A stretch of 64,000 nucleotides of DNA from Halogeometricum limi (GTDB lineage Archaea; Halobacteriota; Halobacteria; Halobacteriales; Haloferacaceae), in contig NZ_FOYS01000005.1 of NCBI RefSeq assembly GCF_900115785.1, forward strand, positions 248,001-312,000, read 5' to 3'. The notes beneath the pieces were generated by a model, which was given only the letters and a program-made list of their open reading frames with translations, searched no databases and was not told the origin of the DNA. This document shows positions 1 through 64,000 of this stretch, one piece after another (within the stretch, counting starts at the first letter, position 1; the number at the start of each line of letters is the position of its first letter). Position numbers and translations under genes: made by a program.

Positions 1-1
1 C

Positions 2-949
2 CCGGAGTTCACGACGCGGCCGAACGAGGGGACGCTCTACGACGGGTACGGCGAGCCGAGAGCGTTCTCGACGTATCGGACGGACGCGTTCACGGAGTTC
101 GCTATCGAGGCGATAACGGAGCTTTCGGAGCCGTTCGTGCTCGTCGTCTCGTACCTCGAACCCCACGACCAGAACGACGCCGGGCGGTTCGTCGGACCGA
201 CGGGGGCCGCCGCGAGACACGAGACGAATCCGCACGTTCCCGACGACTTGGACGGCAGACCGGGCGACTGGTACGCCGAACTGCCGGATTACTACGCGAT
301 GGTCGAGCGAATCGACGAGTGCGTCGGTCGCCTGTTCGAGGCGTTAGAGCGCGAGACGTACCGCGAGTCGGTTCGGTGTTTCACCGCCGACCACGGCTGT
401 CACTTCGAGACGCGCCCCGGCGAGCATAAGCGAAGCTGTCACGAGTCGTCCATCCGCGTCCCGATGCTGTTCGAGGGGCCGGGGTTCGAACGACGCGGGC
501 CGGTGGAGGAACTCGTCTCTCTGATAGACGTCGCGCCGACCCTCCTGGACGCGGCCGGCGTGGGAGTGCCCTCGGAGATGGACGGAAAGAGTCTCCGACC
601 GCTCGTCGACGGAACGACCGAGACGTGGCGCGACGCCGTGTTCGTGCAGACGAGCGAGGCCGAAATCGGCCGGTCGATTCGAACCGAGCGCTGGAAACTC
701 GGCGTCGCCGCGCCGACGATGGCCGGGTGGCGCGGGGGGATGGGCGACGAACGGAGCGACCTGTACGTCGACCGCTACCTCTACGACCTCAAGTCGGACC
801 CCGAAGAACACGTCAACCTCGTCGGCCGCGCGGACTACCGCCCGAGAGCGGACGAACTCAGAGAGCGACTCGCGGCGTTCGTCGCCGACGTCGAGGACGA
901 CGACCCCGAGTTTCGAGCGTTCGAGAACCCCGGCTACCGCGAACTGTAG
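2..949 (+). CDS. Sulfatase / arylsulfatase family hydrolase, 5' end outside the window
   Basis: The reading frame is open from the first bases, so only the C-terminal part (about 315 residues) of an alkaline-phosphatase-superfamily sulfatase is present. It shows a metal-binding T-x-D-H-G motif (TADHGCHFE), then Lys and His in EHKRSCHESS and the conserved RVPMLFEGPG strand. The end carries the usual LYDLKSDPEEHVNLV motif of sulfatases. The N-terminal half with the formylglycine Cys/Ser site is missing, so substrate and activation cannot be judged. Haloarchaeal sulfatases of this type act on sulfated polysaccharides or related esters; the exact substrate is unknown. The family call is secure. 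Confidence 0.88.
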   Translation, partial: PEFTTRPNEGTLYDGYGEPRAFSTYRTDAFTEFAIEAITELSEPFVLVVSYLEPHDQNDAGRFVGPTGAAARHETNPHVPDDLDGRPGDWYAELPDYYAMVERIDECVGRLFEALERETYRESVRCFTADHGCHFETRPGEHKRSCHESSIRVPMLFEGPGFERRGPVEELVSLIDVAPTLLDAAGVGVPSEMDGKSLRPLVDGTTETWRDAVFVQTSEAEIGRSIRTERWKLGVAAPTMAGWRGGMGDERSDLYVDRYLYDLKSDPEEHVNLVGRADYRPRADELRERLAAFVADVEDDDPEFRAFENPGYREL

Positions 950-994
950 GGCGCACACGTCGACCGACGGAACGAGAGCCGGTTCGGTCGTCGG

Positions 995-1369
995 ATGCGA
1001 AACGCTATTCGGGACACGTCCTGTCCTCCGAGAGACGTGGGACGGAGTTTCGAGTTCTCGGGTGACTCGCTCAGTCGTCTCTTACGCCTGTCACAGATAG
1101 CCGTGCTCCTCGCCGTCCTCGTCGCCGTCGCCGTCACGACGGACGGCGTCGGCCGCACGGCGGTGGTCCTTCTCTTCGCCTCGCTCGTCGTCGCGACGGG
1201 AGTCGGATGGTGGCGGAAGCGAACCGGCCGCGACGGGTTCACGCATCTCGGGCGACTCGACGATATCACGTACGACCCGTTCGCGGACCCCGGGCAGGCC
1301 GCGAAACACCGCTGGAAGAGAGCGGTCTGTCGGCTTCCCGGGAGCGACGAAGACGACGACGGGGACTAA
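995..1369 (+). CDS. Small two-helix membrane protein, unknown function
   Basis: A 124-residue protein. Residues about 30-50 and 53-72 form two hydrophobic segments rich in Leu/Val/Ala, joined by a tight TTDGVGRTAV turn. A cytosolic C-terminal tail is charged and ends in a run of Asp. The pattern is that of a small integral membrane protein; I do not recognise a named family. It follows the sulfatase by 45 bp on the same strand, and its stop lies 18 bp from the stop of the convergent MFS gene. Function unknown. Confidence 0.6.
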   Translation: MRNAIRDTSCPPRDVGRSFEFSGDSLSRLLRLSQIAVLLAVLVAVAVTTDGVGRTAVVLLFASLVVATGVGWWRKRTGRDGFTHLGRLDDITYDPFADPGQAAKHRWKRAVCRLPGSDEDDDGD

Positions 1370-1387
1370 TCGGACGAACTGCCGGAG

Positions 1388-2581
1388 TCACGAGGACGTC
1401 GCCGTTCCGAGGCGGACCCACGCGACGCCGGTGACGAGCAACAATCCGACCAACGGGACGAACAGCAGTCGCATCGCCGCGGCGACGCTCGCCCCCTCGA
1501 TGACGAACCCCATCACCGCGGGGACGCCGGCGATACCGCACGAAGAGACGACGAGGCCGAGCGCGTTGACGGGTGCGCTGTGTTCCGGAGCGCTCTCGGT
1601 CGCGTAGGCCAGAAGCGTCGGGTAGAGGCCGGACAGCGAGAGCCCGATACAGAACACGCCGACGAGGAGGCCGAGTCCCGACGCGACGAGGAAGGTGTAC
1701 GCCGCCGAGAGCAGGCAGAGCGAACCGAGACCGAACGCGAGGGGGACGTAGCCGAACCGTTCGGACAGCGACCCCGCGACGAACCGTCCGGGAACGTACG
1801 CGGCCAAGAGGACGCTCAACGACACCGTCACCAGCGACGGTGCGAGTCGCCCCTCCGCGTACGTGGTGAGCCACGTGAAGAGGCCGCCCTCGACGCCGGT
1901 CGAGAGGAGGATGCCGGCCGCCATCACCAACACGGCCGGACTGCGAACGACCCGAGACAGACCGTCTATCGTGAGCGGTTCGTCGCCGCCGTCGACGGAC
2001 GGCGCGGGGAGATACCACACGAGGGCGGCGACTGGGAGGAAGGCGACGCCGAGTACGTAGTAGGCGAGTCGCCAGTTGGCAACCAAGAGGGCGGCGGCGA
2101 CGGCCAACGGACCGAGCGTCGCGCCGACGGCCCACATCATGTCGTAGTAGCCGAACAGCCGTCCTCGACGGCGAGGGTAGAGGTGGCTCAACAGCGGCCG
2201 GTCGCTCCCGCGGCCGATGCCGGCGAACGCGCCCCGGAGGACCAACGCGCCGAGAAACACCGAAAAAGAGGGGACGAGACCCATCGCGAAGACGCCGACG
2301 CCGGTTCCGACGACGCCGACCAAGAGGAGTCGGCGCGTGTCGAGTCTGCCCGCGACGGCCCCGACGGCGGCGACGAAGACGAGAAATCCGATAGTTCCCG
2401 CAGGGGCGACGAGTCCCAACTGCCACTCGGGCGTCCCGAAACTCTCGCGCAACGAGGGGATGACCGCGCCCTGAATCTGTAGCGTGGCCCCTTCGAGTGC
2501 GGCGAACGAGAACACGACCAGCGTCCACCAGCGACGACTGTCGTGCTCTCGTGCAGTCTCGCCGTCGGTGACCGTCTCCAT
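1388..2581 (-). CDS. MFS transporter
   Basis: A major facilitator protein of about 397 residues with roughly 12 hydrophobic segments and the G-x-L-x-D-R-x-x-R-R-type loop 2-3 motif (AGRLDTRRLLLVG). I chose the ATG at 2581 (METVTDGE...) over a GTG 18 bp upstream because it leaves room for a promoter in the 60-bp divergent spacer. The neighbour across that spacer is a TrmB-type regulator, which suggests that the regulator controls this transporter. The substrate cannot be read from sequence; similarity in layout is to sugar-phosphate/oxalate-type MFS carriers. Confidence 0.85.
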   Translation of the reverse strand: METVTDGETAREHDSRRWWTLVVFSFAALEGATLQIQGAVIPSLRESFGTPEWQLGLVAPAGTIGFLVFVAAVGAVAGRLDTRRLLLVGVVGTGVGVFAMGLVPSFSVFLGALVLRGAFAGIGRGSDRPLLSHLYPRRRGRLFGYYDMMWAVGATLGPLAVAAALLVANWRLAYYVLGVAFLPVAALVWYLPAPSVDGGDEPLTIDGLSRVVRSPAVLVMAAGILLSTGVEGGLFTWLTTYAEGRLAPSLVTVSLSVLLAAYVPGRFVAGSLSERFGYVPLAFGLGSLCLLSAAYTFLVASGLGLLVGVFCIGLSLSGLYPTLLAYATESAPEHSAPVNALGLVVSSCGIAGVPAVMGFVIEGASVAAAMRLLFVPLVGLLLVTGVAWVRLGTATSS

Positions 2582-2641
2582 GCGCCGACCACGACGCACC
2601 GACGGAAAAATATTTTGTAGTTAGTCGTATAATCTTCGTCC
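2582..2641. promoter_or_regulatory. Divergent promoter between MFS transporter and TrmB regulator
   Basis: A 60-bp spacer between two divergent starts. It holds an AT-rich block (AAAAATATTTTG, from about 2606) and GTATAATC (about 2627-2634). These can serve as TATA elements for the two directions, giving very short or absent leaders. Shared space makes co-regulation by the adjacent TrmB protein likely; no clear palindrome is visible. Confidence 0.5.
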
Positions 2642-3736
2642 ATGGCAGAGGACAGTCTGCGTGACCACCTCGTCTCTTTCGGCCTCTCGGCGAAGGAGGC
2701 GGAGGCGTACCTCGCCATTCTGGAGTCCGGCGAGGCGACGACGGGTGACGTCTCCCGTTCGGCGGGCGTCTCGCAGGGGTACGTCTACGAACTCGCGGCC
2801 GAACTGGCCGACCGGGGGCTGATAACCGTCGACGAGGCGGCCAGTCCGACGCTCCTCCGCGCGCGTCCGCCGGGTGAGGCGGTCGGCACGTTCACCGACC
2901 GACTCGACCGGATGGAGTCCGAGATAGCGACCCGATTTCGGCAGTCCGACGCGGGCGAACCGGCGGTCGAAATCGTCCACTCGCGAGCGACGGTCAGAAA
3001 GCGCATCGTTCGCACCCTCGAACGCGCCCGGCGCGACGTGATACTGACGCTCCCGGCCACCGAGTTCGAACACGTGCGCGAGTCGCTCTCGGAGGCCAGA
3101 GCGCGCGGCGTCGCCGTCTATCTCCAACTCGTCGCGCCCGTGGACCGCGTCGCGGACGACGTGGAGTGGGACCGGTACGCCACCGTCGCGGAGACGTGGG
3201 ACGCCCGGCCGCCGGTCACCGTCGTCGCCGACGAGGAGACGGGCGTAATGGGGTCGCACAGCATCCTCTCGGGCCGTCACGGTTCGGCGTACGCGCTCGT
3301 GTTCTCGCAGCGAGACATCGCGGGTGGCTTCTTCGGGAACGCCATCAGTAACTTCTGGCCGATGGGGGAGGTACTGCACGTCGCCGACCCCGACCCGCTT
3401 CCGGCGACGTACGACCACGTCCGAACCGCCGTCACGAACGCGGCACTGCACGAGGCGGCCGGTCGGTCGCTCCTCGCGGACGTGACGGTGCGAGCGGTGG
3501 GCACCGAGGAGACGACGACGTACGAACGCGTCCCCGTCGTCGCCGTCCGGCAGAACCTCGTCGGCGACCCGACGAACGAGTTCCCCATCGAGAACAGTCT
3601 GGTGTTCGAGACGCCGGACGGTCGAATCGCCGCGGGCGGGAACGACGGGAGTCTGCAACCGTTCTACGAGGGGTACGCGGCGGAGTCGGTGACGCTGTAC
3701 GACGCCGGGTCCGCCGGGGATACGACGTCGCCGTGA
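2642..3736 (+). CDS. TrmB family transcriptional regulator
   Basis: A 364-residue protein. Residues about 8-75 form the TrmB winged helix-turn-helix (FGLSAKEAEAYLAILESGEATTGDVS... then YVYELAAELADRGLI). This is followed by a long effector-binding domain with the TrmB signature EIVHSRATVRKRIVRTLERARRDVILTLP in the phospholipase-D-like fold. TrmB proteins bind sugars and repress or activate transport and central-carbon genes. The divergent MFS gene is the probable target. Length and domain order fit intact members of the family. Confidence 0.9.
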   Translation: MAEDSLRDHLVSFGLSAKEAEAYLAILESGEATTGDVSRSAGVSQGYVYELAAELADRGLITVDEAASPTLLRARPPGEAVGTFTDRLDRMESEIATRFRQSDAGEPAVEIVHSRATVRKRIVRTLERARRDVILTLPATEFEHVRESLSEARARGVAVYLQLVAPVDRVADDVEWDRYATVAETWDARPPVTVVADEETGVMGSHSILSGRHGSAYALVFSQRDIAGGFFGNAISNFWPMGEVLHVADPDPLPATYDHVRTAVTNAALHEAAGRSLLADVTVRAVGTEETTTYERVPVVAVRQNLVGDPTNEFPIENSLVFETPDGRIAAGGNDGSLQPFYEGYAAESVTLYDAGSAGDTTSP

Positions 3737-3763
3737 ATCCGAACGGACGCCCGTCCCGTCGCC

Positions 3764-4498
3764 TCAGAGCCGAACGTCTTCGCCGTCGTCGGGGACGAGA
3801 ACGTCGTCGACGGCCGACCGTAACTCCTCGCGCGTGAGCAGACAGTGGTTGATGGCCTCCATGTGGACGGCGAGTACCGTCGCGTCCGTCGACGAACGGA
3901 CCGCGGCGACGTCGTCTTCGGCCATCGTGATGGGATCACCTTCGAGGAACTGCGCCGCACCGGCGTTGAGCACGACGGCATCGAGGTCGTAGCTGTCCAG
4001 CGTCCGTTCCACGTCGTCGCACCAGACGGTGTCGCCCGCGAGGTAGACACTCGCTCCGGCCTCGAAGACGAATCCGGAGACGGGCCCCATCCGCTCGGCC
4101 AACTCGCCGTGTCCGTGACGGCCGGGCGTCCGTCGAATCGTGACTCCCTCGAACGCCGTCTCGTCGTCGACGGGTCGAACGTCGGTGAATTCCTCCTCGA
4201 CGAAGGCATCCGCCTCCTCGGGTTGGCAGAACAGCGGAACGTCGTCTGCGAGTTCCGCTTTCGCCGCCTCGTCGAAGTGGTCCGGGTGGCGGTGCGTGAC
4301 GACGACGGCGTCGTACGTCAGGTCGACGTCCGGCAACGGGACGAGCGGGTTGTCTCGCTGGTTCGGCGTGTTCTCTATCGGTGGCATGTCGCCCGGCGCG
4401 CCGAGCATCGGGTCGACGAGGAACGTCGTGTCGGCGGCGGCGAGGAGGAGCGTGGCGTGGCGGACGAGACGGATGCTGGCGTCTGTGGTCGTCGGCAT
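3764..4498 (-). CDS. MBL-fold metal-dependent hydrolase (UlaG/YcjG-like)
   Basis: A 244-residue metallo-beta-lactamase-fold protein. It starts with the RHATLLLAAADTTFLVDPML strand typical of L-ascorbate-6-phosphate lactonase-like (UlaG) proteins. The metal motif HxHxDH appears as THRHPDHFDE at about residues 69-77. Further ligands are in the RHGHGE and LAGDTVW segments. Such proteins cleave lactones, phosphodiesters or thioesters; the substrate here is unknown. It converges with the TrmB gene (27 bp between stops). Confidence 0.85.
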   Translation of the reverse strand: MPTTTDASIRLVRHATLLLAAADTTFLVDPMLGAPGDMPPIENTPNQRDNPLVPLPDVDLTYDAVVVTHRHPDHFDEAAKAELADDVPLFCQPEEADAFVEEEFTDVRPVDDETAFEGVTIRRTPGRHGHGELAERMGPVSGFVFEAGASVYLAGDTVWCDDVERTLDSYDLDAVVLNAGAAQFLEGDPITMAEDDVAAVRSSTDATVLAVHMEAINHCLLTREELRSAVDDVLVPDDGEDVRL

Positions 4499-4602
4499 AC
4501 CCCGATAGTCGAACCGAGCGGACTTGTTCGTTTAGTCGTCGGCACGGTAGACGACCGGGCGGGGACGTCCAAGCGGGCCGAAAGAAGAGACGTGCGGCCG
4601 CC

Positions 4603-7251
4603 CTACCGCCGGAGAAAACCCAACAGTTCGTAGTCGTGGTCGGGCGTGTACTGACGGAACAGCAGGCTGTTCGTCAGCACCGACACGGACGAGAACGCCA
4701 TCGCTCCCGCCGCGAGGACGGGTTGGAGGAGTCCCAGCGAGGCGAGCGGAATCATCGCCGTGTTGTAGCCGAGCGCCCAGAAGAGGTTCTGTTTTATCTT
4801 CTGGAGCGTGCCGTCGGAGATACGGATTGCCTTGACGACGTCCTGCGGGTCGTCGCGCATGAGCGTCACGTCCGCGGCTTCGATGGCCACGTCGGTCCCA
4901 CTGCCGATGGCGCACCCCACGTACGCGACGGCGAGGGCGGGCGCGTCGTTCACGCCGTCGCCGACCATCATCGCCTTCGAGCCGTCGGCCTGAATCTCCT
5001 CGACGGCGTCGGATTTGTCCTCGGGCAGGACCTCCGCGCGGACGTTCTCGGGGTCGATGCCGACCTGTTCGGCGACGGCGCGGGCGGTTCGCTCGTTGTC
5101 GCCGGTGAGCATCATCACCTCGACGCCGCGCTCTCGAAGCGCGGCGACGGCGTCTTTCGCGCTCTCTTTGACCGTGTCCGCGTCGGCGACGACGCCGAGG
5201 AGTTCGCCCTGCGCGCCGTCCGAACCGGCCCGCGCGACGAGCATCGCCGTCTTGCCCTCGTTCTCAAGTCGCTCCATCGTCGATTCGGCGGACGAGGGGT
5301 CGATGCCCTCGTCGCGCAGGAGTTTGCGGTTGCCGACGAGTATCTCGTCACCCTCGACGGTGGCGCGGATGCCGTGCCCCGGGACGTTCTCGAACTCGGT
5401 GGCCTCCGGGACGTCGATACCGCGTTCTTCCGCGCCCTCGACGATGGCGCGAGCGAGGGGGTGCTCGCTGCCGGACTCGGCGCTGGCGGCGAGTCTGAGC
5501 ACTTCGGACTCGTCTGCGCGTTCGCGCGTCGCGACGGCGCCGCCGTCGGACCGCGGGTCCGACGCGTTCGCACTCGCGTCGTTCGTCCGGCCTCCGTCCG
5601 TCACCGCGTCGCCTGCGGCGTCGAACGTCACCACGTCGGTGAGCGTCATCTCGCCTCTCGTGAGGGTACCCGTCTTGTCGAAGACGACGGTGTCGACGTC
5701 CTTCGCGCGTTCGAGGACGTCACCGCCCTTGAACAGCACGCCGTTCTGCGCGCCGATGGTCGTTCCGACCATCGTCGCCGCGGGCGTCGCCAGACCCAGC
5801 GCACAGGGGCAGGCGATGAGCACCGACGACGCGAAGACGACGACGGCGAACTCGAACGCCGAGAGCGCCGCGGGGCCGCCGCCGACGAGTCCCCAGAGCG
5901 GAAGCGACCCGACGAATCCGGCGAGCGTCTGGGGGAACAGATACCAGACGGCACCCCAGAAGAGGGCGTTGAGGATGACGACGGGGACGAAGTACGCGGA
6001 GATTCGGTCCGCGAGGTTCTGAATCTCGGGTTGCCGCGACTGCGCCTCCTTGACGGTCTGGACGATCTGCTGGAGGGCGGTGTCCTTTCCAACCTTCGTC
6101 GCTTCGACGACGAGGACGCCGTTCTCGTTGATGGTCGAACCGACGACTTCGTCGCCCGGTTCCTTCTCGACGGGGACGGACTCGCCGGTGACCATCGACT
6201 CGTCGACGGCGGACTGACCCTCGCGGACGACACCGTCGGTGGGAATCTGCTCGCCGGGGCGAACCTTCATCCGGTCGCCGACGTCGACGTCTTCGATGGC
6301 GACCTCACGCTCGGTTCCGTCCTCGTCGACGAGCGTCGCGGTGTCCGCCTCCATCTCGAGGAGGGTGCGAAGCGCCTCGCTTGCCTGCCCCTTCGACCGG
6401 GCTTCGAGGTAGTTCCCCAGCGTGATGAACACGAGGATGAGAGCGGCCGTGTCGAAGTACAGGCCCTCGCTCGCGAGGAGTCCCAGGAGGACGACCAGCG
6501 AGTAGAGGTACGCCGTGGACGACCCGAGGGCGATGAGCACGTCCATGTTCGCCGTCCGGTTCTTCACGAGCGCTTTGTAGGAGTTGACGTAGAACGGACG
6601 GCCCAGCACGAACTGCACGGGCGTCGCCAGGAGGAACTCCACCCACCCGAACTCGACGCCGAGGATTCGGTCGGGGAGGACGGTGCCGCCCAAGAGGAGC
6701 TTATCGACGATGAAGAAAAGCAACGGAGCCGAGAGCGCCGCCCCGAACAGCGTGAGGCGGAGTTGCTTGCGAATCTCGGCCGTTCGGGCGGCGTCGCGTT
6801 TGTCTTCCGCGGACTCCTCGGTGCCGTCGTCCTCGCGAACGGGCGAGTAGCCCGCGTCCTCGATTGCGGCGTACAGGTCCGAGAGCGTCGCTTCCGCGGG
6901 GTTGTACCGGACCTGCGCCTCGTCGGTGGCGAAGTTGACGTCCGCCGAGACGACGCCCGGCGTCCGTTCGAGTGCGCTCTGGACCGAGTCCGAGCAGTTC
7001 GAACACGACATGTCCGTGATGGCCACCGTCGTCGTCTCCGCGACGGGGTCGTAGCCGGCGTCGTCGATGGCGGCGTAGATATCGCCCAGCGAGACGCGTT
7101 CGGGGTCGTACTCGACTGACCCCTCGTCGGTTGCGAAGTTGACGTTCGCCTCCCTGACGCCGTCGAGACGCTCTACGGCCTCGCTCACCGTCTGCGAACA
7201 GTTCGCGCAACTCATCCCTTGCACGTCGATACGGCTTTTTCGCATACTCAT
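4603..7251 (-). CDS. copA: Copper-translocating P-type ATPase (P1B-1)
   Basis: An export pump of about 882 residues. Two N-terminal heavy-metal-associated domains carry GMSCANC and DMSCSNC motifs. They are followed by eight expected membrane helices with the CPC metal-transport motif ([13 protein letters not shown]), the phosphorylation motif DKTGTLT, TGDN, and the hinge [17 protein letters not shown] plus CPC identifies Cu+ as the likely cargo. A Thr/Asp/Ser-rich insertion with [14 protein letters not shown] lies just after the phosphorylation site. I start at the ATG giving [10 protein letters not shown]; the longer N-terminal extension (MNGEPVLAP) adds nothing conserved. No metallochaperone gene is next to it. 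Confidence 0.93.
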
Positions 7252-7487
7252 TGGTGCTAGTACGGGTTCCCCATTCAACCGACTTTCCCTTTCGGACGTG
7301 AAGCGAGAGACGCACGATATCTTCGATTCGAAAGTCGTGGCTTCGGAAGAGTGCGAAACGGAACGGTCGGTCGTCCGTCTCAGGTCGCGAGAGCATCCAT
7401 CGCTGGAGGAGTGTCGTGAGTCACCGGAACCTCCGGACGGAGCGGCGATAGATGTTTATTGCTCGACCAGTCGTATCGGCTACCCTC

Positions 7488-9014
7488 ATGTGGCAGCGAA
7501 ACGTCGCGAGGGCGGTGGTGGTGCTGGTGGTGATTCTCGTTCTGTTCGGCGCTGCCGCGCCGTCTGCCGTCGCCCAGTCGTATCCGCCGTGGGGCGACTA
7601 CTGCGCGGCCGTCATCGCCGACCAGAAGGCCGAGCAGGCGGAGTTGAACGACCTCATCGAGAAGAGTAACGCGCTCACTCAGGCGAAAGCCGAGGAGATG
7701 AGTCTGGAGGGTGCGCCCGACGACCTCTCGATAATCGCGTGGGTGGCCGCACAGTCGAAGGCCGCGAGCGAGAAGTACGACGCCGATATCGAGGCCACAC
7801 AGGCGGAGATACGGGAGACGTCCGCCGAACTCACCGCCATCAACAGCGAACTCGGCGACTGCCAGTCGGAGTACCACGAACGCCTCAGAGCGGGCGCGTT
7901 CGACGGACCGGGCGAGCCTCCGGTCTACGAGCGGACCGGTTCGGCCACGGAGGCGGGAGACGTCGCTCCCGAGTCGTCGAGCGAACCCGACGTCGCCGAC
8001 GAGACCGGCGACTCACCCGCGAGCGACGGCCCGCCCGCATCGGAGCGCCCGGAGTCGGGCGAGGATGACGAGACTCTTGCACCCGTTTCGAGCGACGACC
8101 CGCCCGCGGACGGAGACGATGCGGCGAGTGGCGAGAGCGGACCGGCCGACGCTGTCGGCGAGAACGACGCTGTCTCCGACGAGACGGGAGCGGCGGTCAC
8201 GGGAGGCGACGCTGTCTCCGGCGGGGCCACCGCGAGCGGCGAACCGCCGGCCGAAGAGACGCCGCCGGCGGGGTTCAGGTACGACGAAGAGGGGAAACTG
8301 GTTCTCATCGGGACGGCGACGTACGTCGCCGCCCGCGGCGGAACGAGCGCCTACCAGCGGATGAGAAAGAAAGAGAAGACGGCGTCGGTGACTCAGGCGG
8401 TCCTCGCGGAGGCGTCCGCGAACCCGACGGAGACGACGCGGACGGTCGTCGACTCGGCGAGCGACGTCGTGAGTCCGATAGACGACGCGACAGACCTCGG
8501 CGACGGCGCGGTGAAAGAACTAGAGCAGAGCGCGGCAGAGTCGCGACCGACCGCGAAGCCGAACGCGACGAAACCCGCGGTCACGAAACCGGTCGTGACG
8601 AAGCCTCGCGTCTCGAAACCGTACGCCACGAAGCCGTCGTCGCCGAAGTTGTCCGTACAGAAACCACCCGCGGCCCCCGTCGCGAACGCGTCGGCCGCCA
8701 CGAAACTGAAGTTCGCCGCCGGGGCGAACAAGGTCCTCAAACCCATCGCGAAAGTTACCGGACCGCTCGGGCGGGTCGTGAGCGCGACGGACGTCGCAAC
8801 GGCGTACTACGAGGACGGCCGGACGTGGGGAGAGCACACCTCGAAGGCGTCGGGGAAGGCGCTCGGTGGGATGGCCGGTGCCGCGATAGGTGCCGCCGTC
8901 CTCGCTCCGCTCGGACCGTTCGGACTCGCCGTCGGTGCCGTCGCGGGCGGGATAATCGGTGAGACCGTCGGCGAGGGACTCGGCGGTGCGCTGTGGAACA
9001 CCTTCGGAAAGTAA
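7488..9014 (+). CDS. Large secreted protein with coiled-coil head, KP-repeat linker and C-terminal glycine-zipper membrane domain; function unknown
   Basis: About 508 residues from the ATG at 7488 (MWQRNVARAV...), chosen because it begins a clean Sec signal peptide ending near AVAQS; a TTTATTG box lies 33 bp upstream. The mature N-terminus has a Cys pair (GDYCAAV and LGDCQSEY) flanking a Glu/Lys/Ala-rich coiled coil. Next comes an acidic low-complexity linker, a short hydrophobic stretch (KLVLIGTATYVAARGG), then a run of TKPxV-type repeats at about residues 350-390. The C-terminal 60 residues form a Gly-xxx-Gly zipper (GMAGAAIGAAVLAPLGPFGL, VGAVAGGIIGE) that could insert in or span a membrane. 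I know no characterised family. Candidates are a surface structural protein or a pore-forming/toxin-like protein. Confidence 0.7.
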   Translation: MWQRNVARAVVVLVVILVLFGAAAPSAVAQSYPPWGDYCAAVIADQKAEQAELNDLIEKSNALTQAKAEEMSLEGAPDDLSIIAWVAAQSKAASEKYDADIEATQAEIRETSAELTAINSELGDCQSEYHERLRAGAFDGPGEPPVYERTGSATEAGDVAPESSSEPDVADETGDSPASDGPPASERPESGEDDETLAPVSSDDPPADGDDAASGESGPADAVGENDAVSDETGAAVTGGDAVSGGATASGEPPAEETPPAGFRYDEEGKLVLIGTATYVAARGGTSAYQRMRKKEKTASVTQAVLAEASANPTETTRTVVDSASDVVSPIDDATDLGDGAVKELEQSAAESRPTAKPNATKPAVTKPVVTKPRVSKPYATKPSSPKLSVQKPPAAPVANASAATKLKFAAGANKVLKPIAKVTGPLGRVVSATDVATAYYEDGRTWGEHTSKASGKALGGMAGAAIGAAVLAPLGPFGLAVGAVAGGIIGETVGEGLGGALWNTFGK

Positions 9015-9032
9015 CGGGGGTCTACTGCGGGG

Positions 9033-10223
9033 TCACCACTGCCACTCCTCGCGCGGGTCGACACTGTCTTCCGCGCGGTCGAAGACGTGTTCGCCGTCGA
9101 CGAAGACGTGCTGTGCGGTCGTGTCGAACTGGTAGAACGGGCCGTCCCAGACGACCACGTCGGCGTCGGTGCCCTCCGCGAGCGTTCCGACGCGGTCCTC
9201 GATACCGAGAATCTCGGCGGGGTTACGCGTCACGACGTCGAGTGCCGCCTCCTCGGGGAGTCCCTCGCGGACGGCGAGACCGACGCAGACGTCAAGGTAT
9301 CGCTGCGGGACGACGGGCGCGTCCGTCTGGATGGCGACTTTCACTCCCTCCTCGTGCAGGATGCCGGGCGTCTCGAACGTGATGTTGCGGAGTTCGTACT
9401 TCGCGCCGGAGTACAACGACGGTCCGCAGACGGCGGGCACGTCGCGTTCGACGAACTCGTCCGCGACGAGGTGGCCCTCGGTCGCGTGTTCGATAGAGAG
9501 GTCCTCGATGCCGAACTCGTCGGCGATGCGGAACACGGTGACGATGTCGTCGGCGCGGTGAGCATGAACGCGGAGTGGGAGGTCACCCTCGACGACGCGA
9601 GCGAGGTTCTCCATGCCGAGGTCGCGGTCGAACGGGTCGCCGTTCTCGCGGGCGTGGTCGCGTTTCTCGACGTAGTCTTCGGCCTCCATCAACGCCTGTC
9701 GGAGCGTCGCCGCGACGCCCGGCCGCGTCGACGGTTGGCGGTCCTTTCGCTCCCCGTGGAAGCGCTTCGGGTTCTCCCCCATCGCGGCTTTCATCCCGTC
9801 CTCGCGGACGAGCATGCGGTCTGCGACGTCGCCGTAGGTCTTCATCGAACAGATGACACCGCCGACGACGTTGCCCGACCCCATCCGGGCGGAGACGGTG
9901 GTGACGCCGTTCTGGAAGGCGTACTTCAATTCCTCGTCTCGGGGGTGAAAACCGTCGAGGGCGTTGACGTGCGGCGTGACGGGGTCTGTCCCCTCATTCA
10001 CGTCGCCGTCTTCGGGTTCGCCCCACTCGGCCATGCCGGCGTGACTGTGCGCCTCGACGAGTCCGGGCGTGACCGGCGCGCCGCCGACGTCTATCTCCGT
10101 CGCGTCCGCGGGGGCGTCCACGTCGCCCACCGCCGCGATGGTTCCGCCTTCGACGAGGAGGTCACCGTCGATGGTCCCGCGGTCCGTCGCGGTGTGGAGC
10201 GTCGCGTTGCGAATGACGTACAT
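9033..10223 (-). CDS. Amidohydrolase (imidazolonepropionase-like)
   Basis: A 396-residue cytosolic amidohydrolase of the HutI/imidazolonepropionase-like branch. The N-terminal beta-sandwich (MYVIRNATLHTATDRGTIDG) leads to the metal ligands H59 and H61 in VEAHSHAGM. Later ligands are in RVHAHRADD and SIEHATEGH, and the catalytic Asp is in AIQTDAPVVPQ. The C-terminal sandwich ends GTLAEGTDADVVVWDG. Full length for the family. The substrate is not known. It converges with the secreted-protein gene (18 bp). Confidence 0.9.
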   Translation of the reverse strand: MYVIRNATLHTATDRGTIDGDLLVEGGTIAAVGDVDAPADATEIDVGGAPVTPGLVEAHSHAGMAEWGEPEDGDVNEGTDPVTPHVNALDGFHPRDEELKYAFQNGVTTVSARMGSGNVVGGVICSMKTYGDVADRMLVREDGMKAAMGENPKRFHGERKDRQPSTRPGVAATLRQALMEAEDYVEKRDHARENGDPFDRDLGMENLARVVEGDLPLRVHAHRADDIVTVFRIADEFGIEDLSIEHATEGHLVADEFVERDVPAVCGPSLYSGAKYELRNITFETPGILHEEGVKVAIQTDAPVVPQRYLDVCVGLAVREGLPEEAALDVVTRNPAEILGIEDRVGTLAEGTDADVVVWDGPFYQFDTTAQHVFVDGEHVFDRAEDSVDPREEWQW

Positions 10224-11133
10224 AGTCGTTCGTTACGGCGACGGGTAGAAGATATTTCGGTTCGAAAAGGAGCGTCGAACGGGAAGGATTCCGACGCGAC
10301 GAGAGACGAAAGCGGTTCGAGGGTATCAAAAGTCTTCGTAATAGTGATCCGCCAACAGTAACCGTCGTGAACGACTATCCAGACGAGAGAGAACCGACGA
10401 ACTACGGCTGTACCGTCGATTTTCAGACGAATTAAGACGCTGGTAATCGCCGGAGAGTCGGCCGGAGGACGACTTCCGACGTCGATGAGAGGGACAGAAG
10501 AGAAACCGAGTAGCAACCGAGTTCGACGTTCGAGTCTCGTCTCTCGGCGAGAGAGTTCCGACCGGACGGTGGTGACGGCCAACGAACGATATCCAATCAC
10601 TTCTCAGAAGCTCGTGAGTCGAATCGGACCAGAGAGTCGGGCGGTACAGAGCGAAGAGCCATCCGGAACCGGGCCTCTCCCGATTCGACGATAGTCGAGT
10701 TGCGGATAGATACGGGTGGTCGGGCCAATCCATTACATAGCTAATTGCGTGAGGGAATTGTGTCGCCTCCGCACGTCGAGAGGTATTCGCTCTCGACGAA
10801 TTCGAGCGACGAATCGGGAAGCGAACGTAATCGAAAGACTGCGGTGGACTTCCGGACGAAGCGACCGCGTCCGATACGACCGTGTTCTCGAACCCTCGAA
10901 AATCGCGCGGTAAGCGACTCGTACACCACGTTCTCTCGTGAAGCAGTAGTTCGTCGATACCGAATCGAGGCTAGTTCGCTCTTACTCCGCACGCCCGTCT
11001 AAACTGCCCGTTGAAGCATCGAACGAGAGACGTCGAAGAACAGTCCTGGATTCTGCGATACCGAACGTGAGCGGCCGAGACACGCTGGTTCAGTAGTGCT
11101 AACGGGAACTAAGATTTATGTTCGGCTGTCATA
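10224..11133. other. 910-bp intergenic region without a convincing gene
   Basis: No frame shows the GC3-rich codon pattern of the neighbours, and the stops are frequent. Base composition is lower in GC than the flanks. Short open stretches (for example 10326-10733 on minus and 10745-11002 on plus) translate into Ser/Arg-rich sequence with no motif. Near the right end, AAGATTTATG at about 11110-11119 resembles a promoter for the broken amidohydrolase gene that follows. The region may be eroded coding DNA. Confidence 0.55.
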
Positions 11134-11188
11134 ATGTGTCACCTGCATAGCACAGAGCGTAGCCAACACGACCCTCGCAGAGACGACT

Positions 11189-11582
11189 GTGGTGGACACC
11201 GAGTCCACATGACGGTCCCCGAGGACGAGATCGCAGCGTACATGGACGAACCGTACGCGTCGAGCATCACCGACTCGCCGCATCCGATATTCCCGTCGAG
11301 CAGTTGGGACCAGCGGATGAGCGGAAAGATAGAGGACAACTTCTCCTCGTTCACCGAGGCCGAAGACATCGTCCGGTTCAAAGAGGAGTTCGACGTCGAC
11401 TACCCCATCATCAACACGTTCGAACCCTCGGGAAGTTCTCGCAACCGGACCTCGCAATGGAACTGATGCGCGCGTACAACCGTCGCCTCTTGGACAAGTA
11501 CCTCCAGCACTACTTCACGGCGGAAGAGCGACAGAAGGTACTCCACGACACGCCCGTGGAAGCGTTCCAGTTAGACCTGTGA
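11189..11582 (+). pseudogene. Amidohydrolase (amidohydrolase-2 family) remnant: two frameshifts and an internal deletion
   Basis: The start reads VVDTE in one frame (from about 11189) and continues as VHMTVPEDEIAAYMDEPY in another, which implies a one-base change near 11203. A second shift near 11433 breaks FEP/LGKFSQPDLAMELMRAYN. Immediately after AYN the sequence jumps to RRLLDKYLQHYFTAEERQKVLHDTPVEAFQLDL, a typical C-terminal helix and end of these TIM-barrel hydrolases. The middle (about 200 residues with the metal-binding histidines) is missing. The remaining length is about 130 codons, against roughly 330-380 in the family. It cannot encode an active enzyme. Confidence 0.75.
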
Positions 11583-11622
11583 ACGGACCGAGAAACGAGA
11601 CCCGAGACGGCCAGACGGACCC

Positions 11623-11985
11623 ATGACGGAACACACAGTGGCACGAACGGACGAACTGGACGACGGAGACCGGTTGCTGGTCGAAGTCGAGGGGGGAGAG
11701 ATAGTCGTGTTCAACGTCGACGGCGAGTACGTGGCGTACACGAACTGGTGTGCCCATCAGGCGGGCCCGGTTTGCGAGGGAACGCTCACGGGGACGTGGG
11801 ACGCCGACTTCGACAGAGAGGAACTCGAAGTAGGGATGGAGTTGTGCAGAGAAGGCGAGATACTGAGCTGTCCGTGGCACGGATGGGAGTACGACGTGGT
11901 CGACGGGTCGTCGCTCACCTCCGACGCCCGCCTCCCCGCTCACCCGGTCCGCGTCGAGAGAGACGACATCGTCGTTCGCGTCTGA
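11623..11985 (+). CDS. Rieske [2Fe-2S] ferredoxin-like protein
   Basis: A 120-residue soluble Rieske protein. The cluster ligands are C43 and H45 (NWCAHQ) and C83 and H86 (CPWHGWEYD), i.e. the C-x-H...C-x-x-H pattern with an unusually long 37-residue spacer. There is no membrane anchor and no oxygenase domain, so it is likely an electron-transfer partner for an oxygenase or similar enzyme. It lies 40 bp after the broken amidohydrolase and was probably its operon partner. The frame is intact, so it may persist without its original pathway. Confidence 0.88.
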   Translation: MTEHTVARTDELDDGDRLLVEVEGGEIVVFNVDGEYVAYTNWCAHQAGPVCEGTLTGTWDADFDREELEVGMELCREGEILSCPWHGWEYDVVDGSSLTSDARLPAHPVRVERDDIVVRV

Positions 11986-12101
11986 ACGACCCTCCGAACC
12001 GCGGAGTCCGGTCCGCGGCGACTCGGGCCGGTCGAGCCGTCGCGACTGCGCTCCGTGCGAGTCTCTTTTGACCGCAGCACTCAGAACGCAGGTCCGCGAG
12101 G

Positions 12102-13100
12102 TCAGAAGAGTACGTCTATCGCGGCGAGCGTCGCAGCGCCCATCACGAGCAAGTACGCGGTGACGACGGCGACGGGCCTGAGGCCGACCCCGCGGAGTCG
12201 GGCCAGTCGGATGTCGAACCCCAACCCGACGAAGGCGACGGTGAACAGCCACGACGACGCAAGGTTGACGAGTTCGACCGTCGACGGTCCCAACAGTCCC
12301 GCGTTCGTCACCGCGACGACGAGAGCGAACCCGACGAGGAACTTGGGGAACTGCCCCCAGAGCGTTCGCAGCGTCCCGCCCTCGTCGAGGGCGGTCCGTC
12401 GCGTGAAGTACACCGAGTAGCCCAGTGCAGCGAGTCCGATGAACGAGTTGCGGGCGACTTTGGTCAGCGTCGCCCACTTACCCGCGACGGGGTCGAACGC
12501 GAACCCGGCGGCCACGACCGGACCCGTACTGAACATGCTCAGTCCGGCCCAGATGCCGAACGTCTGCGGGTCCAGCGACAACCAGTGGCCGACGAGTGGG
12601 AAGCCGACGAGCGTCAACGCGTCGAAGAGGAGGATGGCACCGGCGACGTACGCTATCTGTTCCTCGTCGGCGTCGATGGTCGCCGCCACCGTGAGCACCG
12701 CCGAGACGCCGCAGATACTGGCTCCTGCCGCGATGAGCGACCCCGTCTTCGACTGGAGACCGAACACGTAACGAGACATGACCTCCACGAGGAGGACGCC
12801 GACGACCACCGTAGCTAACGTCAGACCGACGAGTTCGAGTCCGGCGGCGGCGAGTTCGCCGAGCGTCAGTCGAACGCCCAGCAACACGATACCCACTTCG
12901 AGGAGCAACTTGTGATAGTCGTATCCCTCACGAATCGCCGTCGGAACGCCGACCGTGTTGGAGACGAGTGCGCCGAGGACGACGGCGACGACGAGTGCGC
13001 TGACCTGCGCGACGACGCCCGAGAGGAGGTGCGCGAGGACGCCGAGTGCGACTAACCACCCGAGATTGCGCGCGTGATTTCGGAGTCCGTGTTCGGACAT
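12102..13100 (-). CDS. UPF0324 (YeiH-type) membrane protein, putative sulfate/anion exporter
   Basis: A 332-residue polytopic membrane protein with about 9-10 hydrophobic helices. Family markers include VVAVVLGALVSNTVG, VGIVLLGVRLTLGELAAAG, AAGASICGVSAVLTVA and the GYSVYFTRR loop. UPF0324 members are annotated as putative sulfate exporters, but that function is weakly established. It starts 7 bp downstream of a tiny membrane-protein ORF on the same strand, and the two are probably one transcript. Confidence 0.88.
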   Translation of the reverse strand: MSEHGLRNHARNLGWLVALGVLAHLLSGVVAQVSALVVAVVLGALVSNTVGVPTAIREGYDYHKLLLEVGIVLLGVRLTLGELAAAGLELVGLTLATVVVGVLLVEVMSRYVFGLQSKTGSLIAAGASICGVSAVLTVAATIDADEEQIAYVAGAILLFDALTLVGFPLVGHWLSLDPQTFGIWAGLSMFSTGPVVAAGFAFDPVAGKWATLTKVARNSFIGLAALGYSVYFTRRTALDEGGTLRTLWGQFPKFLVGFALVVAVTNAGLLGPSTVELVNLASSWLFTVAFVGLGFDIRLARLRGVGLRPVAVVTAYLLVMGAATLAAIDVLF

Positions 13101-13107
13101 CGACGCC

Positions 13108-13242
13108 TCAGACGAGGCCGACGCCGGCGACGAGGACGACGCCGACGATAGTCGCCTTCCATCCTCTCTCGAGTGCCCGCCATCGCGCGACGACGAACGA
13201 TGCGAGCGTATCGGACGACGCTCCGTCTGCCTCTCGCTTCAT
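13108..13242 (-). CDS. 44-residue single-pass membrane protein upstream of the UPF0324 gene
   Basis: The ATG is at 13242 and the TGA at 13108-13110. The product starts MKREADGASSDTLASF and has a basic/amphipathic middle (RWRALERGWK). It ends in one hydrophobic helix (ATIVGVVLVAGVGLV) that runs to the C-terminus. The codons are GC3-rich, and the spacing of 7 bp to the next gene suggests co-translation. It could be a small accessory subunit of the UPF0324 transporter; that is inference from position only. Confidence 0.6.
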   Translation of the reverse strand: MKREADGASSDTLASFVVARWRALERGWKATIVGVVLVAGVGLV

Positions 13243-13393
13243 TGGTCACTCTTTGTCGTAATCGAGTGATAAAGCCTCTGGTGGGCGAATTCGGAACACG
13301 ACGGTCCGCCGACAGGCTCTGTCACGAGACGCGCGGTCGAGACGGGAGTAAGAGTTAAACACGAGTCACTAATGATAGATGATAGATATGTGA

Positions 13394-13895
13394 GTGGAAG
13401 TGACACGGGTAGTGAGTCGGCAGAATCGCATCCGTCGGGACGGGACGCAGCGCAGAGGGCGGAGTCGCCGAAGCGTCGTCCTCTCTGCGCTCGGTGCGTC
13501 GGCGTCACTGCTCGCCGGGTACACGGGCGGCACCGGCGGAAGCGTAACACCGTCCGGCGCGACGACGGGCAGTACGGGCGGAAAGTACGGCCGCGAATGA
13601 CCTCGGTGCAGGCCCGATACAGGCGTTCGTCGAGGTCATCCTCTCGAACGTCAAGAACGGTATCTTGGCGTCGGCGTTCATCGCGTTCATCATCAGCCTC
13701 CAAGAGTTCGTCATGGCACTGTTCCTCTCGGGGCAGGGGACCCGAACGATTCCCGTCCTCGCGTGGATCGCACTCCGGAACGTCCTCGACCCGATAATCA
13801 GCGTCGTCTCGACGCTCCTCGTCGTCGCGGCACTGTTGCTCGTCGTTCCGGCCGCACTCGCCATCGGACTCGACCGACTCGCGAAACAGCTCTAA
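13394..13895 (+). pseudogene. Fused remnants of an ABC transporter operon: substrate-binding protein start joined to a permease end
   Basis: The first part (frame from 13394) encodes the N-terminus of a Tat lipoprotein: RRSVVLSALGASASLLAGY, then a Thr/Gly/Ser linker. The lipobox Cys is replaced by Tyr (TAC instead of TGC). About 60 codons in, near 13575-13590, the sequence changes frame into AANDLGAGPIQAFVEVIL. This is the EAA loop of a spermidine/putrescine-type permease, followed by its last helices (FIAFIISLQEFVMALFLSGQ...) and stop at 13895. One large deletion has removed the rest of the binding protein and whatever lay between it and the permease end. No functional product is expected. 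Confidence 0.78.
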
Positions 13896-13902
13896 CCCGC
13901 TC

Positions 13903-14493
13903 TTACTTTATCGTCGGCTCGTTGTAGTTCAACTCGACAACGTTTACTGACTGGAAGAGTTTCGTCGGGAGGTCGGTTTCGAGTCGGTCACCGTCGAGTC
14001 GATGCGTCGGTCCCGCGACGCTCAGTCCGCCGAGGACGTTCCCCGATTCGTCGAGTATCGGGGCACCGATAGAGCGCATCCCGTTTCGGAACTCCTGTCG
14101 GTCGTACGCGTATCCCCGCTCTCTGACCGTCTCCAGTTCCTCGAACAGTTCTTCGCGCGTCGTCAGCGTCTCGTCGGTCTGTGCCGGGAGGCCGTGTCGC
14201 TCGATTACCTCCTCGACGCGGGCGTCCGAGAGGTGGGCGAACATCGCTTTTCCCGCGGCCGTACAGTGGATTTTGACGCGTGCGCCGGATATCGCCGGGT
14301 AGTGGATGTCCGCGCTGTCTTGGTTCACGTCGAGGTAGATTCCCTGCCCGTGTTCTTCGACCGTCAGCGTGATGAGTTCGTTCGTCTTCGTCGCGAGTTC
14401 CGTGACGCCGGCCCGTTCGTGGCGTTCGAGAGCGTCGACTATCTCCTCCGTCGTCCGGAGTGCCTTCACCGGGTTGTTCGCACTGACCGTCAT
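13903..14493 (-). CDS. IclR family regulator with most of the DNA-binding domain deleted in frame
   Basis: 196 residues from the ATG at 14493. The start NPVKALRTTEEIVDALERHE and AGVTELA match helices 1-2 of an IclR winged helix. The next residues, TKTNELITLTVEEHGQGIYL, already belong to the effector domain. The recognition helix, wing and linker helix (about 50 residues) are missing, with the join at about 14388-14398. The effector domain itself looks complete (TAAGKAMFAHL, GMRSIGAPILDESGNVLGGLSVAGP). Family members are about 250 residues. It could still bind ligand or dimerise but should not bind its operator. Its stop is 8 bp from the ABC remnant, and they are convergent. Confidence 0.75.
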   Translation of the reverse strand: MTVSANNPVKALRTTEEIVDALERHERAGVTELATKTNELITLTVEEHGQGIYLDVNQDSADIHYPAISGARVKIHCTAAGKAMFAHLSDARVEEVIERHGLPAQTDETLTTREELFEELETVRERGYAYDRQEFRNGMRSIGAPILDESGNVLGGLSVAGPTHRLDGDRLETDLPTKLFQSVNVVELNYNEPTIK

Positions 14494-14709
14494 ACGATAC
14501 CACGTCACGGGTAGGCTACAAAAATGTCGTCCGCGTAGTGGTTCGAGGATTCGGACAAATTCTTAGTTTAAACATCGTTTAAGTTTATTTTTCTCGGGAG
14601 AACCGCCGCCGGACGGTCGGTGGCGACGGACGCCCGGCGAAGAGACGAGTGGATTCAAGAGTGCCGCTCCTGTACGTCGATTCATGCTTCGCGAGGGGGA
14701 GAGTTTTCG
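14494..14709. promoter_or_regulatory. Spacer upstream of IclR with a 15-bp palindrome and AT-rich block
   Basis: A perfect inverted repeat, TTAAAC-ATC-GTTTAA, sits at 14568-14582, followed by a T-rich run. IclR regulators usually bind a palindrome near their own promoter, so this may be the relic operator of the truncated IclR gene. It may also serve the recombinase that starts at 14710. No gene is visible in the spacer. Confidence 0.4.
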
Positions 14710-15798
14710 ATGACGTCGGAGAGTGACGTGTCGCGGGCGATAGCGCGGTATCTCCGGTCGAGCGGTGACTCCGCGCAGTACCGGTCGACGGCCGACTCGG
14801 TCCTCTCGCAGTTCGAGACGTGGCTCCGACGGCGCGGGAAGGACTCCTTCGAGGCGTTCGAGGCCGAGGGTGAACAACTTCTCAGACGGTACGCCGACCG
14901 ACTCGCACAGCGCGTCGACTCCGGCGGAATCTCCGCCTCGTCGGCGGCGACGTACTACAACGTCGTGTCCGGATTCCTCGGCTACTGCGTCCGCGACGGC
15001 GTCCTCTCTCGGAACTTCGCGCTCGCGGACCGCGCCCGCGAACCGCTTCCCCGAGACGACGAGGACCACACCCAGCAGTTCTGGACACAGGAAGTGCGTC
15101 GCCGACTCGTCCAGCACACGAACGACGTCGCGTACGAGGCCATCGAATCCGAGGGAACGAGCGCGCGACGAGCAGTCCGTGACCGCGCAATCGTCCACGT
15201 CCTCGCGTACACGGGCGTTCGCGGCGCCGAAGTGTTCCGCGTCAGCGGTGACGGCCGCGAGGGGAGAAACGGACTCACGTGGGGTCGCGTCGACGACGAC
15301 GCGTGGACGTTCCGCGTGTGGGGGAAATCACAGGAGTGGGAGGACGTCTCCGTCCCGAAGCAGGCACGGGCGGCCCTCGAACGCTGGCGCACGCTCGCGA
15401 AACCGCCGTCCGGCGACTGGCCGGTGTTCCCGACGAGTCACGCGCCGTCGAAGTACGCCGCCGTTCGGGCGGCGAGAGACGATGCCGACGAACTCCTCGA
15501 CGGGGCCGACGTCGACGACGTCCTCCGCGAGTACGACATCGCACCGCCCGCCATCACCACCGAGGGCGTCCGTCGCGTCCTCGAACGCGTCGCCGACGCC
15601 GCGGACGTCGACGTCGACGGCAAACCGCCGCTCCCACACGGTGCCCGCCGGGGTCTCGGCGACGAACTCTTTCGCTCGGACCGGGGCCTCGCACAGGACG
15701 TGCTTCGGCACAAGTCGCTGTCGACGACGAAAGAGGCCTACTCGCACATCGACGCGGCCGAACGGGGCGAAGTCGTGAGTGACCTCCTCGACGAGTAG
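14710..15798 (+). CDS. Tyrosine recombinase / site-specific integrase (XerC/D-like)
   Basis: About 362 residues from the ATG giving MTSESDVSRAIARYLRSSGD. The N-terminal SAM-like core-binding domain spans about 1-110. The catalytic domain has the first Arg in AYTGVRGAEVF, the H-x-x-R box in LPHGARRGLG, the second His in LRHKSLSTTKE and the nucleophile Tyr in EAYSHID. All catalytic residues are present, so it should be active. Such recombinases are common in haloarchaeal chromosomes and need not mark an integrated element. No att-like repeat or tRNA is seen next to it. It lies directly beside the decayed catabolic genes. Confidence 0.88.
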   Translation: MTSESDVSRAIARYLRSSGDSAQYRSTADSVLSQFETWLRRRGKDSFEAFEAEGEQLLRRYADRLAQRVDSGGISASSAATYYNVVSGFLGYCVRDGVLSRNFALADRAREPLPRDDEDHTQQFWTQEVRRRLVQHTNDVAYEAIESEGTSARRAVRDRAIVHVLAYTGVRGAEVFRVSGDGREGRNGLTWGRVDDDAWTFRVWGKSQEWEDVSVPKQARAALERWRTLAKPPSGDWPVFPTSHAPSKYAAVRAARDDADELLDGADVDDVLREYDIAPPAITTEGVRRVLERVADAADVDVDGKPPLPHGARRGLGDELFRSDRGLAQDVLRHKSLSTTKEAYSHIDAAERGEVVSDLLDE

Positions 15799-15842
15799 TC
15801 GAGAGAAGAGTCCGTGCGGCGAGTCCGAGAGATACCAGCGTC

Positions 15843-16229
15843 TCAGCGCCGCCGGACGCGACACCCCAACTCGGAGAGCGCATCGAGCGCCGATTCCAGG
15901 TCGTCCTGCTTGACGAGAACGTGGTCCGTCGAGTACGCCGAGAGCGCGAATATCGAGACGTTCGCCTCGGCGAGCGCAGTCGCGACCACGGCCAGAAAGC
16001 CGACCAACTCGAACGGGAGGACGGCGTCGAAGGTGAGGAGTCGCCACCCGCAGTTCGTCTCGGCCGCGTCGACACCGTCGAGTCGGTCTTCGGAGACGAC
16101 GTGTGTGGTCTCCCGACCGTCGTCGACTGTCGCGAACGCGTCCGAGACGTCGCCGTCGGCGGTGACGACGGCGTACGTGTCGGCCGCGACTTCGACGGTG
16201 CAGTCTTCGAGGACGTCTCGTGGTTCCAC
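15843..16229 (-). CDS. ACT-domain protein (CASTOR-like amino-acid sensor family)
   Basis: About 128 residues from the GTG at 16229 (MEPRDVLEDCTVEVAADTYAVV). Two ACT-like halves are visible: YAVVTADGDVSDAFATVDD with ETTHVVSEDRL, then VLPFELVGFLAVVATALAEANVSIFALSAYSTDHVLVK. This is the form of stand-alone ACT proteins that sense amino acids. A longer frame to 16403 exists, but it crosses an AT-rich promoter-like block (TATTTAC just upstream of the GTG) and would collide with the divergent gene start. I therefore prefer the short form. Confidence 0.75.
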   Translation of the reverse strand: MEPRDVLEDCTVEVAADTYAVVTADGDVSDAFATVDDGRETTHVVSEDRLDGVDAAETNCGWRLLTFDAVLPFELVGFLAVVATALAEANVSIFALSAYSTDHVLVKQDDLESALDALSELGCRVRRR

Positions 16230-16402
16230 GCGATGAGTGGTGAGCGGGGCGGTAAATACGTACCGCGCCACCGCCTCCGCTCGACGAGCGACGTTCACCG
16301 TCGAGAAACCGAACGACTCGGTCGCGTCGTCCGAAATACACTTATATTCTGACTGTAACGAATTCGATAGTCCCGTCGGATTCACCGGCGGACGGCCCTC
16401 CA

Positions 16403-17269
16403 ATGGCTTCGATAACCACAGACACGCTGTTCAACGCCGCGGCGGCCATCATCGGCACCATCGCCGTCCTGATGTTCGTCTTCACGCTCCAGTACCCGTA
16501 CTCGCCGGTCTCGAAGTACGGACTCGTCCTCGCGTTCTTCGCCGCCATCCTCTACGTCGGGCAGCGAACGTCCGACCCGCAGGTGACGCTTCTCGGGTAC
16601 GGCGTCATGGTCACGACGCTCGTCGGACTGTTCTTCGACGTCGCGAACACGTTCGGCGCGGGTGACCTCGTCGTCATCCTCGGCCTCCTCGTCTTGGCGA
16701 CGCTCCTGTACGTCCTCCCGAAACGCGACGCGCGACGGCAGATACTCTCCGATGCGCACGCGAGAAACCTGTTCGCGGCCGTCGCCGTCGTCGCCGTCCT
16801 CGTCCTCGTCGCGGACGTCGCGACCGGAACGCTCGCGTACGAACTCCAACCCGCGAGCGAAGTGGCGTTCGAGGGCGACTACGACCGCGGCGACGAACTC
16901 GTCGTCGCGACGATGCAAGTGTCGAACCCGGGACCGTTCCCCGAACGCGTGGAGTCACCCCGATACCACGTCTGTGCCGCCGGAAACTGGACGCCGTACC
17001 AGCGACAGGGCGAACCGGGCGAGCAACCGCGGCCGGTGCGTCTCAACGCCCACGTCGACGACGGCTACAACGAGTTCGTCTTCGGCGGCGGTCAGCGGTC
17101 GTTCCCGGTCCGCCTGCACACCGACGCCGTGAACGTCTCCGGCGAGACGATTCCGGTCGAGGTTACGCAGTCGTGTCCCGACCGGACGACGGGTGAACCG
17201 ACTATCGCGCTCTTCCCGGACACCGACCACGAGAACTACCGCTACGCGTTGCGAACGGCGTCGGCGTAG
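16403..17269 (+). CDS. Haloarchaeal membrane protein with extracellular domain, unknown function
   Basis: A 288-residue protein. Four hydrophobic helices lie in residues about 8-90, and another at about 115-135 (NLFAAVAVVAVLVLVADVA). A C-terminal domain of about 150 residues, presumably outside the cell, carries two Cys (YHVCAAGNW and TQSCPDRT) that could pair. The start is a clear ATG. It follows an AT-rich spacer (ACACTTATATTCTG, about 16338-16351) that fits a TATA box. No characterised homologue is known to me; it looks like a conserved halophile envelope protein. Confidence 0.7.
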   Translation: MASITTDTLFNAAAAIIGTIAVLMFVFTLQYPYSPVSKYGLVLAFFAAILYVGQRTSDPQVTLLGYGVMVTTLVGLFFDVANTFGAGDLVVILGLLVLATLLYVLPKRDARRQILSDAHARNLFAAVAVVAVLVLVADVATGTLAYELQPASEVAFEGDYDRGDELVVATMQVSNPGPFPERVESPRYHVCAAGNWTPYQRQGEPGEQPRPVRLNAHVDDGYNEFVFGGGQRSFPVRLHTDAVNVSGETIPVEVTQSCPDRTTGEPTIALFPDTDHENYRYALRTASA

Positions 17270-17295
17270 GGAGGCGCCGACCCGGGCAGAGTTGC

Positions 17296-17355
17296 CGGGG
17301 ACCGGACCAGTGAGGTAGTAAACGACGGGGACCGGACCAGTGAGGTAATAAACGA
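17296..17355. repeat. Two tandem 30-bp direct repeats upstream of the glutamine amidotransferase gene
   Basis: Units at 17296-17325 and 17326-17355 differ at a single base (GTAGTAAACGA versus GTAATAAACGA). They abut exactly, 21 bp before the GTG start at 17377. They may be a duplicated promoter or operator element, or simple replication slippage. Confidence 0.85.
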
Positions 17356-17376
17356 GGAGACGAATCGACGGACAAC

Positions 17377-18009
17377 GTGATACTGGTCGTAGACAACGCG
17401 GTGGAAGGCGGCTACATGGCCGGCGAAGTCGCCCGTCTGCTCCCCGGCGACGACGTGGAGACGTACAACTACCCGAACAGAGAGACGGACCCGTCGTTCG
17501 AGGACGTCGACGGCGTGGTCGTCGGCGGAAGCGGAGCGGGCGTCTACGACGAACCCGACCAGCCGTGGATCACCCGTCAGAAGGAGTTCGTCCGGAACGT
17601 CGTCGACGCCGGCGTCCCCCTCCTCGGAATCTGTTTCGGCCACCAACTCGTCAACGAGATGTACGGCGGAACCGTCGTCGACAGCGGCGTCTCCCGCGGC
17701 GAGTTAGTCGAGGCCGAGTTCGCCGAGATACCGCTGTTCGAGGGCGTCGCGGGCGTCGTTCCCGTCCTCCACTCCGACGTCGTGACCGAACCCGGCCAGG
17801 GGATGGACGTCGTCGGAACGACCGGCTACAACGACGCCTTCGCGACGACGCACCGCGAACACGACGTCTGGACCGTCCAGTACCACCCCGAGTTCACGCC
17901 CGAAATCGTCCCCGAGTACCGCGACCACTGGGAAGAGAACGAACACTCGTTCGAGGAGTCGACGGCGACGCGGACGCTGGAGAACTTCGCCCGGTTCTGT
18001 CGAGAGTGA
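17377..18009 (+). CDS. Class I (type 1) glutamine amidotransferase
   Basis: A 210-residue GATase1. The nucleophile C86 is in GICFGHQL, and the His-Glu pair is in QYHPEFTPE at about residues 168-176. The GG-S-G oxyanion strand (VVVGGSGAG) precedes it. It resembles stand-alone GuaA-type or gamma-glutamyl hydrolase-like amidotransferases; no synthetase partner is adjacent, so I do not assign a pathway. The start is GTG. The tandem repeat immediately upstream probably overlaps its promoter. Confidence 0.85.
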   Translation: MILVVDNAVEGGYMAGEVARLLPGDDVETYNYPNRETDPSFEDVDGVVVGGSGAGVYDEPDQPWITRQKEFVRNVVDAGVPLLGICFGHQLVNEMYGGTVVDSGVSRGELVEAEFAEIPLFEGVAGVVPVLHSDVVTEPGQGMDVVGTTGYNDAFATTHREHDVWTVQYHPEFTPEIVPEYRDHWEENEHSFEESTATRTLENFARFCRE

Positions 18010-18109
18010 GAGACAGGGCTCCCCCATTCCGGTGAAGTGAACTCGCTCGGCCGGCCACGAGACGTCTCTCGTGTCAACTGTTAATGTCGTTCGTGGTGTC
18101 CTCTCTGTC

Positions 18110-19066
18110 ATGAACGCACTCCGTTCGGCCAGTTGTCTGCTTTTGCGCGACCGAGACGACGTCCCGCCCTTCCTCGACACCGAGCGTGACGAGATGCTCT
18201 CGGTCGCGAGAGACCTGTTCGAGAACCCCGAGACCGTGACGCTCTCGGACGGTCGAACACTCGGTTACGGGGAGACGGGCGACCCCGACGGCGACCCGGT
18301 GCTCGCCTTTCACGGCATCCCGAGCGGAAGGCTGGGTGCCGCCGTGTTCGACCGCATCGGTCGCGAGCGAGGCATTCGAATCGTCGCCCCCGAGCGACCG
18401 GGCGTGGGCGTCTCCGACCCGGACCCCGACCGCGAGATGACCGACTGGCCGCGCGACGTCGCCGAGGTGTTGGACGCGCTGGGAATCGACGCCGCCCCCG
18501 TCGTCGGTATCTCGGGCGGCGGACCGTACGCGCTGGCGTGCGGTGCGACCGCTCCCGAACGCTTCCCGCGCGCCGCCGTCTGCTGTAGTTTCGGGCCGTC
18601 CGACTCCGCCGGGATGGCGACTCGGGGGCTGTTGCTCGGCGCGCGGTACGCGCCGACCGTCGTTCGGTCGTTCCTGCGGGCGGAGGTGCTCTCGTCTCGG
18701 TACGCGCCCGGGTGGACGCTCGAACGACGCGTCGCGGCCGCGGCCCCCGGAGACGAAGGGGTCTGGCGGAGCGAGGTCGGAAAGCTACTGATAGCGTCCG
18801 TTCCGGCCGCCTGCCATCGTCACGGGACTGCGACGTTCGTGCGAGACCTGCAACTGTTCGCGGGGGACTGGGGCTTCGCGCTCGAAGCGATAGACGTTCC
18901 GGTCGGCGTCTGGCACGGGCGGGCCGACCGGATAACTCCGGTCGAGATGGGACTCGGGGTGATGGACGCAGTTTCGACCGCGGAGGGTCACTTCTACCCG
19001 GACCGCGGACACCTCTCGACCTTCGTGGAGTACGAGGACGAGATGTTCGAGTGGCTGGCGGAGTAA
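18110..19066 (+). CDS. Alpha/beta-hydrolase fold protein
   Basis: About 318 residues from the ATG giving MNALRSASCLLL. The oxyanion motif HGIPSGR, the nucleophile elbow GISGGG, the acid in WHGRADRITP and the base in DRGHLSTF form a complete Ser-Asp-His triad. It belongs to the broad lipase/esterase/haloperoxidase-like group; the substrate cannot be inferred. Its TATA-like region (CAACTGTTAATG) lies about 25-35 bp upstream. Its neighbours do not suggest a pathway. Confidence 0.85.
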   Translation: MNALRSASCLLLRDRDDVPPFLDTERDEMLSVARDLFENPETVTLSDGRTLGYGETGDPDGDPVLAFHGIPSGRLGAAVFDRIGRERGIRIVAPERPGVGVSDPDPDREMTDWPRDVAEVLDALGIDAAPVVGISGGGPYALACGATAPERFPRAAVCCSFGPSDSAGMATRGLLLGARYAPTVVRSFLRAEVLSSRYAPGWTLERRVAAAAPGDEGVWRSEVGKLLIASVPAACHRHGTATFVRDLQLFAGDWGFALEAIDVPVGVWHGRADRITPVEMGLGVMDAVSTAEGHFYPDRGHLSTFVEYEDEMFEWLAE

Positions 19067-19162
19067 CGCACTCTCTCGGGCCGGGGAGAACTCCGGCGAC
19101 GAAACACACCGTCGGCTACCGCTTCCCCCTCGTTTTTCGGGCCACGACGAGTGAGAGAGGAT

Positions 19163-20173
19163 ATGAGCGACACGACAGACCTCGACGTCGGATTCGTCCA
19201 ACTCGGGGAGACGGGTATCCACACGAGCGAACTCCAGTTCGGGACGTGGCGATTCGGAAAGGAAACCGAAGAAGGAAACGTCGAAATCGACGAGAAACGG
19301 GCGCACGAACTGCTGGACGCCTACGAGGCCGCGGGTGGCCGCTACATCGACACGGCGGACGTGTACGGCGGCGGCGACAGCGAGGAGTGGATCGGCGATT
19401 GGTTGGCGGACCGCGACCGGGAACGCTACACCATCGCCTCGAAGATATACTGGCAGATTCGCGACGGCGACCCGAACAGTCGCGGGACGAATCGCAAGAA
19501 CGTCCGCGACCGCATCGACGCACTGCTCGACCGCCTCGGAACCGACTACGTCGACGTCCTCTACATCCACCGCTGGGACGACCAGACGCCGACCCGCGAG
19601 ATGATGAAGACGCTGAACGGCCTCGTCGAGGACGGCAAGGTCCACTACCTCGGCGCGTCGACGCTCCGGCCGAACGCGTGGAAGGTGGCGAAGGCCAACG
19701 AGATAGCCCGCTCGAACGGGTGGGAACCGTTCACCGTCTCCCAACCCCGCTACAACCTCGTCGACCGCGAGATAGAGGGAGACTACTTGGAGATGGCGCG
19801 GTCCTACGGGATGGCGGTCTGTCCGTGGAGTCCGCTCGGACAGGGCTTCCTCACGGGCAAGTACAGTCGCGAAGACGGCCTCACCGGCGAGTCGCGCGCT
19901 TCCGAATCGAGTCGGTTCGAGGAGAACTACCTGACCGAAGAGAACTTCGCCGTCCACGACGAACTCGACGCCGTCGCCGACGAGGTGGGCGCGACGCCCG
20001 CACAGACGGCGCTGGCGTGGGCGATGCACCGCGACGGCGTCACCGCCCCCATCGTCGGTGCGCGAACCGTCGACCAACTGGAAGAGAACCTCGCCGCCGC
20101 CTCGGTGGCACTCTCCGACGAACAGGTCGACCGACTGACGGAGGCGAAAGGCGGCCCGTACGCCGGACTGTAA
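19163..20173 (+). CDS. Aldo/keto reductase
   Basis: About 336 residues. The AKR catalytic tetrad is visible: D in YIDTADVYGGG with its Tyr, K in IASKIYWQ, and H in VDVLYIHRWDD. The NADPH-binding C-terminal segment includes APIVGARTVDQLEENL. It resembles the Kv-beta/YhdN-like subfamily. I begin at MSDTTDLDVG rather than five codons earlier. The substrate is unknown; members reduce a range of aldehydes and ketones. Confidence 0.92.
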   Translation: MSDTTDLDVGFVQLGETGIHTSELQFGTWRFGKETEEGNVEIDEKRAHELLDAYEAAGGRYIDTADVYGGGDSEEWIGDWLADRDRERYTIASKIYWQIRDGDPNSRGTNRKNVRDRIDALLDRLGTDYVDVLYIHRWDDQTPTREMMKTLNGLVEDGKVHYLGASTLRPNAWKVAKANEIARSNGWEPFTVSQPRYNLVDREIEGDYLEMARSYGMAVCPWSPLGQGFLTGKYSREDGLTGESRASESSRFEENYLTEENFAVHDELDAVADEVGATPAQTALAWAMHRDGVTAPIVGARTVDQLEENLAAASVALSDEQVDRLTEAKGGPYAGL

Positions 20174-20315
20174 CACGAAACGCGGGTGCCCGTTCACCCG
20201 GATTTCCGGGCGATTTTGACCGAATTTCCGAGCGGATTTCCAATCGCTCTCGCGTGTCACGAGAGAAGTAATTACAAACGTATTAGTAGAGGGTTCGCCC
20301 TCGAAGAAGTGACAC

Positions 20316-20531
20316 ATGGAGGGGCGAGAAGACGAGGTAGGGGTCGCAGAAACGTTCGACACGGACTGTGTCTCGTGCGGCGACGTGACTCCCCACAGAG
20401 TCACGTTCACGATGAAGCGAGCGCTCAGTCGCGACGGAATCACTCGCGACGAGACGGGAGTCGCGAAACGGCGGTACAAGATTCTGAAGTGCGTCGGCTG
20501 CGGCGAATCGAAGACGCTCAAGCCGGTCTGA
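20316..20531 (+). CDS. 71-residue zinc beta-ribbon protein
   Basis: Two CxxC knuckles, C18/C21 (DCVSCG) and C59/C62 (KCVGCGES), flank a basic central strand region, a complete four-Cys zinc ribbon. Similar short haloarchaeal proteins are conserved but uncharacterised; nucleic-acid binding is likely by analogy. A TATA-like ATTACAAACGTATTA lies at about 20271-20285. It converges with the MBL nuclease gene, with only 5 bp between stops. Confidence 0.8.
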   Translation: MEGREDEVGVAETFDTDCVSCGDVTPHRVTFTMKRALSRDGITRDETGVAKRRYKILKCVGCGESKTLKPV

Positions 20532-20536
20532 GCGAC

Positions 20537-21508
20537 TCAGAAATCCCCCAGTGCCGTCTGGTTCTGCCGAAGTGCAGTCGCCTCGAATCCCCGCCGCGTC
20601 AGCGTCTCGGCGAAAGCGTCCGTGGACCCGTGCTGCGTGTAGACGCGTCCCGGGTCGACGGCGTCGACGAGGGCGCACAGTTCCTCGAAGTCGCAGTGGT
20701 CCGACAGCGGGAACGTCACGTCGTAGTCGCCGCGAAACTTGTACGAGTCGTCGACGGCCCACCCCGAGAATCCGGCCTTTGTCGCTCCGGTCTCGGCCGC
20801 GAGCGTCTCTATCCAGCGTATCCGCGCCGTCGTCATCGGGAGGACGAGCGCGTCTCCGGGGCCGAGTTCCGTCTCGGACGTGTACGGTTCCGCCGCGAAC
20901 GACACGTCGAGAAACTCGGAGACCACGTCGTTGACGCGGAACACCGCGTCGGTCGTGAACAGGCGGTCGCGACCGGCCGCCTCCGCGAGCAACTGGAGTT
21001 TCTGCGCGCGGCCGAGAGCGTACCCGAACAACAGGACGGGTTCGTCCGTCTCCTGCAACCACGAGACAATCTCGCCTGCGACCGTGTCGTGGTCCGGGAA
21101 GACGTACTCGGGTTCCCCGTACGTCGTCTCGACGACGAGTACGTCCGCCTCCGGCGGGTCGAAACCGTCGAGGTAGAACCGAGACCGGGTGCAGACGTCC
21201 CCGGTGTAGAGGTATCGGGTCCCGTCGTCTGGGTCGGTGACGAGGGCCGCCCGCGACCCGGCGACGTGACCCGCCGGGAGGAGTTCGATTCGGTCGTCCG
21301 TCCTCGCGTGAAGCGGCACGTCGCGACGGGCCGTCGCCAACGCGGCGGTCAGCGGCGAGCAGACGGCCGTCGATTCGCCCTCCGGGAAGTGGTCGCCGTG
21401 GGCGTGGGAGACGACGTTCACGTCGCCGTCGGGGTGGTCCGCGTCGCAGACGACGCGGGTCCCGTCCGAGAGGGTAATCTCGATGCCGTCGCGGTAGTGA
21501 ACGGACAC
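20537..21508 (-). CDS. MBL-fold DNA/RNA exonuclease (ligase-associated, CPSF/SNM1-like)
   Basis: A 323-residue metallo-beta-lactamase nuclease. The HxHxDH motif is in VSHAHGDHFPEG; further ligands are in LPAGHVAGSRA, LYTGDVCTRSRF and PLSDHCDFEEL. The beta-CASP-like order and TTYGEPEYVFP fit the family that in many prokaryotes sits beside an ATP-dependent DNA ligase. Here too the ligase is next door, 61 bp upstream on the same strand. A role in DNA end processing before ligation is a family-based inference. Confidence 0.85.
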   Translation of the reverse strand: MSVHYRDGIEITLSDGTRVVCDADHPDGDVNVVSHAHGDHFPEGESTAVCSPLTAALATARRDVPLHARTDDRIELLPAGHVAGSRAALVTDPDDGTRYLYTGDVCTRSRFYLDGFDPPEADVLVVETTYGEPEYVFPDHDTVAGEIVSWLQETDEPVLLFGYALGRAQKLQLLAEAAGRDRLFTTDAVFRVNDVVSEFLDVSFAAEPYTSETELGPGDALVLPMTTARIRWIETLAAETGATKAGFSGWAVDDSYKFRGDYDVTFPLSDHCDFEELCALVDAVDPGRVYTQHGSTDAFAETLTRRGFEATALRQNQTALGDF

Positions 21509-21569
21509 GTATCGAGGGAAGGGACGCGCGCAGAAGCCGGTTCCGGCCGCACGGCGAGCGTCGGCCGAC

Positions 21570-23288
21570 TCACTGCGCGTCGAACAGCGAGTCGACGCGT
21601 TCGAGCGTGTCGGCGTCCGCCGGTCCGAGGTCCTCGCGGACGCCGAGGAAACGCGGGAATCGGAGCGCGTAACCCGAGTCGTACTCCGTCGACGACTGAA
21701 TCTCCTCGTACTCGACTTCGAGCACCACCTCGGGGTCCACCTCGACGAGTCGTCCGTCTCGGGTCGTCGCCAGCGACTCCAGTCGGTCGGTCAGTGCTCG
21801 GAGTTCGTCGTCGGTGTACCCCGTCGAGAGGCGTCCGACCTCCCGAAGCTCGTCGCTTTGGGCGTCGTAACACGCGAGATAGAGTCGGCCGAGTAGTTCG
21901 CTCCGACGACCCTCGCTGTACTTCGCTCGCACGACGACCACGTCGAGCGGTTCCATCGTCGGCTTGAGTTTCAGCAGTCGTCCGACGCGACGCCCCGGTT
22001 GGTACGTCGCGTCCGGGTTCTTGAGCATCAGACCCTCGTGCCCGCGTTCGAGCGCCTCCTCGTAGAGGGCCGCCGCCGGGTCCGGGTCGTCGGGAGACAC
22101 CGTCGCCGTCGTCGCCAGTTCGAGGCCGGCGACGCCGTCGTCGAACTCGGGTTCGACCGAGTCGAAGGCGGCGACGAGTCGTTCGTATCGCTCCGCCGCC
22201 GGGTCGTCGAGAAGCGTCTCGCCGTCGTACAGACAGTCGAAGAGGTGGACGACGACCGGAATCTCGCGACTCGTCGCCTCGACGTCCGACTCGCGCTTCA
22301 CGCGGCGAGAGAGTTCTTGGAAGACGACCGGGGTGCGGTCGTCTCCCGCTATCGTCTCCGGCGTGTAGCCGACGAGTTCGCCGTCGAAGATGGCGTTCTC
22401 GGCCGTGACGCCGCGTTCCATCGCGCGGACCACGTCCGGGAACTGCGCGGTCACGTCTTCGAGTCGTCGGGTGAACAGGCGGACGTCGTCGCCTCCGACG
22501 TGAACTTGGATGCGGATGCCGTCGTACTTGTACTCATACCGCACGCGTCCGTCCGCGGCGGCGTCCGCGAGGCCCTCGGCGAGCGACTCGGCTTTCTCCG
22601 CCAGCATCGACTGGATCGGACGGAACAGTTCGACGTCCAGTTCGGCGAGTGCGTCTCGGCCGCCGTCGCGGGCCGTCTCGGCGACGACGGCGAAGTCGTT
22701 CGTCACCTGGTAGGCGCGTTCGACCGCCGAAACGGCGTCGTCGCCGCCGTCGAGGAAGGCGACGGCGATGGCGTCGCGGATGGTCCCCTCGCCGACGCCG
22801 ACTCGCATGTGTCCGAGGGCGGTTCTGACGACGTACCGCGCCTCGTCGGGCGTCGCGACGGAGACCAGTCCCGCGAGGGCGTCGACGCGTCGTCCCTGAC
22901 TCCCGTCACCTTCGAAGTCGGCGAGTTCGCGGAGTCCGTCGTGGACCCGACCGACCGTGAGCGTCTCGGAGAACAGCGTCTGTTGGCCGCCGTTTTCGAC
23001 CGCCCACGCGGCGGCGTCGCCGAGGTCACCGGTCTGTCGCCATCGTTCTCGCACCTCGTCTTCGGGCGCACCTGTCGCCGTCAGAACCGCCTCGAGCGTC
23101 AGACGCGAAGACACGCCGAGTTCGCGCCGGTCGTGCGCCGGAAACAGTCGGCCGCGAACGAGGACGACCAGACGCCACAGGTGAGCGTCGCTCTCGGCGA
23201 ACGCCTCCGCGACGACGTCGCGTTTCTCGTTGTTCGAACTCGTCGACGAGAGGCGGTCGTACACGTCGACGAGGGCGGTGTGCTCCAT
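21570..23288 (-). CDS. lig: ATP-dependent DNA ligase
   Basis: 572 residues from the ATG at 23288 (MEHTALVDVYDRLSST), the usual length of archaeal ligase. The N-terminal DNA-binding domain spans about 1-220. The adenylation domain has the AMP-accepting K254 in EYKYDGIRI, and motifs are visible as FDGELVGY, HLFDCLYDG, EGLMLKNPDATYQPG and LLKLKP. The OB domain follows to the end. It seals nicks during replication and repair. It is paired with the MBL nuclease gene immediately downstream. Confidence 0.95.
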   Translation of the reverse strand: MEHTALVDVYDRLSSTSSNNEKRDVVAEAFAESDAHLWRLVVLVRGRLFPAHDRRELGVSSRLTLEAVLTATGAPEDEVRERWRQTGDLGDAAAWAVENGGQQTLFSETLTVGRVHDGLRELADFEGDGSQGRRVDALAGLVSVATPDEARYVVRTALGHMRVGVGEGTIRDAIAVAFLDGGDDAVSAVERAYQVTNDFAVVAETARDGGRDALAELDVELFRPIQSMLAEKAESLAEGLADAAADGRVRYEYKYDGIRIQVHVGGDDVRLFTRRLEDVTAQFPDVVRAMERGVTAENAIFDGELVGYTPETIAGDDRTPVVFQELSRRVKRESDVEATSREIPVVVHLFDCLYDGETLLDDPAAERYERLVAAFDSVEPEFDDGVAGLELATTATVSPDDPDPAAALYEEALERGHEGLMLKNPDATYQPGRRVGRLLKLKPTMEPLDVVVVRAKYSEGRRSELLGRLYLACYDAQSDELREVGRLSTGYTDDELRALTDRLESLATTRDGRLVEVDPEVVLEVEYEEIQSSTEYDSGYALRFPRFLGVREDLGPADADTLERVDSLFDAQ

Positions 23289-23447
23289 CGTTCGTATCAC
23301 GGGCCGAGGCGACAAAAGCGCACTCGCAGGCGGAGAGCGAAACGAGAGAGGACGGCCGGACGCGAACACATCACCACGCCGTGGAACTCGTTCCACAGTC
23401 CTGTCACCGGGGCGAGATTTTATCACTCGTTTGGCGCAATGGGTGGT

Positions 23448-23894
23448 ATGAGAGAGTCCAAAGAGGGGCGGATGGCCATCAGCCGTCAGGACTTCACGCG
23501 CGTCTGGGAACAACGCGACGTGGAGGCCGTCCGGGACATCTACGCGGCGGACTTCTGCGGTCACGGCTTCCCGGTGCCGAAGACCATCGGCCGAGCGCAG
23601 TATCGACGCGTCGTCGAACTATTCCAGACGGCGTTTCCCGACTGCGAGATCGAACTCGAAGAGATGTACGCGGACGACGAGTTCGTCTACGCCTCGTGGC
23701 AGTTCAACGGCACCCACACCGGCACCGTAGCGGGGATTCCACCCAGCGGAGCGGACGTCTCGTTCTCGGGGCACGGACGTCACAGACACGAGAGGGGCGA
23801 AGTCGTCGAAGTGTGGCTCGACGCGGAGTGGGCGTCGATTCTGCGACAGATCGGTCGTGGATACCTCGGTACGGTGCCGGGCGTCCCCTCCTAA
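23448..23894 (+). CDS. SnoaL-like polyketide cyclase / ester-cyclase family protein
   Basis: About 148 residues of an NTF2-like fold. Markers are FTRVWEQRDVEAVRDIYAAD, HGFPVPKTIGRAQYRRVVEL, FPDCEIELEEMYADDEFVY and WQFNGTHTGTVAGIPPSG, all standard SnoaL/ester-cyclase positions. The C-terminal HRHERGEVVEVW helix-strand completes it. An ATG nine bases upstream is an alternative start; a GATTTTATCAC TATA-like box is just before. Catalytic function in haloarchaea is not established. Confidence 0.82.
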   Translation: MRESKEGRMAISRQDFTRVWEQRDVEAVRDIYAADFCGHGFPVPKTIGRAQYRRVVELFQTAFPDCEIELEEMYADDEFVYASWQFNGTHTGTVAGIPPSGADVSFSGHGRHRHERGEVVEVWLDAEWASILRQIGRGYLGTVPGVPS

Positions 23895-24000
23895 CGGTCA
23901 CCGACGTACCGACTCTGAGAGTGCGACGGGTCGGCGGAACGTCCGTCCGCGACAGCGACGCCCCGACTCCGCTTCGGCCTCCGAGACGAGAGAAACTGAG

Positions 24001-24080
24001 CGACAAAAATAGGAAGTCGGAGACTTTGGCAAAGACAGCAAAACTAGCAAAATTGAAAAAGCTATCAAAGAGAGAAAAAC
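24001..24080 (-). terminator. Multi-T-tract terminator region between convergent genes
   Basis: On the plus strand there are A-tracts at about 24005, 24031, 24040, 24049, 24056, 24067 and 24075. On the minus strand these are successive oligo-T runs about 75-155 bp beyond the stop of the GH15 gene. Archaeal RNA polymerase terminates at oligo-T runs, so this is a good terminator for that gene. The later tracts are spaced 8-10 bp apart, so the DNA may also be bent. Confidence 0.6.
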
Positions 24081-24154
24081 GAATGAGACAGCACTGCTAT
24101 CAGAGCGACGAGAGAAGTCGGGACGCGGAGAGACAGAGCGGGTTTTCGTCCGTT

Positions 24155-26212
24155 TCAGTCCGGCCCGGGAGCCATCCCGTACGGTTCGTCGTCGACGTAG
24201 CTCTCGGCTAAGAGGACGTACATCGCCTGGCTCCACTGAAGGTTGGAGTTCCAGCGGACCGACCCGTCGCCGGTCGTCTGTTCGGGAAGCAGTCCCGCCG
24301 CGGACGTCCAGTTCGGAGCGTCCTCGAAGAGATACTCGGCGAGAGCGTCCTCGTCGCCGTCGAGCCATCGGACGGCGTCGGCGTAGGCCTCACAGAGCGG
24401 CCAGCCCCCGTCTTCGACTTCGCCCGAGGGGGTGTAGTCGTCCTCGGGGTAGCGGCCGACGCACGGAACCTCCGACGCCCCCCACGACGGGTCGTCGGCG
24501 AGTTCGACCGTCGAGCGCATCTCGTCGCTGTCGGCGGCGACGACGTTCCACGGCCACGTCGCCATGAACGCGGCGGCGTCGGGTCGCTGGTCGGGTGCGA
24601 CGTTGTCCTCCGCGTCGGGGCTGTCGGCCGTCACGTAGTGGTCGCCGAGGTAGGCGTCCTCGCGGAAGCAGTAGTCGTCGAAGCTGTCGGCCCACTCGTC
24701 GGCTTGCTCGCGACACTCGTCCGCGAAGTCGCCGTCGTCGCGGGCGTCGGCCATCTCGGCCATGCACCGCAGGCCGGCGATGGAGGCCGCACTGCCTTCC
24801 GTGGAGTGGCCCCACACCTCCTCCCACGGGTCCTGCGATTTACCCGGGAAGCCGTCGCCGTTGTCGTAGGACAGGAGAAAGTCGGCCGCGCGTTCGCTCA
24901 TCTCGTAGTACTCGTCGAGGACGTCGTCGTCGCCGGTCTCCTGCCAGACGAGCCAGTGCGTGTAGATGGGACCGCCTATCTGGTCGAGTTGGAGCACCGT
25001 CCAGTGCGGTTCGCCGTCGGTGCGGTAGTTCTGCCACCACGTCCCTCGGCGCTGGATGTCCCGTTCGTCCGTCGTCTCCTCGACTATCTGCTCGTCTCGT
25101 AGCCAATCGAGTGCGGCGCGGGCCTCGTCCTCCGCGCCCGCCGCGAGCATCGCCGCGGCGAGGAACACCTGGTCGCGCGGCCAGACGTACCGATACCCCT
25201 GGTCGTCTGGTTCGAACGCACCGGCTATCATCGGGCCGCGCGGGTCCTGCGCGCACTTTATACTCGTCAGCGACCGCTCGTACATCGCGTTCGCGGTGTC
25301 GTCGTCCGTCGGCCCGTCGGCGACGCCGTCGTGCCACTCCTCCCACGCGTCGGCGAACGCCTCGCGTTTGGCCTCGTAGCCGTCGTCGAGTGCCGCGGCG
25401 ACGGCGTCGAGTGCGTCGTCCTCGCTGCGACCGAACCCGACGGCCGTCTCCCACGTCACGTCGGTGTCGTCGTCGACGTAGAGCCCGAATCCGAGGTCTA
25501 ACTGCCCCGAGAGTTCCTCGTTCGAGTCGATGTAACCGTCGTTCTCCTCGTAGATGTCGTGCCAGGCGCTCTTCTCGTCGCCCTCGGTATCTCCTATGCG
25601 ACCGATTCGGTGACCGTCGAACGAGGTCTGACCCGTCTCCGGTCGGTGGAGTGCAACGGCGAAGTAGCGGTCACCGTCGTGTGAGACGATGCACTCGTAC
25701 GTTCGCTCCTCGCCCTCGACGGTGGTGACGTGGGCGTCGTCGCCGTCGTTCTCTTCGGCACCGTCGCGGATAGACGAGTTGAGAACGGAGAACAGCGTTC
25801 GTTCGCCGGACGCGTCGAACGTCGCTCGGTTCCGGACGAACAGCGCGGGTTCCGCGCCGCAGACGAGAACGTCCTGACTCAACGACGCCTCGGTGCCGTC
25901 GGCGAACTCGAACGCGTTCTCGATGTGCGTCTCGGGGACGCGCGGCGACTCGTACTCGACGTCGCTCTCGACGGCGTCCCGGCGCACGTCGAGCGTCTGC
26001 TCCCGGTCGGCGTCCCAGAGGAGCGTGTGGAAGTCGCTGAACTGTTCGACGTCGGCGCGGAACGCGGACGTATCTTCGATCAGTGCGCCGCGCCAGTCTT
26101 CGTCGACGACGCGGGAGGGGTACTGGTTCACCGTCGCCAGCACGTACCCGCCCGCGTCACGCGGCGAACTGAGTAGCGCGTCCTTGTCACTCGGGAGATG
26201 AGTCCCGTCCAT
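24155..26212 (-). CDS. Glycoside hydrolase family 15 (glucoamylase/glucodextranase-like), copy 1
   Basis: 685 residues from the ATG giving MDGTHLPSDKDALLSS. An N-terminal beta-sandwich (about 1-300) is followed by the (alpha/alpha)6 barrel. The barrel begins with SLTSIKCAQDPRGPMIAGAF and the active-site segment YRYVWPRDQVFLAAAML (about 330-350). The general-acid region is WEEVWGHSTEG (about 465-475), and QWSQAMYVLLAESY closes the barrel. There is no signal peptide, so it is probably cytosolic and acts on glycogen-like glucans or trehalose. A second, divergent GH15 gene lies 8.4 kb away. Confidence 0.9.
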   Translation of the reverse strand: MDGTHLPSDKDALLSSPRDAGGYVLATVNQYPSRVVDEDWRGALIEDTSAFRADVEQFSDFHTLLWDADREQTLDVRRDAVESDVEYESPRVPETHIENAFEFADGTEASLSQDVLVCGAEPALFVRNRATFDASGERTLFSVLNSSIRDGAEENDGDDAHVTTVEGEERTYECIVSHDGDRYFAVALHRPETGQTSFDGHRIGRIGDTEGDEKSAWHDIYEENDGYIDSNEELSGQLDLGFGLYVDDDTDVTWETAVGFGRSEDDALDAVAAALDDGYEAKREAFADAWEEWHDGVADGPTDDDTANAMYERSLTSIKCAQDPRGPMIAGAFEPDDQGYRYVWPRDQVFLAAAMLAAGAEDEARAALDWLRDEQIVEETTDERDIQRRGTWWQNYRTDGEPHWTVLQLDQIGGPIYTHWLVWQETGDDDVLDEYYEMSERAADFLLSYDNGDGFPGKSQDPWEEVWGHSTEGSAASIAGLRCMAEMADARDDGDFADECREQADEWADSFDDYCFREDAYLGDHYVTADSPDAEDNVAPDQRPDAAAFMATWPWNVVAADSDEMRSTVELADDPSWGASEVPCVGRYPEDDYTPSGEVEDGGWPLCEAYADAVRWLDGDEDALAEYLFEDAPNWTSAAGLLPEQTTGDGSVRWNSNLQWSQAMYVLLAESYVDDEPYGMAPGPD

Positions 26213-26315
26213 GTTGTGTACGCGAAAGAGGAGGGCGTCGGTTAGGTGTCTTACGGCCGTCCCGACGTCGATAACGACGCTCGTCCGTCCTGCACAGCCT
26301 ACTCGACCGCCCAGC

Positions 26316-26335
26316 GAGAGCCCGAATCGGCTCTC
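26316..26335 (-). other. Perfect 7-bp stem hairpin downstream of the NDH-2 gene
   Basis: GAGAGCC and GGCTCTC arms surround a CGAATC loop. It lies 33 bp past the NDH-2 stop in the direction of transcription and about 100 bp before the GH15 start. A GC palindrome (GGGCCGGCCC) sits between it and the NDH-2 stop. It may stabilise the transcript 3' end or aid termination; there is no T-run. Confidence 0.45.
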
Positions 26336-26367
26336 CCATCGGGCCGGCCCGGACACACGAGCGGAGG

Positions 26368-27579
26368 TCACATGTCGTCCCACGCGCGGGCGGCCCGCCG
26401 GAGCGACGATATCTTCCTCAGCCACCGAAACGAGATACTCTTCTTGACGAACCGGGCCGGACGACCGCCGAACGTCTCGAGTGGGACGCCGAGGACGTCG
26501 TGAGCGACGGCGTCGTCCCCGACGGAGACGAGCGTCCCTTTGTCGATGTACGACCAATGGACGAGGTCACGCCCCTCGATGGTCCGCGCGACGTTCTGCC
26601 CGACGTGTGTTCCCTCTTCCATGGCCGCCTCCGCCGTCGGCGGCGGCGACGCGTCGGCGTCCGGGTGGACCACCTGCTCCCACAGGTCGTGTTCGGAGAG
26701 TGGTCCACCCTCGGTGTCCTGGGCCACGAGTGCGGAGTCGCCGATGGCGAACACCCGGTCGTCGCTCGTCTTCAGCGTCGAGTCGGCGTACGCGCGGTTC
26801 TGGTCTTTGTCGACGTCGACGTCTTCGAGAGCGTCCTGTCCCGTCACGCCGCCCGTCCAGACGAGGACGTCGTACGCTATCGTGTCGCCGTCGTCGAACT
26901 CGACGGTGTCCGCGCGCACTTCGGACATCGCCTTGCCCGTGACCACGTCCACGTCGTGTCGCTCCAGTCGCTTCTCGATAGCGCCCTGGAACTCGGGGTC
27001 GTGACCGGGGAATATCTCGTCTTCTCGCTCGACGAGGTGGACGTCGACGGGTTCGTCGGTCCGGTCGCGCAGTTCGGCTATCTCACCGGCCGTCTGGATA
27101 CCCGTCAGTCCCGCGCCGCCGACGACGACGTTCGCCGGGTCGGTTCTCGAAGCCGAGAGCGCGGCGTCCTTAATTTGCTCGTGGATGCGCAGGGCGTCGT
27201 CGAGGCTCTTGAGCGTGAGCGCGTGTTCTTCGAGGCCGTCGATGCCGTAGAAGGCGGTCTGACTCCCAAGGCAGACGACGCAGTAGTCGTAGTCGACGGT
27301 TCGCTCGTCGTCCAACACGACGACGTCGTCGGCCACGTCGATGTCGACGACGCGTCCCCGTACGAACGCCGTGTCGTCGTCGGCTATCTCGTCGATGGGG
27401 ACGGTGACGTGGTCGCGAACGGAGGGCTTGCGGATGCAGCGGTGGACTTCGTGGAGGACCAGATGATACGGGTCCTCAGAGACCCAGACGACGTCGGCGT
27501 CGTCGCCGAGTTCGTCTTCTAAGCTCTGCACGGCGGCACACCCGGCGTAGCCCGAGCCTAAGACTGCAACTTTCGTCAT
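26368..27579 (-). CDS. Type II NADH dehydrogenase-like NAD(P)/FAD oxidoreductase
   Basis: 403 residues. The first Rossmann motif is VAVLGSGYAGCAAVQSL for FAD, and the second is VVVGGAGLTGIQTAGEIAEL for NAD(P)H. The C-terminal FAD motif is RVFAIGDSALV. The final 40 residues (FVKKSISFRWLRKISSLRRA) are basic and amphipathic, as in NDH-2 enzymes that sit on the membrane surface and reduce quinone without pumping protons. Full length. Confidence 0.87.
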   Translation of the reverse strand: MTKVAVLGSGYAGCAAVQSLEDELGDDADVVWVSEDPYHLVLHEVHRCIRKPSVRDHVTVPIDEIADDDTAFVRGRVVDIDVADDVVVLDDERTVDYDYCVVCLGSQTAFYGIDGLEEHALTLKSLDDALRIHEQIKDAALSASRTDPANVVVGGAGLTGIQTAGEIAELRDRTDEPVDVHLVEREDEIFPGHDPEFQGAIEKRLERHDVDVVTGKAMSEVRADTVEFDDGDTIAYDVLVWTGGVTGQDALEDVDVDKDQNRAYADSTLKTSDDRVFAIGDSALVAQDTEGGPLSEHDLWEQVVHPDADASPPPTAEAAMEEGTHVGQNVARTIEGRDLVHWSYIDKGTLVSVGDDAVAHDVLGVPLETFGGRPARFVKKSISFRWLRKISSLRRAARAWDDM

Positions 27580-27653
27580 GGGGTGGTCATCGGGGGGACA
27601 AGCGGCAGTCGCTTAAGCGCGATGGCGGGTCGCACGACGGGTGGACGCGACGA

Positions 27654-27984
27654 GTGCCCGAACGGCCGTCCGAACTCTCAGGGAGACTCTCGAACGCCGA
27701 CCATGGCACCGTCTGGCACCCGTATCGAGACGACGGAGTTCAGCTAGCCGTCGTCCGACGTCGGAACCGACGGGGGGTTCAACCTCGTCTACGACCCGGG
27801 ATGGTTCGAACGTGCGACGAACTCGTGACCGCGCTCACCGAACACGACGCCGTCTCAGAACTCGCCGTCCTCCTGACCGGCACGTCTCTCGTCCCACCCG
27901 AGGATTTCACGCTGGCCGAAGGCGACCACGTCGAGAGAGATAGGAAACGTCGAAACGCTCTCGAACGGCGCGACGACGGTCTGA
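27654..27984 (+). pseudogene. Fumarylacetoacetate hydrolase family gene, C-terminal remnant with frameshift
   Basis: The clear part is MVRTCDELVTALTEHDAVSE, then LAVLLTGTSLVPPEDFTLAE and GDHVE, the end of an FAH-domain enzyme with its TGTSxVPP motif. Near 27935 a small indel shifts the frame; the continuation EIGNVETLSNGATTV and a stop at 27984 match the normal FAH C-terminus. Upstream of 27790 the reading is broken and no N-terminal half with the metal-binding Glu residues can be found. A longer open frame reads through to 28079 but is out of register with the family. Confidence 0.7.
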
Positions 27985-28104
27985 TTCGAACCGCCGTCGC
28001 CGACGCTCAGAGCTCGGTCAACCGTCGGGTCTCCGAACTCGAGTGTCGTACCGAGTGGAGAACTCTCTGGGTGTCGTGAACGGCGACCCGAGACCGGTCG
28101 TCGG

Positions 28105-28899
28105 TCAGTTCGACGCGATGACGTCGGCCGCGTTGTCTCGCGGTTCGTAGCCGATGGTCCGGAGCGTGTGCGTGAGCGAGAGACACCGCTCGTCGTTCGC
28201 GGATATCGCGTGCGCGGTGACCGGGTTCTCCGAAAGGTCCGCGAGCGCCGCCGACCTGACGGCGTCGCGGCAGTCGCGGGGGCTGAGCCACATGGCCCGC
28301 GCGAAGCGTGCGGCCTCCTCGGCGTACTCCTCCGAAACCGGGTCCGCGAGGGTCTCTCGCAACTCGTCCGCCGAGAGGAGCCATCCGATGCGGAGGTTGA
28401 CGACTTCGATACCTTCCCGGTGTGCGAACAGTTTGCCGAGCGACTCCCCGGCGACTTTCGTCACGCCGTAGAACGAGTCCGGGAACGGTTCGTCGTCGGG
28501 GTATATCGCCGGGGCGTCCTCGCGAAGCGTCTCCGGTTCCGAGGAGTCTGCGACTTCGTGCGCGTTGAGCGCGTGGTTCGAAGAGGAGTAGACCACGCGG
28601 TCGACGTCGTTCTCGACGGCCGCGTGATAGACGTTGTAGACGCCGTCGACGTTCACGTCTTTCACCTCGTCCCAGTCGGCGTACGGCGACGGGTTCGCGG
28701 CCAGATGGACGATGACGTCCACGTCGTCCGGGAGTTTCTGCGTGAGCGCCGCTCTGTCCAGGACGTTCACCACGATGCTGTCGCCGTCGTCCAGACCCGA
28801 CTTCGTCATTGCCGTCACTTCGTGTTCGTCGCTGTCGAACGCGTCGAGGGCCGCACCGCCGACGTTCCCCGACGCGCCAGTCACTGCGATGTGTGCCAT
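28105..28899 (-). CDS. NAD-dependent epimerase/dehydratase (uronate- or glucose-6-phosphate-dehydrogenase-like SDR)
   Basis: 264 residues. The Rossmann motif is IAVTGASGNVGGAALDAF at the N-terminus. The catalytic Ser is in VVYSSSNHALNAHE and the Y-x-x-x-K in SFYGVTKVAGESL. The segment VVNLRIGWLL and later MWLSPRDCRDAV are typical of uronate dehydrogenases and of the haloarchaeal NAD-dependent glucose-6-phosphate dehydrogenase (Azf) group. Which of these substrates it uses cannot be decided here. It converges with the FAH remnant. Confidence 0.83.
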   Translation of the reverse strand: MAHIAVTGASGNVGGAALDAFDSDEHEVTAMTKSGLDDGDSIVVNVLDRAALTQKLPDDVDVIVHLAANPSPYADWDEVKDVNVDGVYNVYHAAVENDVDRVVYSSSNHALNAHEVADSSEPETLREDAPAIYPDDEPFPDSFYGVTKVAGESLGKLFAHREGIEVVNLRIGWLLSADELRETLADPVSEEYAEEAARFARAMWLSPRDCRDAVRSAALADLSENPVTAHAISANDERCLSLTHTLRTIGYEPRDNAADVIASN

Positions 28900-29190
28900 C
28901 TCAGAAGGGAGTGCAGGGCGAGAAGTAAAGAGACGACGGCCGTTCCGACCCCCGAGGCGAACCGAACGGCTACGAACCCGGGGGTATCACACGTAGCGTC
29001 GACGTGTTTCACTAACGCTGTAACACGCTCGCAGGCGGTGTCGACGAAACGACGAAGCGTCACTCGTTCCCGACGACTGTTCGGCGTGCCCAACGCGAGT
29101 CTCGGCCCTCGGAACGTCCACATCCCCGGGACGAACGAGGTAATTCCGCGGCGTCGGCAGTGTTTTACAGTCCGACCGTAATCGCGTACT

Positions 29191-30216
29191 ATGACAACGT
29201 ACGACACGAGAGAGTCGCCGGACGAGACGACGTTGTTCTCGTATCACGACCTCGACCCGCCGACGCTGGCCGACGTCTACGAGGCGCGACGCGTCGTCGG
29301 ACGGTACCTCCCGAGAACCCCCCTCGTCAGGAGCGAGTATCTCTCGGCCGAACTCGACGCCGACGTCTACCTGAAACGCGAGGACACGCTTCCGACGGGC
29401 GCGTTCAAGGTCAGAGGCGGAATCAACCTGTGCGCGACGCTGGACGAGGAGTTCACGGACCCCGGCCTCGTCGCGGCGAGTACGGGCAACCACGGTCAGT
29501 CCGTCGCGTACGCGGGGCGAGCGTTCGACATCCCCGTTCTGGTCGCCGTGCCGGGCGACCCGAACCCCGACAAGGTCGCCGCGATGGAGCGGTTCGGCGC
29601 GGAAGTCCACCCGCACGGGCGAGACTACGACGCCGCACGCGAGTGGGCCGAAGAACAGGCGCGGGAACACGGCTACCGATACGTCCACTCGGCGAACGAA
29701 CCGAAACTCGTCGCGGGCGTCGGGACGGCGGGCCTCGAAGTCGTCGAAGAACTCCCCGCCGTCGACACGCTCATCTGTCCCGTCGGCGGCGGGAGTAGCG
29801 CGGCGGGGTACTGTCTGACCGTCGGCCAGACGACGGACGCGGACGTGATAGGCGTCCAGTCGGAGAACGCGAGCGCGATGTACCACGCGTGGGCCGAGGG
29901 ACACCTCCGGCCGCGCGAGGACGCGGAGACGTACGCCGAAGGGTTGCAGTCGCGCGTCCCGTTCGCGTTGACCACGCGACTCCTCCGCGACCACCTCGCA
30001 GAGATGGTTCTCGTCGGCGACGACCGGATTCGAGAAGCGGTCGAAGCGATGCTCAGAGAGGAACACCTCCTGCTCGAAGGCGCCGCGTGCGCGTCCGTCG
30101 CGGCGGCGCTGGAACGCCGCGAGGAACTCGCCGGGCAGACGGTGGTCCTGCAGATTTCCGGGAAGAACCTCGCGACGTCGAAACTCCGGGAGGTGCTCTG
30201 CGGCGATGGCGACTGA
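29191..30216 (+). CDS. PLP-dependent threonine/serine dehydratase-like enzyme
   Basis: 341 residues, fold type II PLP enzyme. The lysine that binds PLP is in PTGAFKVRGG, the substrate loop is AASTGNHGQS and the phosphate-binding glycine loop is CPVGGGSSAAGY. There is no C-terminal ACT regulatory domain, as in catabolic threonine dehydratases. It overlaps the M20 amidohydrolase start by 11 bp, so the two are one operon, perhaps releasing and then deaminating an acylated hydroxy-amino acid. That pathway link is inference. Confidence 0.88.
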   Translation: MTTYDTRESPDETTLFSYHDLDPPTLADVYEARRVVGRYLPRTPLVRSEYLSAELDADVYLKREDTLPTGAFKVRGGINLCATLDEEFTDPGLVAASTGNHGQSVAYAGRAFDIPVLVAVPGDPNPDKVAAMERFGAEVHPHGRDYDAAREWAEEQAREHGYRYVHSANEPKLVAGVGTAGLEVVEELPAVDTLICPVGGGSSAAGYCLTVGQTTDADVIGVQSENASAMYHAWAEGHLRPREDAETYAEGLQSRVPFALTTRLLRDHLAEMVLVGDDRIREAVEAMLREEHLLLEGAACASVAAALERREELAGQTVVLQISGKNLATSKLREVLCGDGD

Positions 30217-31492
30217 AGGCACTCCGCCGGTCAGCGAGCGTCTGTCCGAGATACGTCGACGCCTCCATCGCTACCCCGAACCGGCGTGGTGCGAGTTCGC
30301 CACCACGAGCGCCGTCGTCGACGAAGCCGAGCGAATCGGCGTCGACGAACTCCACTACGGCCGGGAGTTGTACGAATCCGAGCGCAGACTGTCGCTTCCG
30401 CCCGAGGAAGAACTGGAGGCGTGGCACGAACGGGCGCGAGAGCGCGGTGCGCGAACGGACGTCCTCGAACGCACCCGCGGTGGCTACACGGGCGCGGTGG
30501 CCGTCCTCGAACGGGGGTCGGGACCGACAGTCGCCCTCCGCGTCGACATGGACGCCCTGTTCGTCGCCGAGTCCGACGCCGAGAGCCATCGACCGACGAG
30601 GGAGGGGTTCCGCTCGGTCACCGACGGCGTGATGCACGCCTGCGGCCACGACGGCCACACGGCCATCGGACTCGGCGTCCTCGAGGCGGTGCGAGACAGC
30701 GACTTCGAGGGGACGTTCAAAGTCGTCTTCCAACCCGCAGAAGAGGTGGCCGGCGGCGCGAGAGCGCTCGCTCAGAGCGGTCACGTGGACGGCGTCGACC
30801 ACCTCGTCGCCGTCCACCTCGGACTCGACAGACCGACGGGAACCGTCGTCGCGGGGATGACGAAGATGCTCGCGAAACGCCGGTTCTTCGTCGAGTTCTC
30901 TGGCACCTCGGCGCACGCCGCGAAGAACCCGGAGCAGGGGGCGAACGCGGTGCAGGCGGCCGTCGACGCGGCGTCGAGCGTGTACGCGATACCCCGTCAC
31001 GGCGGCGGTGCGACGCGGGTCAACGTCGGCCGAATCGAGGGCGGGACGACGACGAACGTCGTCTCCGAGTCCGCCGAGTTCGAGTTGGAGGTTCGCGGCG
31101 ACGACACCGACCTGATGGAGTACATGTACGAAGAGTGCGAGACGGTGATACGGACGGCCGCAGAGCGATACGGGTGCGACGCGGACGTGACGGTCAGGGG
31201 GGAAGCGATTCGCGCCGACAGCGACGAGCGAACGTCGCGACACGTCCTCGCCGCCGCCGAGGAACACCCGAGCGTGACCGACGCCGTCGCCTCGGAGGCG
31301 TTCGGTGCGAGCGAAGACGCGACGTACCTGATGAAGCGGGTGACGGAGCGAGGTGGGACTGCGACGTACGCCGTCGTCGGAACGGACCACCCCGCGGGCC
31401 ACCACGCGGCGGCGTTCGACGTGGACGAAGCGAGCCTCGGACTCGGCGTGGAGGTGTTGGCCGACGCGGTGGTGCGGGCGGGTCGAGAGTGA
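30206..31492 (+). CDS. M20 family metallo-amidohydrolase (AbgA-like)
   Basis: 428 residues. The metal site shows VDMDALFV and MHACGHDGHTAIGLG, then QPAEEVAGGARAL; the dimerisation domain includes FSGTSAHAAKNPEQGANAV. A long insert near residues 50-90 before the metal site is a mark of p-aminobenzoyl-glutamate hydrolase subunit A-like proteins. It likely cleaves an N-acyl or amide bond of an amino acid. Translationally coupled to the upstream dehydratase. Confidence 0.88.
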   Translation: MATEGTPPVSERLSEIRRRLHRYPEPAWCEFATTSAVVDEAERIGVDELHYGRELYESERRLSLPPEEELEAWHERARERGARTDVLERTRGGYTGAVAVLERGSGPTVALRVDMDALFVAESDAESHRPTREGFRSVTDGVMHACGHDGHTAIGLGVLEAVRDSDFEGTFKVVFQPAEEVAGGARALAQSGHVDGVDHLVAVHLGLDRPTGTVVAGMTKMLAKRRFFVEFSGTSAHAAKNPEQGANAVQAAVDAASSVYAIPRHGGGATRVNVGRIEGGTTTNVVSESAEFELEVRGDDTDLMEYMYEECETVIRTAAERYGCDADVTVRGEAIRADSDERTSRHVLAAAEEHPSVTDAVASEAFGASEDATYLMKRVTERGGTATYAVVGTDHPAGHHAAAFDVDEASLGLGVEVLADAVVRAGRE

Positions 31493-31540
31493 GTCCCATC
31501 GGCGTCGTCGCCGAGTCGGGCGCGAAGCCGCGACCGACTC

Positions 31541-31972
31541 TTACCGCGGTTCGAAGACGTGAATCGGCCAGTCGGCCTCGTAGTCGAGTGCGGCGTCGCG
31601 CTCTGCGGCCGTCGGCTCTCGGACCGTGAGTTCGACCGGGTCGCCGATGGCGACGTCGGCGTAGTCGGCGTTCACGCGCCCGAGGAGGCGGCCGCCGTCC
31701 GCGAGTTCCACGACGGCGACCGTGTAGGGCGCGTCCGCCGCGAACGCCGGCGGTGCCGCGTGGACCTCCGTGTACGAGAATATCTCCCCCTCCCGGGACT
31801 GCGGTTCGACGTCGACGGCGCGACTGCCGCAGGCGTAGCAGGCCGGTCGCGGCGGCAGCAGTACCTGTCCGCAGTCCGTACAGACGCCACCAAGGAGTTC
31901 CTCGTCCGCGAGGGCGTCGAAGAAGCCCGGGAGCGTCCGCGGGTCGCTCGAATCGAGGGTGTCGTCGCTCAT
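31541..31972 (-). CDS. DUF35 OB-fold zinc-ribbon protein (thiolase partner)
   Basis: 143 residues. Four Cys ligands, C31/C34 and C45/C48 (GVCTDCG, ACYACGS), form the rubredoxin-like zinc ribbon. The OB fold follows (EIFSYTEVHAAPPAF, PYTVAVVELADGGRLLGRV). DUF35 proteins form complexes with thiolase-like enzymes and help channel acyl-CoA intermediates. Its start overlaps the thiolase stop by 4 bp, which supports a complex. Confidence 0.9.
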   Translation of the reverse strand: MSDDTLDSSDPRTLPGFFDALADEELLGGVCTDCGQVLLPPRPACYACGSRAVDVEPQSREGEIFSYTEVHAAPPAFAADAPYTVAVVELADGGRLLGRVNADYADVAIGDPVELTVREPTAAERDAALDYEADWPIHVFEPR

Positions 31973-33165
31973 TGTGCCTCCGCCGTCGTGAGCACGTGAC
32001 CGACGGTGACGGCGTCCGCGACGCCCCCTTCGTTGAGCAACAGGGCCGTCTCGGCTCCCTCGACCGCCCGGTCGCCCGCGGCCCCCGTGAGCTGTTCGTA
32101 CGCTTCGAGCGCCTGCAAGAGCCCGGTCGCGCCGATTGGATGGCCACGTGCCTTCAGCCCGCCGCTCGGACTCAACTGCACGTCCGTCCAGCCGTCGGCC
32201 CGGTCTGCCGGGTCCAGATAGCTCTGATACCCCGTTCCCGTCGGAGCGAAGCCGACGGCCTCCGCCAGCAGCGCCTCACAGACGGTGAAGGCGTCGTGTA
32301 CCTCCGCGATGTCGACGTCGGCGGCGTCGATGCCCGCCTCCTCGTAGGCCGTCTCGGCGGCGATGCGAGCGCCCGCGATGTCGGTCATGTCGCGCTCGGC
32401 GACCGCGATGTTGTTCGCGGACGCTCCGCTGCCCGCGACGCGCACCTGCGGGCAGTCGAGGTCGGCCGCCAACTCGGCGGTCGTGACGAGGACGGCCGCC
32501 GCGCCGTCACCGACCGGCGCACAGTCGTAGAGCTTCAGCGGCGAAGCGACGGGGTTGGACTCCAAGACCGTCTCGACGTCGACTTCCTTCGGGAACTGCG
32601 CCCGCGGGTTGCGAGCGGCGTTGGCGTGGTTCTTCACCGCGATTTCGGCGAGGTCGCGCTCCGTGGCGTCCGTCTCGTGGAGATAGCGCTGGGCGAGCAG
32701 CGCGTACTGGCTGGGCGCGGTGACGCCGGAGCGCTGTTCGATGGCGCGGTCGAACGCCGCCGACAGCGCGTCCGTCGCACCGCTCGTCCCCGCGGACGTC
32801 ATCTTCTCGACGCCGCACGCGAGCACGGCCTCGTGTTCGCCGTTCCGGACGTCCTTGACCGCGTGACGCAGTGCGAGCGCACCCGCGGCGGCACAGCCCT
32901 CTACCCGCTCGGCGGGGACGTGACGGAGACCGGCCCACTCGGCCAAGAGCGTCCCGTACATGATCTGGTGTTCGTAACTCTCCGACTGGCTGCCGACGTA
33001 CACCGCCTCGACGACGTCGGCGGGGTCGGGCAGTTCGTCGAACGCCTCCGCGAGGGCGACCGAGAAGAGGTCGCGGCCCGGCAGGTCCGTGCGGCCGAGC
33101 GGCGAGGCGCCGACCGACGCGATGATTGGTTCTGGCATCCGTACGTACGCGGTATCGACGGCCAT
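31969..33165 (-). CDS. Thiolase family protein (acetyl-CoA C-acetyltransferase-like)
   Basis: Up to 398 residues; an internal ATG giving MPEPIIASVG is an alternative start. The nucleophile C91 is in RVEGCAAAGALAL, the His motif in EVHDAFTVCE, and the C-terminal motif is GGLKARGHPIGATG. It belongs to the SCP-x/archaeal thiolase branch that works with a DUF35 subunit. In some archaea such a pair acts with HMG-CoA synthase; HMG-CoA synthase is not in this window, so a fatty-acid or propionyl-type role is equally possible. Confidence 0.9.
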   Translation of the reverse strand: MAVDTAYVRMPEPIIASVGASPLGRTDLPGRDLFSVALAEAFDELPDPADVVEAVYVGSQSESYEHQIMYGTLLAEWAGLRHVPAERVEGCAAAGALALRHAVKDVRNGEHEAVLACGVEKMTSAGTSGATDALSAAFDRAIEQRSGVTAPSQYALLAQRYLHETDATERDLAEIAVKNHANAARNPRAQFPKEVDVETVLESNPVASPLKLYDCAPVGDGAAAVLVTTAELAADLDCPQVRVAGSGASANNIAVAERDMTDIAGARIAAETAYEEAGIDAADVDIAEVHDAFTVCEALLAEAVGFAPTGTGYQSYLDPADRADGWTDVQLSPSGGLKARGHPIGATGLLQALEAYEQLTGAAGDRAVEGAETALLLNEGGVADAVTVGHVLTTAEAQ

Positions 33166-33301
33166 AGTTAGCTATTAGCATGTGTCTGGCCGTTGGTATG
33201 TCGAGTTTCGGAGCGGCGCGAATCGCCGCACGTCTCCCGTACACCCCCCAGACCCGCAGACCGGAGCGCAAGTCTATCTCCACGCGGAACGAGAGGAAGG
33301 T

Positions 33302-33952
33302 ATGGCCACCGAGGCGACGTTCACCGTCGCGACGGACGAGTTTCCGCTGGGAACGATATTCGAGCAGGTTCCGGGCGTCACCGTCGAACTGGAGCGTATC
33401 GTCCCCGGCAACGGGGTCGTCATCCCCTACTTCTGGGTCCGCGGCGTCGACATCGACGACGTGGAGGCGGCGTTCGCCGAGCATCCCGGCGTGAAGACCA
33501 TCCGACTGGTGGACTCCGTCGGGGACGAGTATCTCCTGCGCGCGGAGTGGGATTCGACCTACGAAGGAGTTCTCAGCACACTCGCCGAGACGGAGGTTCC
33601 CCTCATCTCGGCCGTGGGGACGGACGACCGCTGGACCTTCGAGATTCGAGGCGACCGACGAAGCAACGTCGCGAACTTTCAGCAACTCTGCCGGGACCGC
33701 GACATTCCGGTGTCGCTGACGGCTCTGAACACGCTCACACCGGTCGAAACCACCGTCGAGTCGTCGCTCACAGACCCGCAACAGGAGCTACTCTTTCTCG
33801 CCTACGAACGCGGCTACTTCAACTCGCCGCGCGACGTGACGATGGCCGAACTCGGCGAGGAGTTGGGGATTACACAGCAGGCCGTCGCCTCGCGTCTCCG
33901 GCGCGGGATACGTCAAGTGCTCGGCCGAACGCTCGCCTCGCTCGAGGCCTGA
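33302..33952 (+). CDS. Bacterio-opsin-activator-type HTH regulator
   Basis: 216 residues from the ATG giving MATEATFTVATDEF. The N-terminal 150 residues are the Bat-associated sensor-like fold; residues about 155-210 hold the HTH_10 domain (LTDPQQELLFLAYERGYFNS...VTMAELGEELGITQQAVASR LRRG). Such regulators are numerous in haloarchaea and their targets are usually unknown. It is divergent from the thiolase operon and may control it. Confidence 0.87.
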   Translation: MATEATFTVATDEFPLGTIFEQVPGVTVELERIVPGNGVVIPYFWVRGVDIDDVEAAFAEHPGVKTIRLVDSVGDEYLLRAEWDSTYEGVLSTLAETEVPLISAVGTDDRWTFEIRGDRRSNVANFQQLCRDRDIPVSLTALNTLTPVETTVESSLTDPQQELLFLAYERGYFNSPRDVTMAELGEELGITQQAVASRLRRGIRQVLGRTLASLEA

Positions 33953-33959
33953 TGGCAGA

Positions 33960-33968
33960 GTATATAAG
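33960..33968 (+). promoter_or_regulatory. TATA box upstream of the 126-residue HTH gene
   Basis: GTATATAAG, a near-ideal archaeal TATA element, lies 62 bp before the ATG at 34030. It overlaps the region just after the stop of the Bat-type regulator. It predicts a leader of about 35-40 nt. Confidence 0.6.
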
Positions 33969-34029
33969 CGCGTTGTATAAACAGCAACAAGAGTGACCCG
34001 GACGAGTTGTCTTTCTTACTGTATACCAG

Positions 34030-34410
34030 ATGTTGTCAGGCGATGACTCCCCGGACGGTTCCCCTCCACCACGGGAGCGGAGGCTCGCAGACGAGTCGGC
34101 ACTCGAAGACGTAGATTCGATGTTCGACTGTTTGGCCGACGCGCGGAGACGCCGCCTCGTCGACATTTTCGAGAAGGGGACCGGTTCGAAGACCGTCGAA
34201 GAACTCGCTCGGGAACTCGCCGAACGGGAAGACCGCCCGACGGCCGAGAAAGACGTGGACGACGCCGCGGCCGACATCGCGACGATGCTCCGTCACGTGC
34301 ACCTGCCGAAACTGAACGACGCCGGCGTGTTCGACGTCGACCGTCCGTCGAGGACCGTCCGGAGAGGCGACCGCTTCGACGTCGCGACGGCCTTGCTCGA
34401 ACAGGTGTAG
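34030..34410 (+). CDS. DUF7344-like winged-helix protein
   Basis: 126 residues, acidic. The core SMFDCLADARRRRLVDIFEK, then VEELARELAERED, HVHLPKLNDAGVFDVD and TVRRGD is the pattern of the short haloarchaeal wHTH proteins that end with an HLPxL-x-x-x-G motif. DNA binding is expected; the target is unknown. A 177-bp spacer with no gene separates it from the convergent GH15 gene. Confidence 0.8.
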   Translation: MLSGDDSPDGSPPPRERRLADESALEDVDSMFDCLADARRRRLVDIFEKGTGSKTVEELARELAEREDRPTAEKDVDDAAADIATMLRHVHLPKLNDAGVFDVDRPSRTVRRGDRFDVATALLEQV

Positions 34411-34587
34411 GTCGGGGAGACGGTCGCTCGCTCGTTCGGGTATTTCGTGGTCTCTCTGGGGTCGTCCGCCGCGCCGGACTCTGACGACTCCCTCGACGAT
34501 TCCGAACTGTTCCCGTTCTGATTCCCACCGTCCGGAAAACCCGGCACCGAAGAGAGTCCCCGCGAAAAGTAAACAGAGCGACGCCCG

Positions 34588-36771
34588 TCACGACGCCGTC
34601 CCGAACGCTTCCAACGCCGCGTAGTAGAACAGCAGTCCGGTGAACGTGTGCGGTTGACACACCGCGGCGACGACGTCGCCGTCGTGGCGAATCCACGCCT
34701 CGCCGAGGACGTGCGTATCGAACGTCGCGTGTTCGTGCGCGACCCAGCGGACGCCGTCGCGGACGCGTTCCAGTCGCACCGGGTCGTCCGCCCACGCCTT
34801 CGACAGCGCGATGAGCGCCTTCGTCTCGTACATTCCGAACTGCCGCGAGCCCGAATCCGGCTCCGCGAACGACGCCGAGACGTGTTTCCAGACGTGTTCG
34901 AGGTGACGGCGCATCCGGGGCTGGTCGACGTCGGCGTACCGGGCGGGCCACGAGAGCACCGACGCGCCACTCGTCGTCGGGACGAGCGGAAGCGCGCGGA
35001 ACGCGTCGGGGACGAGGGGATGGGCGACGAGTCGGTCGACGAACGACCGATTCCGCGTGTACGCGCCGTCAGCGGGGTTCCACAGGTGCATCTCTATCGC
35101 TCCGGCGAGTTCGTCGCGGCGGCGAGAGAAGCGAGAGACGTCGGCGTCGAAACCGAGTACCGTCGCCGCGCGGACGGCCGAGTCGAGTGCGAGCCACACC
35201 GTACTCGCGCCGACGATGGTGCGGGAGCGGACGAGGTTGTCGTCCTCGTGGGCCGCGCGGTGCAGGCCCGTCGAGGGGTCGCGGTAGGCGACGAAGAAGT
35301 CGGCCGCGCGACGAATCGCGGGGTACACCTCGCGGAGGTACTCGCGCGCGCCGGTCGTCTGGTAGTGGTCCCACAGACCCCAGACCGTCAGCGCGGTCTG
35401 GTCTATCTCCCACGGGATGGGCCCGCCCTCGTCGCCGTCGGCGTAGTAGTTCATCGCCCAGTTGCCCGCGGGGACGATGGTCGTTCCGAGCACTCCCCAT
35501 CCGACGGACTCTTGCAGCGACGCGTACCATCGGTTCCGCTTTCGAGCCCAGTCGCTGCGGCCGATTCGGTCGAGGACGTGGTTGCAGAACGCGCCGTCCC
35601 GCGGCCAGTCTTGGGCGTACGGGCTCTGGGTGGCGATAGAGGCGACGACCGCGCCCGACTGCGGGTCGTAGTTGGTGACGAGTGTGACGAGGGCGCGCCA
35701 CGCGACGGCGACGACGACGGGGTCGTCCGTCGCGGGCATCGGTGCGTCGCCGAGGTAGCCGTCGAACCACGCGCGCTTGTCTCCCCGCACGGCGTCGGGC
35801 GAGCGTCCGCGTGCGTCCGCGAGGACTCTACGAGCGTCCGAGGGCGTCGTCGCGGCGGCGTACAGCACCGTCGCACTCGCGACGTCGCCCCTGGTGGCGT
35901 CGGCCTTCGAGTCGGTCTCGAAGTCGAGCGAACGGACAAGAAGGCCCGTCGTCGTCCCCGTGTGAGACCGGTTTCGGTCGAACGTCCCCTGCGTCGCCAC
36001 GGCGTACGCGTCGGCGGGGGTCGCCCCCCGAGACGGGAACTGGTCGTCGGACCCGACGTGGAACGCGTCGCACGGCCCGGCGAACGCGAACGCGACGGCG
36101 ACGCTCTGCGGTTCGTCCGCCGAGTCGTCGGTTCCGGACTTCCAGAACATCACCGCGCCGACGTCGCGGTGGTACTCGGCGTGGTTGTCCCCGTTCCACC
36201 GTCGCCGGAGGTCCTGCAGTGGCGACCACCGCCGCTTCGAGACGGTGACGTCGACGTTAGCGAACGCGAGAAGCACCGCGCGTCGGACGGGAGAGTCGGG
36301 AGACCGAGAGACGGACACCTCGCGGACGAGGACGTCCGTCTCCGCGTCGACGACGTCCGTCACCGTCGCCGACAGTCCGAACCCCTCGTGCGTGTGGGTC
36401 GTCTCGACGACGTCCGAACGCGGGTCGACGTAGCGCTGTCGGCTTCGCCAGTCGCGAAACCACGTCGTCTCCGCGGCGTCCTCCGTCCGGTCGTCGAGTT
36501 CGACGCGGAGTCCGAGGAACGACCCCTCGTTCGGGCGCGCGCCGAACCGCGGTTCGTCTCTGTCAGTCGTGTGGTGCCCGACGTGGTTGTAGTAGGAGGG
36601 TCGAGGCCACCGAAGCACCGTGACCGTTCCCTCGCGGTTCAGCGCGACGGAGAGACGTTGGTTCCCCGACTGTGCGTTGATATCGGTCGGGCCGAAGAAC
36701 TCCGGTGCGCGGTGGAGTCTGAGCGTCGGGACGAACGTGCGAAAGCGACCTGAGAGCGACCGGAGAGCCAT
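34588..36771 (-). CDS. Glycoside hydrolase family 15, copy 2
   Basis: 727 residues and only distantly like the first GH15 gene. The N-terminal beta-sandwich spans about 25-340. The barrel shows the segment QSPYAQDWPRDGAFCNHVLD (about 375-395), then EIDQTALTVWGLWDHY, LHRAAHEDDNLVRSRTIVGA and HTFTGLLFYYAALEAFG at the end. There is no signal peptide. The probable role is hydrolysis of alpha-glucosidic bonds inside the cell. Confidence 0.85.
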   Translation of the reverse strand: MALRSLSGRFRTFVPTLRLHRAPEFFGPTDINAQSGNQRLSVALNREGTVTVLRWPRPSYYNHVGHHTTDRDEPRFGARPNEGSFLGLRVELDDRTEDAAETTWFRDWRSRQRYVDPRSDVVETTHTHEGFGLSATVTDVVDAETDVLVREVSVSRSPDSPVRRAVLLAFANVDVTVSKRRWSPLQDLRRRWNGDNHAEYHRDVGAVMFWKSGTDDSADEPQSVAVAFAFAGPCDAFHVGSDDQFPSRGATPADAYAVATQGTFDRNRSHTGTTTGLLVRSLDFETDSKADATRGDVASATVLYAAATTPSDARRVLADARGRSPDAVRGDKRAWFDGYLGDAPMPATDDPVVVAVAWRALVTLVTNYDPQSGAVVASIATQSPYAQDWPRDGAFCNHVLDRIGRSDWARKRNRWYASLQESVGWGVLGTTIVPAGNWAMNYYADGDEGGPIPWEIDQTALTVWGLWDHYQTTGAREYLREVYPAIRRAADFFVAYRDPSTGLHRAAHEDDNLVRSRTIVGASTVWLALDSAVRAATVLGFDADVSRFSRRRDELAGAIEMHLWNPADGAYTRNRSFVDRLVAHPLVPDAFRALPLVPTTSGASVLSWPARYADVDQPRMRRHLEHVWKHVSASFAEPDSGSRQFGMYETKALIALSKAWADDPVRLERVRDGVRWVAHEHATFDTHVLGEAWIRHDGDVVAAVCQPHTFTGLLFYYAALEAFGTAS

Positions 36772-36819
36772 CCTTCGAACTAGTCTCCGAGACGAGATGA
36801 GCGTAGCGGGGAGCGGATT

Positions 36820-37383
36820 TCAGCGGTCGTCTGCCGAATCGACGGCGTCCGCGGACGAGACGAGGGCGAACAGGTCTGTGACACCGGGCATCCCGTCGAA
36901 CATCCAGACGACGACCGAAGCGAACGCGACGGCGAAGCCGAACAGCATGAACGGCGTCCACTGAAGGCTCAAGAAGAACTCCAGGAAACTCGTGTTGTGG
37001 TCCGTCGGTCCCGGTAACAGCGGCCAGAGGAGGTAACCGAGGTTCTCGGACTCACCCTGTACGACCGGGGCGAGGGCGTCACCGACGAGGTGCGAACCGT
37101 AGCCGACGCCGAACGCGGCGACGAGCGCTCGGCGTCGGGGCGTATCGAAGACCGCCCAGAGAACGCCCATCAGTATCGCGAACGTGAACACCGAGTGCCC
37201 GAGACTGCGGCCGGACGCGAGGACGTCGAACGTCCACGCTGCGGGCTTGTCGACGAGATCGGGAAACTGGGTTCCCAAGACGAGTCCGAGCACGGGAGGT
37301 CCGGTCGGCGGGCGGCCGGTTCTCGCTCTGACGAGCGCCGAGTACAACAGATAACCGAACCCGGCGTGGCCCCACGGAAGCAT
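36820..37383 (-). CDS. DUF457 / YdjM-type membrane-bound metal-dependent hydrolase
   Basis: 187 residues from the ATG giving MLPWGHAGFGYLLYS. The family signatures are all present: an early His, TQFPDLVDKP, RSLGHSVFTF, and SHLVGDALAPVVQG. It has 4-5 hydrophobic helices. DUF457 proteins are annotated as inner-membrane metal-dependent hydrolases without a known substrate. It follows the NhaC-type gene's stop and ends close to the GH15 start on the same strand. Confidence 0.85.
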   Translation of the reverse strand: MLPWGHAGFGYLLYSALVRARTGRPPTGPPVLGLVLGTQFPDLVDKPAAWTFDVLASGRSLGHSVFTFAILMGVLWAVFDTPRRRALVAAFGVGYGSHLVGDALAPVVQGESENLGYLLWPLLPGPTDHNTSFLEFFLSLQWTPFMLFGFAVAFASVVVWMFDGMPGVTDLFALVSSADAVDSADDR

Positions 37384-37441
37384 CGTCTCGCCGTGTCGTC
37401 GGAGCCAGCATAGTTCTTTGGAACGGACCGCGGTACGCCGG

Positions 37442-38869
37442 TCAGTCGTCGCTCGGCGCGGCGGCCGTCTGCGCTTCGGTCTGGATGTTCCAGCCCGTCG
37501 CGGCCATGACGAAGAGGATGGCCGGCGAGAGGTACGCGAAGAAGTAGTACGGCGCGTACTCCAGCGTCGCGACGCCGAAGACGCTCGCCATGTAGACGCC
37601 GCCGGCGTGCCACGGGAGGAGCGCACCGGTGGGCGTCCCGACGGCTTCGACGGCGCGCGAGAGGTTTCGGCTGTCGAGGCCGTACTCCTCGTAGACGTCG
37701 CCGAGCGTCATGCCGGGGACGACGATGCTCATGTACTGCTGCGCGGAGAAGAAGTTCGTCGCGAACGCGGCGATACCCGTGCCGGCGACGAGGCTTCCGG
37801 GGCTCCAGACTATCTGTTCGAGTCGGCGAGCGAGTTCGTTCAGGATGCCCGCGGCGTCGAGGATGCCGCCGAGCGAGAGTGCGGCGACGACGACGCTGAT
37901 GGTCCAGGCGGACCCCGCGAGGCCACCGCTGGCGAGGAGGTCGTTGGTGAGTTCGAGACCCGTCTCCGGCGCGGTTCCGTTGAGGAACACGTCCCACGCC
38001 GCGGTGAACGGCACGCCCTGGACGAGGACGGTGGTGAAGACGCCCGCGAAGACGCCCGCGACGAGCGTCGGGAGCGCGGGGTAGCCGCGGAGTGCGAGGC
38101 CGAACGTGACGACGAGGGGGAGGAACACGAGAAGCGAGAGCGAGTACGTCCCGGCGAGAGCGTTGCGGATACCCTCGACTTGGCCGGCGGGGATGGAGCC
38201 GCTGGCTCGCAGGCCGATGCCCGCGTAGAGGAGGACGGCGAGACCGAACGCGAGAACCGTCCCGAGTCGCATCCCGCGGATGTGGTCGTACAGGTCGGTG
38301 TCGGTGACGGCGGCGGCGAGGTTCGTGGTGTCCGAGAGCGGCGACTGTTTGTCACCGGCGTACGCGCCCGAGAGGACGGCACCGGCGGTCATCGGCGCGG
38401 GGATGCCGAGTCCGGCGCCGATACCGATGAACGCGACGCCGAGCGTCCCGGCCGTCGTCCACGACGACCCGATGGCGAACGCGACGACGGCGGCGAGGAG
38501 AGCCGTCGCGGGGAGGAACACGGTGGGCGAGAGGACGCCAAGCCCGTAGTACATCAGGCCCGGAATCGTCCCGGCGCTGACCCACGTCGAGATGAGCGCG
38601 TAGATGGTGAACAGGATGAGAAGCGCCTGCATCCCCGTCGAGAGCGCGCCGACGATTCCCGTCTGAAGGTCGTTCCACGACAGTCCGATCCAGTACTTTC
38701 CGACCAGCCCGGTCAGCACGATACTCCACAGGAGCGGCGCGTGCGGGGCGAGTTTCAACAGCCCCGACCCGACGCCGAGGAAGACGACGACGCCCAACAC
38801 GGGCACGAGTGCCTGTGCGAGCGACGGCCGGACGTCCGTGTCCAGCGAGAAATCATGCGCTTGGGACAT
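37442..38869 (-). CDS. nhaC: NhaC family Na+/H+ antiporter
   Basis: 475 residues from the ATG giving MSQAHDFSLDTD, with about 11-12 hydrophobic helices. Family motifs include IGSSWTTAGTLGVAFIGIG, GAYAGDKQSPLSDTTNLA and FATNFFSAQQYMSIVVPGM. NhaC-type carriers exchange sodium for protons, sometimes coupled to malate/lactate. Upstream, TTATAT on the minus strand (38899-38904) lies about 30 bp before the start, predicting a nearly leaderless transcript. Confidence 0.92.
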   Translation of the reverse strand: MSQAHDFSLDTDVRPSLAQALVPVLGVVVFLGVGSGLLKLAPHAPLLWSIVLTGLVGKYWIGLSWNDLQTGIVGALSTGMQALLILFTIYALISTWVSAGTIPGLMYYGLGVLSPTVFLPATALLAAVVAFAIGSSWTTAGTLGVAFIGIGAGLGIPAPMTAGAVLSGAYAGDKQSPLSDTTNLAAAVTDTDLYDHIRGMRLGTVLAFGLAVLLYAGIGLRASGSIPAGQVEGIRNALAGTYSLSLLVFLPLVVTFGLALRGYPALPTLVAGVFAGVFTTVLVQGVPFTAAWDVFLNGTAPETGLELTNDLLASGGLAGSAWTISVVVAALSLGGILDAAGILNELARRLEQIVWSPGSLVAGTGIAAFATNFFSAQQYMSIVVPGMTLGDVYEEYGLDSRNLSRAVEAVGTPTGALLPWHAGGVYMASVFGVATLEYAPYYFFAYLSPAILFVMAATGWNIQTEAQTAAAPSDD

Positions 38870-38993
38870 TGTAGTATATCCTTCAATAACTCTCAGAAAT
38901 ATAAGGGCCACGGAATATTCTCTTTAAACGTTCGTGAAGAACTTGTGCAGTCAGTAGACAGAGGCTTGTGACTCGGTGTCCAACCCCTAGGTG

Positions 38994-40010
38994 ATGACTA
39001 AGGCGCAGACACTTTCGGAGTTGCTCGCGGAGGCGAACGAACTCACGGTCGTCTGCCACAACAACCCGGACCCCGACTGTCTGGCGAGCACGCTCGCACT
39101 CGGCCGTATCGCGTCGATTGCGGGTATCGAGGCGCACCGAATCTTCTACAGCGGAAGCATCTCACACCAGCAGAATCGGGCGTTCATCAACCTCCTGGAG
39201 ATGGACCTTCGGCCGTTCGACGCGGATGCGGTCGAGAACCGGTCCGAGGACTCGCTTCTGGCGTTCGTCGACCACGCGGTGCCCGGCGCGAACAACGAGG
39301 TGTCGCCGGGGACGAGCGTCGACATCGTCATCGACCACCACTCGGTAGAGGGTATCGACGCGCGGTTCGTCGACCACCGCGAGGACGTCGGGGCGACGGC
39401 GACGATTCTCACCGAGTACCTCCGCGAACTCGACGTCGAACTGGACGCGACGCTCGCGACGGCGCTCCTGTTCGCGATTCGCCGCGAGACGCTCGGGTTC
39501 CTCCGCGGGGCGACGACGGCCGAGTACACCGCCGCCGGCGCGCTTCACGAACACGCGGACCGCGACTTACTCCGGACGCTCTCGACACCGTCGGTCAGCG
39601 GCGCGACCATCGACGCCATCGCCGAGGCCATCGCGAACCGCACGATTCGGGGGTCGGTTCTCATCACCCACGTCGGCGAGACGGACGAACGCGACGCCCT
39701 CCCGCAGGCGGCGGACTATCTCGCGACGCTCGAAGGCGTCGAGACGGCCATCGTCTTCGGCATCGTCGACGACGAAATCGAGTTGAGCGCTCGCTCGACG
39801 GACTCGCGCATCCACATCGGCAACGTCCTCCACGACGCGTTCGACGACGTGGGGAGCGCCGGCGGGCACCGCGAGATGGCCGGCGGCGCGGTTCCGCTGG
39901 GCATCTTCGCCGACTACGACGTGAGCGACGCGGGGTTCGTCGACGTCGTCGAGGCGGTGGTCACGGACCGACTCGTCCGAAGTCTCCGCTTGCGTACGAC
40001 GTCAGAGTAG
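38994..40010 (+). CDS. DHH/DHHA1 family phosphoesterase (nanoRNase/RecJ-like)
   Basis: About 338 residues. The DHH signatures appear as NNPDPDCLASTLALG, FVDHAVPG and VIDHHSVEG; the DHHA1 domain ends with GSAGGHREMAGGAVP. A 338-residue DHH plus DHHA1 form matches Bacillus NrnA-like oligoribonuclease / pAp phosphatase proteins and haloarchaeal RecJ-like homologues. It probably cleaves short RNA or cyclic-dinucleotide products. A GTG one codon upstream is possible; I use the ATG. Confidence 0.88.
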   Translation: MTKAQTLSELLAEANELTVVCHNNPDPDCLASTLALGRIASIAGIEAHRIFYSGSISHQQNRAFINLLEMDLRPFDADAVENRSEDSLLAFVDHAVPGANNEVSPGTSVDIVIDHHSVEGIDARFVDHREDVGATATILTEYLRELDVELDATLATALLFAIRRETLGFLRGATTAEYTAAGALHEHADRDLLRTLSTPSVSGATIDAIAEAIANRTIRGSVLITHVGETDERDALPQAADYLATLEGVETAIVFGIVDDEIELSARSTDSRIHIGNVLHDAFDDVGSAGGHREMAGGAVPLGIFADYDVSDAGFVDVVEAVVTDRLVRSLRLRTTSE

Positions 40011-40096
40011 AAATCTGTGGATAGACGGACCAGTGTCCGTCCCTGCAGTCAGTCTCACCGCCACAATCCGGAGAGCCGTCGAGGCGACACGAACGG

Positions 40097-40114
40097 AATT
40101 AGACTTCTCTAATT
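40097..40114. promoter_or_regulatory. 18-bp perfect palindrome, probable metal-regulator operator
   Basis: AATTAGACTTCTCTAATT: 7-bp arms with a 4-bp spacer. It lies 68 bp before the ATG of the metal-binding lipoprotein and about 20 bp upstream of a TATA-like TTATAC (40135-40140) that fits a leaderless start at 40165. The operon ends with a DtxR-family regulator, and DtxR proteins bind such TTAG...CTAA palindromes. The match is to the general style of archaeal DtxR sites, not to a proven consensus. Confidence 0.6.
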
Positions 40115-40164
40115 TGTTGTTTAGACCAGAACCATTATACAGTTTGTTCCGGTACAGGTGAGTA

Positions 40165-41256
40165 ATGAGAAGCGAACAAGAGCGGATGGCGAATCGAGCC
40201 GTCTCACGTCGGAGCGTACTCGCGACCGGAACGAGTCTCGTCGCCGCCGGTCTCGCGGGATGCAGTGCGAGCGGAAGCAGCGAGAACGAGGGAGAATCCG
40301 GTTCGAGCGGAACCGATTCGAACGACGAGGACGGGCCCGTCGTCGTCGCCTCGTTCTTCAGTTTCTACGACTTCGCGCTGAAGATTGCCCGCGATACGCC
40401 GGTCACGGTGCGGAACCTCATCCCGACGGGCCTGCACGGCCACGGGTGGGAGCCGAACGCGAGCATCACGAAAGACATCATCGAGGCCGACGCGTTCGTC
40501 CACGTCGGCGAGGACTTTCAGCCGTGGGCCGACCGGGCCATCCAGACGCTGAAAGACGACGACGTCGACACCCAACTCATCAACGTGCGCGAGGGCGTCG
40601 AGTTGGTCGACCTCGCGGCGAGTCTCGACCCCGACGAAGAGGGCGTCGGGGAAGGGCGGGGGAAAGACCCGCACTTCTGGCTGGACCCCCAGCAAGCGAA
40701 GCAGTCCGTCGACAACATCACCGAAGGGTTCGTCGAACTCGCACCCGAGCACGAAGAGACGTTCCGCGAGAACGCCTCGACGTACAAGACCGAGGTGCTC
40801 GAACGAATCGACCGGGACTACGAGCGAATCTTCGAGCAGTCCTCCCGAAAGGTCGTCCAACTGGCCGCGCACAACGCCTTCCAGTACATCGGCGCTCGCT
40901 ACGGGGTCGAGATGCGACCGCTCGTCGTCAACCTCGCCGCCAGCGGCGACGTGAAGCCTTCCGACATCACCGAGGCCAAGCGCGTCATCGACGAGAACGA
41001 CATCAAGTACATCGGCGCGGGCGTGTTCGAGACGCGGCGACCGGCCAAGCAACTCCTCGCCGAGACGGCCGTCGAGGCGTACTACCCGGTCACCCCGTAC
41101 GCCGGCGTCCGCGAGGACTGGGTCGAAAATAACTGGGGCTACGAGGAGATAGCGTACAACATCAACATGCCCACCTTCGAGGTCGTCCTCGGGAACAAAT
41201 CGCCCGAGGAGGCCGGCCCCGACGGGTGGGATAGCGAGTGGAGAAACTTCGAATGA
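40165..41256 (+). CDS. Metal (Zn/Mn) ABC transporter substrate-binding lipoprotein
   Basis: 363 residues. The N-terminus is a Tat signal with lipobox (RRSVLATGTSLVAAGLAGCS), then an acidic Ser/Glu/Gly linker. The cluster A-I metal ligands are visible: His in LHGHGWEPN, His in DPHFWLDPQQA, and His in LAAHNAFQYIGARYG. The protein binds Zn2+ or Mn2+ outside the membrane and hands it to the permease encoded two genes downstream. It overlaps the ATPase gene by 4 bp. Confidence 0.93.
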   Translation: MRSEQERMANRAVSRRSVLATGTSLVAAGLAGCSASGSSENEGESGSSGTDSNDEDGPVVVASFFSFYDFALKIARDTPVTVRNLIPTGLHGHGWEPNASITKDIIEADAFVHVGEDFQPWADRAIQTLKDDDVDTQLINVREGVELVDLAASLDPDEEGVGEGRGKDPHFWLDPQQAKQSVDNITEGFVELAPEHEETFRENASTYKTEVLERIDRDYERIFEQSSRKVVQLAAHNAFQYIGARYGVEMRPLVVNLAASGDVKPSDITEAKRVIDENDIKYIGAGVFETRRPAKQLLAETAVEAYYPVTPYAGVREDWVENNWGYEEIAYNINMPTFEVVLGNKSPEEAGPDGWDSEWRNFE

Positions 41257-42029
41257 GCGCCCTCGAAGACGCCGGGAGAGACCCCGAGTCTTCGCCCGCA
41301 GTCGTCGAACTGTCGGACGTGACGTTCGGCTACACCTCGGCACCGGTCGTCGAGGACATCTCGCTCCGTATCGACGCGGGCGAGTACGTCGCCGTCGTCG
41401 GCCCGAACGGGTCCGGCAAGTCCACGCTGATGAAACTCATGCTTGGCCTCCTCCACCCCGACGAGGGGGCGGCCAGTCTGTTCGGCGAGTCGTCCCGGCG
41501 GTTCGACGACGGCGCGCGAATCGGCTACGTCGCTCAGCACGCGAGCGCCGCGAAAGAGATGCCCATCACCGTCCGCGAAGTCGTGAAGATGGGTCGGTTC
41601 CCGCACGTCGGGTTCGGGCGACTCTCGGCGGCCGACTGGGCCATCGTCGACGACGCACTGGAGACGGTCGGGATGACCGCGTTCGCCGACCGCCGCGTGA
41701 CGCAACTGTCCGGCGGGCAGCGCCAACGGGCGTTCATCGCCCGTGCGCTGGCGAGCGAAGCCGACCTCCTCGTCCTCGACGAACCCACCGTCGGCGTCGA
41801 CGTGGAGTCCGTGGAGGCATTCTACGACCTCCTCGCGTCGCTGAACGACGACGGAATCACGGTCCTCCTCATCGAACACGACCTCGGCGCGGTCACCGAA
41901 CACGCCGAACGCGTCGTCTGTCTCAACCGCGAGATATACTTCGACGGGCCGACCGCCGAGTTCGTCGAGAGCGACGCACTCGGGCGGGCGTTCGGGACGG
42001 CCGCCTCATTCCTCGGGGGGAGTCGATGA
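41253..42029 (+). CDS. Metal ABC transporter ATP-binding protein
   Basis: 258 residues from the ATG that overlaps the upstream stop (ATGA). Walker A is GPNGSGKSTLMKL, the Q-loop is VAQHASAAK, the signature LSGGQRQRAF and Walker B LLVLDEPTVGVD; the H-switch is LIEHDLG. It powers the Zn/Mn importer and is translationally coupled on both sides. Confidence 0.95.
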   Translation: MSALEDAGRDPESSPAVVELSDVTFGYTSAPVVEDISLRIDAGEYVAVVGPNGSGKSTLMKLMLGLLHPDEGAASLFGESSRRFDDGARIGYVAQHASAAKEMPITVREVVKMGRFPHVGFGRLSAADWAIVDDALETVGMTAFADRRVTQLSGGQRQRAFIARALASEADLLVLDEPTVGVDVESVEAFYDLLASLNDDGITVLLIEHDLGAVTEHAERVVCLNREIYFDGPTAEFVESDALGRAFGTAASFLGGSR

Positions 42030-43036
42030 ACGCCCTCGTCGGGGGCCCGCTTCAGGCCGGACCCATCGACACCGCGCTCGCGCCGTTCTACTGGTTCCTC
42101 ACGCTTTGGTCGCAGGCGATGAGTTGGGTCGCGGGCGCGACGGGTCTCGAACTCCTGCAGTACCCGTTCATGCACCGGGCCGTCCTCGTCGGCCTCTGCA
42201 TCGGCGTGATGGCTCCGCTCATCGGGACGTTCCTCGTCCACCGCCAACTGGCGCTCATCGGCGACGCACTCGCGCACACCGCGTTCGCGGGCGTCGCCGT
42301 CGGGTTGTTCCTCAACGCCGTCCTCGAACTGAGCGTCTCGCCGTATCTGACGGCCGTGGTCGTCGCGATGCTTTCCGCGTTGCTCATCGAACTCATCTCG
42401 GAGGCGACGGACGCCTACAACGACGTCTCGATGGCCATCGTCCTCTCGACGGGGTTCGCCCTCGGAACGACGCTCATCAGCATCAACGCGGGCGGTCTCG
42501 CCGTCGGCGTCAACCAGTTCCTCTTCGGGAACCTCTCGACGGTCTCCGCGGAGAACGCGGCCATCCTGCTCGTGTTGTTCGGCGTCATCGTCACCACCGT
42601 CGCGGTGACGCGGAACCAACTGCTCTACGTGACGTTCGACGAGACGGCCGCCGCCGTCTCCGGCCTCTCGGTGACGTGGTACAACCGCATCATGGTGATG
42701 CTGACCGCGCTGGTCGTCGTCGGCGCGATGCAGATTATGGGCGTCATCCTCGTCGCCGCGATGCTCGTCGTCCCCGTCGCGGGCGCGACGCAGGTGTCCC
42801 GGAGTTTCACCGAGTCACTGCTCGTCTCGGTCGTCCTCGCGGAACTGGCCGTGATACTCGGAATCGGCGTCGCCTACTACGGCGAGGCGACGGCGGGCGG
42901 CGTCATCGTTCTCGTCGCCGTCGCCATCTACGTCGCCGCGGTCGGTATCGGACGACTCCAACGGCGACTCGGCGACGACCCGGCGCTCGAACTGGACACC
43001 ATCGCGGCCGACGACGGCGAGGCCACGTCCGACTGA
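42026..43036 (+). CDS. Metal ABC transporter permease (ZnuB/MntB type)
   Basis: 336 residues with about 8-9 hydrophobic helices. Family marks are FMHRAVLVGLCIGVMAPLIG near the start, RQLALIGDALAHTAFAGVAVG (the conserved LxGDALSH-like motif) and MQIMGVILVAAMLVVPVAGA. It forms the membrane channel of the importer. It overlaps the ATPase gene by 4 bp and is followed after 1 bp by the regulator. Confidence 0.93.
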   Translation: MNALVGGPLQAGPIDTALAPFYWFLTLWSQAMSWVAGATGLELLQYPFMHRAVLVGLCIGVMAPLIGTFLVHRQLALIGDALAHTAFAGVAVGLFLNAVLELSVSPYLTAVVVAMLSALLIELISEATDAYNDVSMAIVLSTGFALGTTLISINAGGLAVGVNQFLFGNLSTVSAENAAILLVLFGVIVTTVAVTRNQLLYVTFDETAAAVSGLSVTWYNRIMVMLTALVVVGAMQIMGVILVAAMLVVPVAGATQVSRSFTESLLVSVVLAELAVILGIGVAYYGEATAGGVIVLVAVAIYVAAVGIGRLQRRLGDDPALELDTIAADDGEATSD

Positions 43037-43037
43037 G

Positions 43038-43763
43038 ATGGTCGAAGCAACATCCGCGGCGCAGTCGACCGACGACCGGGACGAGAGCACGGCGGACTCG
43101 CTCTCCCCCGCCATGGAGGACTACCTCCGGCACATCTACAACCTCGAAGAGGCGGGCGAGGAGTGGGTGTCGAACTCGGCGGTCGCCGACCGACTCAGCG
43201 TCGAACGCGCGACGGTCACGAGCATGTTCGACGCACTCGGTGACCGGGGCTTTCTCGAACGCGAGAAGTACCGCCCGGTCAGACTCACCCCTCTCGGCCG
43301 AACCGCCGCACTCGCCGTCGTTCGGAAGCACCGACTCGTCGAGACGTTCCTCGTGGAGGTGTTCGACTACGAACTCAGCGAAGTCGACGCCGAAGCCGAC
43401 ACGCTGGAACACCACCTCAGCGACCGTCTCGCCCGAGAGTTCTCGAACCTCCTCGGCGCGCCCGAACTGGACCCGCACGGCGACCCGATACCGGACGCGA
43501 ACCTCGACGTCCCCGCCGCCGGCGAACGCGTCTCCGTCGCCGACACGGACGTCGGGACGCGCCACGTCGTGACGCGCGTCACGTCGCGAGACGACGAGAC
43601 GCTGGCGTACCTCGTCGAAGCGGGTGTCAAACCCTCGGCGACGCTCACCGTCGACGAGACGACGCCGTTCGGCATGGTGACCGTCTCCGTCGAAAGCGAC
43701 GAGTCGACCGTGAGTCTCCCCGCGGACGTCGCGGCGTCGGTCCTCGTCGAGTCGGTGGAGTAG
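43038..43763 (+). CDS. DtxR/MntR family metal-dependent regulator
   Basis: 241 residues. The N-terminal winged helix includes PAMEDYLRHIYNLEEAGEEW, then LSVERATVTSMFDALGDRGF. The dimerisation/metal domain has VRKHRLVETFLVEVF and ADTLEHHLSD, whose His and Glu residues are the usual ligands. A C-terminal FeoA-like SH3 domain follows from about residue 160. As the last gene of the uptake operon it probably represses it when Mn or Zn is plentiful, via the palindrome at 40097. Confidence 0.92.
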   Translation: MVEATSAAQSTDDRDESTADSLSPAMEDYLRHIYNLEEAGEEWVSNSAVADRLSVERATVTSMFDALGDRGFLEREKYRPVRLTPLGRTAALAVVRKHRLVETFLVEVFDYELSEVDAEADTLEHHLSDRLAREFSNLLGAPELDPHGDPIPDANLDVPAAGERVSVADTDVGTRHVVTRVTSRDDETLAYLVEAGVKPSATLTVDETTPFGMVTVSVESDESTVSLPADVAASVLVESVE

Positions 43764-43884
43764 TCGCCCGGTCACCGGTCGCGGTCTCTCGTCGTCGAAA
43801 CCGTGCAATCGGAGGTTTCAGCCGTCTAAAGACCGCCACGAGATAGGCTTTTGTTAGCGAGCGTACAATTAGTACCGGGACGAG

Positions 43885-43995
43885 ATGAAACACAGGTTTG
43901 CGGTGAGTGCCGGTGTCGTCGGGTCGAACTCCGCGACTGTCGAGGCGCGGCCCGAACGGTCGACGCCGGAGTCGGGCGACACCGGGGAGTGGTGA
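43885..43995 (+). CDS. 36-codon leader ORF at the head of the CIS operon
   Basis: The ATG at 43885 opens a frame encoding MKHRFAVSAGVVGSNSATVE and 16 further residues, ending TGA at 43993-43995. The stop overlaps a GTG start of the DUF4255 gene (GTGA at 43992), the same junction type seen elsewhere in the operon. The peptide has no signal or motif I know. It may be a translated leader that couples translation to the cap gene, or a short structural piece. Alternatively the ATG is unused and the DUF4255 gene starts alone. Confidence 0.45.
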   Translation: MKHRFAVSAGVVGSNSATVEARPERSTPESGDTGEW

Positions 43996-44648
43996 CGGTG
44001 GGAGAGTCGACGGTGGTCGCCGGGGTCGGACTGAGCCTGCGGAATATGCTCGCGTCCCGGATGGACGACCTGAATCTGGGCGAACTGCGTAACAGGATAG
44101 TGCTCGCGTCGCCGGGAGCGTTAGATGCGCAGGATGCGGCAGTGCTGACCCTCTTTCTCTACCGAGTGGCGGAGAACCCGTCGCTGAAGAACGCCGAGCG
44201 CCGAGAGGTTCCGCCCGCCGGACCCGGAGACGAACGTCGGTATCGACCATCGCCGCTATCGCTGGACCTCTACTACCTCCTCACGACGTATCCGCACGGA
44301 CCGAGTGAGACGCACACCGACGAAGCCTCGAACCAGCACAAACTACTCGGGCGAGCGATGCAGGTGCTCGGGGAGAACAGCGTCCTTCGTGGGTCGGACC
44401 TCCACGAGTGGGTCGCGGACGACGACGAACTGCGACTCTCCATCTACCCCGAGCAGAGCGAGGACCTCTTGAGCATCTGGAACACGTTCTCGGACCGGCC
44501 GTATCAGCCGTCCGTCGCGTACGTCGTCTCGCCGGTCGAGATAGACGCGACGCAGACGACACCGCTCGCCCGGACGAAGAGTCGGGCCGTCAGGTCCGGT
44601 CTGCGCCGTCCCGAGGACGGACCCGCCGACGGAGGCGACGGTGAGTAA
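43992..44648 (+). CDS. DUF4255 protein, Pvc16/Afp16-like tail cap/terminator of the CIS
   Basis: 218 residues from GTG (MTVGESTVVAGVGLSLRN...). It matches the DUF4255 pattern: VGLSLRNML near the start, then VLTLFLYRVAENPSLKN, SPLSLDLYYLLTTYP, HKLLGRAMQVLGENSVL and YVVSPVEIDATQ. In PVC/Afp particles the DUF4255 protein caps the tube and sheath end farthest from the baseplate and sets length termination. A GTG one codon upstream (43989) is also possible. First recognisable structural gene of the cluster. Confidence 0.85.
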   Translation: MTVGESTVVAGVGLSLRNMLASRMDDLNLGELRNRIVLASPGALDAQDAAVLTLFLYRVAENPSLKNAERREVPPAGPGDERRYRPSPLSLDLYYLLTTYPHGPSETHTDEASNQHKLLGRAMQVLGENSVLRGSDLHEWVADDDELRLSIYPEQSEDLLSIWNTFSDRPYQPSVAYVVSPVEIDATQTTPLARTKSRAVRSGLRRPEDGPADGGDGE

Positions 44649-45375
44649 CGGCGGCGACGCGGCCGACCAGTACCGGTCGGCCGTCCGAACGACGTCGCTC
44701 GCACTCGCCGTGTCGTTCGTCGACAGGGTGACGGGAGGCGCGCCGACGACGGTTCGTGGCGACCGGCCGACCGGGTGGTTCGAGGAGGGGAGCTTTCGGT
44801 CGAGACGGACGGCCGACGGGTACGACGTCTTCCTCGAGATTCCCCCGGGAGAACCGACGCTGAGCGTCGACGCCGGAGACCGATTCTTCGCGCCGACCGA
44901 CCCCGTCGTCGTCACCGAAGAGGTGCTCTCTGCGCCCTACCCGGTGCTCGAAGTGCCGTTGGAACCGACGCCGGCGTACGAGTTCGACGCGGGAACCACG
45001 CTCGTCCGCGGCGTCCTCCGCGGCCCCGCCCCGACACCCGATAGCGAGACGCCCGGGACACCGATAGCCGAAGCGACCGTCAAACTCGTCGGTCCCGAAC
45101 CGGCGACGGGCGACCGGACCGAGGTACAGACGACGACCACCTCGGCCGAGGGCGAGTTCGTCCTCTACCTCCCCGGCGACGGCGGCTGGACTGTCGACAC
45201 CGAGGGAGACGACCCTCTCGTGAAAGTGGCCGACGAAGACCCCCACATCCTCGTCGAATCCGGCGGAACGACCTCCGTCTCACCCGCGGTCGAATTGCGC
45301 GAGTCGAAGACGACTGCGGTCTCGCTGACACTCGACGGCGGGTCGCTCTCCGTGGACCGCGTACTCGTCCGCTGA
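44641..45375 (+). CDS. CIS-associated protein with carboxypeptidase-regulatory-like Ig domain
   Basis: 244 residues from GTG, overlapping the cap gene by 8 bp. The N-terminal 100 residues form a beta-rich module (LALAVSFVDRVTGGAPTTV, YDVFLEIPPGEPTLSVDAGD). Residues about 118-210 look like a carboxypeptidase regulatory-like/CnaB-type domain (TTLVRGVLRGPAP, PIAEATVKLVG, TTTSAEGEFVLYLP). There is no signal peptide, as for other CIS parts. A decoration or cap-associated protein is plausible from its position between cap and sheath genes; no experimentally characterised counterpart is known to me. Confidence 0.6.
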   Translation: MSNGGDAADQYRSAVRTTSLALAVSFVDRVTGGAPTTVRGDRPTGWFEEGSFRSRRTADGYDVFLEIPPGEPTLSVDAGDRFFAPTDPVVVTEEVLSAPYPVLEVPLEPTPAYEFDAGTTLVRGVLRGPAPTPDSETPGTPIAEATVKLVGPEPATGDRTEVQTTTTSAEGEFVLYLPGDGGWTVDTEGDDPLVKVADEDPHILVESGGTTSVSPAVELRESKTTAVSLTLDGGSLSVDRVLVR

Positions 45376-45389
45376 GCCTCCCCTCCATG

Positions 45390-45464
45390 TTCGATTAGAT
45401 ACATAAATTTATCTACATACAGAGCCTCCCGTACGCTATGACCCGACTGGGGGAGGAAGCGTAG
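45390..45464 (+). promoter_or_regulatory. Sheath gene promoter, mini-ORF and Shine-Dalgarno leader
   Basis: An AT block centred on ACATAAATTTA (45401-45411) provides a TATA box about 55-60 bp before the sheath ATG. The leader contains an 8-codon ORF (ATG 45438, TAG 45462-45464) whose stop abuts the sheath ATG. Inside it lies GGAGG at 45452-45456, 8 nt from that ATG, a strong Shine-Dalgarno. CCTCCC at 45425-45430 is complementary to GGGAGG and could mask it if transcribed. Confidence 0.6.
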
Positions 45465-48413
45465 ATGCCAGAGTATCTATCGCCCGGCGTCTACGTGGAG
45501 GAAGTAGAGACCGGTTCGATGCCCATCGAAGGGGTAAGTACGAGCACAGCGGGGTTCTTAGGAGAGACGGAACGGGGGCCGACGGTTCCCCGGTTCCTCA
45601 CGAGTTTTGCGGACTACAGACGGACGTTCGGCGGGTACGACCTCTACGGAGAACAGGGTCGGTTACGTGGGACGCACCTCGCGTACGCCGTCGACGGGTT
45701 CTTCCGGAACGGCGGCACCCGGTGCTTCGTCGGCAGAGTCACGGGCGAGAAAGGCGTCGCGAAGACGGCTCTCTCGCCGTTCGGACTGCGGAGTTCGCTG
45801 GCCGTCTCGACGAAGACCGTCTCGTTCGGCGACGTCGTCCTCGGCGACGGCGTGACCGAGATGCTGGAACTGACGAACACGAGCGGAGACGTCAGCGTCG
45901 AGATACAGGGCGTGACGCTCGACCCGCCCGCGATGAGTACGGACTACAGCACGGACTTCGACTCGGCGACGGGCATCACGCTCGGCCCGAAGGAGACGGC
46001 GGAGATAGCCGTCCGATTCGAACCGTCGGCCGAAAACGACCGGGACGCGACAGTGCTCGTGACTCACGACGCGTCCTATCCCGAGGGGCCGTACGAAGTC
46101 GAACTCGAAGGACGAGGCGTCGGTCGACTGGAACTCTCGCCGGCGGAACTGTCCTTCCGAACGGTCGTCGTCGGTAGTTCGGACGAACTGGAGGTGACGC
46201 TCTCGAATCGAAGCGGCGAAGAGAGCGTGACGATTCAGGACGTCACCAGTTCCGATACCGAGTTCACCACCGACTTCGACGCGTCGAATCCGGTGACGCT
46301 CGGAACGGACGACGAACCACACGTCCTGACGGTGACGTTCACGCCGGACTCGGCGGCCGACGACAAGACGGCGACGCTCACGTTCGACGTCGACGACGAG
46401 TCGGGCACCGACGTCACGGTCGACGTGACGGGCCGTGGGGTCGACGCCGAGACCGACGGGGCACTGGAGGCAGACGGGTCGGCACCCGGCGAAGTCGACT
46501 TCTCCGACGTCGAACTCGAAGCGTCCGAGACGCTCACGGTCCGCGTGTACAACACCGACGACGACACCGACGAGGACGTCGCGAGCGTCGAGATGGAACT
46601 CACCACCGCCGAGGAAGGAGAGTTCGAACTGACCGAGGAACCGTCGTCGTTCACTATCGGAGCGATGGAACACCGCGACTTCGTCGTCCGGTTCACCCCG
46701 GCGGCGGCCGGTGCCCGCGAGGCGGAACTCGTGCTGAAAGACGACTCGGACGCCGACATCGCGTCGTTCACGGTCACCGGGAGCGGCGTCGAACCGGGCG
46801 ACGTACAGACCGGGCCAGCGTCCGTCTCCGTCGAGGCGGGAGAACTCGACTTCGGACTCGTTCCCGTCGGGAGTCGGGCCCGGCGGTCGGTCGTCCTCGT
46901 CCACGGCGGGGACGCGGACACCGACGCGGTCACGGTCGAGGAGGTCACGTCCGGCAACGCCGACGTCTTCGGCGTCCTCCACGACTTCGACGCCGACGCG
47001 GACGGCCCGATAGCACTCGCGCCGGGCGAGAGCGCGCGCATCGGAGTGGTGTACGAACCGCCGGACGAGAGCGAACACACGGCGACGCTCACGGTGACAC
47101 TGACGGGCGCGGCAGAGAACTCACACACGGTCGAACTCAGCGGCGCGGGCGACGGGACGGCGCTCACTGCGGCCGCCGTCGGCCCGGGCGTCTGGGGAAA
47201 CAACGTCGCACTCCACGTCGAAGACGCCTCGCTCGCGAACCCGGAGAACGACCTGTTCAAACTCGTCGTCCGCTACTGGAGTCGAGACGCCGACGCCGAC
47301 ACCGCGCGGGCGCACGGCGGCGACACGGAACGCGACGAGGTTCCGACACCGACCGTCGAGGAGGTGTACGACAACCTCTCGCCGACGGAGACGTCGGCCG
47401 ACTACTACGTGAACCGCGTCAACGGCGCGTCGAACCTCGTCGAACTCGAACGCGCCGCGGGAAGCGATGCTCGCCCGTCGAACACGGCGGGACACGCCGT
47501 GTGGCTCTGGGACGACGGCCGGGAGGACGAGGACGTGACCGTCGGGCACTTCGAGGGCGACGAACAACTGCCGCCGGGCACGCGGACGGGGCTGGCCGGA
47601 CTGGCCGAGAAAGACCAGATATCCATCGTCTGCGTCCCCGACGAGAACCACTACGAGTCCGAGGGAGCGCTCACCGACGCGGTTCGGATACACTGCGAGA
47701 CGCTCAAAGACCGAATCGCGGTCCTCCAGACGGAGGAGGACCCGGGGAAGATAGACACGATACGGCCGCCGGTCGACTCGACGTACGCGGCGTACTACTA
47801 CCCGTGGCTGACCGTCCTCGACCCGCTGACGAACGCGCGAAAGAACGTTCCGCCGTGCGGTCACATCGCCGGAGTCTACGCACGGACCGACACGGAACGA
47901 GGGGTGCACAAAGCGCCCGCGAACGCCGTCGTCCGGGGCGTCATCGAACCGCGCGTCCCCATCGCGAAAGCCGAACAGGACATCCTGAACCCGCTCGGCG
48001 TCAACTGCATCCGGACGTTCGCCGGGCGAGGGACGCGCGTGTGGGGCGCGCGGACGACGTCGTCGAACCCGCTGTGGAAGTACGTGAACGTGAGACGCCT
48101 GTTCCTCTACATCGAGGAGTCTATCGACGAGGGGACGCAGTGGTCCGTCTTCGAACCGAACGACGAACCGCTGTGGGCTCGCATCCGACAGTCCGTAACG
48201 AACTTCCTGACGACGACGTGGCGCGACGGCGCCCTGCAGGGGGCGACGCCCGACCAAGCGTTCTTCGTCACCTGCGACCGAACGACGATGACCCAAGATG
48301 ACATCGACAACGGTCGACTCATCGTCGAAATCGGCGTCGCACCGGTGAAGCCGGCTGAGTTCGTCATCTTCCGCATCAGCCAGTGGACCGGCGGCGTCGA
48401 GGAGAGCGCGTGA
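45465..48413 (+). CDS. CIS contractile sheath protein with four inserted Ig-like domains
   Basis: 982 residues, about twice the usual 350-500 of Afp/PVC sheaths. Residues 1-100 are the sheath N-terminus (YLSPGVYVEEVETGSMPIEG, TAGFLGETERGP, FFRNGGTRCFVGRV). Residues about 110-220, 221-326, 335-442 and 450-561 are four ASPM/SPD-2/Hydin-type ('choice-of-anchor D') Ig repeats, e.g. LDFGLVPVGSRARRSVVL... and IALAPGESARIGVVYEPP. From about 566 (LTAAAVGPGVWGNNVALHVE) the sheath core resumes. The conserved C-terminal domain follows: SVFEPNDEPLWARIRQSVTN, FLTTTWRDGALQGATPDQAF, and PAEFVIFRISQ. It is the only sheath gene in the window. The insert should face outward on the assembled particle. Confidence 0.93.
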   Translation: MPEYLSPGVYVEEVETGSMPIEGVSTSTAGFLGETERGPTVPRFLTSFADYRRTFGGYDLYGEQGRLRGTHLAYAVDGFFRNGGTRCFVGRVTGEKGVAKTALSPFGLRSSLAVSTKTVSFGDVVLGDGVTEMLELTNTSGDVSVEIQGVTLDPPAMSTDYSTDFDSATGITLGPKETAEIAVRFEPSAENDRDATVLVTHDASYPEGPYEVELEGRGVGRLELSPAELSFRTVVVGSSDELEVTLSNRSGEESVTIQDVTSSDTEFTTDFDASNPVTLGTDDEPHVLTVTFTPDSAADDKTATLTFDVDDESGTDVTVDVTGRGVDAETDGALEADGSAPGEVDFSDVELEASETLTVRVYNTDDDTDEDVASVEMELTTAEEGEFELTEEPSSFTIGAMEHRDFVVRFTPAAAGAREAELVLKDDSDADIASFTVTGSGVEPGDVQTGPASVSVEAGELDFGLVPVGSRARRSVVLVHGGDADTDAVTVEEVTSGNADVFGVLHDFDADADGPIALAPGESARIGVVYEPPDESEHTATLTVTLTGAAENSHTVELSGAGDGTALTAAAVGPGVWGNNVALHVEDASLANPENDLFKLVVRYWSRDADADTARAHGGDTERDEVPTPTVEEVYDNLSPTETSADYYVNRVNGASNLVELERAAGSDARPSNTAGHAVWLWDDGREDEDVTVGHFEGDEQLPPGTRTGLAGLAEKDQISIVCVPDENHYESEGALTDAVRIHCETLKDRIAVLQTEEDPGKIDTIRPPVDSTYAAYYYPWLTVLDPLTNARKNVPPCGHIAGVYARTDTERGVHKAPANAVVRGVIEPRVPIAKAEQDILNPLGVNCIRTFAGRGTRVWGARTTSSNPLWKYVNVRRLFLYIEESIDEGTQWSVFEPNDEPLWARIRQSVTNFLTTTWRDGALQGATPDQAFFVTCDRTTMTQDDIDNGRLIVEIGVAPVKPAEFVIFRISQWTGGVEESA

Positions 48414-48436
48414 ACGAACACTGAGGAGAGACGACC

Positions 48437-48880
48437 ATGGCAGACTTACACGGCCCATACAGAAACGCGCGATTCCTGCTCCAGATAGACGGAATCGACA
48501 AGGCGGGGTTCAGTCAGGCGACGATAGCCGAGACGTCGACCGAACCCGTCGAGTACCGAGAGGGAAACGAGAAACCGACGATGCGAAAGCTGCCGAACCT
48601 CACGACGTACGGGAACCTCTCGTTGCAGTGGGGGACGACGGCCGATTCGCTCGAACTGTTCGAGTGGCGGCAACTGGTCGAACTCGGCCAGATGGACCAG
48701 GCGCGCCGCGACATCGCGGTGGTACTCCTCGACGTGGGCGGAGAGCCCAGCGCGCGGTGGAACTTCACGCTCGCGTGGCCCACGCAGTACGACGCCCCCG
48801 ACTTAGACGCCAGCGGTAACGAGGTGGCGATAGAGTCGATGGAGATAGCGCACGAAGGTATGGAGCGTGTCGAACCGTGA
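48437..48880 (+). CDS. CIS inner tube protein (Afp1/Pvc1-like, gp19 family)
   Basis: 147 residues. The tube fold shows YRNARFLLQIDGIDKAGFSQ at the N-terminus, the central hairpin KLPNLTTYGNLSLQWGTT, and the C-terminal NEVAIESMEIAHEGMERV. It forms the hexameric inner tube that is driven through the target membrane. A GAGGAG Shine-Dalgarno precedes the ATG by about 8 nt. It lies directly after the sheath gene, the standard order. Confidence 0.92.
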   Translation: MADLHGPYRNARFLLQIDGIDKAGFSQATIAETSTEPVEYREGNEKPTMRKLPNLTTYGNLSLQWGTTADSLELFEWRQLVELGQMDQARRDIAVVLLDVGGEPSARWNFTLAWPTQYDAPDLDASGNEVAIESMEIAHEGMERVEP

Positions 48881-49350
48881 GTTCGACCCCGCTGCAGGTC
48901 GAAGTGCCGTTCAGGCTCCCGAAGGGGTACGCGGACGCCGAGGGAACCCTCCACCGAGACGGCGTGATGCGACTGGCGACGGCCGCCGACGAGATTCTCC
49001 CGCTGAAAGACCCGCGCGTGAAGAGCAACCCGTCGTATCTGTCTGTCATCCTCCTCTCTCGGGTCGTGACGGAACTCGGCGACGTGGAGTCGGTGACGCC
49101 GAACGTCGTGGAGAACCTGTTCGTCTCGGACCTCGCGTACCTGCAAGACCTCTACACGCGGGTGAACGCGTACGAGTCCAACGCCGTCGAAACCGCCTGT
49201 CCGGCGTGCGGGGAGGTGTTCGCGGCGGAGATAGACGAGAGAGCACAGAGCGAACCGGACGCGGGGGACGGCGACGAGGGCAACGGACAGGTAGCCGAGG
49301 GAAACTTGCAGTCGCCGGTCGGCGTCACGACCGACCGACCGGAGGGCTGA
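48877..49350 (+). CDS. CIS tail-assembly protein with a CPxCG pair
   Basis: 157 residues from GTG overlapping the tube stop (GTGA). The first 105 residues resemble phage tail-assembly/baseplate chaperones found after tube genes (VEVPFRLPKGYADAEGTLHR, LPLKDPRVKSNPSYLSVILL, NLFVSDLAYLQDLYTRVNAY). C108 and C111 (ACPACGEVF) form half a zinc knuckle; a second pair is absent, so metal binding would need a dimer. A flexible acidic tail ends the protein. Likely an assembly factor in the cytosol. Confidence 0.75.
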   Translation: MSSTPLQVEVPFRLPKGYADAEGTLHRDGVMRLATAADEILPLKDPRVKSNPSYLSVILLSRVVTELGDVESVTPNVVENLFVSDLAYLQDLYTRVNAYESNAVETACPACGEVFAAEIDERAQSEPDAGDGDEGNGQVAEGNLQSPVGVTTDRPEG

Positions 49351-49544
49351 CGACCGGCTATCCGCTCGACCAACTGTACGAAGAGGTGAGTTTCGTGGCG
49401 TACCACTTCAACTGGGACCACGACGACGTCCTCGAACTGCCCCACTGGGAGCGACGGCGCTGGTGTGAGGAGATAAGCAAGATACACGAGCGGATGAACG
49501 ACGAACCGGCGACGACGACACGCTCGCTCGGGAGTCTCCGCTGA
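49347..49544 (+). CDS. DUF6760-like small CIS protein, probable CTG start
   Basis: 65 residues: MTTGYPLDQLYEEVSFVAYH followed by FNWDHDDVLELPHWERRRWC and a short tail. The pattern (YPxDxLYEEVAxxxYHFxW...HxERRxW) fits the small protein that follows the tail-assembly gene in many eCIS and phage-tail-like loci. No ATG/GTG/TTG precedes the conserved start in frame. A CTG at 49347 overlapping the upstream TGA (CTGA) is the only start that fits. Confidence 0.7.
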   Translation: MTTGYPLDQLYEEVSFVAYHFNWDHDDVLELPHWERRRWCEEISKIHERMNDEPATTTRSLGSLR

Positions 49545-50011
49545 TGGTGCTCGGAGAGCGGACGGACCCGTATCTCGGCTACCGATTCCTCGTCGAAGTT
49601 GACGGACTCGTGGTCGGCGGGTTCTCGGAGGTGTCCGGACTGACCGTCGAGATGGAGACGGCGCGGTACGAGGAGGGCGGCGTCAACGCGTTCGTCCACC
49701 AGTTCCCGACGCGACTCACGCACCCGAACCTCGTCCTCAAGCGAGGACTGACAGACGACGCGTCGTTCTGGCAGTGGATGCAGGACGCCGTCGCCACGAG
49801 TCCGGTTCCGCTGGAACTGGCGACGCTCAGAAAGAACGTCCGCGTCGTCTTGCTCGACGCGGCCGGAGACGAATCGCTGGGGTGGGAGTTCCTGCGGGCG
49901 TACCCCATCAAGTGGGTCGGCCCCGAGTTCGACGCCGCGCGAGGTGCGGTGGCAATCGAGACGCTGGAACTCGTACACGAGGGCATCTCCACGATGAGTG
50001 GACGCCCATGA
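49544..50011 (+). CDS. Second CIS tube protein (Afp5/Pvc5-like, gp19 family)
   Basis: 155 residues. YLGYRFLVEVDGLVVGGFSE, VSGLTVEMETARYEEGGVNA, the HQFPTRLTHPNLVLKRGLTD hairpin and AIETLELVHEGI are the classic gp19-like tube signatures. Two tube genes per cluster are usual. This second form, nearer the ATPase, normally makes the first ring(s) on the baseplate hub. It overlaps the neighbouring genes by 1 and 4 bp. Confidence 0.92.
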   Translation: MVLGERTDPYLGYRFLVEVDGLVVGGFSEVSGLTVEMETARYEEGGVNAFVHQFPTRLTHPNLVLKRGLTDDASFWQWMQDAVATSPVPLELATLRKNVRVVLLDAAGDESLGWEFLRAYPIKWVGPEFDAARGAVAIETLELVHEGISTMSGRP

Positions 50012-52323
50012 CCGCCGTCGCTCCCTACGAAGACGACGCGTCGTACCTCCTCGACGAACTGGAACTGTTCGACAGGCTTCTGGAGCGACGACTCCTGACG
50101 TGGTGGAGCGAAACCGAAGCCGAGAACGAGTTTTCGGGGCTCTACATCTCCGACGCCGAAGTGTGGAACCTCTTGGGAGCCTCACTGGACGGCAGCGAAC
50201 GGCGGAGCGCGAACCGAGGCGGAGACGGAGAGAGCGTCCGGGGTGGACGCGACGTCCGAGACGACGGCCGTGAACGGTCGACCGACGGGGGCGAGCGCTT
50301 CGATGCGGTCGAGAGCGTCCCGGCAGACGCCGCCGCCGAGACGCAGTTCTTCGACGTCGCCGACACGTTCCGCCGATTCGACGCGCGAGTGACGGCGGCG
50401 AGTCGGCGGATTCGACGGCGAAAACGCCTCACGCGGGACGCGGGGCGAACGCTCCGATTCGACAGGCTCTGCGAGACGTTCGGTCTGGAGACGCGACACC
50501 GAGAGGCACTGCTCGTAGCGCTCGGACCCGAACTGGACCCGAAGTACGGCCGCATCTACGCGTACCTCCACGACGACGTGACGCGGACGACGCCGACGGT
50601 CGGACTGGTGGTTCGGCTCTTCGCGTCGGACCGCCGCGACCGAATACGATATCGGACGGCGTTCACCGACCGGTCGGTGCTCCGCCGAAGTCGACTCCTC
50701 ACGGTCGACGACTCCGGAGGCGAACCGCTGCCGAACGCGACGGTTCGGGTCGAAGAACGCGTCGTGGAGTACCTGCTCGGCGGCGACGAACTCGGGGGGC
50801 GACTCGCCGACGTCGTCGACGCCTCGGCGGCAGCGAGTCTCGACGCCGTCCCCGTCGACGACGGCGGACGGCGACGGCTTGAACGACTGGTCGACGTCCT
50901 CGCACGTCGAACCGAGCGCGGAGAACACGCGTTCGTCCACCTCTACGGCCCCGAAGGGGTGGGAAAGGCGGCCGGCGTGGCGGCCGTCTGTTCGGCCGTC
51001 GGCCGCGCACACCTCCTCGCGAGCCTCGAGGACGTCCCCGCGACGGAGTGGGTCGAGCGGTGCGAGTTGCTGGTACGCGAGGCCCGACTGAGAGACGCCG
51101 CACTCGCGGTCGATATCGGGTCGGTCGACGAGAGAGACGAGAACGGCGAACAGACGCTCTCGGTCGTCCGAGGACTCGTCGAACGCCTCGACGAACTAGG
51201 CGCGCACGTCTTCCTGCTCAACGCCGACGGCCTCCCACAACGCGTCTTTCGCGGCGTCGAACGACACGTCGTCTCGACGGTCGAACTCCCTCGAACGGGG
51301 TTCCAGCAGCGACGGCGTTCGTGGGAGGCCGTTCCGGACCTCCCGGCCGACGCCGACGCGACGTATCTGGCGTCGACGTTCCGGTTCACCCCCGGAGAGA
51401 TAGCCGACGCCGTCGAGACGGCGCGACGTCTCGACGACGGGGACTCGCTCACCGCGGAGACGCTTTCTCGCGGCTGTCGCGTACAGGCGAGGCGGAATCT
51501 GGGAAGCCTCGCTCGGCGCGTCGAACCGCGGTACACGTGGGACGACATCGTCCTCCCCGAGGGTCGACTCGACCAGTTGCACGAGGTGGCCGCGCGTATC
51601 AGACGCCGCGGAGAGGTACTCACCGAGTGGGGGTTCGAAGAGAAATTCAGCCTCGGAAACGGCCTCACCGTCCTGTTCTCGGGGCCCTCGGGGACGGGAA
51701 AGACGATGGCGACCGAGATACTCGCCTCCGACGCGGGCCTCGACCTCTACAAAGTCGAGTTGGCGAGCGTCGTGAGCAAGTACATCGGGGAGACGGAGAA
51801 GAACCTCAAACGGGTCTTCGACGAGGCCGAGGGAAGCGACGCCATCCTTCTCTTCGACGAGGCCGACGCCCTGTTCGGGAAGCGGTCAGAGGTCACGGAC
51901 GCTCGGGACAGGTACGCGAACATCGAGGTGAACTACCTGCTCCAGCGAATCGAAGAGCACGGCGGTATCGTCGTGCTGACCACGAACCTACGCGAGAACT
52001 TCGACGACGCCTTCGAGCGTCGAATCCACGCGTGCGTGGACTTTCCGCTCCCCGACGAACGGTCGAGAGCCGAGATTTGGCGTCGGGTGTTTCCGGACCA
52101 GACGCCGACGACAGACCTCGACGTGCCGTTCTTGGCGGGGTTGGAACTGAGCGGCGGGAGCATCAAGAACGTCGCGCTGAACGCCGCGTTCCTCGCCGCC
52201 GAGGAGGGAACGAGCGTCGAGACGTCGCACGTCGTCCGCGCGACGAGACGAGAGTACCAGAAGATGGGCCGGATGTTCAGTGTCGACGAGTTCGGCGTGT
52301 ACGCGTCCTGTCTTCGTTCGTAA
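50008..52323 (+). CDS. CIS AAA+ ATPase (Afp15/Pvc15-like)
   Basis: 771 residues from ATG (ATGA overlap). The N-terminal region (about 1-290) is family specific. A first AAA-like module at about 310 has a degenerate P-loop (GPEGVGKAAG). The second, active module has Walker A FSGPSGTGKTMATEI (about 556-570), Walker B AILLFDEADALFG (about 612-624), sensor 1 VVLTTNLRENFD and an Arg finger region FERRIHACVDFPLPDE. Pvc15-type ATPases are needed for assembly or cargo loading and stay in the producer cell. Last gene before a promoter-bearing gap. Confidence 0.92.
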   Translation: MTAVAPYEDDASYLLDELELFDRLLERRLLTWWSETEAENEFSGLYISDAEVWNLLGASLDGSERRSANRGGDGESVRGGRDVRDDGRERSTDGGERFDAVESVPADAAAETQFFDVADTFRRFDARVTAASRRIRRRKRLTRDAGRTLRFDRLCETFGLETRHREALLVALGPELDPKYGRIYAYLHDDVTRTTPTVGLVVRLFASDRRDRIRYRTAFTDRSVLRRSRLLTVDDSGGEPLPNATVRVEERVVEYLLGGDELGGRLADVVDASAAASLDAVPVDDGGRRRLERLVDVLARRTERGEHAFVHLYGPEGVGKAAGVAAVCSAVGRAHLLASLEDVPATEWVERCELLVREARLRDAALAVDIGSVDERDENGEQTLSVVRGLVERLDELGAHVFLLNADGLPQRVFRGVERHVVSTVELPRTGFQQRRRSWEAVPDLPADADATYLASTFRFTPGEIADAVETARRLDDGDSLTAETLSRGCRVQARRNLGSLARRVEPRYTWDDIVLPEGRLDQLHEVAARIRRRGEVLTEWGFEEKFSLGNGLTVLFSGPSGTGKTMATEILASDAGLDLYKVELASVVSKYIGETEKNLKRVFDEAEGSDAILLFDEADALFGKRSEVTDARDRYANIEVNYLLQRIEEHGGIVVLTTNLRENFDDAFERRIHACVDFPLPDERSRAEIWRRVFPDQTPTTDLDVPFLAGLELSGGSIKNVALNAAFLAAEEGTSVETSHVVRATRREYQKMGRMFSVDEFGVYASCLRS

Positions 52324-52797
52324 ACGCGACGTACGTGAGGAGAAGGGCGACAGAGACGCCGAATCGGACCTGGACGGGAACCTTCGTTCACGACTCGTTC
52401 GTCCACTTCTTACGCGACCGAGCGACCTCGGAACGTGACCGAGCGACCTCGGGGTAACGGTTCGATGCGAACGGGGTTTCGGGGCGACCGAAACTACGAG
52501 TGCGCTACGTCGAAATCTCCACGGGGCCGTTCTTCCGCACCTTCTCTCGACGTGTCGGTTCTGGCCCCTCCGCCGCACCGCTTGTGTAGTCCTCACTCCC
52601 GGATTGGCACGTCCAGTGAGTCCTCGACGTCACTGTACGCAGAGAGATACGTCGAGCGACGACGAAAAGGTTTCTACCAACGAGACCGCCCTCGACGCCG
52701 CTTCTGCCGGGAGCCGAGTTCCGGAGATAAATGACTAGAGAAATATATAAGCTTCAACACACTAATTGGTACGCACGAGTCGGTCGGGCACTCCACG
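52324..52797 (+). promoter_or_regulatory. 474-bp gap inside the CIS cluster with a new promoter and a short repeat
   Basis: No coding pattern is visible. A 16-bp direct repeat (GACCGAGCGACCTCGG) occurs at 52416-52431 and 52437-52452. Near the right end AAATATATAAGC (52741-52752), one of the best TATA boxes in the window, lies about 46-57 bp before the next GTG. The cluster therefore has at least two separate transcription units. Confidence 0.65.
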
Positions 52798-54090
52798 GTG
52801 AGTGTTCGGACGACGACTCGGGGGGTTGGAGTGTCCGAGAAACCGACAACGCTCGACGTGCCGCGGTTCGTCCGTCCGATCGCACAGACGTATCCCGCGA
52901 ACGAGAATCGAGCGGGCGGACTCGCGTACACGCCGATCGGGACGCTCCCGTACTTCGGAGGGATGCTCGCCGGGTCGGCGAAACCGTCGACCGTGTCGCG
53001 ACAGCGACTCGCGTACCTCGTCGTCTCAGGGTGGGAACCGGTCGAGAGAGGCGACGCGACGGGTCACGAACCCGACGGGCGCGGCTCGAACGCGTCTCCG
53101 GTTGGAGAGAGCGTCTCGGAGGACGAACCGAGAGTCGTGCACGTCCTCCGAGAACGCGTCGTCGAGTCCGGAGTCGACGGACGACGCGTCGGCGACGCCG
53201 TCTCTTCGGACCCGTCGGGACCGCCGGCGAAAACCCCCCGCGAACAGAGGACCGACCGAGTTCGACCGCGGTTACTCCACCGGCAACGGCACGTCGTCGA
53301 GAGGGAGACGACGCGTACGCTCCGAGAACTGGTCGAACGGCGGACCGCCGCACGCACCGTCGGTCGAACGGCGTCCGTCGTACGCGACTCCGGCCGGACG
53401 CCGCCCACCGCACGTACCGTGGCCCGAGCACCGCAGACTGCGTTCGGCCGAAGCGGTTCGAGCGAAATGCGTGGGTCGACGGCGTCTCTCGAACCGTTCC
53501 CCGTCGGGCGCGCGGACGCGAACCCCCTCGAACGGTCGCGGGTGCAGCGATACGGTCCGGTCGGTTCCGACGGCGAGAGAGGCCCGTACCGGGCCGAAGC
53601 ACCCGCCGCCGAACTGCACGACCGGGAGCCGTTCGTCTTCGCAGGAGTGTCCGAAGCGGCGTCGGGAGGCCGACCGGCACGCGCCGTCGAGTCGGTCGAG
53701 CGACCCGGCCCTCACGCCTCGGTGTCGAACGCAGCCGCGGTGAGCGACCCCCCGCCCGACACGGCGTTCGGCCTCCGCGGAGAGGCGAACCGAGCGGTGA
53801 ACGAGCGGAGAACGAACGCGACGAGACCGACCATGCGACTCAAGACACGAACGCGAGAAGCCGACGAAGACGATGGACGCCACGTGAACGACCGCCCGGG
53901 GGGACGTCGGACGCCGACTCGTCCTCGTCCGGCGGCCGACCACCGCGAACGGACGCCCCGAGAAGACGAGGGTTCGCTCTCCGTCGAGAAACTACTCGAA
54001 CGGCCCGCGGCGGTCGACCGACTCGTCGACCGGTTGTACGACGAGTTCGAGACGAAGCGACGGCACGAGCGCGAGCGGCGGGGGCTGTAG
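52798..54090 (+). CDS. Arg-rich, mostly disordered CIS-cluster protein with conserved-looking C-terminal helix
   Basis: 430 residues from GTG (a second GTG 33 bp on gives MSEKPTTLDVPRF). Residues about 20-90 look partly ordered (VPRFVRPIAQTYPANENRAG, GTLPYFGGMLAGSAKP). The middle 280 residues are rich in Arg, Pro, Glu, Ser and Thr without hydrophobic core. The last 35 residues form a charged amphipathic helix (VEKLLERPAAVDRLVDRLYD, EFETKRRHERERRGL). I do not recognise the family. Its place just before the LysM tube protein is where small linker proteins (Afp6/Pvc6) sit. It may be an assembly linker or a disordered cargo. It abuts the next gene (TAG|ATG). Confidence 0.65.
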   Translation: MSVRTTTRGVGVSEKPTTLDVPRFVRPIAQTYPANENRAGGLAYTPIGTLPYFGGMLAGSAKPSTVSRQRLAYLVVSGWEPVERGDATGHEPDGRGSNASPVGESVSEDEPRVVHVLRERVVESGVDGRRVGDAVSSDPSGPPAKTPREQRTDRVRPRLLHRQRHVVERETTRTLRELVERRTAARTVGRTASVVRDSGRTPPTARTVARAPQTAFGRSGSSEMRGSTASLEPFPVGRADANPLERSRVQRYGPVGSDGERGPYRAEAPAAELHDREPFVFAGVSEAASGGRPARAVESVERPGPHASVSNAAAVSDPPPDTAFGLRGEANRAVNERRTNATRPTMRLKTRTREADEDDGRHVNDRPGGRRTPTRPRPAADHRERTPREDEGSLSVEKLLERPAAVDRLVDRLYDEFETKRRHERERRGL

Positions 54091-54747
54091 ATGCCCAGAG
54101 CGACGCTGTCGGAACTCGCGAAAGCGGTCATCTTCGTCCTCGACGAACGGGGCAACCCGGAGTACCCGATTCCGGTGTTCTTCAACCCGACCGAGTACAA
54201 CGTCGACACCAGTACGAACTACAGCGAACAGGCGTTGTTGGGGATGGACTCTCCGCTCGTCCAGTTCGTCAGCGGGGAGACCGAGACGCTCTCGATGCAA
54301 CTGTTCGTCGACAGCTACGAGTTGGGGACCGACGTCCGAATCGTCTACACGAACCACATCGACCGCTTGTTGAAAGTAGACGGAAAGCGCCACGCGCCGC
54401 CACAGTGTACGTTCGTCTGGGGGTCGCTCGTGTTCAAGTCGGTACTGGTGAGCGCGAACAAACGGTTCACGATGTTCCTCCCCGGCGGGTTCCCCGTTCG
54501 AGCGGAGATAGACGTGACCTTCCGGCGGTATCAGACGCCGACCGAGCAACTGGTGCGGGTGAAACGCGAGTCCGCGGACAAGACGACGGTTCGGTCCGTC
54601 GAGGCGGGCGAGACGCTCACGTCCATCGCGGCGGCGGAGTACGGCGACCCCGAGACGTGGCGACCCATCGCCGAGGCGAACGGCATCGACGACCCGCGGA
54701 CGCTCGAACCGGGACGTGAACTCGTGATACCACCGCTGGAGGATTAG
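54091..54747 (+). CDS. CIS LysM hub protein (Afp7/Pvc7-like)
   Basis: 218 residues. The N-terminal domain contains PIPVFFNPTEYNVDTSTNYS and LSMQLFVDSYELGTDVR, the eCIS 'CIS tube protein' signature. A LysM domain spans about 165-216 (SVEAGETLTSIAAAEYGDPE, TWRPIAEANGIDDPRTLEPG, ELVIPP). In related particles it joins the tube to the spike in the baseplate hub. It starts directly after the upstream TAG. Confidence 0.92.
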   Translation: MPRATLSELAKAVIFVLDERGNPEYPIPVFFNPTEYNVDTSTNYSEQALLGMDSPLVQFVSGETETLSMQLFVDSYELGTDVRIVYTNHIDRLLKVDGKRHAPPQCTFVWGSLVFKSVLVSANKRFTMFLPGGFPVRAEIDVTFRRYQTPTEQLVRVKRESADKTTVRSVEAGETLTSIAAAEYGDPETWRPIAEANGIDDPRTLEPGRELVIPPLED

Positions 54748-56508
54748 ATGGAGCAACTAACGTTCGAAACGCTGAGCAAACGATACGGCAACTTCTACGT
54801 ACCGCGGTTCACCGTGACGGTCGGTGGCGAGGAACTGACAGAGGCGACGGGCGTCGTCTCCGGACTCACCGTGGACTCGAAGGTCGGAACCGCGGCGGAG
54901 TTCACGTTCACGTTGACGCCCCACTACGACCACGAACACAACGCGTTCCAGCAGTTCGAGCAGAGGGACGGCCTCCTGTGGGACACGGGGCGGTTCGAGG
55001 CGCTCGACTTCGATTCACTCCGGGTCGGAACGCCGGTGACGGTACACGTCGGATACGGCGACGCGCAGACGCCGCTGGTCAACGGGCAGATAGCCTCCGT
55101 GAAGCCGAGCTTTCCGGAGAGCGGGACGCCGACGATAACCGTTCGTGGCTACGATAGCCTCCGAACGCTGGCCGACCGACAGACGACGGACGTCAACCTG
55201 AAGGAGACGTCGGTGGCGGACGTCGTCTCGGAGCTCGCTACGAAACGGGGGTTCGATGCGGTGACCGTCGAGCCCTCGCCGGCGGTGAACGAGCTCAGGC
55301 CGAAGATTCAGCGCACGGCCGAACAGGACGACTTCGAGTTCCTCACGGAACTGGCCGACGACATCGGATACGAACTGCACGTCAGCTGCACCGAGCGAGG
55401 CGACGTACTCAGTTTCCGGCCGGTCGATTCGGAAGGCGACCAGCCGATGGTCGCCCTCAGATACGGCGAATCACTGCGCTCGTTCGCCGTCGAGGAGAAC
55501 GGAACGGGGCAGCCCGAGACGGTCGAGGTCCACGGGTTCGACGCGAAGAACCGGACGGAAGTGAAGGCGAGCGCACGGAACGAGGACGACACGGTGGCCG
55601 GGCAGACGGAGGGGTCCAGAGTGCTGTGTCGTCCGGTTCGGACGAAAGGCGAAGCGGACACCGCCGTTCGCGCCGAGGCTGCGCGCTTGAAGCACGCCCA
55701 GCGTCGGGGGAGCGGGACAGCGCTGGGACTGCCAGAACTGTGCGCGGGGACGACTATCCTCGTCGCCGGAGTCGCACCGTACAACGGCGCGTACTACGTC
55801 GAGAGCGTCACACACAGCATCGACACCTCGGGGTACACGACTCGGTTCAGGTTCGGCGCGGGCGACGGTGCCAACGAGAGAGCCGAGAGAGCGAACCGCG
55901 GACGGCGTCAGATGGGCGTCACGGTCGGACTCGTCACGGACAACGAGGACCCCGAGGGACTGGGACGCGTTCGGGTGACAACGACGTGCCTCGGTGACGA
56001 TGTGAGCCACTGGGCACCGATCGCGGTGCCGATGGCCGGTGCCGAACGCGGCACCTACTTCCTCCCGGAACCGGACGAGGAAGTGCTCGTCGCGTTCCAA
56101 GACGGCGACGTCGAGTTCCCGTTCGTCGTCGGATCTCTGTGGAACCTCGAAGAGAAGCCGCCGGCCAGCAACGACGACGGGAAAAACGACGTCCGGTTGG
56201 TTCGCTCGCGGAGCGGACACGAACTCCGGTTCGACGACGGCGACGACGGAGCCGTCGAGATAACGAGCGCCGGCGGGAATCGAATACGGCTCTCAGACGA
56301 GTCCGGCTCCGAGACGGTGACCATAGCCGACGCCAGCGGCGAGAACACTATCGAGATAGCGACGAGCGACGGTGCGGTCAGTATCGGCGGTGCGGCGAAA
56401 GTCGCGCTGTCCGCCCCGATGCTCGAACTCGCGGCCGACGGCAACATCGACGTCCAGGCGGGCGGAGTGTTGACCCTCAAGGGGTCGCTCGTGAACATCA
56501 ACAGTTGA
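54748..56508 (+). CDS. CIS spike protein (VgrG-like, Afp8/Pvc8)
   Basis: 586 residues. Residues 1-370 are the gp27/late-control-D-like hub (FYVPRFTVTVGGEELTEATG, VNLKETSVADVVSELATKRG, AEQDDFEFLTELADDIGYEL). An OB-fold gp5-like domain follows (about 388-470: GVTVGLVTDNEDPEGLGRVR, FLPEPDEEVLVAFQDGDVEF). The last 100 residues are a regular beta-prism/needle (VTIADASGENTIEIA, DGAVSIGGAAKVALS). The trimer punctures the target envelope and carries the PAAR tip encoded next. Confidence 0.93.
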   Translation: MEQLTFETLSKRYGNFYVPRFTVTVGGEELTEATGVVSGLTVDSKVGTAAEFTFTLTPHYDHEHNAFQQFEQRDGLLWDTGRFEALDFDSLRVGTPVTVHVGYGDAQTPLVNGQIASVKPSFPESGTPTITVRGYDSLRTLADRQTTDVNLKETSVADVVSELATKRGFDAVTVEPSPAVNELRPKIQRTAEQDDFEFLTELADDIGYELHVSCTERGDVLSFRPVDSEGDQPMVALRYGESLRSFAVEENGTGQPETVEVHGFDAKNRTEVKASARNEDDTVAGQTEGSRVLCRPVRTKGEADTAVRAEAARLKHAQRRGSGTALGLPELCAGTTILVAGVAPYNGAYYVESVTHSIDTSGYTTRFRFGAGDGANERAERANRGRRQMGVTVGLVTDNEDPEGLGRVRVTTTCLGDDVSHWAPIAVPMAGAERGTYFLPEPDEEVLVAFQDGDVEFPFVVGSLWNLEEKPPASNDDGKNDVRLVRSRSGHELRFDDGDDGAVEITSAGGNRIRLSDESGSETVTIADASGENTIEIATSDGAVSIGGAAKVALSAPMLELAADGNIDVQAGGVLTLKGSLVNINS

Positions 56509-56522
56509 GACAGGAGATAGAC

Positions 56523-56813
56523 GTGCCACCAGCAGCGAGAGTGACGGATCTGACCGCCCACGGAACCCCGCTCACGGGAGCCGGAAGTCCGAACGTCTTC
56601 ATCGGCGGACTGCCCGCGTGGCGGGCGGTGGGCGACGTGCACAGCTGTCCGCTCGCCTCAGGACCGGCCCCCCACGTCGGCGGACCGGTCGCAGTCGGGA
56701 GTACGACCGTGTTCGTCAACGGATTCCCGGCCGCGCGGGCGGGCGACACGATAGTGGAAGCGGGGCCGCCGAACACGATATCGAACGGCGAACCAACGGT
56801 CAACATCGGATAA
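56523..56813 (+). CDS. PAAR-domain spike tip protein
   Basis: 96 residues from GTG (MPPAARVTDLTAHGTPLTGA). The PAAR order is intact: PPAARVTD, GSPNVFIGGLPAWRAVGDVH, the metal-ligand His/Cys segment VHSCPLASGPAPHVG, VNGFPAARAGD and a final PTVNIG. It sharpens the VgrG-like spike and may hold one metal ion through His/Cys residues. There is no C-terminal toxin extension. Confidence 0.92.
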   Translation: MPPAARVTDLTAHGTPLTGAGSPNVFIGGLPAWRAVGDVHSCPLASGPAPHVGGPVAVGSTTVFVNGFPAARAGDTIVEAGPPNTISNGEPTVNIG

Positions 56814-56815
56814 CC

Positions 56816-57211
56816 ATGGATACAGAGTTTCTCGGAACAGGATGGGCGTTTCCGCCCGGAATCGACGACAGCGAGCACGTCTCGCTCGCGAACGGCGAGG
56901 AAGACATCGAGCAGGCGATACGGCTCGTCCTCGGCACCGTCCCGGGCGAACGGGCGATGCGGCCGGAGTTCGGGTGCGGCGTCCACGACTACGTCTTCGA
57001 GACGTTCGGGTCGGCGACGTCCGCGCTCGTCGAGACGGCCGTCGAGGAGGCGCTTCTCCGGTGGGAGCCGCGAATCGACGTGGTGGGCGTCTCGGCGTCG
57101 CTCTCCGACGAGGGCGGCGGCGCGAGACTCACCGTCGAGATAGACTACCGCGTCCGCAGCACCAACAGCGAGTTCAACCTCGTCTATCCGTTCTACCTGG
57201 AGGAGCGGTAG
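56816..57211 (+). CDS. Baseplate wedge protein, GPW/gp25 family (Afp9/Pvc9)
   Basis: 131 residues. The gp25 signature is clear: LGTGWAFPPGID, EDIEQAIRLVLGTVPGERAM, RPEFGCGVHDYVFETF and LLRWEPRIDV. It links sheath initiation to the baseplate wedge. The ATG comes two bases after the PAAR stop, and its TAG abuts the next ATG. Confidence 0.95.
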   Translation: MDTEFLGTGWAFPPGIDDSEHVSLANGEEDIEQAIRLVLGTVPGERAMRPEFGCGVHDYVFETFGSATSALVETAVEEALLRWEPRIDVVGVSASLSDEGGGARLTVEIDYRVRSTNSEFNLVYPFYLEER

Positions 57212-60200
57212 ATGGTCACCGAACCCGTCGTCGACGGCCGAACGCGCGACGAACTCCTCGCCGAGTCGCGAGCGCTCGCCGCCGAGTACGTGTCCGAGTG
57301 GAACCCCGAGCGAGGCGACGTCGGCGCCACGCTGTTGGAACTGTTCGCGTCGATGACGCACGACGTCGTCGAACGACTCGACGCGGTCCCCGAGAAGTAC
57401 CGACGGTCGTTCTTCGAGACGCTCGGGTTCGACAGGGCGCCGCCGCAGTCGGCGCGACTCCCGCTGACGTTCGACGTCGCCGACGAACTCGACCGAAACG
57501 TCCGCGTGCCCGAGTCGACGCGCGCGGTCGCGCCGGCCAGCGAGCGTCGACCGGAGACGTTCTTCGAGGTTCGAGACGGGGAGTTCGACGCGACGCCGGC
57601 GGCCCTCCGCGCGGTGTACAGCGTCCGGCCGAAGTCCGACCACCTCGGAGACCACAGTTCGGTCCTCGCGGGACCGGAGACGACGGAACTGTTCGGTGGC
57701 GACAACCACCAAGAGCACGCACTGTACCTCGCGCACGACGAGTTGTTCCGCGGCAGTCCGCCGACGGTCCGCGTCGACCTCGCGACGGAGGCACCGCTCA
57801 GCGTCCTCAGAGAACGGCTCGTGTGGGAGTTCTACGGCGAGCGAGTGGTGGACGGCGAACCGGTCGAGGGGTGGCACTCGGTCGAGTCGTTCGCCGTCGA
57901 CCGCGCGACGCAGACCGACGCCGCGACGGGGACGACCGTGCGGGTGTCGCTGACGTTCGACTCCGAGACGGCGGACGCGGACGAACCGACGTGGTCGTTC
58001 ACGGCGTCGACGCTCGCCGAGACGGTCGAGAGCGTGGCCGAGGCGATAGCGTCGGAGACGGCGGCGACACATCCCGAAGCGGTCGCGACCGAGTCGCTGT
58101 GGCTTCGGTGTCGGTACCACGAGACCGCACGCGACTGGGGACTCGCACCGACCGACCTGTTCGAGGTGACGCTCGACGCGGTGCACCTCGTGACTGGTGA
58201 GGCGGGGGCGACGTTCGAACCGGACGAGTTGTTCGCCGACGACGTTCCCCTGCCGCCGACGTCTGCGGACGAAGAGATACTCCCGCTGGGGTCGCTCCCG
58301 CGGCAGTCGAGCACGTTCTACGTCGGGTCCGAGCGGGCGTTCACGAAGTCCGGCGCGGCCGTCTCCATCGAGTTCGCCGGAACCGGCGTCGCGGTGGACG
58401 CCGATTTCACGCCGAACCCGAGACTCTGGTGGGAGTACTGGGACGGCGACAACTGGGCGTACCTCGACGTCGCGGGGAAGGCGAAGACGTTGCAGGCGGC
58501 GGGAGCGGTCACGTTCGAGGTGCCCGCTGACCTCGCCGCGACGACAGTCGCCGGTCAGGAGAGTCACTGGGTTCGCGCGCGCCTGATGGGCGGCGCGTAC
58601 GTCGCGCCGAAGGCCGTCCCGAAGGACGCGGACGGAAAGACCGTAACAGACCCCACGGCGGCGGCGTACTGGGAGACCGAGTACGACGGGACGCCACCGA
58701 AGTTCTCGGAAGTGAGGCTGTCGTTCGGGAGCGACGGGGCGGAGGCGGACGCGGGCGAGGACGCGGACGCGGGACTCCCGAGAGACGAACCGACGCACGC
58801 CCTCTCGTACAACAACCTCGCGTTCGACGCGGACGTCACCAGCCCGTTCTTCGGCGCGCCGGACGCCACGCAGACGCTGTATCTGGGGTTCGACGCACCG
58901 CTGACCGACGGTCCGATACAGCTTCTGTTCTCGCTCGCAGACCGGGAGTTCCCCGCGGACTTCGCCCCGCGCGTCCGGTGGGAGTACGCGAGCGACCCGA
59001 ACCGCGACGCGTGGGAACCTCTGAGCGTCACCGACGAGACGGAGGCGTTGACCCGGCGCGGCATCGTCGGACTGGTCTTTCCGGAGGCGACGACGGCGAG
59101 CGCACGGTTCGGCCGCCGCCTGCACTGGGTCCGCGCCCGCGTCGAGAAGAGTCAGTTCGGCCCGCCCCTGACCGGCGCGACGGCGTCACCGCTGGCGATA
59201 ACGCACATCGACGCGGCAGACGAGTACGTCGAACTGACGAACCGGGGCGCGACCAGAATCGACCTGTCCGGCTACACGGTAGACTTCGAGTACGCCCAAC
59301 CCGCCAGCCAACTCGCGACGATTCCCGCGGGGGTGACGCTCGGACCGGGGGCGACGCTCGGCATCGCCACCGGCGACTTCTCGCCGGTCGAGGCCGGTCC
59401 GAACGTCCTCCGGTTCGACTCGACGCTCCCCATCATCAACGACTACACGCCGGACACGATAGCCGTGCTGGACCGAGAGGGAAGGCTCGTCGCCGTCCGA
59501 ACGGACGACTTGGACGACGACGGGCGCGCGCGTCTCCGCGAGGGCGGCGAACCCGACGACGGCGACGGCGGGAGCGGCGACACCGAGACGGACGCGGTCG
59601 GGCTGTGCGAGGACGTCGACGAGTGGGAGCCGTCGCCGTCGGACGCGATACCTCCCTGTGGAACGGCGCTCGCGACGAAGCCGCAGGAGGGCGTCCCGAC
59701 GAGAGCTCCGCCGATGACGACCGGCGTGTACGTCAACGCGGCGTGGGCGGAGAACGTCCAGACCGTCGCCGACGAGACGCTTGGCAGTAGCGACGGAACG
59801 CAGTCGCAGTCGTTCGAGATAGCGACGACGCCAGTTTTCGAGGAGGCACTGTGGGTCGAAGAGTCGAGCGCGTTAGCAGCGCGCGCCCGCGAGGCGTTAC
59901 TCGCGAATCCGCTCGCCGAGACGGTCGAAGGCGAAGGCGAGGGCGATGGCGAGCTATGGGTTCGGTGGACGCGCGTCGAGCGTCTGTTCGGTGCGGCGAG
60001 CGACGCTCGCGTCTACTCGCTGGACCCCACGGCGGGCGTCGTGACGTTCGGCGACGGGGCGAACGGTGCGATTCCGCCGCGCGGGAGCGACAACGTGCGC
60101 GTCACCTACCTGACGGGCGGCGGCGAGCGAGGGAACGTCCCCGCCCGCGCCGTCGACGGACTCGTGAGTTCGCTCGCGTTCGTCGACGGCGTGACGAACC

Positions 60201-60934
60201 CGGAACCCGGCGACGGGGGGGCGGAGACGGAGCGAGTCGAGCGGGTGCTCCGACGTGCGCCGGGAGCGCTCCGAGACAGGAACCGCGCGGTGGCGGCCGC
60301 CGACTACGAACGCATCGCTCGGTCGGCGTCGCGCAGAGTCGCGCGCGCGAGGTGCCTCCCCGCGATGGACGCGGCGGGCGAGTTCGCGCCGGGATGGGTG
60401 ACGCTCCTCGTCGTCCCGCGGTCGAGTCAGCCCACGCCGACGCCGTCGGCGGAGTTGCGGCGACTCCTCGATGCCGCGTTCGCCGACGCCGCGCCGGCGG
60501 CGCTGGTCCCACCCGAACGCCTCGGGCAGTCCGACGAGGAGCCACCCGCGTTCGAGCCACCGGGCGAACTCGTCGTCCGCGGACCCACGTACGTGGACGT
60601 CGACGTCGAAACGACGGTCACTCGAACGGCCGGCGTGAGCGTGTCGGCGCTGGAGGAGACGCTGACAGACCGACTCACGGCGTTTCTGCACCCACTCACC
60701 GGGAGCGAGTCGGGTGAGGGGTGGCCGTTCGGAACGCTCCCGTGCCTGTCGGACGTGTACAGTCTCCTCGAGGGTGTCGAGGGGGTCGACCACGTCGACT
60801 CGGTGGAACTGACGTTCCGCGGGAGCGACGCCTCGGTGGCGGTTCGCGAAGGCGACCCGACGCCGGACGTCGCCCGGGACGTGTTGGTCACGAGCGGGAC
60901 GCACGCCGTCGACGCGAGCGGAGGTGTCGCGTGA
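57212..60934 (+). CDS. Baseplate J-like protein (Pvc11-like) with inserted lamin-tail-like domain
   Basis: 1240 residues. The N-terminus (DELLAESRALAAEYVSEWNP, GATLLELFASMTHDVVERLD) and C-terminal half (VTYLTGGGERGNVPARAVDG, LRRAPGALRDRNRAVAAADY) match the putative baseplate assembly family TIGR02243. The middle has a repeated duplicated wedge-like domain. Residues about 660-770 form an extra module: ITHIDAADEYVELTNRGATR, IDLSGYTVDFE, LGPGATLGIATG, LPIINDYTPDTIAVLDREGR, the standard lamin-tail (LTD) pattern. An acidic Gly/Asp linker follows. The protein is a baseplate wedge component; the LTD should protrude from it. Confidence 0.9.
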   Translation: MVTEPVVDGRTRDELLAESRALAAEYVSEWNPERGDVGATLLELFASMTHDVVERLDAVPEKYRRSFFETLGFDRAPPQSARLPLTFDVADELDRNVRVPESTRAVAPASERRPETFFEVRDGEFDATPAALRAVYSVRPKSDHLGDHSSVLAGPETTELFGGDNHQEHALYLAHDELFRGSPPTVRVDLATEAPLSVLRERLVWEFYGERVVDGEPVEGWHSVESFAVDRATQTDAATGTTVRVSLTFDSETADADEPTWSFTASTLAETVESVAEAIASETAATHPEAVATESLWLRCRYHETARDWGLAPTDLFEVTLDAVHLVTGEAGATFEPDELFADDVPLPPTSADEEILPLGSLPRQSSTFYVGSERAFTKSGAAVSIEFAGTGVAVDADFTPNPRLWWEYWDGDNWAYLDVAGKAKTLQAAGAVTFEVPADLAATTVAGQESHWVRARLMGGAYVAPKAVPKDADGKTVTDPTAAAYWETEYDGTPPKFSEVRLSFGSDGAEADAGEDADAGLPRDEPTHALSYNNLAFDADVTSPFFGAPDATQTLYLGFDAPLTDGPIQLLFSLADREFPADFAPRVRWEYASDPNRDAWEPLSVTDETEALTRRGIVGLVFPEATTASARFGRRLHWVRARVEKSQFGPPLTGATASPLAITHIDAADEYVELTNRGATRIDLSGYTVDFEYAQPASQLATIPAGVTLGPGATLGIATGDFSPVEAGPNVLRFDSTLPIINDYTPDTIAVLDREGRLVAVRTDDLDDDGRARLREGGEPDDGDGGSGDTETDAVGLCEDVDEWEPSPSDAIPPCGTALATKPQEGVPTRAPPMTTGVYVNAAWAENVQTVADETLGSSDGTQSQSFEIATTPVFEEALWVEESSALAARAREALLANPLAETVEGEGEGDGELWVRWTRVERLFGAASDARVYSLDPTAGVVTFGDGANGAIPPRGSDNVRVTYLTGGGERGNVPARAVDGLVSSLAFVDGVTNPEPGDGGAETERVERVLRRAPGALRDRNRAVAAADYERIARSASRRVARARCLPAMDAAGEFAPGWVTLLVVPRSSQPTPTPSAELRRLLDAAFADAAPAALVPPERLGQSDEEPPAFEPPGELVVRGPTYVDVDVETTVTRTAGVSVSALEETLTDRLTAFLHPLTGSESGEGWPFGTLPCLSDVYSLLEGVEGVDHVDSVELTFRGSDASVAVREGDPTPDVARDVLVTSGTHAVDASGGVA

Positions 60935-63000
60935 GCCTCGACGTGCCGAACCTCGACGACCGGACGTTCGCCGACATCCTCGAAGACGCGAGGCGGCAGA
61001 TTCCCGTCTCCGCCGAACAGTGGACGGACCACAACGCCAGCGACCCGGGCATCACCATCCTCGAGATGCTGGCGTGGCTCGCAGAAAGCTACGGCTACCA
61101 ACTGAACCGAGTGACGGAGAGACACGTCCGCAAGTTCCTCACTCTGATGGGCGCTGGCCCGGCGAGTCCGACGCGAGCGACGGCGACGCTGACCGCCTCT
61201 TCGCCGAGCCCGGTCCACATCCGCGCGGCGACGGGGGTCACGGCGACGGTCGACCCGAGTCGAGCGGAACCGTTCGAGACGAGCGAGGACGCGTATCTGA
61301 CGACGGCGAGGCTCGCGCAGGTCGTCTCGAATCACAGCGCCGGCCGGGTCGACAACACGGAGGCGAACGCGACGCCCGGAATGTACTTCTTGGCGTTCGG
61401 CGAGCGAGCGCGACCGGGGAGCGCGATGTACATCGGGTTCGACGGCGACCCGTTCGGTGGCGAGAGTCGAGACGCGCTCGACGCTCTGGACCTCGCGGTC
61501 GAGTTCTACGAGGGGGACCTCCCCGGTCCGGCGACGCACGGCGACGAGACCCCGTCGTTCCGGCCGAGTCTCGAAGTGCGGTGGCAGTACTGCCGCGACT
61601 ACGAGCACTGGCACCGCCCGAGCGCGTGGGGCGACCTGACCGTCCGCGACGGGACGAACCACCTCTACGAGAGCGGGACCATCCGCGTGGAACGGCCGGA
61701 GCCGTGGTCGCCGTCGGCGTGGGGCGTCGAGAGCGGGCGCGTCCTCGACGGACAGCGAGGGCTGTACTGGCTCAGGGCCGTCCTCGACGAGGCGGACGCC
61801 GAACCGTTCGGACAGGGCTACGAAGTCCCGCCGCAGTTGTCGTCGCTCTCGGTGAACGTTGTCCGCGTCAGACACGGGCGCCTCGTGACCGACCCGGAAG
61901 CGCTCGTGCGGAGCGACGACCCGACGAAGACGACGACGAGAGCCGTCACGAACCAGCGGTTCGCGTTCCGACACCGGCCCGTGCGGTCGGAGGGCGTGGC
62001 CGTCGTCACCGTCGGCCGGCGAACGTCCGTCGCCGAGTCGGGGTCCGTCCCGGGCGGGTGGCGGACCGACCGCTGGAAAGTCGTCGAGACGTTCGACGCC
62101 TCTGGACCCGACGAGAGACACGTCGTCCTCGACGAGTCGAACGGTGAACTCGTGTTCGGCGACGGACGGCGGGGGAGAGTCCCCGACGCGGGGAGCCACG
62201 TCGTCGTCGAACGGTACCGCTTCGGCGGGGGAGAGCGAGGGAACGTCCCCGCGACGGCCGCGTGGCGGTTCGACCGGCCGCCGTTCGGTACCGCGTCGGT
62301 CACCGCACACGGCCCGGCGTCCGGCGGTCGAGACGCGCAGACGACGGACGAAGCGCTCCACGCGTTGCAGACCGACCTCGCGACGAGGTACCGGGCGGTC
62401 ACGGCGGCCGACTTCGCGCTGGTGGCCACGCAGACTCCCGGCCTCCGCTTCGGTCGGGCGCACGCGTGGGTCGACGAACGCGCGTCGCCCGGTGACTGCG
62501 CCGGACGGCGAACGGTGACTGTCGCCGTCGTGCCCCACAGTACGCGGCCGCGCCCGGAACCGAGCGCGGGCTTCCTGAACGCGGTCGAAGACCACCTCTG
62601 TACGCACCGACTACTGACGGACCGAGTGGCGGTCGAACCGCCCGTGTACGTCGGTATCGAAGTCGACGTCGAGGTTCGACTCGGTCCCGGAGAACGGGCC
62701 GTAGAGCGAACGGACGCCATCGAAGCGGCACTCGACACCTTCCTCGACCCACTGCCGAACGACGAGTACGGAGGGTGGCCGTTCGGGCGGGCCGTCTACC
62801 CCTCGGAACTGTACGAAGTCGTCGAGGCCGTCGACGGCGTCGACTGCGTACTCGACGTGGGCGTCGTCGTCCACGGCGGAACGTTCGAGGTGGGCGTCGA
62901 CGGAACGGTGACGATTCCGAAGAACGGGTTGGTGTACCCGGTCGGTCACGACGTGACCGTCCGAACCGGAGACGAGGGGTGCGATGGAGGCGTCCGATGA
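60931..63000 (+). CDS. Second baseplate J-like protein (Pvc12-like)
   Basis: 689 residues from GTG overlapping the previous stop (GTGA). LDVPNLDDRTFADILEDARR, WTDHNASDPGITILEMLAWL and AESYGYQLNRVTERHVRKFL are typical of the short TIGR02243-type baseplate protein. The C-terminal half has RYRFGGGERGNVPA, VTAADFALVATQTPGL and a gpJ-like end. It pairs with the first J protein to build each wedge. Its stop overlaps the next ATG. Confidence 0.92.
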   Translation: MSLDVPNLDDRTFADILEDARRQIPVSAEQWTDHNASDPGITILEMLAWLAESYGYQLNRVTERHVRKFLTLMGAGPASPTRATATLTASSPSPVHIRAATGVTATVDPSRAEPFETSEDAYLTTARLAQVVSNHSAGRVDNTEANATPGMYFLAFGERARPGSAMYIGFDGDPFGGESRDALDALDLAVEFYEGDLPGPATHGDETPSFRPSLEVRWQYCRDYEHWHRPSAWGDLTVRDGTNHLYESGTIRVERPEPWSPSAWGVESGRVLDGQRGLYWLRAVLDEADAEPFGQGYEVPPQLSSLSVNVVRVRHGRLVTDPEALVRSDDPTKTTTRAVTNQRFAFRHRPVRSEGVAVVTVGRRTSVAESGSVPGGWRTDRWKVVETFDASGPDERHVVLDESNGELVFGDGRRGRVPDAGSHVVVERYRFGGGERGNVPATAAWRFDRPPFGTASVTAHGPASGGRDAQTTDEALHALQTDLATRYRAVTAADFALVATQTPGLRFGRAHAWVDERASPGDCAGRRTVTVAVVPHSTRPRPEPSAGFLNAVEDHLCTHRLLTDRVAVEPPVYVGIEVDVEVRLGPGERAVERTDAIEAALDTFLDPLPNDEYGGWPFGRAVYPSELYEVVEAVDGVDCVLDVGVVVHGGTFEVGVDGTVTIPKNGLVYPVGHDVTVRTGDEGCDGGVR

Positions 63001-64000
63001 CGTTCACCGTCCTCGGGACGCACACGCGCGCCGAGTGGGACGAGTGGAGCGGAGAGAACGGCGAGCGAACCGACGAGGGCGTCGTACTGGCGCGCGGCCG
63101 GACGCCGACGTACGTCGACCCGGTCGAACTGGGAACGGCGTTCGGACGACTCGACGCCGTCGACGCCGCCGTCGACGACTGCGAGACAGTGTTCGTGCTC
63201 ACGGCGTCGGGCGGCGTCTATCGAGACGACCGAACCGACGGCGTCCTCGAAGCGTTCGTCGACCCGCGCACGAGGGAGGACGGGGAAGAGACGGGCCACG
63301 CCGCACGCGAACTCGCGGTGACCGCCGACACGGTGTTCGTCGCCTTCGAGGACGGAACGGTCACCGCCGTTTCGCGGACGACCGGCGCGAGTCGCTGGAC
63401 GCAGAACGCTCTCACCGACCCCGTCGACGCGACCGCAGACCACCGCTACGCGTACGTCTTGGACCGGCGGCCGGAAGGTGGTGTCGTGTTCGCGTTCGGT
63501 CGCGAAGACGGGTCGGCACGGACGCTGTTCGCCGACGGCGACGACCCGACGGCGGCGACCACGTTCCCGAATCCGCGAGGCATCGCCCGCGACGACGAGG
63601 GGAACCTGTACGTCCTCTACGACGAGTCGGACGGGGCGGGCGACGGCATCCCCCGATTCGTCGTCGACCGGTTCGACCGAGACGAGGACGCCCCGGACGG
63701 GTTCGCGCTCGACCCGACCACGGTGAGCATTCCTCACGCGTACGACCCCGTCTGTGTGGCAGTCGTGGGTGTCGACGAACTGCTGTTGGCCCTCGGTCCG
63801 GACGCCGCCAGCCCGCGGACGCTGGTTCGGTATCTCCCCGACGCTGGGCGGTTCGAGCCCGTGACGACGTTCGAGGGAGCGTGCGAGACGCTCGTCCTCC
63901 GTCGAGGCGAAGCGGGGCGCGGACGCGGACTGTACGTTCTGAAACGGGACGACGACTCGCCGAGCGACCCGACGATTCTGTTCTTCGAGGAGGTTCGGAC
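62997..64000 (+). CDS. Tail protein with beta-propeller-like repeats, 3' end outside the window
   Basis: The ATG at 62997 overlaps the upstream stop (ATGA), and the frame stays open to the window end (334 codons). Repeated short strands with DG turns occur: TVFVLTASGGVYRDDRTDG, TVFVAFEDGTVTAVSRTTG, YAYVLDRRPEGGVVFAFGR and GIARDDEGNLYVLYDES, a PQQ/NHL-like propeller. In other eCIS loci the gene after the J proteins often encodes a phage-tail protein (TIGR02242-like) with such a propeller, probably a fibre-base or receptor part. That identity needs the missing C-terminus. Confidence 0.7.
   Translation, partial: MTFTVLGTHTRAEWDEWSGENGERTDEGVVLARGRTPTYVDPVELGTAFGRLDAVDAAVDDCETVFVLTASGGVYRDDRTDGVLEAFVDPRTREDGEETGHAARELAVTADTVFVAFEDGTVTAVSRTTGASRWTQNALTDPVDATADHRYAYVLDRRPEGGVVFAFGREDGSARTLFADGDDPTAATTFPNPRGIARDDEGNLYVLYDESDGAGDGIPRFVVDRFDRDEDAPDGFALDPTTVSIPHAYDPVCVAVVGVDELLLALGPDAASPRTLVRYLPDAGRFEPVTTFEGACETLVLRRGEAGRGRGLYVLKRDDDSPSDPTILFFEEVR

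Follow-up and report, generated by a model that had tools for sequence, protein, structure and literature searches.

Four ASH-type Ig domains inserted in the contractile sheath protein of a CIS gene cluster from Halogeometricum limi

The DNA analysed here, called the window, is a stretch of 64,000 nucleotides from Halogeometricum limi, and all positions refer to it. It contains a CIS gene cluster on the plus strand. The contractile sheath gene is open over 982 codons, from an ATG at 45465 to a stop at 48413. In the source genome it is present once and uninterrupted, and its third-position GC of 0.85 is similar to that of the neighbouring genes. The genes of the cluster are:

43851..44648, + strand, Pvc16-type cap protein (PF14065, 1.4e-33)
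45465..48413, + strand, contractile sheath protein, Cis2-type, 982 aa (9EZM is the top match by sequence and fold)
48437..48880, + strand, inner tube protein 1, gp19-like (PF06841, 7e-41)
49544..50011, + strand, inner tube protein 2, gp19-like (PF06841, 5.4e-42)
49774..52323, + strand, WHD-AAA+ ATPase (PF22977, 1.9e-54; PF00004, 4e-27)
54091..54747, + strand, CIS tube/LysM protein (PF19266, 1.2e-29; PF01476)
54748..56508, + strand, hub/spike protein, VgrG-like (PF04717, 1.3e-24; PF05954)
56618..57211, + strand, gp25-like baseplate wedge (PF04965, 6.8e-26)
57212..60934, + strand, Cis11-type Baseplate_J protein with an inserted lamin tail domain (PF04865, 2.8e-12; PF00932, 6.5e-10)
60721..63000, + strand, Cis12-type Baseplate_J protein (PF04865, 7.1e-9)

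The real start of the ATPase gene is probably later than the listed GTG. The sheath gene adjoins tube, ATPase, spike and baseplate genes without head genes, and a prophage was ruled out, as no head or packaging genes were found beside the cluster. The gene immediately 5' of the sheath gene (44641-45375) gave a weak match to a carboxypeptidase-regulatory-like (beta-sandwich) domain (E 0.0015). The open reading frame at 52731-54719, between the ATPase and tube/LysM genes, gave no Pfam match and allows at least two start or frame readings. The lamin tail domain, which has an Ig-like fold, occupies residues 657-763 of the Cis11-type protein and is likewise found in the homologue from genome G143 (L150:1105-5025). 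The eCIS_core domain (DUF4157) was not found among the CIS genes of the window that were tested; three genes elsewhere in the source genome carry it (C4:127949, C5:337429 and C5:267418), and it is encoded inside the CIS cluster by two genes in G332 (L155) and one in G143 (L150).

The sheath protein combines both sheath domains (PF04984, residues 712-865; PF17482, residues 866-972) and the N-terminal SPGVYVEE segment with a long insert. Its parts, with Ig domain borders set by a profile built from the Ig domains themselves, are:

45465..45749, + strand, N-terminal segment, residues 1-95, a conserved part of the core (aligns to 9EZM residues 1-87)
45792..46121, + strand, Ig domain 1, residues 110-219, ASH/choice-of-anchor-D type (Pfam, NCBIfam, own profile, AlphaFold2)
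46122..46442, + strand, Ig domain 2, residues 220-326 (same four sources)
46458..46790, + strand, Ig domain 3, residues 332-442 (same four sources)
46818..47153, + strand, Ig domain 4, residues 452-563 (same four sources)
47169..47579, + strand, sheath domain 3 and linker, about residues 569-705 (aligns to 9EZM residues 108-254)
47580..48410, + strand, C-terminal core, PF04984/PF17482 (417-bit alignment to 9EZM)

Positions Y4, P7, G8, V9, Y10 and G33 of the N-terminal segment are invariant. Upstream of the sheath core, four stretches were matched by PF22073 (Cep192_D4; 1.9e-30, 105.8 bits against a cutoff of 35.5), by ASH PF15780 (9.1e-30, 103.2 bits against a cutoff of 27) and by the NCBIfam model NF012200 choice_anch_D (choice-of-anchor D; 119.8 bits, curated cutoff 45); the HYDIN Ig model PF22544 also matched the insert (2.3e-18). 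Profile cutoffs were thus exceeded for ASH/choice-of-anchor-D Ig domains with a beta-sandwich fold, and the scores and the fold together rule out a chance or low-complexity origin of the matches. A sequence-only reading of the window had proposed four tandem Ig-like domains of the ASPM/SPD-2/Hydin type at 45792-47160. These limits are correct to within a few bases of those of our own profile (45792-47153), the count of four is upheld by Pfam, NCBIfam and that profile, and the Ig identity by the PF22544/PF15780-type models and the predicted fold. Pairwise identity among the four domains is 19-35%, which points to an old array and rules out recent tandem duplication or an assembly error as its source. 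Asp and Glu make up 22% of the insert; its net charge per 100 residues is -18, compared with -3 in the C-terminal core.

Among solved structures, the H. borinquense sheath 9EZM is closest (phmmer 1.1e-162). The alignment covers residues 1-95 of the window protein and picks up again at residue 569, with about 20 residues of 9EZM in between, which bears out the earlier placement of the insert after the N-terminal segment and ahead of the core. All nine array sheaths described below have the insert after an NGGxRCxxGR strand (near residue 85-95) and before GPGxWG, the motif with which domain 3 begins. The window sheath was modelled with AlphaFold2 as a single chain from an alignment of 54 sheaths; the model (mean pLDDT 81, pTM 0.60) gives the strand sets of four beta-sandwiches at residues 112-563 with the sheath fold preserved; at this low pTM it does not fix how the arm points relative to the core. 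Foldseek searches with this model returned 9EZM first (TM 0.72 by target length), followed by ciliary central apparatus proteins, which are rich in ASH domains.

In solved relatives domain 3 faces outward. Domain 3 of the S. coelicolor sheath is surface-located and flexible (PMC10066040). The H. borinquense sheath turns its domains 1 and 2 inward and varies most in domain 3 (PMC11566945), and the extra domains III and IV of the AlgoCIS sheath project outward (PMC8894135). With the array joined to the beginning of domain 3, its outward display is likely by topology and precedent. The proposal of the sequence-only reading that the insert lies on the outer surface is likely to the same degree, from entry at domain 3 and from precedent (PMC10066040, PMC11566945); its figure of 24 Ig domains per ring corresponds to the C6 symmetry reported for the H. 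borinquense sheath and would apply to the window protein if that symmetry is shared. Unrelated inserts of 110-260 aa occur at the same site in some methanogen (including Methanosarcina), ANME (including ANME-1) and bacterial sheaths (loci L047, L048, L049, L063, L053, L065, L066 and L072), so the site appears permissive. Two further sheaths (L032 and L076) seem to repeat domain-3-like units.

Of 394 Halobacteria genomes searched, 48 had a sheath core, and family and order searches added eight CIS genomes, for a total of 56. The survey of presence and copy number that the earlier reading had called for gave arrays of two, three or four Ig domains, all at the same site, in nine of these 56 genomes, where absence from G714 and G742 was judged solely from open-frame lengths (577 and 572 aa). 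Four domains are present in the window genome, G143 and G713, three in G344, G218 and G352, and two in G361 (Halogeometricum pallidum JCM 14848, locus L006), G712 and G744. The other sheath loci fetched, including those of methanogens, bacteria and viral contigs, gave no Ig match. Long sheaths of ANME-1, Methanosarcina, Sulfurovum, Paraburkholderia and viral contigs were among those without a match, and Ig arrays as a general habit of long sheaths were ruled out on this basis. Presence of the array differs inside one genus (window genome and G332; G744 and G749), and the same-genus locus pairs with and without it (window and L117; L167 and L169) are useful for particle comparison.

On a tree of the sheath core that included the eight array sheaths then known, the Ig label requires four changes; an earlier tree with six array sheaths required three. 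Forcing the eight into one clade was rejected (p-AU 6.8e-5, with long branches and possible recombination as caveats). With the same caveats, a single origin followed by vertical descent is ruled out and gain or loss of the array has recurred. Ig domains of different lineages are 15-39% identical and show no positional correspondence, so that domain-by-domain homology between lineages was rejected except within L112-L114. The closest non-sheath relatives of the insert include large haloarchaeal multi-repeat proteins, one of which (L136) is subtilase-like and has an apparent PGF-CTERM-type C-terminal tail, a surface anchor type, which suggests that the array derives from a module of surface proteins.

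The dN/dS values for the array, domain 3 and C-terminal core are 0.38, 0.10 and 0.05 for the pair L113/L114 and 0.32, 0.21 and 0.08 for L115/L164; the more divergent comparisons of L112 with L113 and L114 gave 0.25-0.30 for the array and 0.09-0.10 for the core. Rates in the array exceed those in the C-terminal core 2.5- to 8-fold, although domain 3 is also faster than the core (0.10-0.24 across comparisons), so that relaxed peripheral constraint explains part of the difference. At a dN/dS of 0.25-0.38 the array is under purifying selection, retained yet fast-changing, which fits an exposed surface module.

Haloarchaeal CIS fall into two clades (PMC11566945): the T6SS-mode clade has a putative membrane anchor of six helices, Hbor_38620, and the other lacks this protein. 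The anchor was searched for with a candidate homologue from Haloferax larsenii (389 aa), encoded upstream of the CIS cluster, which from its six predicted helices, its position and its co-occurrence we infer to be the homologue of Hbor_38620. It matched 34 of the 48 CIS genomes, a share equal to the 29 of 41 in PMC11566945, and G742 among the added genomes. No match to this query was found in the source genome, and on the core tree the anchor-bearing sheaths sit in a 37-row clade to which the window sheath does not belong; by both criteria it lies apart from the 'purple' T6SS-mode clade of PMC11566945. All nine array genomes are anchor-negative. The Ig array is thus present in 9 of 21 anchor-negative genomes, four of which (G714, G744, G749 and G756, all added) are incomplete at 61-83%, and in 0 of 35 anchor-positive ones (hypergeometric 3.9e-5, a value that overstates the independent evidence because most anchored sheaths form one clade). 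The sequence-only reading had missed this recurrence of the array in other haloarchaea, solely in CIS without the T6SS-mode anchor. The 12 anchor-negative genomes without an array imply that it is not required for their mode.

Four ASH Ig domains have been spliced into a sheath whose fold is preserved. On balance it is probable, if modestly so, that they form outward arms and that these provide polyvalent surface binding or tethering of unanchored particles. The insert of about 450 residues lies in the loop that runs from the sheath wall to domain 3 and leaves the contraction core untouched, so that the sheath should still assemble and contract. Each ring would project six flexible, strongly acidic Ig arms, which may tether free particles to the surface of the target or producer (S-layer glycoprotein or polysaccharide) or to each other. 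Target recognition by CIS is usually assigned to baseplate tail fibres; if the sheath displayed Ig domains by the hundred from end to end, it would offer a further contact surface, and a polyvalent one. It is doubtful, though conceivable, that the sheath itself is the adhesin of anchor-lacking haloarchaeal CIS, with recurrently gained, fast-evolving Ig arms replacing the anchor and holding particles side-on to cells or S-layers, and with the sequence and length of the array setting the target range. The array would flag one group of archaeal CIS by sequence alone, and its mutual exclusion with the putative anchor yields a direct prediction on free versus anchored particles.

The most credible alternative, itself rather unlikely, is that the arms bind no ligand and are structural, cementing or spacing the sheath or giving it an acidic, solvated surface for solubility and stability in molar salt. 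The net charge of the insert agrees with this, as does a varying copy number, which is expected of a non-specific spacer, and stabilisation is among the roles proposed for extra phage sheath domains (PMC9230969). Anchored haloarchaeal sheaths, however, function in the same salt and none of the 35 has an array, and cementing contacts should be conserved, whereas the array is the fastest-evolving part of the protein and its domains have diverged widely between lineages.

Eukaryotic ASH domains are intracellular scaffolds and microtubule- or cilium-associated modules, so that the array could just as well bind something within the producer. A cytoplasmic scaffold of this kind could tether or bundle particles and so stand in for the absent membrane anchor. 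The restriction of arrays to anchor-negative genomes and the fold matches to ciliary ASH proteins speak for it; with 12 genomes lacking both anchor and array, and related arrays in apparently secreted or surface haloarchaeal proteins, such docking is improbable. Least probable of all is that the domain-3 loop serves as a landing site on which mobile modules persist without a specific role. The unrelated inserts at this site in ANME-1, Methanosarcina and bacterial sheaths and the recurrent gain or loss of the array are what such accretion would produce, but the array is under purifying selection, and as nearly half of the machine's most abundant protein it would seem too costly to be kept for nothing. 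Polyvalent surface binding or tethering by outward arms is the reading preferred here.

A full-text search of a limited literature collection found no description of a CIS sheath with ASH or choice-of-anchor-D arrays. Predicted Cis2 structures were compared between haloarchaeal clades in 2024 (PMC11566945, fig. S8), so that inserts of this kind may have been noticed by the authors of that paper. The H. borinquense archaeal T6SS Cis2 (9EZM; PMC11566945) is a homologue of the window sheath over the whole core, with a common three-domain base architecture, but it belongs to the anchor-bearing clade and lacks the Ig array, whereas the window genome lacks an anchor homologue. The sheath of the cytoplasmic S. 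coelicolor CIS (8BKY, 8BL4; PMC10066040) is a core homologue whose domain 3 lies at the sheath surface and escaped resolution owing to its flexibility; unlike the window sheath it has no ASH array and is 534-539 aa long. Afp2 and Pvc2 (6RAO, 6J0B) share the contractile core and, at 354 and 355 aa, have no such domain, as the earlier reading held for classical Afp/PVC sheaths. Its view of a large insert as unusual holds against these two and was overstated more widely, since AlgoCIS Alg2 has its outward domains III/IV and many phage sheaths have Ig-like extra domains. Alg2 (7ADZ; PMC8894135) is, like the window sheath, a large single sheath protein of an eCIS with outward extra domains; it differs in its length of 692 aa and in extra domains that are unmatched by sequence and, in the available part of that paper, are not described as ASH-type tandem arrays. 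Multi-domain phage sheaths ('type 2/3' and T4 gp18) carry extra domains, many of them Ig-like, away from the tube, with adhesion or stability as proposed roles; the part of PMC9230969 available to us reports no ASH/choice-of-anchor-D tandem array among them. The haloarchaeal multi-repeat proteins such as L136 have the Ig type and tandem layout of the insert (E 1e-25), but there the array sits in a separate, probably secreted protein, and in the window it sits in the sheath. Outward sheath domains, often Ig-like, are thus already known from phages and AlgoCIS.
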